This document shows, in pieces, positions 1-46,756 of a stretch of 46,756 nucleotides of DNA (the first letter of the stretch is position 1; each line of letters begins with the position of its first letter). This stretch comes from Halococcus salifodinae DSM 8989 (GTDB lineage Archaea > Halobacteriota > Halobacteria > Halobacteriales > Halococcaceae), in assembly GCF_000336935.1 (NCBI RefSeq), contig NZ_AOME01000012.1, positions 1 to 46,756 of the forward strand, given 5' to 3'. A program made the position numbers and the translations under genes. The notes below the pieces were generated by a model, which was given only the letters and a program-made list of their open reading frames with translations, did no database searches and was not told where the DNA came from.

Positions 1-49
1 TTTGCGTCATGGCTAACTCAAGTCTCCCGCTTCAGCGCCTTTGATTTAG

Positions 50-1592
50 CGACCCATCCTGCCGCCGTCTAGTGATTCAACACAGCCGTTCAAAGAGCAG
101 TATTTCGACATTGAGATCTACAGTCAGCGCGAACTGCTTGAGTTGACACGAGATCGTAGGTCACAGATGGAACTTCTCGACTCGTATTTCGAACTCCATG
201 AGTCGCTTGAAGAGGTTCGAAGGATAGAAGATAACCTCTCGGAGAACGGTAAGCAGTTGCGACTGGCACGCGATCGCGCCGAAGAGTACGAATCCGAGCT
301 ACAGAACGTTGAGGTGCTTCGTGAGAACATACGAACGCTGGAAAATAAAGGCGTCTCTGAGTATGTTGAAGGCGGTGAGGACTGGGAAAAGGAGGGAGAG
401 ATGCTCCATCGAATTACCGACGCGGTTTCCTCAGTGCATGGCGATATCGAGGAACTATCGATCTCGAGCGAACTCGGTATCACTCAGAAGATGGACGATT
501 CGCCGAACGACGAACTACTAGCAGACGCGTTCGAGGCGCTCGAAACGAGCGAGACACGGCTGCAACATCACAAGCAGGAGATGGTCGAGGCGCTTAACGA
601 AGCCGAACAGAAGATTACGGAACTACACGGGCGATGGGAAAGTAGGAACGAGCAACGAAAAGACGACCTACAGGAGCTGGCAGCTGAAATCGAGGACGAA
701 ATCGGCGTCGACATTCACGAATACTTCAATCTTAAGGCGGAGGAAAATGCACTTCGAGAAACTGAACGAGAGCTTGAAGAAGTACAGAGTGAGATCGAAG
801 ACCTACAAACAGAACGAGAGACATTGCTCGATAAACTCAGCGATGCCCGAGCGGAGGTTACTTCACTTCGCCGGCAAGGTGTAGCGGATCAATAACGAAA
901 TGGATGAGGTTCGGGTTCAACTGGATGAAAAGTCGAACAGAGAGCGGTACACAACATGGTTGAAAGAGACGCTCACTGGCTCGAATGTGCAGAACCGTGA
1001 TCGACGGAAGCTGGCCGAGAGCTTCTCTCCACGAGAACTGGCATCGATCGTTGAGTCACGACAGGTAGGGACCCTAACCGAGGAAGGACTTACTGAGACC
1101 GCCGCCGAAAACGTTGTTAATCACCCGCCCCTTCGAGAGAACCTCTACGAACTGGAAGCGAAAGAGATTGAAGACAAGCCAATTATACAGATCAAAGGTG
1201 ACAACGGGTGGAAACCTCTCTCTGAAATGTCAGATGGTCAACGGTGTACGGCACTGCTCTCGATTGCTATGCTTGAACGAGCTGTTCCACTCGTCATTGA
1301 TCAGCCAGAAGACATGCTCGACAACAAATTCATTTACTCGTCCGTTGTTCGACTGCTTCGCTCGATAAAGCGTGAACGACAAGTCATTACAGCCACTCAC
1401 AATGCGAATATTCCGGTTCTCGGCGACGCTGAGCAGATTGTCGTACTGTCATCATCGGGTGGTCAAGGTCACTTTACGACGCGGGGCTCGATCGACGAAC
1501 CAACCGTGAGGCAGAAAGTACAGCAGATTCTTGAAGGCGGACGGGATGCGTTCCATAGACGAAGTCAGAAGTACGGCTACAATCCAACATAG
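50..1592 (+). pseudogene. TrlF-family AAA-like ATPase, broken and 5'-truncated
   Basis: This looks like the C-terminal half of a large SMC/RecN-like ATPase of the TrlF type. An open frame runs from 50 to 895 (stop TAG at 47-49, stop TAA at 893-895) and encodes a long coiled coil. The next frame, open from 885 with ATG at 900, runs to 1592 and carries the ATPase end: a signature-like SDGQRCTALL, Walker B-like PLVIDQPEDMLDNKFIY, and a switch-histidine region TATHNANIPVLGDAE. The family normally has these in one chain, so a single-base frameshift near 885-893 separates coiled coil from ATPase lobe. The N-terminal Walker A part is absent or lies off the left edge, and no frame stays open from base 1 into this one. 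The GC content is visibly lower than in the genes to the right, as is common for accessory or defence-type DNA. An intact two-gene arrangement is possible but less likely. Confidence 0.7.
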
Positions 1593-1648
1593 CCTCCAAA
1601 TTAATACTGTGCGCGAGGTATGAGCCGAAGTCCGATGCGAGCGACTAT

Positions 1649-3460
1649 TTAGGGCGCGTAGTAGTACTCGCCCTGCCGTTTCTGCTCGCGGTCGAGCTGG
1701 CTGCCAGGCTTGTTGATCCGCGGCCGACCGACGCGCTCGTCGCGCCGGAAGGTGACGTCGAGATCGGCGAGGAAGCTGTTCATCCCCTCGCGCATCCCGA
1801 CGGGCGTACCGGCGTGGCCGGATGCGGCGGGCTCGCCATCGAACACCAGGAGTCGGTCGGCGAGCAGGTCGATCATGTAGATGTCGTGGTCGATCACGAG
1901 CGCCGTAGCGTCGTGGTTCTCGGTGTACCGCCGGATGGCCGAGGTGGCCTGGACGCGCTGCTCGACGTCCATGTGGGCCGATGGCTCGTCGAGCACGTAG
2001 AGGTCGGCGTCCTCGGAAAGGCAGGCCGCGATCGCGACGCGCTGGCGCTCCCCGCCCGAGAGGTCGGTGAGGTTCTGCTCCATGATGCGTTCGAGCTGGA
2101 GCGGCTGAGCGATCTCGGTGTCCCAGTAGGAGCTCCCGAAGTCGTTCGTGATCGAGGAGAGAAAGGCGTCGACCCGCATCGGCTGGTCGATCTCGATGTA
2201 CTGGGGTTTGTACGCGACGTCCAGTCGAGCGTCGACGCTGCCCTCGTCGGGTTCGAGCTCTCCCGCGAGAAGCTCCGCGAAGGTCGATTTCCCGATCCCA
2301 TTGGGTCCGACCACGCCGAGCACCTCGTTCTCGTTGATCGTGCCGCCCTCGATAGTCAAGGAAAACTCGCCGTCGCCGTAGGATTTCGTGAGGTCGGGGT
2401 ACTCGACCAGCGGGCTGCTCGCGGCCGCGGTCCGCGGGGCGTGTTCCTCGAACTCGATGGCGTTCGGGCGGATTCGCATGTTCTCGTTTTCGAGGTAGCC
2501 CGCGAGATACTCGTTGATCCCGTTTTTCACCGATTTCGGGCCGGTGACAACGCCGTAGGCTCCGGGTTCGCCGTAGGCGACGTGGAGCGAATCGGCGAGA
2601 AGGTCGAGGATCGCGAGGTCGTGTTCGACCACGAGCACCGACCGATCCGTTCCCGTGAGCTCGCCGATCAGTCGCGCGGCGGTCATCCGCTGACCGATGT
2701 CGAGATACGGCGTGATCTCGTCGAGGAAGTAGAAGTCGGCCTCGCGAGCGAGCGTCGCCGCGAGCGCGACCCGCTGGAGCTCGCCCCCGGAGATCGAGTC
2801 GATCGGCTGGTCCATCACCGGCCCGATCGAGAGCCGTTCGACGAGGTCGTCGAGGACGCCACGCTCGTCGGTGTGTTCGAGGAGTTCGCGGGTGTTGCCG
2901 TCGAATCGATCGGGGATCCGGTCGACGTACTGTGGTTTGCGCGCGACCGTCACCGATCCCTCCTGGAGCTCTTCGAGGTAGTTCTGGAGTTCGGTACCAC
3001 GATACTCGTCCATCACCGCGTCCCAGTCGGGTTCGTCGTCCCACTGGCCGAGGTTCGGCGTGATCTCGTCGGCGAGGATGCGGACGGCGGTGGTCTTCCC
3101 GATCCCGTTCGGTCCCAGAATTCCGGTCACGCGGCCCTCCTGAGGGGCAGGCAGCCCGTAGAGCGAGAAGGCGTTGTCGCCGTAGCGATGGACGGGATCG
3201 TCTTCGAGTTCCTGAGGAAGGTTGATGATCTCGATCGCGTCGAAGGGGCATTTCTCGACGCAGATCCCGCAGGTCTCGCCGAGACAGATCTCCTCGGAGA
3301 TCCGGATCTGATCGGGATCGCCCTCGTCGGCGTCCTCGCCCCGAGTGGTGATACACTCCTTGCCGGTGCGGTTGGGCGGGCAGTAGTTCGCACACTCGTA
3401 GTTACACCGGTCGGGCTGGCAGCTATCGAGATCGACCACCGCGATCGAATCGTCGGCCAT
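1649..3460 (-). CDS. Ribosome recycling / initiation ATPase RLI (ABCE1)
   Basis: A 603-residue soluble ABC protein that splits ribosomes after termination together with aRF1/Pelota. The N-terminus holds two ferredoxin-like [4Fe-4S] motifs: an irregular cysteine set in residues 14-36 and the CLGETCGICVEKCP motif near 60-75. Two ABC domains follow, with Walker A GPNGIGKTT and GPNGIGKST and signatures SGGELQRVAL and SGGERQRVAI; the first is hinged to an HLH-bearing region. Length and domain order match the family. The ATG at 3460 overlaps the upstream stop as TAATG, pointing to translational coupling with the small membrane protein gene. A longer in-frame start at 3766 exists, but it runs through the whole upstream gene and has no family support. 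Confidence 0.97.
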   Translation of the reverse strand: MADDSIAVVDLDSCQPDRCNYECANYCPPNRTGKECITTRGEDADEGDPDQIRISEEICLGETCGICVEKCPFDAIEIINLPQELEDDPVHRYGDNAFSLYGLPAPQEGRVTGILGPNGIGKTTAVRILADEITPNLGQWDDEPDWDAVMDEYRGTELQNYLEELQEGSVTVARKPQYVDRIPDRFDGNTRELLEHTDERGVLDDLVERLSIGPVMDQPIDSISGGELQRVALAATLAREADFYFLDEITPYLDIGQRMTAARLIGELTGTDRSVLVVEHDLAILDLLADSLHVAYGEPGAYGVVTGPKSVKNGINEYLAGYLENENMRIRPNAIEFEEHAPRTAAASSPLVEYPDLTKSYGDGEFSLTIEGGTINENEVLGVVGPNGIGKSTFAELLAGELEPDEGSVDARLDVAYKPQYIEIDQPMRVDAFLSSITNDFGSSYWDTEIAQPLQLERIMEQNLTDLSGGERQRVAIAACLSEDADLYVLDEPSAHMDVEQRVQATSAIRRYTENHDATALVIDHDIYMIDLLADRLLVFDGEPAASGHAGTPVGMREGMNSFLADLDVTFRRDERVGRPRINKPGSQLDREQKRQGEYYYAP

Positions 3461-3762
3461 TACAGCGAGGCCCCGGTCGTCAGGAGGATCGCCCACGTCA
3501 CGAACCACAGCGAGAACGTCATGAACGCGACGTAGAGGTTGTCTTTCACGCCGAAGTCCTCGACATCGACGCCGAGGAGGCGCAACAGCGGTAGCTGGAG
3601 AACGATCGCGCCGGCGAGCGGATAGAGCCCGATGGTGTCCGTCGCGGCGCTTGCGAGCGTCGCGGAGACGAGCGCGGCCGCGATACCGGAAAGCGTCGTG
3701 AGGGAAAGGACCGTCAGACTCCGGCGATGACCGGCCCGCTCGTCTACGGTCTCGGTCGACAT
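3460..3762 (-). CDS. Small EMC6-like membrane protein
   Basis: A 100-residue protein with three predicted hydrophobic segments (about 18-40, 45-62 and 78-98) and a short polar N-terminus. It resembles the EMC6-like small membrane proteins of haloarchaea, which keep a conserved GVDVEDFGVKDNLYVAFMTF stretch between helices 2 and 3. In eukaryotes EMC6 belongs to a membrane insertase, but a role here is only inferred. The start at 3762 is preferred over the in-frame codon at 3825 because the longer extension is arginine-rich and not conserved-looking. The gene is directly upstream of RLI with a one-base TAATG overlap, so the two are probably one transcript. Confidence 0.75.
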   Translation of the reverse strand: MSTETVDERAGHRRSLTVLSLTTLSGIAAALVSATLASAATDTIGLYPLAGAIVLQLPLLRLLGVDVEDFGVKDNLYVAFMTFSLWFVTWAILLTTGASL

Positions 3763-3888
3763 ACATCGACTCGGCGACGCGCGCTCAAAAGCCGTTCGCT
3801 CTCGTCGAACCGCGAATACGGCCATCAGTGCGGCGTTTCCGTCGCCCGGACCGCACCTTTATGCACGTCGCGTGCGTGCGTTTCGGCA

Positions 3889-4164
3889 ATGAGTGAAACC
3901 GACGCGGAGGGGCTGGTCGATCTCCCGCCGAGCGCGAAGCTGGTCTACAAGGTACTCGAATACAACGGCGCGCTGACCCAGAAAGGGATCGTCGAGGAGT
4001 CGATGCTCTCGGCCCGTACCGTCCGGTACGCCCTCGAACGTCTCGAAGGGATCGAAGTGGTCGACGAGGACGTCTACTTCGCCGACGCCAGACAGAACCT
4101 CTACGAGATCACGGCCGAGACGTCCCCGGACGCCTGCGCCGAACCGGTCGTCTGCGACGACTGA
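3889..4164 (+). CDS. Small winged-HTH (TrmB/MarR-like) protein
   Basis: A 91-residue protein that is almost entirely one winged helix-turn-helix. A helix starts at LPPSAKLVYKVLEYNGALTQ, followed by the recognition region SMLSARTVRYALERLEGI and an acidic wing. It has no effector domain, so it probably acts as a DNA-binding dimer. The target is unknown. The ATG at 3889 lies about 30 nt downstream of a TATA-like cctttatgc (3856-3864), consistent with a leaderless mRNA. It is divergent from the EMC6-like/RLI operon and convergent with mscS. An upstream in-frame start at 3727 would add arginine-rich sequence and is not favoured. Confidence 0.8.
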   Translation: MSETDAEGLVDLPPSAKLVYKVLEYNGALTQKGIVEESMLSARTVRYALERLEGIEVVDEDVYFADARQNLYEITAETSPDACAEPVVCDD

Positions 4165-4213
4165 CGCGCCGACGAACGCCGCACGCCCGATCGTTCCACT
4201 CGAACCGTAGGCC

Positions 4214-5188
4214 CTACTCGAACTGTGAGCCGTTTTCGACATCGACGGTGCCCGAGAGATCGACCTGTGGGAATGGGATGTCGATCCCGGCGTCGTCGAA
4301 GCGTTTCTTGACCGCTGTCACGTACTCGCCGCGGATCTTCAGGAAATCCGCTCGGTTCGGATCGGCGATCCAGAAGCGCGAGGTGAGCCCGACGTACGAA
4401 TCCGCGAGCGCGCTGTCGGTGCTCAGCCGCACCGTGGGCGTGGGATCGTCGAGGATATCGGGATGTTTCTCGGCCTCTTCGACGATGATATCGGTCGCTG
4501 TCTGGATATCGTCCTCGTAGCCGATGCCGAAGGTGAACTGGAGACGGAGCTCCTCGCTTGCCACCGGGTTCTTGATCACGCCGCCAGTGAGCACCGCGTT
4601 CGGCACCGTGAGGAGTTCGTTGTCGAAGGTTCTGACCCGTGTGACACGGAACGTGATGTCCTCGACCACGCCGGCGTAGGTTCCGCTCCCGCCGGGCCAT
4701 TCGATCCAGTCGCCGATCCGGAACGGCCGATCGGCGTAGATGAACGCCCCCGCGACGAAGTTCGCAAGGGTGTCCTGGAGCGCGAACCCGATCGCCAGCG
4801 TTCCGGCCGCCGCGATCGCCGTGATCGACGTCAGAAAGCCGCTAAGGCGAGCGGCCTTGAACGCGATCGCGAGCGCGACGAAGAAGAGCAGGATTTTCAG
4901 GAGTCGCTGGATCGGCTTTCGCTCGTGGGCATCGAGACCACGACGGTCGAGCGCCCGGCCGAACAGCGGAACGACGATCGCTCGGCCGAGCGCGTAGGTC
5001 ACGAACAGCGCGACCACGAACGAGATCGCCGCACCGAGAAGTTTCGGATACGGAATACCGAACTCGCGCAGCAGCTGACCGACCGGCCCGATCCCCTCGA
5101 CGGTGACGTTCCCGGTCGTGTTCCCGTCGGTCCCGTCGCCTGCCGACTGTCCCAACTGCAACAGCCATCCCGACACGCCAGCACGCAT
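4214..5188 (-). CDS. mscS: Small-conductance mechanosensitive channel, MscS family
   Basis: A 324-residue membrane protein. An external N-terminal stretch is followed by transmembrane helices at about 45-70, 90-112 and the pore-lining region near 118-150, rich in Gly/Ala (SITAIAAAGTLAIGFALQDT). The conserved beta domain follows (RPFRIGDWIEW), then a cytoplasmic alpha/beta C-terminus ending in the typical KKRFDDAGIDIPFPQ segment. It would release osmolytes on hypo-osmotic shock. The start ATG overlaps the stop of the upstream YhbY-type gene (TAATG at 5186-5190), so the two are co-transcribed and probably coupled. Confidence 0.92.
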   Translation of the reverse strand: MRAGVSGWLLQLGQSAGDGTDGNTTGNVTVEGIGPVGQLLREFGIPYPKLLGAAISFVVALFVTYALGRAIVVPLFGRALDRRGLDAHERKPIQRLLKILLFFVALAIAFKAARLSGFLTSITAIAAAGTLAIGFALQDTLANFVAGAFIYADRPFRIGDWIEWPGGSGTYAGVVEDITFRVTRVRTFDNELLTVPNAVLTGGVIKNPVASEELRLQFTFGIGYEDDIQTATDIIVEEAEKHPDILDDPTPTVRLSTDSALADSYVGLTSRFWIADPNRADFLKIRGEYVTAVKKRFDDAGIDIPFPQVDLSGTVDVENGSQFE

Positions 5189-5439
5189 TAATAGTACGTT
5201 GCGGTGTTGCCTCGTGTCTCGATCACGTCGGCCCCGGCCTGGGCCGCGAGCCGGTCGGCCAGCTCGTCGGTCGTCGTCCCGCCGCGCGCCGCGCGGAGGA
5301 ACTTCACCTTCACGAGATCGCGATCGCGGAGCTGGCTTTCGAGTTCGTCAGCAACCGCGTCGACACCGCCTTTCCCGACTCGGAGCGTGGCGTCGGTGGT
5401 CTGCGCACGCTTCTTGAGCGTTCGCTCGTCCTTTGTCAT
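5188..5439 (-). CDS. YhbY-type CRM-domain RNA-binding protein
   Basis: An 83-residue protein made of one CRM domain. Family hallmarks are the basic N-terminal helix, the LRVGKGGVDAVADELESQL segment (a GxxG-like loop within an alpha/beta fold), and the closing VKVKFLRAARGGTTTDELAD region. Bacterial YhbY associates with pre-50S ribosomes, and an archaeal role in rRNA or RNase P-related processing is plausible. It sits between the RNase P component 4 gene (31 nt upstream) and mscS (one-base overlap), giving an apparent three-gene transcript rnp4-yhbY-mscS. Confidence 0.9.
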   Translation of the reverse strand: MTKDERTLKKRAQTTDATLRVGKGGVDAVADELESQLRDRDLVKVKFLRAARGGTTTDELADRLAAQAGADVIETRGNTATYY

Positions 5440-5470
5440 AGCCGGCCGTCGTCACCCGGCGGACGTAAGC

Positions 5471-5746
5471 CTATCTATACGGGTAGCGTGCCTGCGAACC
5501 GCAATCACACGTGAGAACAACGTGGCCGTCCTGGGTCCTGACCCGACAGTTCCGCCCCGGCCGGAGGTAGGCGTCGCAGGCGTCACACGAGAAACGCTTG
5601 AACCGGCGGGGTAGCGACCGACGGTTCCGTTCGGCGACCCGGCGCGCGAGCCGGACGTACTCCCGCGCGCGATCGTCGTGGCCAGCGCTCGCGGCGTCGG
5701 CGGCGAGCGCGTGGAGACGTTCGATACGTTCGTCGGCGAGAGTCAT
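5471..5746 (-). CDS. rnp4: Ribonuclease P protein component 4 (Rpp21)
   Basis: A 91-residue protein with two N-terminal helices (residues 5-45) that pack on the partner subunit Rpp29, followed by a zinc ribbon. Visible ligands are the pair in FSCDACDAYLRPGRNC and the later TCDCG. It is a subunit of archaeal RNase P, which removes 5' leaders of tRNA precursors. The second cysteine pair is CxC as read (TCDCG) rather than the more common CxxC, with an additional cysteine at RNC. It is divergent from the GT4 gene, with about 100 nt for both promoters, and heads the transcript with yhbY and mscS. Confidence 0.92.
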   Translation of the reverse strand: MTLADERIERLHALAADAASAGHDDRAREYVRLARRVAERNRRSLPRRFKRFSCDACDAYLRPGRNCRVRTQDGHVVLTCDCGSQARYPYR

Positions 5747-5848
5747 CGTTGCGGTCGGAGCCGTTCGGCCGGGGATTCACCGCCGGCGTACATCGGTCTT
5801 GCCTTCGCGTTCCGGTGGAGTTATTCGGCCCGCCGTCACGCCTCGGAT

Positions 5849-6901
5849 GTGCGCGCGCTCAACTACCTCGAACTCGAAGGACCACTCCAGCGTAGCGGCT
5901 GGGCCACCGCCGCCGCCCAGCAGCGCCAGGCGCTCGACGCCACCGACGTCGCGGTCGTGACATCGCCGTGGCGCGGTGGGGACCTCCCCGCGGCCGCGAA
6001 GTCGTTCGCGTCAGGCAAGGGGTGTTTTGCCGAGTACGACCTCGCACACTGTCACGCGCCCGGTCCAGGGAGCCTCGCGGTCGCGCGTCACGCCCGGAGA
6101 TCCGGTACTCCGCTGGTACTCCACGCCCACATGACCGCCGAGGACTTCGGCGAGTCGTTCCGGTTTTCGTCGCAGGTTGCCCCCGCACTCGGCCGCTACC
6201 TCCGGTGGTTTTACTCGCTGGCCGACCTCGTGCTGTGTCCGAGTCAGTACACGAAGGGCCTGCTCGAAGACTACCCCGTGGACGTACCCATCAGAACCAT
6301 CACTAACGGCGTCGACCGCGACGCGCTCACGGGCCACGAATCGCTGCGCGAGGAGTACCGCGATCGATACGATCTCGACGGCACGGTCGTCTTTGCGGTC
6401 GGCAGCGTCTTCGAACGCAAGGGCCTCACGACGTTCTGCCGGCTGGCAGAGGCCACCGACCACGAGTTCGCGTGGTTCGGGGCCTATGATACGGGACCGC
6501 ACGGCTCGTCGGTGGTGAAGCGTTGGACGAGCGACCCTCCCGAGAACGTCACCTTCACCGGGTGGGTCGACGACAAGCGCGGCGCGTTCGGCGCTGGCGA
6601 CGTGTTCTGTTTCCCGACGAAAGACGAGAATCAGGGCCTCGTCGTGCTGGAGGCGATGGCGTGTGGCAAACCGGTCGTCATCAGCGACATTCCGGTGTTC
6701 GAGGAGTTCTTCACCCACGGCGAGGACTGCCTGAAATGCGGTAGTGAAGCGGAGTTCCGCGCGGCGATCGATCGCCTCGCCGACGACCGTGCGCTCCGCG
6801 AGCGCCTCGGCACGAACGCGCGCGAAACCGCCGCCGAACACAGTCTGAAGCGGGTCGGTGAAGAGCTCTCGTCGATCTACCGCGACCTCGTGGGACAGTA
6901 G
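5849..6901 (+). CDS. GT4-family glycosyltransferase
   Basis: A 350-residue GT-B fold enzyme. The N-terminal half is the acceptor domain. The C-terminal half has the donor-binding signature: AVGSVFERKGL, then PTKDENQGLVVLEAMACGKP, the EX7E motif of GT4 enzymes. No transmembrane segment is seen, so it would act on the cytoplasmic face of the membrane on a lipid or glycan acceptor. The substrate is unknown. The GTG at 5849 (giving MRALNYLELEG) is chosen because a TATA-like gttattcgg lies about 27 nt upstream at 5819-5827 and the longer reading frame adds non-conserved residues. It is divergent from the RNase P component 4 gene. Confidence 0.88.
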   Translation: MRALNYLELEGPLQRSGWATAAAQQRQALDATDVAVVTSPWRGGDLPAAAKSFASGKGCFAEYDLAHCHAPGPGSLAVARHARRSGTPLVLHAHMTAEDFGESFRFSSQVAPALGRYLRWFYSLADLVLCPSQYTKGLLEDYPVDVPIRTITNGVDRDALTGHESLREEYRDRYDLDGTVVFAVGSVFERKGLTTFCRLAEATDHEFAWFGAYDTGPHGSSVVKRWTSDPPENVTFTGWVDDKRGAFGAGDVFCFPTKDENQGLVVLEAMACGKPVVISDIPVFEEFFTHGEDCLKCGSEAEFRAAIDRLADDRALRERLGTNARETAAEHSLKRVGEELSSIYRDLVGQ

Positions 6902-7364
6902 CCACTCCCGACACGACACGGCAACGGCGACCACGACGACCGGATCAGGACGATCGCGTGAAACCACGAGGATTCCGGCTCGACGGAAGTCGACGAGCGA
7001 TCGGATCGATCAGGCCGGTCCCCGACTCCGGAACCACGCCGCTGGCTCGCGATTCTCACCTCCAGCTTCACCGACGTTCGATGGGTCGGCGTTCGAGTCG
7101 TTTGGAACGGTCGGAGAATGTGAGCCACCGCTCGGGGCAGCCAGCACCGGATGGGTGGCGAGCAGCTGTCGCATTCGCTCGCAGTGGGTGTCACCGGTGT
7201 TCGGCGCGAGCCAGCAGCGCTCCGGCGTGAAGGAACCGTGAGGAGCTCTGTGGAGTTGTCAGTGCAGAAACGTAGGGGTCGAATCGCTCGACAAAGGGCT
7301 GAACCGAATACGAGCGATAGTCATGCCCCCACGATTATTACGCTCGGCCTTCGATTGAGAGCAG
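6902..7364 (+). other. Intergenic region without a supported gene
   Basis: A 463-nt stretch between the GT4 gene and the CPBP-like gene. Several open frames exist on both strands, but their translations are arginine- and serine-rich with no recognisable domain, as expected of chance frames in GC-rich DNA. The right end contains the AT-rich acgattattacgc (7330-7342), a likely TATA box for the gene at 7365. Confidence 0.5.
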
Positions 7365-8204
7365 ATGAACGAGTTGCGTCGAACCGTACGGAGTCGTCCG
7401 GTTGTGAGCTTCTTTTTGTTGAGTGTCGGGGTTTCGTGGTCGCTGTGGGGCTTGCAGCTCGTCGTACCGTATCAGCCGTTCGTCTCCTTCGGTTTGGGCT
7501 TCGTGTTCTATCTCTTCGGTTTCGTCCCACATTTTGGCCCCTTGTTCGCTGCGGTAGTTCTCGTTTGGCTCGCTGGTGGTGATCTCCGGTCGTGGGCGAG
7601 CCAGATCGGCCGCTGGCGAGTCGCTCCATACTGGTATGGGTTCGCGCTGTTGCTTCCGTTGCTTTGCAGTGTCGGCGTCGTAATCGCCTCGGCGTTGCTC
7701 ATCAACGCACCGTGGCAGAACCCGTTTCGCACCGCTCCCGGATACGCCCCCGTTTTCATCAGTTTCGTTATCACTGCATTCGGTCTCGAAGCAGGGTTCC
7801 GTGGGTTCGCGCTTCCACGGCTCCAGCGGCGATTCAACGCGCTGGTCGCGAGCGTCGTTCTCGGTGTTGCGTGGGCGGTCTGGAGCCTACCACAGTTGCT
7901 GTTCCCGGGTTCAGTCCTCTCTACGTTCTCGATGTTCGTGTACGTGCCGGCAGTGATCGTTTTCTCCGTTCTCCTCACATACATCTACAACAGTACGAAC
8001 GGAAGCGTCTTGGTTGCCACCGTACTCAGTGCCGGTATCCAAACCGGACTCGCCACTTCGAGTACGCCGATTCTCGCGATGCAGCTCGTCACACTGGCTG
8101 TCTGGACGGTTCCAGCGCTCTGGGTCGCGAACTTCTACGGAGAGGAACGACTCGCGGAACGACTTCCACCGACTGAAAACCACATCGACCTGCTCGACGA
8201 ATAG
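7365..8204 (+). CDS. CPBP (CAAX protease-like) membrane protein lacking catalytic motifs
   Basis: A 279-residue protein with about eight hydrophobic segments that aligns by pattern with CPBP intramembrane proteases (Abi/CAAX family). All three catalytic motifs are altered. Motif 1 (EExxxR) reads E142-A143-G-F-R146. Motif 2 (FxxxH-type, usually WHLP) reads W-S174-L-P. Motif 3 (HxxxN) reads S222-A-G-I-Q226. The surrounding scaffold, including GFALPRLQ and the NSTNGSVLVA helix, is well preserved. The protein is therefore probably expressed but not a protease, perhaps a binding or immunity-type membrane protein. It is flanked by two glycosyltransferase genes, so a role in lipid or glycan metabolism is possible. 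A TATA-like box sits at 7330-7342. Confidence 0.82.
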   Translation: MNELRRTVRSRPVVSFFLLSVGVSWSLWGLQLVVPYQPFVSFGLGFVFYLFGFVPHFGPLFAAVVLVWLAGGDLRSWASQIGRWRVAPYWYGFALLLPLLCSVGVVIASALLINAPWQNPFRTAPGYAPVFISFVITAFGLEAGFRGFALPRLQRRFNALVASVVLGVAWAVWSLPQLLFPGSVLSTFSMFVYVPAVIVFSVLLTYIYNSTNGSVLVATVLSAGIQTGLATSSTPILAMQLVTLAVWTVPALWVANFYGEERLAERLPPTENHIDLLDE

Positions 8205-8469
8205 ACCCCTCCGGCCCCGCCACCAGTCACGTGGTTGCAGACTCGCTGAAAGCCGGCTATCCCAACCCGTGAGGAAAGATATGGGACCCGAGAAACCGAG
8301 CGTTCTGTCCGCGTTCCAAAGCACGCGCACCTGACACGGCTAGTTCCGTCTCGCAATACGGGCCCGTCTTGCACGGAGTGCAATAGTTCCGAGCCCGAAA
8401 TCAGGAGCGGTTGGACGTGTTCCGGAGAGGCCACAATCAATTTCAGATCCCCAGCGTTGGACGAAGCCA

Positions 8470-8604
8470 ATGGAGAGTACGGATCTCCTTGCGGAGTTCG
8501 GTAAGCTCGCTCTCGGCCTCGTCGTTCTCGTTGTCGCGCTCACGCCAGGGGCGGTGTTTTCACTCTGCAACGAACCCAGCAGCCCACACTTGTCAGATCT
8601 ATGA
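8470..8604 (+). CDS. Possible 44-residue single-span membrane peptide
   Basis: The frame from ATG 8470 to TGA 8602 encodes a short amphipathic start (MESTDLLAEFGK), a hydrophobic helix (LALGLVVLVVALTPGAVF) and a polar tail. The hydrophobic block is unlike the arginine-rich chance frames around it. A weak AT-rich box, caatcaatttc (8431-8441), lies upstream. It may be a real small membrane protein or the remnant of a longer one, because the tail after residue 31 looks unstructured. No family is recognised. The 265 nt before it (8205-8469) hold no supported gene. Confidence 0.35.
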   Translation: MESTDLLAEFGKLALGLVVLVVALTPGAVFSLCNEPSSPHLSDL

Positions 8605-8685
8605 ACTATTGCGAACGGGACGGACACGGCGTTACCGACGCCGAAGTCACAACGGCTTACTGCTCCCTCCCAGAACCGTCCGGGG

Positions 8686-9786
8686 ATGCCACCACACGTC
8701 GCCGCGTTCACCGACACCTACCTCCCGACGGTGAACGGCGTCACGTACACCATCAGGGCGTGGCGCGAGCACTGGAGCGAGCGGGGCGGCCGGATGGACG
8801 TGATCTATCCCGACAGCGACCACGATCCCGAGACGAGCGAATACCCCGTTCGAAGCGTCTCCTTTCCGTTCTACGATGGGTACCGGATCGGTGCGCCGAC
8901 GGTGCCGGAGGACGTTCGCGAGGCAGAGATCGTCCACGCACACACCCCGTTCGGTGTCGGCCTCGCCGGACTCCGACTCGCCCGCCGGACCGACCGGCCA
9001 CTCGTCGCGTCGTATCACACGCCCGCGGCGGAGTACGCCGGCTATCTCGCGGAAGGGTGGCTGATGAACGGCGTCGCGCGCGCGGGCAACGCCTACGAGC
9101 GGTGGTTTCTCGACCGCGCCGACCGGGTGATCGCGCCGAGCGACACGACCAAAACAGCGCTCGAAGCGCGCGGTATCGGGCCCGTTTCCGTGGTCACCAA
9201 CGGGATCGACATCGATCGGTTCTCGCCGACCGACACCGCAGCGTTCCGCGAGCGCCACGATCTCCCCGCGGCGGGAGAGCGACCCCTCATCGGCTACACC
9301 GGTCGTCACGGCTTCGAGAAGCAGCTCTCGGATCTCGTGGCAGCGGTCGATGGCACCGATGTCACGCTGGTGTTCGGTGGCGACGGTCCCGCACGTCAAA
9401 CGCTCGAAGCCGAGGTCGCCGAACGCGACGTCGACGTTCGCTTTCTCGGCTTTCTCGACCGTGACGATCTCCCATCGTTTTACTCCGCGCTCGACGTGTT
9501 CGGCTTTCCGAGTCCGGTCGAGACGCAGGGCCTCGTCGCGCTCGAAGCGATGGCCTGCGGGACGCCCGTAGTCGGTGTCGAGGCGGGCGCGCTCGTCGAA
9601 ACCATCGACGACGGCGTGACGGGCTATCACTACGACCGCGGCGACGTCGCAGGCTTTCGCGCTGCGCTCGATCGCGCGCTCGCCGACCGTGATCGGCTGG
9701 CCGAAAACTGCCTCTCACAGCGTGAATCGATGAGTGTTGAGCGCGCGGTCGACGCGCTCGCGGCGGTGTACGATACGGTGGAGTGA
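8686..9786 (+). CDS. GT4-family glycosyltransferase (SqdX/MgtA-like)
   Basis: A 366-residue GT-B enzyme. The start, VAAFTDTYLPTVNGVTY, is the acceptor-loop signature shared with GDP-mannose- or UDP-sugar-dependent lipid glycosyltransferases. HAHTPFGVG and the VASYHTP segment follow. The donor site carries GYTGRHGFEKQL, and the EX7E motif is within SPVETQGLVALEAMACGTP. This suggests transfer of a sugar to a membrane lipid such as an archaeal glycolipid, but the exact substrate cannot be read from sequence. It runs convergent with the membrane-protein gene ending at 9822. The promoter is weak: ggcttactg at about 8654-8662. Confidence 0.9.
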   Translation: MPPHVAAFTDTYLPTVNGVTYTIRAWREHWSERGGRMDVIYPDSDHDPETSEYPVRSVSFPFYDGYRIGAPTVPEDVREAEIVHAHTPFGVGLAGLRLARRTDRPLVASYHTPAAEYAGYLAEGWLMNGVARAGNAYERWFLDRADRVIAPSDTTKTALEARGIGPVSVVTNGIDIDRFSPTDTAAFRERHDLPAAGERPLIGYTGRHGFEKQLSDLVAAVDGTDVTLVFGGDGPARQTLEAEVAERDVDVRFLGFLDRDDLPSFYSALDVFGFPSPVETQGLVALEAMACGTPVVGVEAGALVETIDDGVTGYHYDRGDVAGFRAALDRALADRDRLAENCLSQRESMSVERAVDALAAVYDTVE

Positions 9787-9821
9787 GACGACGTGCAGTG
9801 ACGTGATCGGCCGAGATCGAG

Positions 9822-10532
9822 TCAGGCAGACGCGCCGTTGAGGCTCGCGTAGGTGCGCGCCATCGCGATCCAGAGCAGGACGAACGCGATCGCGACCGCG
9901 ATCGCCCCGGCGAACAGCCCGAGCGGCGCGAGCGACCCGGTGAGTGCAGTCGCGAGAACCACCGAGACGGCGAACAGGACCGCATCGATCAGCAGCACGG
10001 CGATCGCGATCCCGAGCAGCGTCGTCCGGTGGCCGTCGGTGGCCGTCCAGCTCCGTCGGAGTGCGGACGCAGCGTTCGCGTCCTCGACCGCGACGAACGG
10101 CAGCGCGAGCAGGAGTGCGCCGAGGACGAACACGCCAGGTACAATCAGGACGACGAGGCCGATCGCGACGAGGACGGCCACGACGAGCGCGCCGACGAGC
10201 CAGTTCGCGAGCGCCGGCGCGACCCCGCGAGTCAGGTGCTCGCGCTCGACGACCCCCCACCGAGTCGCGAACACCCTGATTGTGACCAGCCCGACGTAGC
10301 CCGCGACCACACAGACGACTGCGAGCCCGATCACCGGAACGGGATCGAGCGTGAGCGTGAACGGGTCGCCGGACCCGGAGAGCACCGCGTCGGGCACGAT
10401 GCGATAGACCGGCCCTGCGAGCAGCGCAACAAGTGTCTGGACGACGGCGAACGCGAGGAGGAGGAGCAACGCCGGTCCGGTCGCCAGCCGCCGGAGCGAC
10501 TCGCGGAGGACCGAGGCGACGCCGAGTGTCAT
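9822..10532 (-). CDS. Multispanning membrane protein (haloarchaeal, glycerophosphodiesterase-membrane-domain-like)
   Basis: A 236-residue protein with six predicted transmembrane helices. An amphipathic N-terminus (residues 1-18) leads into helices at about 20-42, 62-84, 105-130, 130-150, 175-200 and 205-228. A conserved-looking hydrophilic loop, FVAVEDANAASALRRSWTAT, sits between helices 4 and 5. That loop is typical of the stomatin-like/GDPD membrane-domain group of proteins. No enzymatic motif is seen and the function is unknown. The ATG at 10532 is preferred over 10589 because the extra 19 residues are polar and basic. It is convergent with the upstream GT4 gene. Confidence 0.7.
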   Translation of the reverse strand: MTLGVASVLRESLRRLATGPALLLLLAFAVVQTLVALLAGPVYRIVPDAVLSGSGDPFTLTLDPVPVIGLAVVCVVAGYVGLVTIRVFATRWGVVEREHLTRGVAPALANWLVGALVVAVLVAIGLVVLIVPGVFVLGALLLALPFVAVEDANAASALRRSWTATDGHRTTLLGIAIAVLLIDAVLFAVSVVLATALTGSLAPLGLFAGAIAVAIAFVLLWIAMARTYASLNGASA

Positions 10533-11183
10533 ACCCGAAGTGATTCGAGCGCGGATACTGTGCCTTGCGGTTTGCTCGGAACACGGCACGCCGACGCACT
10601 GCTCCGATCGTCACCCCGTCACGAGCGACGACCGATCAGCACCCAACACCCATCAGAAAGAGATTCCCGATGTTTCGAGACCGCATTGGGCATCGTGGTC
10701 AGTGGCCACCCCGATGATATCGAAATGGGAGTACGAAACCGCATTTCAACACGAGACACGATCGAGTTCGAACAGATATAGGTACACTCGTGACGATGGT
10801 CAGCAGCCGTGTCCAAGCGACGGCATGTCGACGGCCACATCCCAAATAGTCGATTCGCATTGCTTCATTTCCCTCTTTTCTAGGTTTGGAATCGGTACAT
10901 CAGCTCGGGTACTGGCAGAAATAGTCGTGGATCGTGAGTAGAGTACACCGATAGAGTCCGATCATAACTGTTCAGTACCACGCTTCGTCCCCTCTCGTCA
11001 CGGTTCGATGCTCCCATCGAAACCGCTCGATAGTGAACGGTCGAGATATCGATCGCTGGCCTTCGCGAGAGTCGTACAGACAGATATCGAGTACTTTTCT
11101 CTAATCGATATCGCGGTTGGTTCGGTTCCGGCCGTGGATCACAGTTCGCCACGAAGGTGGATCGTCGGTCCGAGCCGGAACAA
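10533..11183 (+). other. Long intergenic region, no supported gene
   Basis: About 650 nt between the membrane-protein gene and ADH synthase. It is less GC-rich than its flanks. Frames on both strands are short or give low-complexity, basic translations. An AT-rich box, gatatagg (10776-10783), precedes a 17-codon ORF at about 10797 that shows nothing recognisable. The region could hold a non-coding RNA or a decayed gene, but nothing specific is supported. Confidence 0.4.
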
Positions 11184-11191
11184 CTTATAGG
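11184..11191 (+). promoter_or_regulatory. TATA box of the ADH synthase gene
   Basis: The AT-rich octamer cttatagg lies about 27 nt upstream of the ATG at 11214. This is the spacing expected for a leaderless haloarchaeal transcript beginning at or next to the start codon, and it decides the start over the longer open frame beginning at 11157. Confidence 0.7.
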
Positions 11192-11213
11192 GAACAGCAC
11201 GGTGAGACAATCG

Positions 11214-11996
11214 ATGACAGTCGGCGTTACTGCGCGGCTCGACAGGATCGGGACAGACGGACGCATCGTGAACGTGCCGATGGATCACGGGATCACGCTC
11301 GGCGCGGTCGACGGCCTCCGCCGGATCGAGGCGACGATCGACGCGGTGACCCGCGGTGGCGCGGACAGCGTGCTGACCCAGAAAGGGATCGCGCCGCGGG
11401 TCCACCCCAACAAGAACGGGGCCGGCTACATCGTCCACCTGAACGCGTCGACCACGACGGGGCCGGACACCAACGACAAGCGACTCACCGGAACGGTCAC
11501 CGAGGCCATCCGTGCGGGTGCGGACGCGGTCTCGCTCCACGTCAACGTCGGGAGCGACTCCGAACCGCAGCAGCTCGAACAGCTCGCGCAGGTCACGCGA
11601 ACCGCCGCCGAGTACGGAATGCCGGTGCTCGCGATGACCTACGCCCGTGGCCCGGGGGTCGACGAGAGTGATCCCGAGCGTCTCGCCCACGCGGTACGGC
11701 TCGCGGAGGAGGCCGGCGCGGACGTGGCGAAGACGGCCTACAGCGGCGACGCGGCGAGCTACGAACGTGTGACCGAGGCGACGAGCCTCCCCGTCATCAT
11801 GGCCGGCGGCGATCCCGAAGGGAACGAAGCGACGCTCGAAAACGTCCGCGGGGCGATGGACGCGGGTGCGGCTGGCGTCTCGATCGGGCGAACGGTCTTC
11901 CAGCACGACGATCCCGAAGCGATGACGCGCGCGGTCACAGCCGTGGTCCACGACGACCGGTCGGTCGACGACGCCCTCGATCGGGCTGAGTTGTAA
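11214..11996 (+). CDS. 2-amino-3,7-dideoxy-D-threo-hept-6-ulosonate synthase (class I aldolase family)
   Basis: A 260-residue TIM-barrel enzyme of the archaeal DhnA/class I aldolase family. In archaea lacking DAHP synthase it makes the first intermediate of the alternative shikimate route to aromatic amino acids. Visible signatures are VPMDHGITLGAVDGL, PNKNGAGYIVHLNAST, the Schiff-base lysine in DVAKTAYSGD, and the phosphate-binding AGGDPEGNEAT and GAAGVSIGR loops. Length is typical. A fructose-bisphosphate aldolase function is the main alternative, but the NKNGAGY pattern favours ADH synthase. The usual partner, 3-dehydroquinate synthase II, is not adjacent. Confidence 0.85.
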   Translation: MTVGVTARLDRIGTDGRIVNVPMDHGITLGAVDGLRRIEATIDAVTRGGADSVLTQKGIAPRVHPNKNGAGYIVHLNASTTTGPDTNDKRLTGTVTEAIRAGADAVSLHVNVGSDSEPQQLEQLAQVTRTAAEYGMPVLAMTYARGPGVDESDPERLAHAVRLAEEAGADVAKTAYSGDAASYERVTEATSLPVIMAGGDPEGNEATLENVRGAMDAGAAGVSIGRTVFQHDDPEAMTRAVTAVVHDDRSVDDALDRAEL

Positions 11997-12041
11997 GCCG
12001 GCCGCCATTCGAAAACTGCGATAGCGGTCGGCGCGGAGCCG

Positions 12042-12389
12042 TCACTCCTCGCGGTCGGTCCAGAAGTCGAAGCTACGTCCCGGAGCGAAGACGTCGATGG
12101 CGACCGCCCGCTCGTCGCCGGTGTTCTCGACCCGGTGGGACTCCCACGCTTCGAGGTGGACCGAGTCGAAGCGTTCGAGCGTCGCCGAATCCTCCTCGGT
12201 GTGGACGGTGATTTCACCCTCCAGCACGACGCAGACCTGCTCGTTCTCGTGGTCGTGCATCGGTGAGGAGTGGCCCGGCGGCTTCTCGAACCACTCGAAG
12301 GTGAACTGGTCGCTGCCGGCGAGTGAGACTCGACGCCAGCCCTCGTCCGGCTCGTACGTCTCCGCCGCGGCGAAATCAACGTTTCTCAT
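12042..12389 (-). CDS. Small cupin-domain protein
   Basis: A 115-residue single-domain cupin. Metal-site motif 1 is visible as PGHSSPMHDHENEQ, with the EGE that follows in VVLEGEITV, and motif 2 as the WESHRVENTGDERA stretch with its histidine. It probably binds a divalent metal, but the small-molecule target is unknown. The start at 12389 is chosen over 12443 because a TATA-like element (reverse complement of cactattgaata, 12413-12425) lies about 28 nt upstream. It is convergent with ADH synthase, 45 nt away. Confidence 0.8.
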   Translation of the reverse strand: MRNVDFAAAETYEPDEGWRRVSLAGSDQFTFEWFEKPPGHSSPMHDHENEQVCVVLEGEITVHTEEDSATLERFDSVHLEAWESHRVENTGDERAVAIDVFAPGRSFDFWTDREE

Positions 12390-12483
12390 GTGCTTCGTCA
12401 ACGCATCGTTCCCATCACTATTGAATATTGTGGACCCGACCACGGTACCGGCTGCCGCTCGAACGAGCAGCCGAACGGCTCAC

Positions 12484-12543
12484 CGATCGACGGGTGATCG
12501 AGCGACGGGTCATCGATCGACGGGCGACCGAGCGACGGTCGAT
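12484..12543 (+). repeat. 15-bp tandem repeat, four copies
   Basis: Four head-to-tail copies of a 15-mer: cgatcgacgggtgat, cgagcgacgggtcat, cgatcgacgggcgac and cgagcgacggtcgat. Odd and even copies resemble each other more closely, so the array can also be read as two 30-bp units (12481-12510 and 12511-12540). It lies between the cupin start and the end of the SDR gene. Each unit contains a short self-complementary core (cgatcg or similar). Confidence 0.85.
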
Positions 12544-12556
12544 CGGCGATCCCCGA

Positions 12557-13348
12557 TCAGAGGTTCGCAGCACCCGCACCGCCGTCGATCGGGATCGAGA
12601 CGCCGTTGAGATAGCTCGACCGGGGCGAGCAGAGGAAGGCGACGACCTCGCCGAGCTCCCGGGGTTCGCCGATGCGTTCGAGCGGGATTCCTTCGGCGCG
12701 TGCGGCGAGGCCCTCCTCGTAGGAGTCGTACTCGCCGCGCTCAACCGACTGCTCGACGAGCTCCTCGATCCGGCTCGTCTCGTGCGGGCCGGGCAGCACC
12801 GCGTTCGCTCGGACCTCCGGGGCGAGCTCCTTCGAGAGCGTCTTTTCGAGCCCGACGACGCTCATCCGGACCGAGTTCGAGAGCACCAGCGAGTCGATGG
12901 CCTCCTTGACGCTTCGGGAGGCGATGGTGACGATCGTGCCGCCGTCGCCGTCTTGGAGGTGCGGAGCGGCCTCGCGGACCAATCGAACCACGCTCATCAC
13001 GAGGAGGTCGAACGCGTGATACCAGTCCTCGTCGTCGGTCTCCATGAACGGGCCGCTCGGCGGTCCGCCGGCGCTGGTCACGAGATGATCGAGTCCGTCG
13101 AACTCCTCGACGGTCGCCGTCACGAGCGCTTCGACGTCCTCCTTTCGAGTGAGATCGCCAACGACGCCGACCACGCTGCCCTCGCCGAGCGCGTCGAGCT
13201 CCGCGACGGCCTCGTCGAGTCGGTCCTCGTCCCGGCCGTTGAGCACCACGTTCGCGTCCTCCTCGGCGAGCACCGCTGCCGAGGCACGCCCGAGACCGCT
13301 GCTCGATGCTGTCACCAGTGCCACGTCGTCCGCCACGTCGAGACTCAT
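12557..13348 (-). CDS. SDR-family oxidoreductase lacking the catalytic tyrosine
   Basis: A 263-residue Rossmann protein of the short-chain dehydrogenase/reductase superfamily. The nucleotide loop reads TASSSGLGRA instead of TGxxxGxG, and the adenine-ring motif is present as SAGGPP. The region that usually carries YxxxK reads SNSVRMSVVGLEKTLSKEL, so the catalytic tyrosine is missing, and an arginine occupies the region. This matches the BKR-like SDR subgroup known to lack a canonical tetrad. An oxidoreductase role is uncertain. The C-terminus PIDGGAGAANL is typical. It is about 100 nt downstream of the aldehyde dehydrogenase gene on the same strand, so it may share its transcript. Confidence 0.88.
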   Translation of the reverse strand: MSLDVADDVALVTASSSGLGRASAAVLAEEDANVVLNGRDEDRLDEAVAELDALGEGSVVGVVGDLTRKEDVEALVTATVEEFDGLDHLVTSAGGPPSGPFMETDDEDWYHAFDLLVMSVVRLVREAAPHLQDGDGGTIVTIASRSVKEAIDSLVLSNSVRMSVVGLEKTLSKELAPEVRANAVLPGPHETSRIEELVEQSVERGEYDSYEEGLAARAEGIPLERIGEPRELGEVVAFLCSPRSSYLNGVSIPIDGGAGAANL

Positions 13349-13446
13349 AGCAGTCGAAACCGTGGTCGCCCGCCACTTAGTCGTTCTGTTGCTCCAGCGT
13401 GGAGCGCGAATCGGAAAACGACGGACGGAGAACTCCTCGTCGGCGC

Positions 13447-14979
13447 TCAGTCCTCGTCGGTCAGGATGTCGGCCGACAGTCCCTGTGCCATCTGAATACC
13501 CTCCGAGTTGTTGAGCGTCCACGCGGTGCGCTCGGTGACGGCCTCGATGACCTCGCGTGCGCTGGGGTAGCCGTTGCCCGACTTCTTGACGCCGCCAAAG
13601 GGCAGCTGGACCTCGGCACCGATACACGGCAGATTGCCGTAGGCGAGCCCGACTTCGGCGTTGTCGCGGAAGTAGTTGATCTCGCGGTAGTCCTCGGAGA
13701 TGATCGCGCCCGCGAGCCCGTACTCGGTGTCGTTGTGGAGTTCGACGGCGTCCTCGATGTCACCGGAGTACTTCAGGAGAGCGACGTGGGGGCCGAAGAC
13801 CTCCTCGTGAGTTACGCGGAGGTCGTCCTCTGGGTCGGCCTCGTAGACGAACGGCCCGATCCAGTGACCCTCATCGTGACCCGCCGGAATCTCCTCGTCG
13901 TCGAGGTCCGCGCGGTCGACGAGCACGTTGACGTCCTCGTCGCGTGCGAGGTCGTTGTAGTCGGTGACCTTCTCTTGGTGATCGGGCTCGATCAGCGGCC
14001 CCATGAACGTGTCTTCTTCGAGGGGGTCGCCGACCGCAACGTCCTCTGCGGCGTCGACGAAGCGTTCTTTGAACTCGTCGTAGCGATCCTCGTGGACGAG
14101 GAGCCGTTCGCTCGATACGCAGCGCTGTCCGGTGGTTTTGAACGAGCTCATCACCGCGGAGTGAACTGCGGTGTCGAGGTCGGCTTCGCTGGTGACGACG
14201 ATGCCGTTCTTGCCACCCATCTCACACGCCGCAAGTTTTCCGGGCTCGCTACCAACAGTAGAGGCGATCTCCTGACCGACGTCTGCCGACCCGGTGAACA
14301 GCACGGTGTCCACGCGGTCGTCGTCAACGATGGTCTCGCCGGCGTCGCCGTAGCCCTGGACCATGTTGAACACGCCGTCGGGGATGCCGCTCTCCGCGAA
14401 CATCTCGGCGATGACCTGCCCGCACCACGGCACTTGTTCGGCGGGTTTCCAGACGACGGTGTTGCCTTCGACCAGCGTGACCGCCATGTGCCAGAACGGG
14501 ACTGCGACCGGGAAGTTCCACGGCGTGATGCAGCCCACGACGCCACGAGGGCTCCGACGCATGTAGGCGTCCTTGCCAGGGATTTCGGACGGCACGACGT
14601 CGCCGTGGGGATGGCGAGCGTTGCCGGCGGCCCATTCGACCATATGCCACGCCTCGGTCACGTCGGCTTTCCCCTCGGAGATCTCCTTCCCGCACTCCTT
14701 GGTAATGACTTCACCGAGCTCGTCGTGACGGTCCTTGAGCTCGTGGTAGATGTCCCAGAGGTACTCCGCGCGGTCGGTGTACGACAGCGCGCTCCACTCC
14801 TCGAAGGCCTCGTCGGCGGCCGCGAGCGCCTGATCGACGTCGGCGTCCGTCCCACGCTGGAACTCGCCGAGCGTCTCGCCCGTCGCCGGGTTGGTGCTCT
14901 CGAACGTTTCGGTCCCCTCGCCGTCGGTCCATTCGCCGTCGACGTAGTGTTGCGACGGCTCGCTGAGCTGCTGACTCAT
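13447..14979 (-). CDS. NAD(P)-dependent aldehyde dehydrogenase
   Basis: A 510-residue ALDH superfamily enzyme that oxidises an aldehyde to a carboxylate in the cytoplasm. Landmarks in order are TPWNFPVAVPFWHM with the cofactor lysine in VVWKPAEQVP, the Rossmann loop FTGSADVGQEI, the general base in CEMGGKN, the nucleophile Cys at about 287 in TTGQRCVSSERL, and the EEVFGPHVAL motif. It lies next to a Na+/proline-type symporter and near a proline-dehydrogenase-like gene, so a P5C dehydrogenase or a ketoglutarate-semialdehyde dehydrogenase are both plausible substrate assignments. Sequence alone does not decide between them. Confidence 0.93.
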   Translation of the reverse strand: MSQQLSEPSQHYVDGEWTDGEGTETFESTNPATGETLGEFQRGTDADVDQALAAADEAFEEWSALSYTDRAEYLWDIYHELKDRHDELGEVITKECGKEISEGKADVTEAWHMVEWAAGNARHPHGDVVPSEIPGKDAYMRRSPRGVVGCITPWNFPVAVPFWHMAVTLVEGNTVVWKPAEQVPWCGQVIAEMFAESGIPDGVFNMVQGYGDAGETIVDDDRVDTVLFTGSADVGQEIASTVGSEPGKLAACEMGGKNGIVVTSEADLDTAVHSAVMSSFKTTGQRCVSSERLLVHEDRYDEFKERFVDAAEDVAVGDPLEEDTFMGPLIEPDHQEKVTDYNDLARDEDVNVLVDRADLDDEEIPAGHDEGHWIGPFVYEADPEDDLRVTHEEVFGPHVALLKYSGDIEDAVELHNDTEYGLAGAIISEDYREINYFRDNAEVGLAYGNLPCIGAEVQLPFGGVKKSGNGYPSAREVIEAVTERTAWTLNNSEGIQMAQGLSADILTDED

Positions 14980-15069
14980 GGTGTGCAGTCGCCGGTTCGA
15001 CAGCCCTCTTAATGAAGGTTTGGATGGGTGCGCTCCCCGGCAGTCGGGTGTCGGCCGGCGGTGTGGGGA

Positions 15070-16584
15070 TCAGTCCTGGGCGGCCGGCGTCCCGGTGGTC
15101 GCCTCGGTCGGCTTCTCGCGCGGCCAGAGCAACGAGGCGGCGATCGCGGCGGCGAAGCCGATGGGCGGCGCGACGAGCCGGACGGTGACGATCGAGGTCA
15201 GTCCGAGCGTGATCCAGAGCACGGTGGCGACCGGACCGACGACGAACGCGGCAACGAGTCCAGCCTTCGAGAACCGATCACGCCAGAAGAACAGCAGCGT
15301 GAACGCCGGCCCAAACGCCGAGAACAGCCCGGTCGCGGAGTAGCTCACGAGGGTGTAGACGAGGTTCTCGACCGAGATCGCGATGGTCAGCCCGACCGCG
15401 CCCACGAGCAGCGTCGCGATCCGGGAGATCCGGAGTCGAGTCGCCTCGCTGAACTCGCGGTTCTTCGTGACGACCTTGTTGTACACGTCCTGTGCGGCGG
15501 CGGAGCTCGCCACGACGAGCTGGGAGTCCGCCGTCGACATCATCGCGGCGAGCGCGCCAGCGAGCAACACCCCGCCGAGCAGTCCGGGAGTGTGTTCGAG
15601 CACCATGAACGGTAGCACCATCTCGCGGTCGGTCACGACCGTCTGGGGTGCGCCGTGGAGGACGCGCGTCAGGAGCCCGAGGAGCACCGCACCGATGGCG
15701 GTCAGCACGCCCCAGACCGACGCCACGACGATCGCCGTCCGGCGATCCCGATCGCTGCGGAGTGCCATCATCCTGACGTTCAGGTGGGGATAGCCACCGA
15801 AGTACGCGAAGAGCCAGCTCAGGTTCGCGCCGAGCAGGACGAGCGCCGCCGCACCGCTCTTGCCGCCGAACCACGACGCTCGGCCGCCGCCCGAGGCCGC
15901 AAGCCCACCCATCAGCGACTGGTTGGGATCAGTGATGACCCCCGCGAGCAGGACGCCAGGCAGCACGATCAGCGTGAAGATCATCAGGAGTGCCTGCATC
16001 GCGTCGGTCCAGACAACCGCGAGGAACCCGCCCGCGAGCGAGTAGAGGATGATCAGCGCCGCGACGATCAGGAGTCCAGTCAACGGTGCGATTCCGAAGA
16101 TCTGCTCCAGGATCTTCCCACCGGCGAGGAACTGCGAACCGACGTAGCCCATGTAGAACAGAAACGTCACCAGCGCCGGCAGCAGGCGCACGATCGGGGA
16201 GTCGGTCGGCATCTTTTCCGCGAGGAGCCCGATCGGCGTGATCGCTCCCGTCTCCTTGCGGCCCTCCATGAACGGCCGTGCGAAGATGAGCCACTGGACG
16301 ATCGCCCCGCCCGCCGTGCCGACGAGCACCCAGACCGACGACAGCCCCGCCGACCACGCCAACCCGGGAATCCCGAGCAGCAGCCAGCCCGACATCCCGG
16401 AGCTCCGTTCGGAGAGCGCGAGCGCCCACCCAGGAAGCTGTTCGCCGCCGAGGAAGAAGTCCTCCTCGGAGCTGACCTTCTTCGATCCCCAGTAGCCGAT
16501 GACCACGACCACCAGCAAGTAGCCGACCAAGCCGACGGCTGTGTACGCACCTGCTTGTACCATGTGTTGCGTGCCTCCGGGCAT
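15070..16584 (-). CDS. putP: Sodium:solute symporter, PutP (proline)-like
   Basis: A 504-residue protein with about 13 predicted helices, of the SSS family. PutP-type landmarks are visible: the KKVSSEEDFFLGGEQLPGW loop after helix 1, SERSSGMSGWLLLGIPG, and the Na+-site helix 8 region with ALAAMMSTADSQLVVASSA. It would import proline with sodium. The start ATG at 16584 is chosen because a TATA box (tataat, 16605-16610) lies about 24 nt upstream; ATGs at 16605 and 16563 are alternatives. It is 90 nt upstream of the aldehyde dehydrogenase gene on the same strand, a gene pairing that fits proline use. Confidence 0.9.
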   Translation of the reverse strand: MPGGTQHMVQAGAYTAVGLVGYLLVVVVIGYWGSKKVSSEEDFFLGGEQLPGWALALSERSSGMSGWLLLGIPGLAWSAGLSSVWVLVGTAGGAIVQWLIFARPFMEGRKETGAITPIGLLAEKMPTDSPIVRLLPALVTFLFYMGYVGSQFLAGGKILEQIFGIAPLTGLLIVAALIILYSLAGGFLAVVWTDAMQALLMIFTLIVLPGVLLAGVITDPNQSLMGGLAASGGGRASWFGGKSGAAALVLLGANLSWLFAYFGGYPHLNVRMMALRSDRDRRTAIVVASVWGVLTAIGAVLLGLLTRVLHGAPQTVVTDREMVLPFMVLEHTPGLLGGVLLAGALAAMMSTADSQLVVASSAAAQDVYNKVVTKNREFSEATRLRISRIATLLVGAVGLTIAISVENLVYTLVSYSATGLFSAFGPAFTLLFFWRDRFSKAGLVAAFVVGPVATVLWITLGLTSIVTVRLVAPPIGFAAAIAASLLWPREKPTEATTGTPAAQD

Positions 16585-16711
16585 CGGTACCACACCTCCC
16601 CACATATAATTAGTGATCGTTATTCCCGATAGAGGAGCTGAAAATTACCCGTCGCGGTCGTCGTGTTCGGGCGAAAAGCAGTCTCTGAGGTGTCTTCTCG
16701 ATCGTTTGGGG

Positions 16712-17875
16712 CTATAGCCAGTCTTCGAGTCGGTCGAACGCCTCGTCGATCCGGTCGAGCGAGTTGGCGTAGGCGATCCGGAACCGACCCTCGCCGGCGT
16801 CGCCGAACGTGGTGCCGGGGACGAACGCGACGCTCGTGTCCGCGAGCAGCGAGTGGACGAACGCTTCCGCGTCGGGGTGGCCGGCGGGCGTGGTGGGGAA
16901 CGCGTAGAACGCGCCGGCGGGGGCCGGGCACGACATCCCGGGAATCGCGTCGATCCGTTCGAGCACGCGCTCGCGACGGCGGGCGAACGCCTCCACCATC
17001 GGCTCGTGGAGCCCGCTCTCCAGCGCACGGACGCCTGCGTGCTGGGAGAGCGAGGGCGCACACGTCGTCGTGTACTGGCGGACGCGGACGATGGGATCGA
17101 CCAGCTCGGCAGGAGCGGCGAGGTAGCCGAGTCGCCAGCCAGTCATCGAGTACGCCTTCGAGAACCCGTTGATCGTGATCGTCCGGTCGAACAGTGCGTC
17201 CCGCGCGGCCGGGCTGTGGTGGTCGTGGTCGTCGTACCGGATCTTCTCGTAGATCTCGTCGGAGAGCACCAGGAGATCGTTGTCGACGGCGAAGTCGGCG
17301 ATCGCGTCGAGGCGGCCCTCGCTCACGACCCCGCCGGTCGGGTTGTGCGGGCTGTTCAGTACGAGGAGTTCGGTTCGCTCCGAGACCGCCGCCCGGAGCG
17401 AGTCGAGGTCGGGCTGGTATCCCGTCGCCGGATCGAGTCGGTAGGGGACGGGTTCGCCGCCCGCGAGCGAGGTGATCGGCCCGTACGTCCACCGCGGATC
17501 GGGGACGAGGACCTCCCTCCCGGGTTCGACAAGCGCGAGCATCGTGACGAGCACCGCCTCGGTCGCGCCCGTCGTCACCACGACTTCGCTGTCCGGGTCG
17601 TACTCGATCCCGTTCTCGGCCGATAGTTTATCCGCGATCCCCGTCCGGAGCGGTTCGATCCCGTAGTTCGAGGTGTAGTGGACGTGGCCGTCGGCGAGCG
17701 CCTCGCGCGCCGCGTCCCCGATCGGAGCCGGCGTGTCGAAGTCCGGTCGGCCGATTTCGAGGTGGACGACGTCCCGACCCGCACGTTCGAGTCGGTCGCA
17801 CTCCTCGAAGACGTCCCTGATGCCCGAGAACGGGACTCGCTCCATACGACTGGCTGCGCGGTCGGCATCCACCAT
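16712..17875 (-). CDS. Class I/II PLP-dependent aminotransferase
   Basis: A 388-residue fold-type I aminotransferase. Seen in order are the IGRPDFDTPAP substrate-arm segment, GATEAVL for phosphate binding, NSPHNPTGG, LSDEIYEKI with the conserved D and Y, the Schiff-base lysine in NGFSKAYSMTGWRLGY, and the arginine anchor in FRIAYAN. The enzyme transfers an amino group between an amino acid and a 2-oxo acid, but the substrate is unknown. The ATG at 17875 has a TATA-like ataataaaa about 25 nt upstream (17898-17906). It lies between the symporter and the FAD enzyme on the same strand, in the imino-acid gene block. Confidence 0.9.
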   Translation of the reverse strand: MVDADRAASRMERVPFSGIRDVFEECDRLERAGRDVVHLEIGRPDFDTPAPIGDAAREALADGHVHYTSNYGIEPLRTGIADKLSAENGIEYDPDSEVVVTTGATEAVLVTMLALVEPGREVLVPDPRWTYGPITSLAGGEPVPYRLDPATGYQPDLDSLRAAVSERTELLVLNSPHNPTGGVVSEGRLDAIADFAVDNDLLVLSDEIYEKIRYDDHDHHSPAARDALFDRTITINGFSKAYSMTGWRLGYLAAPAELVDPIVRVRQYTTTCAPSLSQHAGVRALESGLHEPMVEAFARRRERVLERIDAIPGMSCPAPAGAFYAFPTTPAGHPDAEAFVHSLLADTSVAFVPGTTFGDAGEGRFRIAYANSLDRIDEAFDRLEDWL

Positions 17876-17920
17876 GTGTCGCTCCTCCACACCGGCGATA
17901 ATAAAACCACCACCATCGAC

Positions 17921-17960
17921 ACACGATCGAGCCGCAGCCCACATGATCGGGCCGCAGCCG
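17921..17960 (+). repeat. 20-bp tandem duplication
   Basis: Two adjacent copies, acacgatcgagccgcagccc and acatgatcgggccgcagccg, differ at three positions. They lie between the aminotransferase promoter and the stop codon of the FAD enzyme gene. They could be a replication slip or two binding sites for a regulator; nothing more can be said. Confidence 0.7.
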
Positions 17961-17973
17961 TTTCATCGTCCGG

Positions 17974-19131
17974 TCAGTCGATGACGGTGCCCTCTTCGAG
18001 GTGGACGCCACGATCGAACCGGTCGGCTTCCAGCGACGAGACATCGACCAGCGATGGCTCGTCCTCGTCGATCAGCTCCGCGACGAGCTGGCCGGTCGCG
18101 GGGGCCTGCATGAACCCGTGGCCCGAGAACCCTGCCGCGGTCACGAACCCCGGCAGCGTCTCGCCGAGGATGGGGTGATGGTCGGGCGTCACCGCGTAGA
18201 GCCCGGCCCAGCCGCGCTTGACCCGCGAGTCGGGGCCGAAGTAGTCGGCGCAGTCGGCGGCCGCCTCGATCGTCTCGGCGGCCCAGTCGAGATCCATCTT
18301 CTTCCGGTAGTCGTTCGGGTCCATCGCCGGGTCGGCGTCCGCAAAGTGACCACCGACGACCGCACCGCCGTCGCGCTCGGGGCGGAAGTGGACGCCCCGA
18401 TCGTGGTCGATCGTGAACGGTATCGAGGAACCGACCGGGATCTCGGGATCGGCCACCATGAGCTGGCGTCGCCGTGGAACGATCGGGAGATCGAGACCGA
18501 CCATCTCGCCGATCCGGCTCGCCCACGCACCCGCCGCGTTCACCACGTACTCCGATTCGATCGTCCCCTCGTCGGTGCGGACGCCGGTCACGCGGTCGCC
18601 CGCCCCCTTCTGAAGCACGTCGGTCACCGCGACGCCGGTTCGGATCTCTGCACCGGCCTCGTTCGCTGCGGCCGAAAACCCCTGGAGCGCGAGGTGGGGG
18701 TCCGCGAACCCGTCGGCCGCGCGGTACGTCGCCCCGCAGAACTCCTCGGTCCGGAGCTCGGGACACCGATCCTCGGCTTCCGCGGGCGTCAGGAACTCGC
18801 TGTCGACCCCGAGACGGTTCTGCTGGCGGACGTTCTCGCGGAACCGCTCGGCGGTCGATTCACGCCGCGCGAGGAACAGATAGCCCGGCCGACGGTAGCC
18901 GATCTCGGTGCCGAACAGCTCCTCGAAACGCTCCCAGACCGCGATGCTCTCCTGTGAGAGGTGTGCGCTCACCGGCGAGGAGAACTGGGCACGGATGCCG
19001 CCGTTCGCTCGGTCGGTGCTGCCCGATCCGAGAGTGGATTTCTCGAGGACGACCACGTCGACGCCGCGCTGACCGAGGTAGTGGGCGGCGGCCAGCCCGA
19101 CGATCCCGCCGCCGATGATACTCACCCGCAT
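17974..19131 (-). CDS. FAD-dependent DAO-family dehydrogenase, proline dehydrogenase beta-like
   Basis: A 385-residue flavoprotein. The N-terminus holds the dinucleotide fold GGGIVGLAAAHYLG. It then follows the order known from archaeal dye-linked L-proline dehydrogenase beta and sarcosine oxidase beta: GSGSTDRANGGIRAQF (FAD contact), RRPGYLFLA, FLTPAEAEDRCPEL, ADGFADPHLA, RGWAGLYAVTPDHHPILGE, and FSGHGFMQAPATGQLVAELI near the C-terminus. It would oxidise an imino or N-methyl amino acid and pass electrons to the membrane. A sarcosine or D-hydroxyproline substrate remains possible. The ATG at 19131 has a TATA box (tacataatt, 19154-19162) 27 nt upstream, which rules out the much longer open frame to 19767. 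It is divergent from the racemase-superfamily gene. Confidence 0.85.
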   Translation of the reverse strand: MRVSIIGGGIVGLAAAHYLGQRGVDVVVLEKSTLGSGSTDRANGGIRAQFSSPVSAHLSQESIAVWERFEELFGTEIGYRRPGYLFLARRESTAERFRENVRQQNRLGVDSEFLTPAEAEDRCPELRTEEFCGATYRAADGFADPHLALQGFSAAANEAGAEIRTGVAVTDVLQKGAGDRVTGVRTDEGTIESEYVVNAAGAWASRIGEMVGLDLPIVPRRRQLMVADPEIPVGSSIPFTIDHDRGVHFRPERDGGAVVGGHFADADPAMDPNDYRKKMDLDWAAETIEAAADCADYFGPDSRVKRGWAGLYAVTPDHHPILGETLPGFVTAAGFSGHGFMQAPATGQLVAELIDEDEPSLVDVSSLEADRFDRGVHLEEGTVID

Positions 19132-19262
19132 GGAACTCTCTTTTCGACCGGTGTACATAATTCGTGTGGTCGCCGTGCCGTGGGCTCGCGCCACATTGAC
19201 TGCCGCCCGCTGCCCCCGCCACGGCCACAGATATATACACCGGCGTCGAGTACGCGACGGGC
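19132..19262 (+). promoter_or_regulatory. Divergent promoter region, FAD enzyme / hydroxyproline enzyme
   Basis: A 131-nt region with two back-to-back TATA boxes. One (tacataatt, 19154-19162) reads left to the FAD enzyme at 19131. The other (atatatac, 19231-19238) reads right and places transcription start at or near the ATG of the short ORF at 19263. About 70 nt lie between the two boxes, room for shared regulator sites. No convincing palindrome is seen. Confidence 0.7.
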
Positions 19263-19319
19263 ATGGTACACGCGAGAATCGATACGGCCGAGTGCGGAGT
19301 GAGTGCGAGCGAACCATGA
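19263..19319 (+). CDS. 18-codon leader ORF coupled to the racemase-superfamily gene
   Basis: The ATG at 19263 lies about 28 nt downstream of a strong TATA box (19231-19238), the leaderless position. The frame encodes 18 residues (MVHARIDTAECGVSASEP) and ends in a TGA at 19317-19319 that overlaps the next gene's ATG at 19316 in an ATGA arrangement. No Shine-Dalgarno sequence is obvious close to 19316, so ribosomes ending the short ORF could restart there. It could be a real leader peptide or an artefact of start choice. Confidence 0.5.
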   Translation: MVHARIDTAECGVSASEP

Positions 19320-20344
19320 CGACGGACGGTGTGGAGTGGCATCCCCCGACCGACTGGACGACGATCGAAACGATCGATACGCACACTGGCGGGGAGCCGC
19401 TGCGGGTCGTGCTCGACGGACTGCCGCCGCTCGTGGGCGACACGGTCCTCGAAAAGCGCCGGTACGTGGAACGCGAACTGGACGCGTACCGCAAGGCCCT
19501 GATCTGGGAGCCCCGCGGGCACGCCGACATGTACGGCGCGATCCCGACCGCACCGGACACTGAGCGCGCGGATTTCGGCGTACTGTTCATGCACAACGAG
19601 GGGTACAGCACGATGTGTGGCCACGGAATCGTTGCGCTCGCCACGATCGCCGCCGAGACCGAGTACCTCCCGGACGTCGAGAACGAGATCGCGATCGACA
19701 CCCCGGCCGGGCTCGTGGTCGCCGAGATCGAGCGCGACGGCGACCGGGTCGACGCGGTCGAGTTCACGAACGTGCCGTCGTTCGTCGTCGCCAGAAACGA
19801 GACCGTGAGCGTTCCGGAGTGGGGAACGATCGAGTTCGACGTTGCGTTCGGCGGCGCGTTCTACGCGTACTGCGACGCCGGCCAGTTCGACGTCGACCTC
19901 ACGCCGGCCGAGTTCCGAGACCTGATCGAGATCGGGACGACGGTCACGCGCGCGGTCGACGACGCCGTCGAGATCGAGCATCCCTACGAGGACGATCTCG
20001 GCTTCCTCTACGGCACGATCCTGACGGGTGACGCCCACACCGACGCCGACAGCCGGAACGTCTGCGTGTTCGCCGACGGCGAGGTCGATCGGTGTCCCAC
20101 AGGGACGGGCGTCAGCGGCCGGGTCGCGCTCCGTGCCGCGGCCGGCGAGCTCGACAGGAGAGAACGGTTCGTGGTCGAGAGCATCGTCGGCTCGACGTTC
20201 GCGGGTTCGTACATGGAAACTACCGACTTCGGCGAATATGACGCGGTTCGACCACGTGTGGAAGGTTCCGCACATATCACCGGCCGACACCAGTTCGTCG
20301 TCGATCCGGCGGACCCGTTCGACGAGGGGTTCGTGCTCCGGTGA
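19316..20344 (+). CDS. Proline racemase superfamily, probable trans-3-hydroxy-L-proline dehydratase
   Basis: A 342-residue enzyme of the proline racemase fold. The first active-site residue is Cys101 in STMCGHGIVAL. The second site, DR-C-P-T262-GTGVSG, has threonine where racemases and 4-hydroxyproline epimerases have cysteine (DRSPCGTGT). The Cys/Thr pair is the known mark of trans-3-hydroxy-L-proline dehydratase, which makes delta1-pyrroline-2-carboxylate. Other family landmarks are DTHTGGEPLRVV at the start and the metal-free GRHQFVVDPADPF end. The start at 19316 follows the overlapping leader ORF; an upstream in-frame GTG at 19292 is less likely. It stands divergent from the FAD enzyme and upstream of an M24 peptidase. 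Confidence 0.85.
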   Translation: MTTDGVEWHPPTDWTTIETIDTHTGGEPLRVVLDGLPPLVGDTVLEKRRYVERELDAYRKALIWEPRGHADMYGAIPTAPDTERADFGVLFMHNEGYSTMCGHGIVALATIAAETEYLPDVENEIAIDTPAGLVVAEIERDGDRVDAVEFTNVPSFVVARNETVSVPEWGTIEFDVAFGGAFYAYCDAGQFDVDLTPAEFRDLIEIGTTVTRAVDDAVEIEHPYEDDLGFLYGTILTGDAHTDADSRNVCVFADGEVDRCPTGTGVSGRVALRAAAGELDRRERFVVESIVGSTFAGSYMETTDFGEYDAVRPRVEGSAHITGRHQFVVDPADPFDEGFVLR

Positions 20345-20534
20345 GCGTTCCGCTCCCACGACCGCCGATCACCCTGCCGTCATCCGGCCGCCACCCGGCG
20401 GCTCGTCGATGCGTTGATCGCAGCGAACGAGGACTTCGATATGCTCATGGTTCCGAACTGCCACCACGAATCCCGTCGAAAATCGTCGTCGCACGGACGA
20501 ACGCATTTAGGACTGGCCCGGCAACCACGGGTGT

Positions 20535-21722
20535 ATGTCACGCACCGAGCGGCCGACCCCGAACTACGGAGCCATCGAAACCGAACTCGACGAGCAGGAC
20601 GCGGCTGCATACGTCCACATCGGTGACGAACACGACCCGATGCTCCAGTATCTGACGCGCTTCGACGGTCCCGACCGAGAGTACGCGTTCGTCTATGCCG
20701 GCGGCGAGGCGACGCTCTGTGCGCCCGCCCTGTTCGGCGATCAGGCGCGCCGGGAGTTTCCTGGGGACACTGTGACCGAAGCCGGCAGCGACCGTCCGTC
20801 GGCCGTCGCCCGTGCCACCGACGTGATCGACGCCCCCTCATCGTCGCGCGTGCTCGTCCCGGCCTCGCTCCCCCACCACGCGTACCAAGAACTCGCGTCG
20901 GTCGGCTACGAGATCGTCACGACGTCGACGCTCGAAACGAGTCGGGAACGGAAGACCGCCTTGGAGATCGAGTGGCTCCGTCGAACGGAGGCCGCCACAC
21001 AGGCGGCGATGCGCCGAGCGGAGGCGATCCTCGCCGACGCGACGCCATCGGGCGAGGAGCTGTGCTGGGAGGACGAACCGCTCACCACCGAGCGGCTCCG
21101 GCGCGCGATCAACGCGGCACTCGCGAGACAGGGGGCCGCGGCTGTCGGCAACACCGTCGTCGGGGCGGGACCGAGCTGCGCCGATCTCCACTACAACGGC
21201 GACGATATCATCCGACCGACTGAGACGGTGTTGATCGATCTGGGGCCGCGGGGTCCCGACGGGTACTTCGGGGACATGACGCGGACGTTCGTCCCCGGAA
21301 CGGTGCCGGAATGGGAACGCGAGGCGTACGAGACTGTCGCCGCCGCGCTCGACGCCGGCCTCGACCGACTCGACGACGCACCCGGAATCCCGGCGAACGA
21401 GGTCCACGCGACGATCGTCGATGTCGTCGAGGCGAACGGGTTCGCGACCGGCGACGTCGACGTGGGGCTCTATCACGGGACGGGCCACGGGGTCGGGGCC
21501 GCGCTTCACGAGCCACCCTTCTTCTCGACCGACGCACGCCTCGAACCGGGCCACGTCGTCACGATCGAGCCGGGCGTGTACGACCCCGAAAGAGGGGGCG
21601 TGCGGCTGGAAGATCTCGTTCTCGTCACGGACGACGGCATCGAGAACCTCGTCGAGTACCCCTGTCGGATCACGCCCCGCGAGAAGGAGGCAGACGGTCG
21701 CAGCGAATCTGCCGCGGACTAA
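20535..21722 (+). CDS. M24-family Xaa-Pro dipeptidase-like metallopeptidase
   Basis: A 395-residue pita-bread peptidase with an N-terminal creatinase-type domain (about 1-145) and a catalytic M24 domain. All five dinuclear metal ligands are present: D235 and D247 (LIDLGPRG...GDMTRTF), H318 ([12 protein letters not shown]), E345 (TIEPGVY) and E359 ([10 protein letters not shown]). It should cleave Xaa-Pro dipeptides in the cytoplasm. The ATG at 20535 has a TATA-like catttagg about 27 nt upstream (20503-20510), so it can be transcribed on its own. It lies 190 nt after the hydroxyproline enzyme and ends 55 nt before the convergent dipeptide transporter operon. Confidence 0.92.
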
Positions 21723-21777
21723 ACGTAACGGCGACACGAGCAACGACTGCGTTCACCGCCATCCGACGGTCCAACGC

Positions 21778-22782
21778 TCAGTCGTGGAGGTGACACGCAC
21801 ACCAGTGGTTCGACTCGATCTCGTCGAGTTCGGGCGTTTCGTCCTCGCAGACCTCACCGATGTACTTCGGACACCGGGTATGGAACCGACAGCCCGAGGG
21901 CGGTGATTCCGGGCTCGGCACGTCGCCTTCGAGCACGATCCGGTCGTCGCTCGACTGAGCGGACGCTCGCGGCACGGCCGAGAGCAGCGACTGGGTGTAG
22001 GGATGTTTCGGGTCGTCGAACAGCCGGTCCGTCGGGGCGACTTCGACGAGCTCGCCGAGGTACATGACCGCGACGCGATCGCAGATGTGCTTGATGACGC
22101 TGAGGTCGTGACTGATGAACAGATACGTCAGATCGTAGGTATCCTGAAGATCGTCCATCAGGTTCAGGATCTTCGCCTGAACGCTCACGTCGAGCGCACT
22201 CGTCGGCTCGTCCGCGACGACGAGTCTGGGATTGACGCTGAGCGCACGCGCGATCGCGATGCGCTGTTGTTGACCGCCGGAGAACTCGTGGGGTGATCGT
22301 CGGAGGTGGCTCTCGTTCAGTCCGACTTCCTCGATTAGCTCGAGCGTCCGGGACTCGCGTTTGTCCGTCGACCAGTCAGTCAGCGACCGCATCGGCTCCT
22401 GAATGAGCTCCGCAACGGTCATCCGGGGGTTGAGGCTCGACGCAGGGTCCTGAAAGACGATCTGGAGGTTCCGACGGACGTCCCGGAGCTCCGATCGCGA
22501 CGTACTCGTGATGTCCGTGCCGAGGAACTCGATTCGACCGTCCGTCGGGTCATGGAGCCGGAGAACGGTCTTCCCAAGCGTGGACTTGCCGCAACCCGAC
22601 TCGCCGACCAACCCGAGTGTCTCGCCTGATTCGAGACCGAAGTTCACCCCATCGACCGCTTTCACGTCCGAAACGTGGCGGTTCAGGATACCGCCGGTTA
22701 CTGGGAAGTACTTTTTCAGATCCGTTACCTCGAGGACCGTCTCGTTCGCCGTATCGGCTGACTCGGGTTTGTAAACACTCAT
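21778..22782 (-). CDS. Dipeptide/oligopeptide ABC transporter ATPase, DppF/OppF-like
   Basis: A 334-residue ATPase. Walker A is GLVGESGCGKSTLGKT, Q-loop QDPASSLNPRM, signature SGGQQQRIAIARAL, Walker B VVADEPTSALD, switch His in FISHDLSVI. The C-terminal oligopeptide-transport region carries a cysteine set in GCRFHTRCP and CACHLHD, thought to bind an Fe-S cluster in this family. It couples ATP hydrolysis to peptide import. It is the last gene of the five-gene operon, and its ATG overlaps the stop of the sister ATPase by ATGA (22779-22782). Confidence 0.95.
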   Translation of the reverse strand: MSVYKPESADTANETVLEVTDLKKYFPVTGGILNRHVSDVKAVDGVNFGLESGETLGLVGESGCGKSTLGKTVLRLHDPTDGRIEFLGTDITSTSRSELRDVRRNLQIVFQDPASSLNPRMTVAELIQEPMRSLTDWSTDKRESRTLELIEEVGLNESHLRRSPHEFSGGQQQRIAIARALSVNPRLVVADEPTSALDVSVQAKILNLMDDLQDTYDLTYLFISHDLSVIKHICDRVAVMYLGELVEVAPTDRLFDDPKHPYTQSLLSAVPRASAQSSDDRIVLEGDVPSPESPPSGCRFHTRCPKYIGEVCEDETPELDEIESNHWCACHLHD

Positions 22783-23834
22783 GGATTTTCTTCCGTTGGA
22801 ACTTCGTTAGCGCCGTTGACCGACGGATCGGAAACCGGCCACGGCGGCGTCGCCTCGCTCACGTCCGTATAGAGATGACAAGACACCTCGTGATTCTCGC
22901 CACACGGCGTGAGTTCAGGGTCGTGGGCGTCGCAGACTTCGCCGATGTATTGGGGACACCGCGACGAGAACCGACACCCTGACGGCGGCTCGTGAAGGTC
23001 TGGAACGACACCCTCGATAGTCGGGAGCCGCTCCGTGGTGGTGTCCAGCGAGGGAATGCTTTCGGCTAATGCACGACTGTAGGGATGAAGCGGGTTGTCG
23101 AACAGGTCCGCCACCGAGCAGTGTTCTGCGACGGTTCCGGCGTACATCACGGCGACCCGATCCGCGATGTCGCTGACGACGCCGAGGTCGTGGCTGATGA
23201 ACAGGACGCTCATCTCGAAGCGGTCCTGGAGATCGCGGAGGAGGTCCATGATCTGAGCTTGGATCGTGACGTCGAGCGCGGTCGTCGGTTCGTCCGCGAT
23301 CAGGAGCTGTGGCTCCGTGACGAGCGCCATCGCGATGACGATGCGCTGGCGCATCCCACCGGAGAGTTCGCTCGGATACTGCTCCATCAGCCGGGCCGGG
23401 TCCGCGAGGCCACACGCATCGAGCATCTCGACTGCGCGCTCGCGTGCTTCGGCCTCCGACTGATCGGTGTGGGTTAGAAGTGGCTCGGTCAGTTGGGAAC
23501 CGACGGTCAGAACGGGGTTGAGCGACGTCATCGGATCCTGGTAGATCATCGCGATCTCGTTGCCGCGGATTTGATCCATCTCCTTCCGGGAGAGATCGAG
23601 GAGGTTTCGTCCCTCGTACTCGATCGTCCCGCCGACGATCTCCGCGGGCGGCGATTGAAGCAGCCCCATCGTCGAAAGCGCGGTGACGCTCTTCCCACAC
23701 CCCGATTCCCCGATGACGCCGAGGACCTCGTCGCGGCCGACATCCATCGAAACGCCGTCGAGCGCCTCGACGGTCCCGTCCTCGGTGTGAAAGTGAACCT
23801 GCAGATCGTGAATGCTGAGCAGTGGTTCGTTCAT
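22779..23834 (-). CDS. Dipeptide/oligopeptide ABC transporter ATPase, DppD/OppD-like
   Basis: A 351-residue ATPase with Walker A GVIGESGCGKSVTALS, Q-loop YQDPMTSLNPVL, signature LSGGMRQRIVIAMAL, Walker B LIADEPTTALD, switch His FISHDLGVV and the C-terminal cysteine set CRFSSRCPQYIGEVCD. The ATG at 23834 is chosen over the much longer open frame because it begins with the conserved NEPLLSIHDLQVHF sequence and lies 5 nt after the upstream permease stop. It pairs with the next ATPase. Confidence 0.95.
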   Translation of the reverse strand: MNEPLLSIHDLQVHFHTEDGTVEALDGVSMDVGRDEVLGVIGESGCGKSVTALSTMGLLQSPPAEIVGGTIEYEGRNLLDLSRKEMDQIRGNEIAMIYQDPMTSLNPVLTVGSQLTEPLLTHTDQSEAEARERAVEMLDACGLADPARLMEQYPSELSGGMRQRIVIAMALVTEPQLLIADEPTTALDVTIQAQIMDLLRDLQDRFEMSVLFISHDLGVVSDIADRVAVMYAGTVAEHCSVADLFDNPLHPYSRALAESIPSLDTTTERLPTIEGVVPDLHEPPSGCRFSSRCPQYIGEVCDAHDPELTPCGENHEVSCHLYTDVSEATPPWPVSDPSVNGANEVPTEENP

Positions 23835-23839
23835 ATCGA

Positions 23840-24742
23840 TCACTCCGCTTGTTTTGGGTCGAGTGCGTCTCGGAGGCCGTCCCCGAAGGCGTTGAACCCG
23901 ATGACCGTGACCATGATCGCCAGGCCCGGGAACGTGGCAATCCACCAGGCGCTGTCGATTTCGCCACGGCCCGCGGAGATGAGCGCGCCCCACTCGGGTT
24001 TCGGGGGCTGGACTCCCATCCCGAGAAACGACAGCGCCGCGCTCCAGAGGATGACCGTCGGGATCGTCAGGGTCGCGTAGACGATGATGCTCGACGCGGC
24101 GTTCGGCAGGAGATATCGCGTGATCACACGGATGTCGCTCACGCCGGCAGCCTTGGCCGAGTCGATGTACTCCTCTTCCATGACGCTCTTTACGTCTCCG
24201 CGGACGAGCCGGGTAAACCCGCGCCAACCGACGAGACTCACCGCGATGACGAGCGGGAAGATACCGCCACCGAGCGTTCCTGCGATCGCCAGTGCGAGCA
24301 CGATGGCAGGGATCGAAAGCGCGATGTCGACGACACGCATGATGGCCGACTCGACGTACCCACCGTAGTAGCCGGCGACGAGACCGAGCGTGACACCGAT
24401 CACCATCTGGATCCCGACGATCACGACGCCGAGGAAGACAGTGTAGCGAGCCCCGTACACCACCCGGGAGAACACGTCGCGACCGTACGTGTCCGTCCCG
24501 AACGGGTGCTCCAGACTCGGCGGCTGCATCAATGCCTCGTAGTTTTGTACGCTCGGCTCGTACGGCGCAATATACGGGGCGAGCGCGGCCACGAGCACGA
24601 GGAGGGCCACGATCCCGAGGCCGAAGACGGCGAACTGACTGCGTGCGAGCCGTCGCAGGAGTACCCTCCAGCGCGCGTCGACGCCGAGCCCGGCCGAGCC
24701 CGCATCCGGTCGATCGGAGCGTTCTCTGGATTCGGTTGCCAT
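23840..24742 (-). CDS. Dipeptide ABC transporter permease, DppC/OppC-like
   Basis: A 300-residue permease with an N-terminal helix (about 30-52), a periplasm-facing loop with the family motif HPFGTDTYGRDVFSRVVYGAR, and five further helices. The cytoplasmic EAA loop, in the SAKAAGVSDIRVITRYLLPNA segment, contacts the ATPase. It forms the channel heterodimer with the DppB-like permease. It lies 88 nt after that gene in the operon. The serine/arginine-rich cytoplasmic N-terminus (residues 1-27) is not conserved-looking. Confidence 0.94.
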   Translation of the reverse strand: MATESRERSDRPDAGSAGLGVDARWRVLLRRLARSQFAVFGLGIVALLVLVAALAPYIAPYEPSVQNYEALMQPPSLEHPFGTDTYGRDVFSRVVYGARYTVFLGVVIVGIQMVIGVTLGLVAGYYGGYVESAIMRVVDIALSIPAIVLALAIAGTLGGGIFPLVIAVSLVGWRGFTRLVRGDVKSVMEEEYIDSAKAAGVSDIRVITRYLLPNAASSIIVYATLTIPTVILWSAALSFLGMGVQPPKPEWGALISAGRGEIDSAWWIATFPGLAIMVTVIGFNAFGDGLRDALDPKQAE

Positions 24743-24830
24743 CAGCTACCACCACTCCACGGACGGTTGTGAATGTTTTGCATCCACCGATCGAGTCGGT
24801 TGGCGTGATCTCTCAAACGTCTTTTCTAAT

Positions 24831-25772
24831 TCACTCATACGAGATTCGGGGATCGAAGTAGCTGTATGTGATGTCGACTGCGAGGTTCGCGATCACGACG
24901 ATGACCGCGTAGATCAGGACGGCACCCTGCACGACCGGGTAGTTACGGGCCGTCACCGCGTCGACAAGCAGTCGGCCCATCCCGGGCCACGAGAACACCG
25001 TCTCGATGACGACAGTTCCCGAAAAGATGAGCGGGATCTGAAGCCCGATCAGCGTGATGATCGGGATCATGGCGTTTTTCATCGCGTGAGTGTAGATGAC
25101 TGCCGTCTCCCCGATCCCTTTCCCGCGGGCGGTGCGGATGTAGTCCTCGTTGAGCACTTCGAGCATCGACGATCGCGTCATGCGTGTCAGAAGTCCTGCG
25201 CGTCTCGTCCCGGTCGCGATGGCGGGAAGTGCGATGTACGAGAGCCACGTCACCGACAGAATCGCACCCTGTAACCCGGAGATCGGGAACATGTCGAGGC
25301 GGACCGAGAAGACGAGGATCAACAACAGCCCGAGCCAGAACGAGGGCATCGAGATCCAGAAGATGGCGAACAGCATCGAGACGTTGTCGACCCACGTGTA
25401 CTGCTTGACCGCACTGATCACACCCAGCGGGAGCGCAATGACGAGCGTAATGATCATCGCGACCACCGCTAGCTCGACGGTCGGGACGATCCGCTCGGCG
25501 ATCATCGCACTCACTTCGCGTCCTCCACGAATCGATTCGCCGAGGTCGCCCTGGACGACGCCGGCCATCCAGTCGAGGTAACGGATGTGTGGCGGTCGGT
25601 TCAATCCCATCTGTTGTTCGAGTGCGTATATCGCTTCCGGGGTGGCGCTCGATCCGAGCGCGATGCGGGCCGGGTTCCCGGGAGTGATGTAGACGACCGA
25701 CGAGATGACGATAGTCACCCCGATGAGGACGGGGATGGTCACCAGCAGCCGACGAACGATGTACTTGTACAT
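24831..25772 (-). CDS. Dipeptide ABC transporter permease, DppB/OppB-like
   Basis: A 313-residue permease that starts with the canonical MYKYIVRRLLVTIPVLIG helix, continues with the extracytoplasmic PGNPARIALG loop and has six helices in all. The EAA loop is present as IRTARGKGIGETAVIYTHAMKNA. It makes the translocation pore with the DppC-like partner and is 24 nt downstream of the binding-protein gene. The length is typical of the family. Confidence 0.95.
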   Translation of the reverse strand: MYKYIVRRLLVTIPVLIGVTIVISSVVYITPGNPARIALGSSATPEAIYALEQQMGLNRPPHIRYLDWMAGVVQGDLGESIRGGREVSAMIAERIVPTVELAVVAMIITLVIALPLGVISAVKQYTWVDNVSMLFAIFWISMPSFWLGLLLILVFSVRLDMFPISGLQGAILSVTWLSYIALPAIATGTRRAGLLTRMTRSSMLEVLNEDYIRTARGKGIGETAVIYTHAMKNAMIPIITLIGLQIPLIFSGTVVIETVFSWPGMGRLLVDAVTARNYPVVQGAVLIYAVIVVIANLAVDITYSYFDPRISYE

Positions 25773-25796
25773 TGAGTGGTAGTTGAAACGTCGTGG

Positions 25797-27563
25797 TCAG
25801 AGATCGAGTTCCGTGTGCCGAAGGTATTCTTTCACCGGCCACCACTGGTGGTCGTTCACCATCGTCTCGATTCCCGTGACCGAGTTCGTGTGCCCGAGGA
25901 TCTTGTTGTAACCGTTGATTGGGACGACCGGCGCTTGATCCTGAACGATGAGCTGCGCGTCGACCAACGCCTGGTGGCGCTCCTCGTCGCTCGTGACGCG
26001 CTGGGCCTTGTCGATGAGGCTGTCGAACTCCTCGTTCTCCCAGAGCGAGTAGTTCGTTCCACCCTTCTTCGCACTCCGGGCACTCGTGAGCGTCGCCGAG
26101 AGGGTGTTGATCGAGAACTGGCCACCGTACGCCATCACGACTAGATCGTGCGCCCCGCCTTCGAGTTCGTTGTAGAGCGTTCCGGCTTCGAGCACGCGGA
26201 GGTTGACGTCGAACCCGACGTCTCCAAGCATCGGTTGTACCGTCGTCCCGATGCTCTTCTCTCGGGGGATCGAGAACGTCAGAAAGTCTATCGAGAGCTT
26301 GGTCCCGTCTTTCGACCGGGTCTGCCCCTCGCCCGAGTTGGTCCAGCCGGCCTCTTCAAGCAACTGCCGTGCTTTCTTCTGATCGAACTGCTGGCCGGTC
26401 TTTTTCGCCTGCTCTTTGTCGAGCGAGTTCTTCGAGAACGGCGTCATCAGCGCCCAGATCTTGTACCCCTCGCCGTCGAGCGCTGCTTTGATAACGGCCT
26501 CTTTGTTGATGGCGTGATCGGCCGCTTTCCGGACGTTCACGTCGTCCATTGGCGGTTTCTGGGTGTTCGGGCACAGGTACGACTGGCGGACGAATTTCTT
26601 TCGCTTGAGGCCGGTGTTCGCGTTCTCCTCCACCTTTTTCGCGTCGGAGAGCAGGATCGACTTCGAGAGGTGGACGCCACCGTCGGTGAGCTCGTTCAGC
26701 AGCGTCGTCGGCTCCGGGTGGGACTCGAATCGGAACTGGCTGACCTTGCCGGGGCCACGGTTTTCGAGCCAGTTCGGTCCCCAGTCGTACTCGTCGAAAC
26801 GTTCGGTCTGGATGTACGACCCTTGCGACCACTCGGCGAACTTGTACGGTCCGGTCCCGACCACGGTATCGAAGCCGTACCTGTCGCCCGCATCCTCGGC
26901 GGCTTTCTTCGAGACGAGCGCAGTGTGCCAATCGGTCAGGCCCTGGGGCAGGAGTGCAAACGGCTCGTCGTAGGTTACGGTGACTTCTTGATCGCCCGTA
27001 ACCTCCGTCTTCGCTAGCACACTGTCGCCAACGAGATACGACTGTGAGGACTCAGAAAGGAAGCGTTCGAGGTTCCAGCGGGCCACCTCGGCGGTGAGTT
27101 TCTCGCCGTTGTGGAAGGTGATGCTGTCCTCGATCGTCATCGTGTGCTCGGTGGCGTCGTCGTTCACCGAGTAGTCCTTCGCGAGGTGAGGAACCGGTTT
27201 CAACTCCGGGTTCACCCTGAACAGGGGTTCGTTGATCGCGAACAGCACCTCCTGAGTCCCGATCCGCGTGGCTTTGTGTGGGTCAAGCGGTTCGTCGCCG
27301 CCCATTCCCGTGTTCTGTCCGATGATAAGCGTCTGGTCGTTGCCGCCACTATCGCCACCCGTCCCATCGGAACTGCCGTTCGCCCCGTCACCACTTTCGT
27401 TTCCTTGTTTGCTGGATCCTGCACCACCCTGACTGTCGTTTCCTCCGCCACCGTTTCCACCGGCACAGCCGGCGACCGTCACGAGTACGCCCGTCGCGCC
27501 GATGCGTTTGAGATATCTCCGCCGGTCGACGCTTGAACGCCCACTATCCGCTTCGCGTGCCAT
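25797..27563 (-). CDS. Dipeptide ABC transporter substrate-binding lipoprotein (SBP family 5)
   Basis: A 588-residue extracellular peptide-binding protein. The N-terminus has a twin-arginine signal (VDRRRYLKRIG) and a lipobox VAGC, followed by a long low-complexity Gly/Ser/Asn linker with acidic residues typical of haloarchaeal Tat lipoproteins. The family 5 fold follows, with QEVLFAINEPLFRVNPEL, YKFAEWSQGSYI and MAYGGQFSINT stretches. It captures peptides and delivers them to the DppBC channel. The ATG at 27563 is chosen over the GTG at 27575 because the TATA-like box (27587-27595) sits 28 nt away. It heads the operon and is divergent from the M24-fold gene at 27717. Confidence 0.93.
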   Translation of the reverse strand: MAREADSGRSSVDRRRYLKRIGATGVLVTVAGCAGGNGGGGNDSQGGAGSSKQGNESGDGANGSSDGTGGDSGGNDQTLIIGQNTGMGGDEPLDPHKATRIGTQEVLFAINEPLFRVNPELKPVPHLAKDYSVNDDATEHTMTIEDSITFHNGEKLTAEVARWNLERFLSESSQSYLVGDSVLAKTEVTGDQEVTVTYDEPFALLPQGLTDWHTALVSKKAAEDAGDRYGFDTVVGTGPYKFAEWSQGSYIQTERFDEYDWGPNWLENRGPGKVSQFRFESHPEPTTLLNELTDGGVHLSKSILLSDAKKVEENANTGLKRKKFVRQSYLCPNTQKPPMDDVNVRKAADHAINKEAVIKAALDGEGYKIWALMTPFSKNSLDKEQAKKTGQQFDQKKARQLLEEAGWTNSGEGQTRSKDGTKLSIDFLTFSIPREKSIGTTVQPMLGDVGFDVNLRVLEAGTLYNELEGGAHDLVVMAYGGQFSINTLSATLTSARSAKKGGTNYSLWENEEFDSLIDKAQRVTSDEERHQALVDAQLIVQDQAPVVPINGYNKILGHTNSVTGIETMVNDHQWWPVKEYLRHTELDL

Positions 27564-27716
27564 GTGATCAGACACCGGACCTGGAGATCATAAACATTCC
27601 CATGGTTTGTGTGACAATTTCCGGATGGCGATAGTGGCGATCGGGACGGAAGCTTATGGAACGAGTCATCAGGGTGACTAACAACACTTATCATGACGTC
27701 AATCGCGGACTAGAAC
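27564..27716 (+). promoter_or_regulatory. Divergent promoter of the dipeptide transporter operon and M24-fold gene
   Basis: Two TATA boxes point outward: gtttatgat on the minus strand (27587-27595) and cttatca on the plus strand (27687-27693), each about 27 nt from its ATG. Between them are two small palindromes, TTGT-gtg-ACAA (27607-27617) and AGTCA-n6-TGACT (27664-27679). The latter stands just upstream of the rightward TATA box, where a regulator could act. The element GTCATCAGG inside it also occurs just upstream of the iclR TATA box. Confidence 0.55.
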
Positions 27717-28934
27717 ATGGCATCAGTTACCGTGCCGACGGCGGAGTACGAGGATCGCATCGATCGCGTCCGCGACGAGCTCGCGGCAACCGACGCCGAC
27801 GCGCTCTGTCTGTTCTCTGCGACCGCGATCGAGTGGGTCAGCGGGTTCCATCACCTCCAGACCGAGCGTCCGGTTTGTCTCACGGTCACGCACGACCGCG
27901 TGGGGCTGACGGTCCCACGGCTCGAACTCGATCGCGCCGAGAGCGACGAGTTCCCGCTCCTCGACGAGGTGTATCACTACTACGACTATCCGGGCGGCAC
28001 GACCGAGGGAACCACCTACTACGAGCACTCGACCGCGACGCCCGAGGAAACGATCCGTGAGATGCTCGCCGACCTCGACGCCGTGACCGTCGTCGCGGAC
28101 ACGAACGGTGCGCCGAGCTTTTGGGGGTACTCCGGCCCTTCACTCGACGAACTTGCCGATGTCGACGTCGAGACCGTGGAGTGGATCGAGACCTTTCGCG
28201 AGTCGAAATCCACGGTCGAACGCGAGCTGCTCCGCGAGTCCGCGAAGTGGGGCAATCTCGCCCACCGGAAGCTCGCGGAGTACGTCGAACCAGGCAAACA
28301 CGAACTCTGGGTTGCCAAACGCGCCAGTCTCGACGCCTCGATGGCGATGCTCGACACGCTCGGGGAACGGTACGACTCGCGGCTCCGTGGCGGCTTCCCA
28401 GCGTCGTGTGGATTCCTCTCTGGCCCGAACACCGCGCTCCCGCACGGCCTGACCGAGAACCGCCGACTCGATCGCGGCGACGTCATCATCACTGGGGCGT
28501 CAGCGAACGTCGGCGGGTACCTCACCGAGCTCGAACGCACCATGTTCGTCGGCGAGGTCAGCGACGAACACCGCCACTACTTCGAGCACATGCGCGAGAT
28601 GCAGCGCCTCGCGATCGAGGCGTGCGGCCCCGGCGTCCCCGTCGCCGACGTCGACCAGGCGGTCCACGACTACTGTCACGAGCAGGGGCTCCTCGAGTAC
28701 ACCCAGCACCACACCGGCCACAACATCGGTCTGGAAGGCCACGAGCGCGGCTTCCTCGATCGCGGCAGCGACGACGTGATGAAGCCCGGCTACCTCTACA
28801 CGATCGAACCGGCGTTGTTCGTCCCCGACGTCGCGGGCTATCGCCATTCCGACACGATCCTGATCACCGAGGAAGGTACCGAGTCGCTGACGTACTATCC
28901 GAAAGACCTCGAGAGCAACATCATTCGCTGCTGA
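27717..28934 (+). CDS. M24-fold (creatinase/prolidase-like) protein with altered metal ligands
   Basis: A 405-residue protein with a creatinase-type N-domain and a pita-bread C-domain. Some M24 landmarks are kept: PHGL, HHTGHNIGLEGHE, TIEPALF. At the positions of the two bridging aspartates, ITGASANVGGYLTELERTM has T/G and E instead of D and D. The last glutamate of GVRLED is replaced by GYRHSDTIL. The dinuclear metal site is therefore probably absent, as in creatinase, which uses His and Glu without metal. A hydrolase acting on an imino-acid or guanidino substrate is possible. It sits divergent from the dipeptide transporter and near iclR. A TATA box lies at 27687-27693. Confidence 0.85.
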   Translation: MASVTVPTAEYEDRIDRVRDELAATDADALCLFSATAIEWVSGFHHLQTERPVCLTVTHDRVGLTVPRLELDRAESDEFPLLDEVYHYYDYPGGTTEGTTYYEHSTATPEETIREMLADLDAVTVVADTNGAPSFWGYSGPSLDELADVDVETVEWIETFRESKSTVERELLRESAKWGNLAHRKLAEYVEPGKHELWVAKRASLDASMAMLDTLGERYDSRLRGGFPASCGFLSGPNTALPHGLTENRRLDRGDVIITGASANVGGYLTELERTMFVGEVSDEHRHYFEHMREMQRLAIEACGPGVPVADVDQAVHDYCHEQGLLEYTQHHTGHNIGLEGHERGFLDRGSDDVMKPGYLYTIEPALFVPDVAGYRHSDTILITEEGTESLTYYPKDLESNIIRC

Positions 28935-28937
28935 CGG

Positions 28938-29075
28938 TCAGACGGGAGATATCTCGTGGACAATGGGTGAGCGCTCGATGCCACCCTCCGTCACGCACAC
29001 CGTGTCGGAATGACGGAATCCGCCGATGTCCGGAACGTAGAACCCCGGCCCAGGGGTGAACAGCTCTCCAGTCAC
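28938..29075 (-). pseudogene. C-terminal remnant of another M24-family protein
   Basis: Reading the minus strand from 29075 to the TGA at 28938-28940 gives 45 residues with the C-terminal M24 pattern: LFTPGPGFYVPDIGG then FRHSDTVCVTEGG. It resembles the tail of the neighbouring gene (LYTIEPALFVPDVAGYRHSDT) but is inverted and lies 3 nt from its stop. Upstream of 29075 the M24 fold cannot be followed. This is the only surviving piece of a third M24 gene in this spot, most likely left by deletion or recombination. Confidence 0.7.
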
Positions 29076-29400
29076 GTTTCGAAACAGTGAGGTCCACGAC
29101 TGGAGGGGCATTCCTCACCCGTATCGGTGTTTACCTCGTCTTGCCACCCCAAGTGACGGGTGTCGTGTTCCTGACGGTACGTGTGGAGTCGTTCGCTGCT
29201 TTCGTCTGTTCTATCACGATGCTTCAGAGAGCGTGCCGACCGGAGCTCGTTTCTCGTTCCGTTCTTAGGAACGCCGTGGCGAGCGATCGGTGGTATCTGT
29301 ACCGACTGTTCGATGTCGCGTCGAGGCCCATCGATAACGAACCTCCTTCCTGCATCGGCTCTGTTCGATCGGTTCCAGTTCGATCGATAGCACCACCACC
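29076..29400 (+). other. Intergenic region without a supported gene
   Basis: A 325-nt stretch between the M24 remnant and iclR with no credible frame. A short inverted repeat, GATCG-n9-CGATC, sits near 29367-29385. The region may be decayed M24 DNA, but no recognisable codon pattern survives. Confidence 0.45.
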
Positions 29401-29439
29401 CGTTCGGTCATCAGGAACAACCTATTTACGAACCGAACG
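29401..29439 (+). promoter_or_regulatory. Inverted repeat bracketing the iclR TATA box
   Basis: CGTTCGGT (29401-29408) and ACCGAACG (29432-29439) form a perfect 8-bp inverted repeat. They enclose the TATA-like ctattta (29422-29428), which is about 30 nt upstream of the iclR ATG at 29455. A protein bound to both arms would cover the site of TBP binding. This is a strong candidate for an autoregulatory operator. Confidence 0.6.
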
Positions 29440-29454
29440 ATAACCGATACGATC

Positions 29455-30219
29455 ATGGGACAGACGTCGACACCATCGCTCCGGACTACCGAGAACACCA
29501 TCCGAGTCGTGAGAGCGCTGAAGGAGCTCGACGGAGCAGGGGTGACGGAGCTGGCGACACACCTCTCGATGTCGAAGAGCACCGTCCACGACCACCTCGC
29601 GACGCTCCGACGACACGACTACGTGACCAAGGACGGCGACTCCTACGAGATCGGGCTGGGCTTCTTCGAGATGGGCGAGTACGCCCGCAAACGTCGCAAG
29701 ATCTACGAGGTCGCGAGGCCAGAGGTCGCCGATCTCGCGGCGGAAACCGGCGAACTCGCGAACCTGATGGTCGAGGAGCACGGTCGGGGTGTGTATCTCT
29801 ACCGTGCGCGCGGGGAGAAGGCCGTCACGCTCGACACCCACACCGGCAAGCGGCGGTATCTCCACAACACCGCGCTCGGGAAGGCGATCCTCGCTCATCT
29901 CCCCGACAGTCGTGTCGACGAGATCCTCGACCGTCACGGCCTCCCAGCGGCGACGCCGAACACCATCACCGACCGTGAGCAGCTCCATCAAAAGCTTGCC
30001 GAGATCCGTGAGCGTGGCGTGGCATACTGCGGCCAGGAACGCGTCGAGGGACTCCAGTGCGTCGCAGCGCCGGTTCTCGGCCGAGACGACGAGGTCCTCG
30101 GAGCGATCAGCGTGGCTGCCCCGACCACGCGGCTGACGGGCGAGCGCTTCGCCGAGGAGATCCCCGAACTCGTGCTCCAGGCCGCGAACGTCGTGGAGAT
30201 CAACGTTACCTACAGCTGA
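29455..30219 (+). CDS. IclR-family transcriptional regulator
   Basis: A 254-residue regulator. The N-terminal winged HTH (about 10-70) shows VVRALKELDGAGVTELATHL and MSKSTVHDHLATLRRHDYV. The C-terminal IclR effector domain (80-254) includes LGFFEMGEYARK, GKRRYLHNTALGKAILAHLP and the closing APTTRLTGERFAEEIPELV. It would bind a small catabolite and control local catabolic genes. The flanking dipeptide/imino-acid genes are the natural candidate regulon. The ATG at 29455 fits a leaderless transcript, with an inverted repeat flanking its TATA box. Confidence 0.93.
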   Translation: MGQTSTPSLRTTENTIRVVRALKELDGAGVTELATHLSMSKSTVHDHLATLRRHDYVTKDGDSYEIGLGFFEMGEYARKRRKIYEVARPEVADLAAETGELANLMVEEHGRGVYLYRARGEKAVTLDTHTGKRRYLHNTALGKAILAHLPDSRVDEILDRHGLPAATPNTITDREQLHQKLAEIRERGVAYCGQERVEGLQCVAAPVLGRDDEVLGAISVAAPTTRLTGERFAEEIPELVLQAANVVEINVTYS

Positions 30220-30472
30220 TCGCCGTCTCGTCGTCGGTGGACTCACGAATCTCGTATCGATTCGAACGATATCACACGGGCGTGCGCTGTTCCGCGTACG
30301 GGAACATCAGCCAGTAACGGCCAGATCGACGTGCGACAGCCAGAAGTCGTCCAGAGGTCGATGGTCGCCAACGCGTCGTTCCTTCCGACGGAACGCGAGC
30401 CACTCGGCCCGAGGCGTCGATCACTGCCGACGGCGAACGGAAGCTTTCGGCGACGATGCGAGCACAACACTC

Positions 30473-31153
30473 ATGCAAGTTCGCCTCCGAGACGTTCGCA
30501 CGATGGCACAATCGGATGCGAAGTCGGTCGAGGGCGATCGGGACCCGTCGTGTAAACTCGATCGCGTGATCGACGAGTACGAGCTCGACAGGGTGGCCGA
30601 AAACCTCCAGGAGTACTGGACCCGGGAGAACGAACGCTACAGTCTCCGAGGGCTGGCCGACCACGTGAACCAGGCGATCCTCCGGACAGCGATGGAGCGC
30701 GAAGGGCTGAACCCGCTCGACGGAGAGGTCGAGAACACCTACCGACTGCTCACCGACGACGAGGTGAGCCAGGGAGTCCGGACGCAGGCTCACAGCCGGC
30801 TCGACCGCGGCGGAGTCGATGTCGACGCGATCGGGGGGGATTTCGTGTCCTACCAGACGGTCAATCGGCATCTCAAGGAGTGTCTCGGCGTCGAGCGCGC
30901 CTCGACCGAGCGGTCCGACAGCGACCGGATCGACAGCGGTGCCCAGCGGATCGCCGCGCTCCGCAACCGAACGGTCGCCGTCACCGAAAACACACTCGAT
31001 CAGCTCGGCTCGACCGGTGCGATCGCGCTCGGTGATCCCGATGTCTACGTCGATATCACGGTGACGTGTGCCGACTGTGGGACCCACGCAACCGTCCAGG
31101 AACTGATCGACGAGGGAGGCTGTGAGTGCGAACCGATCGACGAAGACTCGTGA
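30473..31153 (+). CDS. rdfA: RdfA (rod-determining factor)-like protein
   Basis: A 226-residue protein matching the rod-determining factor RdfA family of haloarchaea. It shows KLDRVIDEYELDRVAENLQEYW, then NERYSLRGLADHVNQAIL, then NPLDGEVENTYRLLTDDEVSQG, GVDVDAIGGDFVSYQTVNRHL, and a C-terminal zinc-like ADCG...CECEP. In Haloferax RdfA is linked to the rod cell shape and motility switch. Here it sits inside a catabolic block, between iclR and an M24-like gene. The start is not certain: ATGs at 30473 and 30503 are both in frame and neither has a clear TATA box. The function in this organism is unproven. Confidence 0.8.
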   Translation: MQVRLRDVRTMAQSDAKSVEGDRDPSCKLDRVIDEYELDRVAENLQEYWTRENERYSLRGLADHVNQAILRTAMEREGLNPLDGEVENTYRLLTDDEVSQGVRTQAHSRLDRGGVDVDAIGGDFVSYQTVNRHLKECLGVERASTERSDSDRIDSGAQRIAALRNRTVAVTENTLDQLGSTGAIALGDPDVYVDITVTCADCGTHATVQELIDEGGCECEPIDEDS

Positions 31154-31316
31154 CACACGGCCAGCACGGATTGTGACATCGGTAGTGCCGTTACACAAAC
31201 TCGAAAAAACCCCTCGCTCTCCTCCATCAGACGACCTCCGACTCATCTGGGAATCGGGGCTCAGCAACGATCTACCGAACCAAAGGTATAGGCTCCTGGC
31301 CGTGCCCATCAGCCAC

Positions 31317-32399
31317 ATGGAAACGAAACTCGTACGGCTCGATGGGCTTCTCGACGAACGCGAGCTCGCGGCAGTGTGGTTCGGGCGGCCGAACACGTTC
31401 GCATGGCTCCTTGGCGGGAACAGCGTCGTCGACGAGGAAACCACGGTCGGCGTCGCGGCCGTCGGCTACGACGGCGATGGGCTGACGGTCGTCACGGACA
31501 ACATCGAGGCCCCGCGACTGCGCGAGGAGGAACTCCCCGATGGAGTCGCCATCGAGACGGCCGACTGGTACGCGGCGGACCTCGCGGCAGCGATCGCCGA
31601 GCGCTCGCCCACGCCCGCAGCGGCGGATTTCGACGTTCCAGGCTTCGAGTCCGTCGACGCCAGCGGACTCCGGCAGCCGCTCGTCGAGACCGACATCGCG
31701 GCCTATCGCGAACTTGGTCGTGACACCGCCGCGGCCGTCGAAGACGTCTGTCGGGAGCTCGATCCGACGGACACCGAGCGGGGGGTCGCGGGACGGCTCG
31801 CCGGAGCGCTCGCGGATCGGGGAATCGCCGCCCCCGTAGCGTTGGTCGGGAGCGGGGAGCGCGCTCAGCAGTACCGCCACTACACCCCGACCGACGCACA
31901 GCTGGGGTCGTACACCCTCGTGTCGGTGACCGCACGGCGGGCCGGCCTCCACGCGAGCTGCACCCGAACCGTGGTGTTCGACCCGCCGTCGTGGCTGGAC
32001 GACCGACACGCGACCGCGGCCCGCATCGAGACGAGCGCGCTCGCGGCAACACGGGCTGTCGGCCGCGAGGGCGGCACCGCAGCCGACGTCTTCGAGCAGA
32101 TTCAGGACGCGTACGCAGCCCTCGGCTACCCGGACGAGTGGCGCGCGCATCACCAAGGCGGCGCGGCGGGCTACGCCGGCCGCGAGTGGATCGCCACGCC
32201 GACCCACGATGCACCGGTCGAGCTCCCGATGGGCTACGCGTGGAACCCGACGGTTCAGGGCGCGAAAAGCGAGGACACGATGCTCGTGACCGAAAACAGG
32301 TTCGAGCCGCTCACGATGACCGGCGACTGGCCCACCCGATCCGTGTCGGCGGTCGGAACGGATGTCGAACTGGAGCGCCACGACCTGCTTCGGTTGTGA
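31317..32399 (+). CDS. Divergent M24-family peptidase-like protein
   Basis: A 360-residue protein. The N-terminal part (METKLVRLDGLLDERELAAVWFGRPNTFAWLLGG) looks like the creatinase/aminopeptidase P N-domain of haloarchaeal M24 proteins, and the C-part keeps the HHQGGAAGYAG and YAWNPTVQGAKSEDTML segments that follow the M24 layout. Classical metal ligands are largely replaced (for example, no GTGHG box and no TIEPG). It is probably not a standard dinuclear peptidase and the function is unknown. The ATG at 31317 is chosen because a TATA-like ggtata lies at 31285-31290, 28 nt away; a GTG at 31302 is less likely. A half-site ACCGAAC (31274-31280) stands just before that box. Confidence 0.75.
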   Translation: METKLVRLDGLLDERELAAVWFGRPNTFAWLLGGNSVVDEETTVGVAAVGYDGDGLTVVTDNIEAPRLREEELPDGVAIETADWYAADLAAAIAERSPTPAAADFDVPGFESVDASGLRQPLVETDIAAYRELGRDTAAAVEDVCRELDPTDTERGVAGRLAGALADRGIAAPVALVGSGERAQQYRHYTPTDAQLGSYTLVSVTARRAGLHASCTRTVVFDPPSWLDDRHATAARIETSALAATRAVGREGGTAADVFEQIQDAYAALGYPDEWRAHHQGGAAGYAGREWIATPTHDAPVELPMGYAWNPTVQGAKSEDTMLVTENRFEPLTMTGDWPTRSVSAVGTDVELERHDLLRL

Positions 32400-32863
32400 G
32401 CGAGGCGAGCGACAAGATCAGTTCGTACGATTACCCCGGCGACCCAGTCGAAACCACACTGTCGGCCGAGAGTAGCGATTGGTTTTCGGTAGTTTCAAAG
32501 ATTAATAATTGTACTTTCTTGAGAGTCACGTCGCTGTCGGAGTGAGATCGTATTGAAAGCGTTGGAGAGATAGTTCAGAGATTGTCGTAAGTTGACCGGT
32601 TTTGAATCGTTTTTCTGGCATCAAGACAGTTGTATCAGATTCAGTCGGTCAAGGGATGAAAGTTGTACCGGTATGGACATGCAGGTTTGAGATGAGTGAG
32701 GTGGCTGGCGGATATCGAAAGTATAGATTGTTTTGTTTGCTAGATTGAGGAGATGCCACGAGAGGAATCGGACAGCGACACGCTGGCGATCAGTAGCAGC
32801 CGGCCGCGGCTGGTCGGTGCGTGAGAGCGCAGCGAAAACGGGAGACGAGAGTCTGGCGCGATC
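32400..32863 (+). other. AT-rich intergenic region
   Basis: About 460 nt with an AT-rich core (roughly 32480-32760) that contrasts with the GC-rich genes on either side. It contains runs such as agattaataattgtac and ttgttttgtttgc. No frame longer than about 20 codons gives a recognisable protein. It may be a foreign-DNA remnant, a decayed insertion element, or a regulatory/structural region. No terminal inverted repeats were found. Confidence 0.5.
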
Positions 32864-33781
32864 TCAAACGAGCGGGGCTTCGAGCACGAAGTCTGGATTT
32901 TCACCGAGGGCAACGTGGGCAGCCGCCACGTCGGAGACGTGTCTCGGGGTTTCGGGGACGAGTACGCGCACGCGGTCGGCACCGATCGCCGCCGCATCCG
33001 CACTGATCGCACGAAAGAGCGCGCGTGCGGCCCCGAGATCGGACCATGCACCGACGCCGTACTCGGCCCAGCGTTCGGTTCTGCCGTCGGTCTCGCGTTC
33101 GTAATCGCGCACCCGATGGGCCATCGCCCGCGTACCGTCGTCCTCGCGGCGAACAGCGAACACCCGCGTCTCCTCGGCCGCACGGTGGAGCCCCTCGCGA
33201 GTGAGTTCGGACATCGCCCACGACTCGTCGGCGTCGAGTGCGAGTCCGGAAAGTGCGGTGTAGGCGTCCGAGCGCCGCCAGAAACTCCACGCCGCGTCCG
33301 GATCGTCGGCGACCGTGTAGGCTTTCGGTAGCGTGGCGTCGGGATCGGGGTCGGGATGCGCCCACCGGAACTCACACAGCGGCGCGAAGCCGACGGCGCG
33401 CGACCCGCCGAGACCGGCGGCGTTCCACGAGAAGACCATGTTCCGAACGACGGTCGCACCGCGCTCGCGCGCCCACCTGAAGAGCGCGTCGTTGAGCTGC
33501 GTGCTCAGTCCTTCGCCGCGGTACTCGGGGTTGACCCGCATCCCCTGGGCCCACGCCTCGTGTTCGGAGAGGAGCACGCCCTGACAGAGGCCTGCGACAT
33601 CGTCTCCGGCGTCAACGAGGAAGGTTCGTTGGCTGTCGCCGTCGCCCGCGATCCACTCGTGGTAGATCTCGGGGATGTAGTCGCCGCTGTCGCGGTCGGC
33701 CCACGTCTCGCGAGTGAACGCCGCGACGTCTTCATAATCGTCGGGTCTGGCCTGCCGGATCGTGATATCGGTCACGCTCAC
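32864..33781 (-). CDS. GNAT-family N-acetyltransferase
   Basis: A 305-residue protein. The N-terminal half (about 1-150) is a GNAT domain: SVTDITIRQARPDDYEDVAAF and the acetyl-CoA binding region around GMRVNPEYRGEGLSTQLNDALF. The C-terminal half looks like a second, degenerate GNAT-like half (YGVGAWSDLGAARALFRA, GADRVRVLVPETPRH), a layout known for some haloarchaeal acetyltransferases. The substrate is unknown. The start lies 1 nt after the stop of gatD, so the two are co-transcribed, without an obvious functional link. Confidence 0.85.
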   Translation of the reverse strand: MSVTDITIRQARPDDYEDVAAFTRETWADRDSGDYIPEIYHEWIAGDGDSQRTFLVDAGDDVAGLCQGVLLSEHEAWAQGMRVNPEYRGEGLSTQLNDALFRWARERGATVVRNMVFSWNAAGLGGSRAVGFAPLCEFRWAHPDPDPDATLPKAYTVADDPDAAWSFWRRSDAYTALSGLALDADESWAMSELTREGLHRAAEETRVFAVRREDDGTRAMAHRVRDYERETDGRTERWAEYGVGAWSDLGAARALFRAISADAAAIGADRVRVLVPETPRHVSDVAAAHVALGENPDFVLEAPLV

Positions 33782-33782
33782 G

Positions 33783-35072
33783 TCACCGCGCCTCCGGGAC
33801 GGGACGGTTTTCCGGCGGTACCGAGCGCTCGGTGAGCTCGCCAGCGAGCGAGGTTCCCATCGTCGCGGCGACGTCCTCGCTTCTCTCGCTGTTCGCCAGC
33901 GCCCACATCAGTTTGACCTTCGCGGTGCCCGGAAGGAGGTCCTCGCCCTCGATCACGCCCGCATCAAGGAGGTCCCGTCCGGTGTCGTACACACGATCAC
34001 AGACCCGGCCGCCGAGACACTGGCTCGTCATCACCACGCTGGTCCCGTCCGCGACGAGTTCCGCGATCCGGGGGATCCAGTCGGTGTGGACATGCCCGAG
34101 TCCTGTCCCCTCGATCACGAGTCCCGCGCTCCCCGTGGCCGCGTCGAGCATCGCCTCACTGGTTCCGGGCGTGAACTTCACCAGCTCGACGTCGGTTTCG
34201 AGAGCGGGCGCGACGTCGAGTTCGGCTGCACCGCGCTCGGCGTGTTTACGTCGGAATCGCACCTCGATGACGTCATCACCCTCACCGCCGTACGCCACCG
34301 TTCCGAGTGGCTCGGCTCCGACGGTTTCGAACGCATCCCGGCGAGAGGTGTGATTCTTCCGGACCCTGGTCCCGCGATGGAGTGCACACCGGTCGTCGGA
34401 CTCGCTCGCGTGCATGCAGACCAGGACCTCGGCACAGTCGCTCTTCGCAGCCTCGACCGCACAGACCGCGTTCATCACGTTGTCCGAGGAGGGTCGATCG
34501 GCCGAGCGCTGGCTGCCAGTAAAAACCACCGGGACGGGCGTATCGAGCATGAAGGCGAGTGCGCTCGCGGAGAACTGCATCGTGTCGGTGCCGTGCATCA
34601 CGACCACGCCGTCCGCGCCAGCTTCGATCTCCTCGTGGACGGCGTGGGCGAGATCCTGCCACACGTCGGGCGTCATGTTCTCCGAGAGGATGTTCGCCAC
34701 GACGCGGCCCCGGTAGTTCGCCCTTCCTGCGAGATCCGGCACCGCCCGAAGGACGTCCTCGGCGTCGAACTGTGCGGTCACCGCGCCAGTCCGGTAGTCG
34801 ACCGTCGAGGCGATCGTTCCGCCCGTGGAGATGAGCGCCACGGTCGGCAGATCGTCGTCGAACTCGACGGCCGAGGAATCGCCGTCTTCCTCACTGCCGA
34901 CATCGTAGACGTCCGACTCGACGACTTCGACGGTCGCGTCCGCGCGCTCGACACCGACGTTGTACCCGCCGTCGAGTTTGAGCACGGCGTGGTCGTCGGT
35001 CGTCGACGGCAGCAACACGCCCTCGTGAGTCCGCCCGTCGCGCGTGAGGCGGATGCGATCTCCCGGATTCAT
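33783..35072 (-). CDS. gatD: Glutamyl-tRNA(Gln) amidotransferase subunit D
   Basis: A 429-residue archaeal amidotransferase glutaminase. The N-terminal small beta domain (residues 1-70) is followed by an asparaginase-type domain with LISTGGTIASTVDYRTGAVT (nucleophile Thr), VVMHGTDTMQFSA (second Thr/Asp) and the catalytic Lys/Ser region. It generates ammonia for converting Glu-tRNA(Gln) to Gln-tRNA(Gln) with GatE, which is not in this window. Length is typical. It heads a transcript with the GNAT gene. Confidence 0.95.
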   Translation of the reverse strand: MNPGDRIRLTRDGRTHEGVLLPSTTDDHAVLKLDGGYNVGVERADATVEVVESDVYDVGSEEDGDSSAVEFDDDLPTVALISTGGTIASTVDYRTGAVTAQFDAEDVLRAVPDLAGRANYRGRVVANILSENMTPDVWQDLAHAVHEEIEAGADGVVVMHGTDTMQFSASALAFMLDTPVPVVFTGSQRSADRPSSDNVMNAVCAVEAAKSDCAEVLVCMHASESDDRCALHRGTRVRKNHTSRRDAFETVGAEPLGTVAYGGEGDDVIEVRFRRKHAERGAAELDVAPALETDVELVKFTPGTSEAMLDAATGSAGLVIEGTGLGHVHTDWIPRIAELVADGTSVVMTSQCLGGRVCDRVYDTGRDLLDAGVIEGEDLLPGTAKVKLMWALANSERSEDVAATMGTSLAGELTERSVPPENRPVPEAR

Positions 35073-35138
35073 ACCCGTTCTACCGGACCGTCGGACTTCA
35101 ACCCATTCGTTCTCCGGTCGGTCGCCTTCGGGAAGAGC

Positions 35139-36491
35139 TCACCCGTCACGTTCGTCGCTCGGGGACCGCTCGTACGCACCGGCCCGCCGGAGTTCGACGG
35201 CCGCTTCGAGCACGCTGGGCGTCCGGCAGACACCACGTGCGCCGGTCGCCTGTGGCACGGCGCAGTTGTTGCAGTTCTCGCAGACTGCGTGGGGGTCCTC
35301 GGTCGGCGTCGTCCCGTTCGTCTCGACATCGAGCAGCCGGGCCGGCAGCCGGGGCTCGGCGTAAAACGGCCGGCCGACGCCGACCAGATCGCAGGCCGAT
35401 CCCACGAGCGCATCCATCTCTGCACGCCCGCGGATCCCACCCTCACAGAGCACCGGCAGCGAGGTCGTTTCGCGCACCTGGCGACAGAGATCGGCGTTCC
35501 ACGCCGGCTCGAAGTCGTAGTAGTGCGCTTGGAGACGATTCGCGGCCGCCACGAGCCGCGCCCGTGCTCGGCCGCCGAACACCGCCGCGTAGTCGTCTTG
35601 AAACCGGTCGTCGCCCCACGCCTGCTCGGGATGCTGGCCGCGAACGAGACTCAGGTCCCAGAACGTCGACCCTCGGACCGGCACTACGGCGTCGAAGCCG
35701 ATCCGCTCGGCGTGCTCGGCGAGCCGAACCCCATCAGCCGCAGAGAGCCGAGGGCGGACGAACGGCGGCGCAGCCGTCTCGACCGGGATCTTCGTCAGCA
35801 CGGGGAGGTCGCCGACCCGCTCGCGGATCTCCTCGTGGACGAGTTCGAGAAAGCGCAGTCGAGCCCCGAACGAGCCACCGAACTCGTCCGATCGACGGTT
35901 GTAGTACGGCGAACAGAACTGCTGGATGATTCCCATGTTCGCACCCGCGAGATGGATACCGTCGTAGCCCGCCGCGACCGCGTGGCCGGCCGCGCGTCCG
36001 AAGTCGGCGGCGAGATCGTAGACGTCCGCGGTCGAGAGCACATCGAAGTCGTAGTCGAGAAAGCCAGCCCGCGCCGCGAGCCGGAGGAGTCGTGGTGGCT
36101 TCGAAACCGCGAGCTGCCGGAGATCGGGGTTGGCTGCGCGATACGGTCGGTGCCAGGTTTCGAGCGAGCGAACTCCTCCATGGTCGAGCTGGGCCACGAT
36201 CCGCGCGCCGTGGTCGTGGATCGCGTCGGTGAGCCGTCGGAGGTCGTCGGCGCGATCGGGGCTGGCGAGGTGGGTCATGTTGGGTGCGACCCGGCCGCCC
36301 TCGCGTCGAACCGGCATTGCGCCCTGGAAGATCAGCCCAGCGCCCGCGGCCGCCGCGGGTTCGAGTTCGTCGACAAGCCGATCGATCGCGTCCGGTCCAT
36401 CGCCCGCACATTCGAGCAGCGGCGCGCGGTAGAGCCGATTGGGAAGATCGAGGCCGGCGATTTCGGCGGGTGTGTCGAGATCCGGCGGCAC
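35139..36491 (-). CDS. Old Yellow Enzyme-family NADH:flavin oxidoreductase
   Basis: A 450-residue TIM-barrel flavoprotein. It shows the N-terminal LDLPNRLYRAPLLE, an AQLDHGG segment in the FMN site, the substrate His in GIHLAGANMGIIQQFCSPYYNRRSDEFGGSF, and the barrel strand GRPFYAEPRL. The C-terminus adds CENCNNCAVPQ and GVCR, a possible Fe-S-binding cysteine set, as in the 2,4-dienoyl-CoA reductase-like members. The GTG at 36491 has a TATA-like element (cgctaagcc on the minus strand) about 26 nt away. The substrate is unknown. Confidence 0.9.
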   Translation of the reverse strand: MPPDLDTPAEIAGLDLPNRLYRAPLLECAGDGPDAIDRLVDELEPAAAAGAGLIFQGAMPVRREGGRVAPNMTHLASPDRADDLRRLTDAIHDHGARIVAQLDHGGVRSLETWHRPYRAANPDLRQLAVSKPPRLLRLAARAGFLDYDFDVLSTADVYDLAADFGRAAGHAVAAGYDGIHLAGANMGIIQQFCSPYYNRRSDEFGGSFGARLRFLELVHEEIRERVGDLPVLTKIPVETAAPPFVRPRLSAADGVRLAEHAERIGFDAVVPVRGSTFWDLSLVRGQHPEQAWGDDRFQDDYAAVFGGRARARLVAAANRLQAHYYDFEPAWNADLCRQVRETTSLPVLCEGGIRGRAEMDALVGSACDLVGVGRPFYAEPRLPARLLDVETNGTTPTEDPHAVCENCNNCAVPQATGARGVCRTPSVLEAAVELRRAGAYERSPSDERDG

Positions 36492-36597
36492 GGACGATAC
36501 ACGGCCCCGATCGGCTTAGCGGTTGGGTCCGGGTGACGGCCGGACGATTTCGCCGCTCTGGGGAAAAGCCCATGCCCGTGGGTAACGAAGTGCCGGC

Positions 36598-37137
36598 ATG
36601 GCCGACAGCGGTGGCGAACGCACGAAAACCCGCGACGTCGACGACCTCCTCGCCGACGTCGACGACATCACGGTCGACGACGGTGACGCGACGACCGGCT
36701 CCAGCACCGGCACGGCCGATCGCGTCGACAACCGAGAGCGCGCGTCGCGCGGAACCGATCAGGGCGGATCGAGACTCCGCGACCGTGCCGGACAGCTGTT
36801 CTCGCTCCGGACGTTCGTCGTCGCGCTCGCGCTCACGGCGGTCGGCATGGCACTCGGCGGGTTCGTCCCGCTCGTCGGCGGCGTGCTCGGGTTCGTCGGG
36901 GTGTTCGTCGCGACCTTCGTTCTCGGGGCCGTTGGCGATCGGAGTCAGTACCTCGAGGCCGGCATCGCGAGCGCGGCCGTCGCCGGCGGGTGGTCGTTGT
37001 TCGGCAACCTCACGCTGGTGGCGGTCGGTGCCGGGCTCCCACTGCTCGCGGTGAACGCCGGCATCGGGCTGCTCGCTGGCCTCGTGGGCCACTACTTCGG
37101 CCGCGACCTCCGCGACGGACTGACTCGCGAGATATAG
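36598..37137 (+). CDS. DUF456-like small membrane protein
   Basis: A 179-residue protein with an acidic, low-complexity N-terminal half (residues 1-68), then four hydrophobic segments rich in Gly and Ala (about 72-95, 97-117, 124-146, 147-163) with a GHYFGRDLRDGL tail. The Gly-rich helices match the DUF456 type of archaeal membrane proteins. The function is unknown. It is divergent from the OYE gene with 106 nt between them. Confidence 0.7.
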   Translation: MADSGGERTKTRDVDDLLADVDDITVDDGDATTGSSTGTADRVDNRERASRGTDQGGSRLRDRAGQLFSLRTFVVALALTAVGMALGGFVPLVGGVLGFVGVFVATFVLGAVGDRSQYLEAGIASAAVAGGWSLFGNLTLVAVGAGLPLLAVNAGIGLLAGLVGHYFGRDLRDGLTREI

Positions 37138-37349
37138 GAGAGAGCCACAGGTCGCGAGTCCCGAAACGTCGACGGCTCCACGGCAGCCACGGTTGACCCC
37201 GTTCACGACAGACGAGAACGAATCCACCACTTGGTCAAAAGAGTTTGTACGCACCTCGTGAACAACCACGAGATCGGTCGATCGAGTCGCTTGCTATCGA
37301 CTGTTTTCGAGGATTTCTGCTACTCTCGTTCGCGGAGAAGTGTGATTTC

Positions 37350-38039
37350 TTACGTCCCGATCGTCCAGCGGTCGTCGTCCCGACGAACGAAGTCGTGAGT
37401 CGAGAGGAGATCGAGCGCGTCCTCGACCACCGGGAGCGGCACACCGAGGTGTTCGGCGATCTCGTCGGACGTATCGGCCCCCGATTCGATCGCGGCGAGG
37501 ACCTCGGCGCAGAAGCGCGCATCGCCGTGATCCGCGAACTTCCCCATGCCGTCGGCCGCGAGCCCCTCTTCGATCCGGTCGGTGAGCGCGTCGCGCAGCG
37601 ACGTGAGTCGGCCCTGGACCCACCGCTGGGCCAGCGAGAGCTCGTCCTCCAGCTGGTCGAGTCGCTGGAGATCGTCCGCGAGCGCGGATAGTTCGCTGGT
37701 ATCGCTCGCCGAAACGTCGATCGAGACGTACCGACAGGTCGTGAGATCGAGGCTCGAACTCGCCGGATAGGCGCTTTTCGCGCCGAACCCGTACGGCGAG
37801 ACGTTGACTTCGAGCCGGAGGTTCCGCGAGATACGGAAATACTTCCGACGGCCATCGTCGGCCCGGCTCTCGACGAGGCCCGCGTCCTCCAGCTTCCGGA
37901 GGTGGCCGATCACCGCCTTCGGACTCACGCCGAGCGACTCGCTGATCTCGGTGACGTAACACGGTCGCCGGGCGAGCAGCCGGAGGATGCGCCGGCGGTT
38001 CTCGTTGCCGAGGAGATCGAGCAGCGCCGCTGAGTCCAT
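37350..38039 (-). CDS. ArsR-type winged-HTH regulator with C-terminal sensing part
   Basis: A 229-residue regulator. The N-terminal winged HTH (residues 1-75) reads LGNENRRRILRLLARRPCYVTEISESLGVSPKAVIGHLRKLEDAGLVESR, the ArsR pattern. The central part (about 80-130) is a beta-rich domain, and the C-terminus has a coiled-coil segment followed by a second HTH-like region (DEIAEHLGVPLPVVEDALDLLST). The ligand is unknown. It resembles the haloarchaeal ArsR subgroup that keeps PYGFGAKSAYP after the HTH. The 212 nt to the left (37138-37349) hold no supported gene. Confidence 0.85.
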   Translation of the reverse strand: MDSAALLDLLGNENRRRILRLLARRPCYVTEISESLGVSPKAVIGHLRKLEDAGLVESRADDGRRKYFRISRNLRLEVNVSPYGFGAKSAYPASSSLDLTTCRYVSIDVSASDTSELSALADDLQRLDQLEDELSLAQRWVQGRLTSLRDALTDRIEEGLAADGMGKFADHGDARFCAEVLAAIESGADTSDEIAEHLGVPLPVVEDALDLLSTHDFVRRDDDRWTIGT

Positions 38040-38156
38040 TCACCTGTGGTTAGTGCCGCACGGACAAAAGGATGACTCCACACGGGCGTTCGCCACGGAC
38101 CGCCGGCGGCCACGCTCACGACGTGCGTGCTACGTCGTGGGGATTTGCGAGACCCG

Positions 38157-38735
38157 TCAGTCGTACTTCGAGGCGACGGTCCTGTCCGCACCGCCCGGAC
38201 GGTCGGGATCGGGGCTGTCGATCTGCGATCGGTTGTTCGCTCCAGCGTCCGGTACGGAGAGGTTCGCAGCGCGGCGTGCGAGCTGGTCCAGTCCCGAGGC
38301 GTTCACGCCCGCGCTCGCCGCGACGGTCTTGGCGTCGTTGATCGCCGCCCGGAGCGCTGTGACATCGGCCACGAGCCGTTCCCACCTCGCACGGTGACGT
38401 ACCGATCGGTTGGTTTCCGTGGGCGTGAACGTGCGCAATCGCTCGTCGGTCTGATTGAGGCGACCCCGGAGCGTTGCGGCCCGCTGCTCGACGAGATCCT
38501 GCTTGTTGGACTGGTTCTCGGTACGTTCGAACGCGGCGAGCCACATCCCCGAATCGACCGCGCCGTTGGCCGCGGCGGTGCGTTGTTGCATGAACACCGA
38601 CACCTCCCCGCCGAGTTCCGTCTGCGGAGTCGGTTGGGTTGCCGTCGTGGCTCCGGCCTGGGAACCGGCGCTCAAACCCATGGTTCCACAGAGCAGCAGC
38701 GAGACGAGGAGCACCGCGGCGTCGTTCGCGTTCAC
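38157..38735 (-). CDS. Secreted protein with signal peptide, unknown function
   Basis: A 192-residue protein with a Sec-type signal (residues 1-30: DAAVLLVSLLLCGTMGLSAGSQAGA), then a helical, Asn/Gln/Arg-rich body with charged residues. The GTG at 38735 is preferred over the ATG at 38801 because a TATA-like element (reverse of gaataaaag, 38758-38766) sits about 27 nt away and the signal peptide then starts at residue 1. No domain is recognised. It may be a surface or chaperone-like helical protein. Confidence 0.7.
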   Translation of the reverse strand: MNANDAAVLLVSLLLCGTMGLSAGSQAGATTATQPTPQTELGGEVSVFMQQRTAAANGAVDSGMWLAAFERTENQSNKQDLVEQRAATLRGRLNQTDERLRTFTPTETNRSVRHRARWERLVADVTALRAAINDAKTVAASAGVNASGLDQLARRAANLSVPDAGANNRSQIDSPDPDRPGGADRTVASKYD

Positions 38736-38902
38736 TACACGCTCGTTGCACGGACTGGAATAAAAGCGCGACGGCCGTTCGTGGTGGCCAATACCATGCA
38801 TTCACCGCAGCAATCGGCGGGACCAACCGACGCACTCGCGAAATAACGGTGAAACCGTCGGGTGTCCGAAATTACAAGTATCGCCACGTGGTATCGTGGG
38901 TC

Positions 38903-39046
38903 ATGGCAGTGTGTCCCAGCTGCGAGGCCGACATCACGGTCTGGGCCGAGCGACTCGAACAGGCGAGCGCGGCGAGCACCCCGAAAGTCTGGACCTGTCC
39001 GGAGTGTGATGCGGTGCTCGGTATCTCCGACTGGGGCTCCCAGTGA
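38903..39046 (+). CDS. 47-residue zinc-ribbon microprotein
   Basis: The ATG at 38903 lies about 26 nt after a TATA-like box (acaagtatc, 38873-38881) and gives a 47-residue protein with two CxxC pairs, CPSCEADI near the N-terminus and WTCPECDAVL near the C-terminus, a compact zinc ribbon. It ends IGxSDWGSQ-like, a pattern often seen in small haloarchaeal zinc-finger proteins. The longer open frame to 38639 is basic and unlikely. The partner is unknown. Confidence 0.75.
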   Translation: MAVCPSCEADITVWAERLEQASAASTPKVWTCPECDAVLGISDWGSQ

Positions 39047-39114
39047 CGAACCGACCGCTCTCGTCGACGAGAGTTTCGGGGTAGTGACGGGCTTGCGCGA
39101 CTGATTTCGGGTGA

Positions 39115-40062
39115 TTATGGCGCAGCGTCGGAGTCGTTGGGGGCATCCGCGGCAGCGGCGAGATCGGCGGCGAGCGCGGCGGCCTCGACTGCGGTCGTCC
39201 CGAGAAGGTAGGTCACGGGTTCGATACCGAACGCGCCCTCGTGATAGATGACCTGTGGGACCGTTCCGCGCTCGTGAAACCGATTTCGGAGGTGCTCGGC
39301 GCGGTTCTCGTAGCCCGCTTCGAATCGGAGTGGATCGATACCACGGTCACGGGCCGCCGTGAGGAGTGCGTCAGAGGTAGCGAGGTTGAGTGCCCCCCGA
39401 ATCGATGGCTCGATGGCCATCGCGGCGATCACGGTTCGGGCGACGTGCTGGGAGGCACCGAACTCCGGACGTGCTGGAACGAGGACCCGATCCCCTACTG
39501 CGTGCAGCCGACCGGGAACGGCTGCGACTTCGGTTTCGTCGGTCGCCTCCGGAACCGCCGTGGCGATGTTCGTTCCGACGTTTGGGATATGTGCAGCGAC
39601 GGCGGACGTGTTCGTCACTCGACGGACGGCGGTCCGAACGGCCGTGAGCGCGTCCCGCTCGGCGAGGACACCGGTGTCGGTGCCCCGGACACACAGATCA
39701 CAGCCGAGACCGGAGAGTGCGGGCATCTCTTCCTCGTGGACGGCACAGATGAGGCCACGGTCCTCGAACTCGCGGATCAGTTCGAGAAGCTCGGCCAGCG
39801 CTTCATAACTGTCCATCGTGTCGGCGGCGAACCCCTCGGCGATCCGCGTCATCGTCGCCTGCATGCGGTCGTCCTCGCGGAAGCGCTCCTCGACGACGCC
39901 GTTCTGGCCGAGGGTTTTGCTGACCGCGGCTTGCGTTACGCCCAACCGATCGGCGATCTCCTGTTGGGTGAGGCCGCGTTCGTCGAGTTCGTCCGCCAGC
40001 ATCGCCCGAGCAGTCGGGAGGAAGCGCTCGACGACGATCTCGCTCGGGAGTCGCAACGACAT
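39115..40062 (-). CDS. thiR: ThiR-type regulator (HTH + ThiN domain)
   Basis: A 315-residue regulator. An HTH in the N-terminus (residues 20-60) reads ELDERGLTQQEIADRLGVTQAAVSKTLGQNG. A ThiN domain follows from about 120 (GLGCDLCVRGTDTGV ... VPNVGTNIATA ... HAVGDRVLVPARPEFGASQHVA), normally the thiamine-phosphate synthase domain, used here as a thiamine-phosphate sensor. In archaea this fusion represses thiamine biosynthesis and salvage genes. The ATG at 40062 fits a TATA-like element (gggataaatc, reversed) about 28 nt upstream. A longer start at 40119 would add a basic, non-conserved sequence. Confidence 0.85.
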   Translation of the reverse strand: MSLRLPSEIVVERFLPTARAMLADELDERGLTQQEIADRLGVTQAAVSKTLGQNGVVEERFREDDRMQATMTRIAEGFAADTMDSYEALAELLELIREFEDRGLICAVHEEEMPALSGLGCDLCVRGTDTGVLAERDALTAVRTAVRRVTNTSAVAAHIPNVGTNIATAVPEATDETEVAAVPGRLHAVGDRVLVPARPEFGASQHVARTVIAAMAIEPSIRGALNLATSDALLTAARDRGIDPLRFEAGYENRAEHLRNRFHERGTVPQVIYHEGAFGIEPVTYLLGTTAVEAAALAADLAAAADAPNDSDAAP

Positions 40063-40271
40063 AGCACCCGATTCATCGACAGCAGGGATAAATCGTGGCC
40101 ATCGATGGATTCGAACCACCCCGACAACGATCGGATAGTGGGTTTCACTCTCGGCAGAAACAACCGTCCAACGACGACGGATTCTGCAACGATCGATCGG
40201 TCGTGAACGATTGTGAAGACAGCACCGGGGAACGCTTATTACCGCTGGTGTGGTATATGTAAACGAGCATC

Positions 40272-40622
40272 ATGTTTGAACGGTTCTCGCGCGGCTACTA
40301 CCTCGGCCGGCTCTCCATCGAACCACATCCCCACGACGGATCACGACCGCTCATCCAGCGGACGACCCACGAGCGGCTCAACGAAGCGCTGTACGCGAAG
40401 GGTGAGGGGATCGAACGGACCGATCTCCCGCTCGTGATGAAGGTCGAGACCAGTCACCTCGCGGTCGGCGGGGACGATGGCGTGCCCGAGGACACGCTGT
40501 GGCTGCCGGAGGCGGTGCTCGCGGATCTCCGGATCGATACGCCGCCCACCCTCCAGGAGGTGCTGCTCGCCACGGCGGACCGCGCCGCCCAACTGCTCCG
40601 GCTTTCGGGCACGGCAGTCTGA
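40272..40622 (+). CDS. DUF5802 family protein
   Basis: A 116-residue haloarchaeal protein of the DUF5802 type. Its recognisable features are the opening MFERFSRGYYLGRLSIEP, a central THERLNEALYAKGEGI and VMKVETSHLAVGGDDGVPEDTL, and a C-terminal PPTLQEVLLATADRAAQLLRL helix. The function is unknown. A strong TATA box (ggtatatg, 40252-40259) about 15-20 nt before the ATG fits transcription from just here. It runs 80 nt before thrS on the same strand, which has its own TATA box. Confidence 0.75.
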   Translation: MFERFSRGYYLGRLSIEPHPHDGSRPLIQRTTHERLNEALYAKGEGIERTDLPLVMKVETSHLAVGGDDGVPEDTLWLPEAVLADLRIDTPPTLQEVLLATADRAAQLLRLSGTAV

Positions 40623-40703
40623 GTGATCGGTTTCAGGCCAGCGGCGGCGTCGGGGTTCGGTCGTCTCAACAGGCTTATCCCGGGCGTGGCACCTACCCAA
40701 CCC

Positions 40704-42629
40704 ATGAGCGATGTCGTCGTGACGCTGCCGGACGGTTCCGAGCTCCCGATGGAGCCCGGTTCGACGGTCGAGGACGTAGCCTACGAGATCGGCCCGGGGC
40801 TCGGGAGCGACACGATCGCGGGGGTCGTGGACGGCGAGCTCGTCGCCGCGGCCGAACCGATCACCGAGGACAGCCGGTTGGAGATCGTGACCGAGGACAG
40901 CGAGGAGTATCTCGACGTGCTCCGGCACTCCGCGGCCCACGTCTTCGCCCAGGCGCTCTCCCGGCTCCATCCCGAGGCGAAGCTCACCATCGGCCCGTGG
41001 ACCGACGAGGGGTTCTACTACGATATCGCGAACGTCGACCTCGACAGCGAGGACCTCGACGCGATCGCCGAGGAGGCCCAGACCATCATCGACGCGGACC
41101 TCCCGATCGAGCGGGTCGAACGCCCCAGGGAGGAAGCGTTCGAGATCTACGAGGACAACCGGTTCAAACGTGACATCCTCGACGAGGAAGCGGCGGGCGC
41201 AGACCCCGTGAGCATCTACGAACAGGGCGACTTCTTCGATCTCTGCCAGGGCCCACACGTCGCCTCCACGGGTGAGATCGGCGGGTTCGCGCTGCTCGAA
41301 ACCTCCGCGGCGTACTGGCGTGGCGAGGAAGAGAACGAATCGCTCACGCGAGTGTACGGAACGGCGTTTCCAAACGAGGACGACTTGGAGGGGTTCCTCG
41401 ATCGGCGGGAGGAGGCCAAGGAACGCGACCACCGCAAGATCGGTCAGGAGATGGATCTCTTCAGCGTCCCCGATCACTCGCCGGGCAGCGTCCACTACCA
41501 TCCCAACGGGATGACGATCCGCCGCGAGCTGGAGGAGTACATCCGCGAAATGAACGACAAACTCGGGTACGAGGAGGTCTGGACGCCAGAGCTCAACAAG
41601 ACCGAGATCTGGAAACCGACGGGCCACTACGACAACTTCACCGCCGAAGGTGAGATGTTCGCATGGGAACAGGACGGCTTCGAGTACGGGCTGAAGCCGA
41701 TGAACTGTGCGAACCACGCTCATCTCTACGATCGTGAGCGGTGGTCGTACCGCGACCTCCCGATGCGGTACTCCGAGTTCGGCACCGTCTATCGCAACGA
41801 ACAGTCGGGCGAGCTCTCGGGAATGCTCCGAGTCAGGGGAATGACCCAGGACGACGGCCACGCGTTCGTCCGTCCCGATCAGCTCGAAGACGAGATCACC
41901 CAGACCCTCAAGGTGATCGAAGAGATCTACAGCCAGTTCGATCTCGAAGTGCTCTACAAACTCGAAACCCAGGGCGACAACGCCATCGGGAGCGACGATA
42001 TCTGGGAGCAGGCCACCGACGCGCTAGTCGATGCACTCGAAACCGAGGGTCTCGAATACGAGGTCGAGGACGGCGAGGCGGCTTTCTACGGACCGAAGAT
42101 CGGGCTCGACGCCCGAGACGCGCTCGGCCGTGAGTGGACGATCGGCACGGTACAGGTGGACTTCAACATCCCCGAACGCCTCGATCTGGTCTATGTCGGC
42201 GAAGACAACGAGGAACACCGTCCGGTGACGATCCACCGCGCGCTGCTGGGGAGCTTCGAGCGGTTCATGGGCGTCCTGATCGAGCACTACAAGGGCAACT
42301 TCCCGCTCTGGCTCGCGCCCGAACAGGTCCGCGTCCTGCCGGTGAGCGACGACAACCTCGAGTACGCCGAATCGGTCGCCGCGGAGCTCGACGGGTTCCG
42401 GACCGAAATCGAGACCCGCTCGTGGACGGTGGGGCGGAAGATCCGCGCTGGCCACGACGACCGAGTGCCGTACATGCTGATCGTCGGCGATACCGAGGAA
42501 GAAGCGGGAACCGTCTCGGTGCGCGACCGCGAGGAACGCGAGCGCGACGGGGTCGATCTCGACGAGTTCCGAGCGGCGCTGGAAGCCGAGCGCGACGAGA
42601 AGCTGACCGCCCCGGCGTTTCTCGACTGA
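40704..42629 (+). CDS. thrS: Threonyl-tRNA synthetase
   Basis: A 641-residue class II synthetase with the bacterial-type layout: an N-terminal TGS domain (1-60), an editing-type second domain with [11 protein letters not shown] and the CQGPH zinc/edit region, a catalytic core with motif 2 ([26 protein letters not shown]) and motif 3 ([19 protein letters not shown]), and the zinc/anticodon domain with [18 protein letters not shown]. The ATG at 40704 has a TATA-like cttatcc (40673-40679) about 27 nt upstream. It couples threonine to its tRNA. A bacterial-type ThrRS is usual for halobacteria. Confidence 0.96.
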
Positions 42630-42912
42630 CTGCGAAGTACCGAGACCGTTTCTGAGAACCGACGAACCTCGCCATCTGTTTTTCGCCAGTAGGTTCACCG
42701 AAAGCACGAGACTATCGAAGCAGTGTTCGGGAAGTCCGACACTGTCATCAGCCGATGATCGTTCGTGTCAGAATATCGGTGTCGTCCCTGGCAGAGGCAC
42801 GTCCACTCCGTCCAGCACTTCGTCACGAAGCAGTAGCAGAAAACGGCGTGGTAACCGTGGCGACACGTCATCGAGACGTTGGCATGGCCACCGACCGGAC
42901 TCGCAGCGCGGA

Positions 42913-45557
<2,645 letters not shown>

Positions 45558-45582
45558 ACGGGCGCGACGGGATTTGAACCCG
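45558..45582 (+). repeat. Copy of the tRNA-Arg 3' end (att-like direct repeat)
   Basis: 25 bases, acgggcgcgacggg followed by atttgaacccg, are identical to 45660-45684, the 3' end and T-arm of the tRNA-Arg gene, in the same orientation and 102 bp away. Direct copies of a tRNA 3' end are the usual mark of site-specific integration by a tRNA-targeting integrase. The intervening 77 nt also hold a degenerate T-arm-like piece in the opposite sense (gattcaaatcctgc, about 45611-45624). No integrase gene remains. Confidence 0.65.
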
Positions 45583-45660
45583 GTACAAACCTCGCTTCGC
45601 TCGGTTTGCGTGATTCAAATCCTGCGTGCCAGTTCGCTCCTCACATCCGTTCGTCGCTCA

Positions 45661-45733
45661 CGGGCGCGACGGGATTTGAACCCGCGACGTCTTGGTCCGG
45701 AACCAAGAACTCTATCCACTGAGCTACGCGCCC
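45661..45733 (-). tRNA. tRNA-Arg(CCG)
   Basis: On the minus strand the acceptor is GGGCGCG...CGCGCCC (7 bp). The D-arm is GCTCAGTGGATAGAG. The anticodon stem CTTGG/CCAAG encloses loop TTCCGGA, so the anticodon is CCG (arginine). The T-arm is GCGGG-TTCAAAT-CCCGT, with a perfect stem. No intron and no encoded CCA are seen, as usual in archaea. It lies between katG and the ferredoxin gene. Confidence 0.95.
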
Positions 45734-45790
45734 ACGATCACCAGTAACGCCGATGCCGATTTAGTCGTTGTGAAAATCGTCCGCGCCGCG

Positions 45791-46375
45791 TCAGGGCGTC
45801 TCGCTGGTTTCAAGCGTGAGGTCGGCAGTCGGATAGGCCACACAGGTCAGTGTGTAGCCGTCGCCGAGCTCGTCCTCGCTGAGCATCTCTTGGCCGTCAT
45901 GGGTCAGGTAGTCCTCGGAGGGGCCATCGGTGACCTGGGCGCCACACGAGACGCACTGACCCTGTCGACAGGCGTAAGGCAGGTCCCAGCCCTCGTCCTC
46001 GCCGGCGTCGAGGAGGGTTTCGTTCTCCTTGACTTCGATCGTTTCGCCCTCCTTCACGTACTCGATATCGAAGCTCTCGGCCTCGTCGTCGGGGATCTCG
46101 GCCGGGCTGGGCTCTTCCTCTTCAGCTTCGCCCTCCGCGAGCTCGCCCTCGGCCTCGCCGCCACCGCCGACCGCGCTCCCCGGAACCGCTCCGCCGCCGA
46201 TCGAGCGGTTCATCGGCTCGGGGAAATCGGTTTCAGGGACGCTCTCGGCGCGGTGTTCGAGGACGTCCTGGGAGATGTCGTTCGGGATGACCCGTTCGGT
46301 TCCTGGCGAGAAATGCAGCGCTACCATGACGAGCACAGCCAAGAGCCCAATGGAGAGACCGACGACCTCGACCAT
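45791..46375 (-). CDS. Membrane-anchored 2Fe-2S ferredoxin
   Basis: A 194-residue protein. The N-terminus has one transmembrane helix (VVGLSIGLLAVLVMVALHF), then an acidic, Glu/Gly-rich linker (about 60-100), then a plant-type [2Fe-2S] domain with CRQGQCVSCGAQ and a later cysteine in LTCVAYP. The cluster motif CX4CX2C...C is complete. It would carry electrons from the cytoplasm next to the membrane, with a partner unknown. An AT-rich box (gtttaac, 46396-46402) fits its promoter. Confidence 0.88.
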   Translation of the reverse strand: MVEVVGLSIGLLAVLVMVALHFSPGTERVIPNDISQDVLEHRAESVPETDFPEPMNRSIGGGAVPGSAVGGGGEAEGELAEGEAEEEEPSPAEIPDDEAESFDIEYVKEGETIEVKENETLLDAGEDEGWDLPYACRQGQCVSCGAQVTDGPSEDYLTHDGQEMLSEDELGDGYTLTCVAYPTADLTLETSETP

Positions 46376-46437
46376 GAACGCGCTATGGAATCGTGGTTTA
46401 ACTAGCTATCGGTCTCCCCACCCACCTTTTGCTGTCG

Positions 46438-46525
46438 CCCGAAAATCTCCGATTTTCGGGATGACGAGATGCCTTCGGCGTCTCGAACCACGCTCACTCG
46501 CACCGCTCGTTCGCTCGTGGTTCGA
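46438..46525 (+). repeat. Cluster of three hairpins
   Basis: Three perfect or near-perfect inverted repeats in 90 nt. cccgaaaatc/gattttcggg (46438-46460) has a 3-nt loop. gagatgcc/ggcgtctc (46466-46484) has a 3-nt loop and one G-T pair. tcgaaccacg/cgtggttcga (46483-46525) has a 23-nt loop. They lie between the ferredoxin gene and the gene at the right edge. They may act as transcription terminators or be part of a palindromic repeat family of the genome. Confidence 0.6.
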
Positions 46526-46646
46526 TCACTAACATCTCCGCAGCCGCACAGCACCGCCGAAGCCCTCGCTCACTTCGTTCGCTCGCCCTTCATCCACCAG
46601 GCACCGCCACCACGCCGCACTGCCACTGTACCGCAACTGCCACCGC

Positions 46647-46756
46647 CTACCGCCTGGCAATCTCGTGACGACCGAACCCGTATCGGAGCCGGTTGGCGAG
46701 TCGCCGCGCGAACCGACCCTCGTCGGCCCGCGAGCCGAACCGCTCGGCGAGCGCGG
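46647..46756 (-). CDS. C-terminal end of an unidentified gene, cut by the window edge
   Basis: The minus strand from the right edge to the TAG at 46647-46649 is open for about 35 codons, ending LANRLRYGFGRHEIARR. It is alanine- and arginine-rich like a helical C-terminus and would be the last gene of the operon to the right. No family is recognised from so little sequence. Confidence 0.45.
   Translation of the reverse strand, partial: ALAERFGSRADEGRFARRLANRLRYGFGRHEIARR

Follow-up and report, generated by a model that had tools for sequence, protein, structure and literature searches.

Genes at the Locus

The window analysed here is a stretch of 46,756 nucleotides from Halococcus salifodinae DSM 8989 (contig NZ_AOME01000012.1, positions 1 to 46,756). 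A 342-codon open frame on its forward strand, at 19316-20344, encodes a 342-amino acid protein of the proline racemase superfamily. The cysteines of this protein are at positions 101, 186, 250 and 260; Cys101 lies in MCGHG, and Cys260 and Thr262 lie in DRCPTGTGV. The coordinates, motifs and residue numbers (Cys101, C260, T262) given in the initial annotation were all confirmed by translation. The GC content and third-position GC of the frame are like those of the neighbouring genes, and thus show no sign of an artefact or of a recent foreign gene. A search of the genome found this protein as its sole Pro_racemase-family member. The features discussed below are as follows.

19316..20344, + strand: predicted dehydratase gene (Pfam and NCBIfam matches, alignment, tree and structure model)
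19616..19618, + strand: Cys101 codon, predicted general base in MCGHG, invariant in the alignment
20093..20095, + strand: Cys260 codon, at the Ser position of the usual DRSP, a natural Ser/Cys variant
20099..20101, + strand: Thr262 codon, standing in for the second catalytic Cys of racemases, invariant in the alignment
17974..19131, - strand: FAD-dependent DAO-family oxidoreductase, divergent neighbour, also beside the dehydratase in related loci L117, L118 and L119
16712..17944, - strand: class I/II aminotransferase (profile matches), recurring in related loci
15070..16605, - strand: sodium:solute symporter, closest to the PutP proline family though under that family's cut-off
13447..14979, - strand: aldehyde dehydrogenase, 82% identical to the enzyme of haloarchaeal locus L130
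20535..21722, + strand: M24 (Xaa-Pro peptidase-like) metallopeptidase (profile matches)

A block of genes recurs, whole or in part, in haloarchaea. It includes the dehydratase, DAO oxidoreductase, aminotransferase, symporter and aldehyde dehydrogenase together with an SDR, a cupin protein and an IclR regulator.

Family and Catalytic Residues

The window protein matches the Pfam Pro_racemase family with an E value of 1.6e-102. The top NCBIfam model is that of T3Hyp dehydratase (NF045511, 385 bits), compared with 324 bits for the proline racemase model. The score is below the curated NF045511 cut-off of 540, which is a limit for annotation and does not define the enzyme biochemically, as were those of all four other homologues tested (360-415 bits), one of which adjoins a putative reductase; the cut-off therefore seems to be set narrowly. 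The MCGH columns and D258, R259, P261, T262 and G263 are unchanged in 26 aligned homologues, an alignment that leaves out L104 and L090, and this invariance places the motifs far beyond chance. In the tree, a branch with 100% support parts all Cys-Thr members from all Cys-Cys members.

Cys-Cys, Cys-Thr and Ser types of the superfamily have been described, and the dehydratase and reductase of T. litoralis have been published (PMC4364671). Crystal structures of an archaeal T3LHypD exist, and one of these, PDB 6r76, is the best solved relative of the window protein by sequence (E 6.6e-118). Identity to this T. litoralis enzyme is 52% over 336 aligned residues, and to human L3HYPDH 45% over 328 residues. 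Met100, Cys101, Tyr183, Thr262 and Thr264 align with T. litoralis Met103, Cys104, Tyr188, Thr268 and Thr270, and, in an alignment that is gap-free near the site, Cys101 and Thr262 correspond to human Cys104 and Thr273. The triad of the T. litoralis enzyme is formed by the Met, the Tyr and Thr270, while Cys104 and Thr273 engage the substrate in the human enzyme (PMC9309405). All T. litoralis substrate-contact residues that were compared are present in the window protein (Met100, Tyr183 and Thr264; roles from PMC9309405).

An AlphaFold2 model of the protein, with a mean pLDDT of 91, places Cys101 and Thr262 each directly N-terminal of a helix. The top structural match of the model is again 6r76, with a Foldseek TM of 0.93 and a Z of 48.5 (rmsd 1.8 over 336 residues); for the T. 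cruzi racemase the Z is 45.9. Racemases and 4-hydroxyproline 2-epimerases have two catalytic Cys, or Ser and Cys, on opposite faces. In the window protein Thr262 occupies the second site and Cys260 lies two residues off.

The initial annotation took the Cys/Thr signature to predict a T3Hyp dehydratase, and this reading is supported by the gap-free alignment, the Cys-Thr clade and the pathway genes in related clusters. Dehydratase activity is thus a supported prediction, drawn from the alignment, the tree, the structure match and gene context. Promiscuity, which is known for some members of the superfamily (PMC4113996), counts against it.

By family chemistry, trans-3-hydroxy-L-proline would lose its alpha-proton to Cys101, which in its acid form would aid the departure of the 3-hydroxyl group. 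Thr262, in place of a second Cys, would block reprotonation from the opposite face, so that the reaction is predicted to yield delta1-pyrroline-2-carboxylate (Pyr2C) and no epimer.

The Predicted Route to Proline and Glutamate

Trans-3-hydroxyproline is known to be converted to Pyr2C, which is reduced to L-proline by a reductase of the OCD or Ldh2 family, followed by proline oxidation. No reductase gene is present in the window; the ornithine cyclodeaminase-family (OCD) gene of this genome is on contig 13. Its product would convert Pyr2C to L-proline, which in turn may be converted to glutamate by a proline dehydrogenase and the aldehyde dehydrogenase of the window. We infer these partners from gene linkage and orthology.

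The linkage is seen in related loci. An OCD-type gene is present in 41 of 79 bacterial dehydratase loci in which the flanking DNA was examined; among the annotated bacterial loci with such a gene, one has an Xaa-Pro peptidase gene between the OCD and the dehydratase. In one haloarchaeon (G046, locus L130), the dehydratase frame comes directly after an OCD frame; nearby, the aldehyde dehydrogenase gene is right behind that of a proline dehydrogenase. In another (G035, locus L120), some 2 kb separate the OCD and dehydratase genes. The contig-13 OCD is 65% identical to the OCD of G046 and 72% identical to that of G035. Contig 13 also carries the proline dehydrogenase of the genome, which is 59% identical to that of L130. 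Since the closely similar L130 aldehyde dehydrogenase directly follows a proline dehydrogenase, the enzyme of the window is likely to be a glutamate-semialdehyde dehydrogenase.

At a threshold of E < 1e-40, the contig-13 OCD was matched in 24 of 25 genomes with a Cys-Thr gene, the exception being 72% complete, vs. 17 of 31 control genomes chosen as lacking one (Fisher p 6e-4), which were hand-picked, with kinship uncorrected, and seven of which have PF05544 matches of unread Cys/Thr class. This co-occurrence is supportive only. The other candidate for the Pyr2C reductase, of the Ldh2 type, is represented by a single gene on contig 100, and no such gene was seen in those flanks of related dehydratase loci that were examined; for this reason the OCD is preferred.

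Neighbouring genes may have parts in the same metabolism. The closest solved relative of the DAO oxidoreductase is 1y56 chain B (E 4.7e-63; runner-up 1.8e-35), which we take to be the beta subunit of the P. horikoshii L-proline dehydrogenase, and a role as proline dehydrogenase is plausible. The T. litoralis cluster likewise contains such a proline dehydrogenase (PMC4364671). Possible functions of the others are glutamate disposal for the aminotransferase, (hydroxy)proline uptake for the symporter, and supply of (hydroxy)proline from peptides for the M24 metallopeptidase.

The SDR, the cupin protein and a DhnA-type aldolase of the conserved cluster do not fit into the known route. One may therefore ask whether the haloarchaeal enzyme, still a Cys-Thr dehydratase, acts on another hydroxylated imino acid, such as a dihydroxyproline, in a different catabolic route. 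Points in favour are these conserved genes, superfluous to the known pathway, which along with the FAD/DAO oxidoreductases around the dehydratase might serve such a route, the NCBIfam score under the equivalog cut-off, and the existence of the gene module without the dehydratase. In the part read of a Natrononativus amylolyticus plasmid, similar genes occur without a dehydratase gene, accompanied by peptidases and a peptide transporter. Another substrate is nevertheless improbable, given that the compared contact residues are all as in T. litoralis T3LHypD and that OCD, proline dehydrogenase and aldehyde dehydrogenase genes are linked in L130. The window protein is very probably a Cys-Thr trans-3-hydroxyproline dehydratase, whose product would pass via the putative OCD reductase to proline and glutamate.

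Cysteine 260

The initial annotation considered C260 an unusual neighbour of the active site that could alter its chemistry. This view found no support, as DRCPTG is recurrent: the motif was readable in 99 Cys-Thr homologues, of which 75 carry DRSPTG and 24 DRCPTG (one of the latter a duplicate record, left out of the tree). The carriers include haloarchaea of several families, Chloroflexota, Bacteroidota and one symbiont MAG. The Ser/Cys state at this position must have changed at least seven times on a tree of 120 sequences, or six times when only well-supported branches are counted, these numbers being approximate for a quick tree with several long branches. Cys260 aligns without a gap with the non-catalytic Ser of DRSP (T. 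litoralis Ser266, human Ser271). By its distribution it appears to be a recurrent, neutral-looking natural Ser/Cys variant.

Redox control of a T3Hyp dehydratase by Cys260, for example through a disulphide with Cys101, would be analogous to the Cys104-Cys137 disulphide formed by the active-site Cys of the human enzyme (PMC9309405). Since the window protein has Thr129 at the place of the human partner Cys137, the partner's role could fall to a different residue. Such control is highly improbable, since many other haloarchaeal members have Ser at the 260 position.

A reading of the protein as a proline racemase or 4-hydroxyproline epimerase, in which a displaced Cys260 would serve as the second catalytic Cys, is scarcely credible: superfamily and fold are shared with racemases, whose sequence and structure scores are high, and a thiol is present two residues from their second site, but Cys260 lies off the catalytic position and swaps with Ser among Cys-Thr relatives, and the Cys-Cys members, which have DRSPCG, carried Cys at 262 in all cases read and at 260 in none. 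Alignment and distribution both led us to reject C260 as the second catalytic residue, and the placement of C260 at the catalytic site, which the initial annotation had named as grounds for refutation, is not seen; it is Thr262 that aligns with the Thr in the active sites of T. litoralis T3LHypD and human L3HYPDH.

The Gemmatimonadota homologues L029, L037, L042, L050, L055 and L066, which form one supported clade, have the active-site loop DRSPTGTAVS instead of DRSPTGTGVS.

Relation to Known Enzymes

The enzyme is an ordinary one, of a family known in bacteria, archaea and humans. The T. litoralis T3LHypD (6r76, 6r77) shares with it the Cys/Thr pair, the Met-Tyr-Thr contacts, the fold, an archaeal host and the pathway partners. 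It differs in having Ser where the window protein has Cys260, and its gene is clustered with those of the reductase and proline dehydrogenase, whereas the reductase gene of the window genome is on another contig. Human L3HYPDH (7qpo) has the same catalytic pair and fold, but the window protein lacks its disulphide partner. The Cys-Cys proline racemases and hydroxyproline epimerases (HjProR, TlProR, 6j7c), of the same superfamily and fold and also found in haloarchaea, form a separate clade and have a second Cys in place of Thr262. The Ser/Thr-type T3Hyp dehydratase of Agrobacterium vitis (4k7g) has the same predicted reaction as the window protein, but has Ser in place of Cys101 and is about 28% identical. 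The Ser/Thr type is convergent, and genome-neighbourhood reasoning has been applied to the superfamily (PMC4113996).

The earlier remark that archaeal members are less characterised than bacterial ones needs to be narrowed. An archaeal T3LHypD has been crystallised and, according to work cited in PMC4364671, already assayed; the remark stands for the haloarchaeal branch, for which an open-access search found no T3Hyp dehydratase in the literature beyond the Cys-Cys HjProR. The addition made here is modest: a reconstruction of the trans-3-hydroxyproline route in haloarchaea, the genes of which are in part scattered. It puts this breakdown on firmer ground and names a likely reductase. In annotation of the superfamily, the difference between DRSP and DRCP should not be taken for a functional switch.

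Other Features of the Window

The DhnA-type aldolase, cupin protein, SDR and DAO oxidoreductase genes (11157-13450 and 17974-19131) form a recurrent haloarchaeal module, which also occurs without the dehydratase. The aldolase scores above the ADH synthase cut-off and is one of two copies in the genome, the other being on contig 76. Within 20535-32399, three M24 peptidase-like genes and a gene for an IclR regulator surround a peptide-type ABC transporter (21778-27575), an arrangement that suggests uptake and cleavage of Xaa-Pro-like peptides. Between IclR and M24 genes, at 30473-31153, lies the gene for the haloarchaeal cell-shape protein Rod-determining factor A (RdfA).
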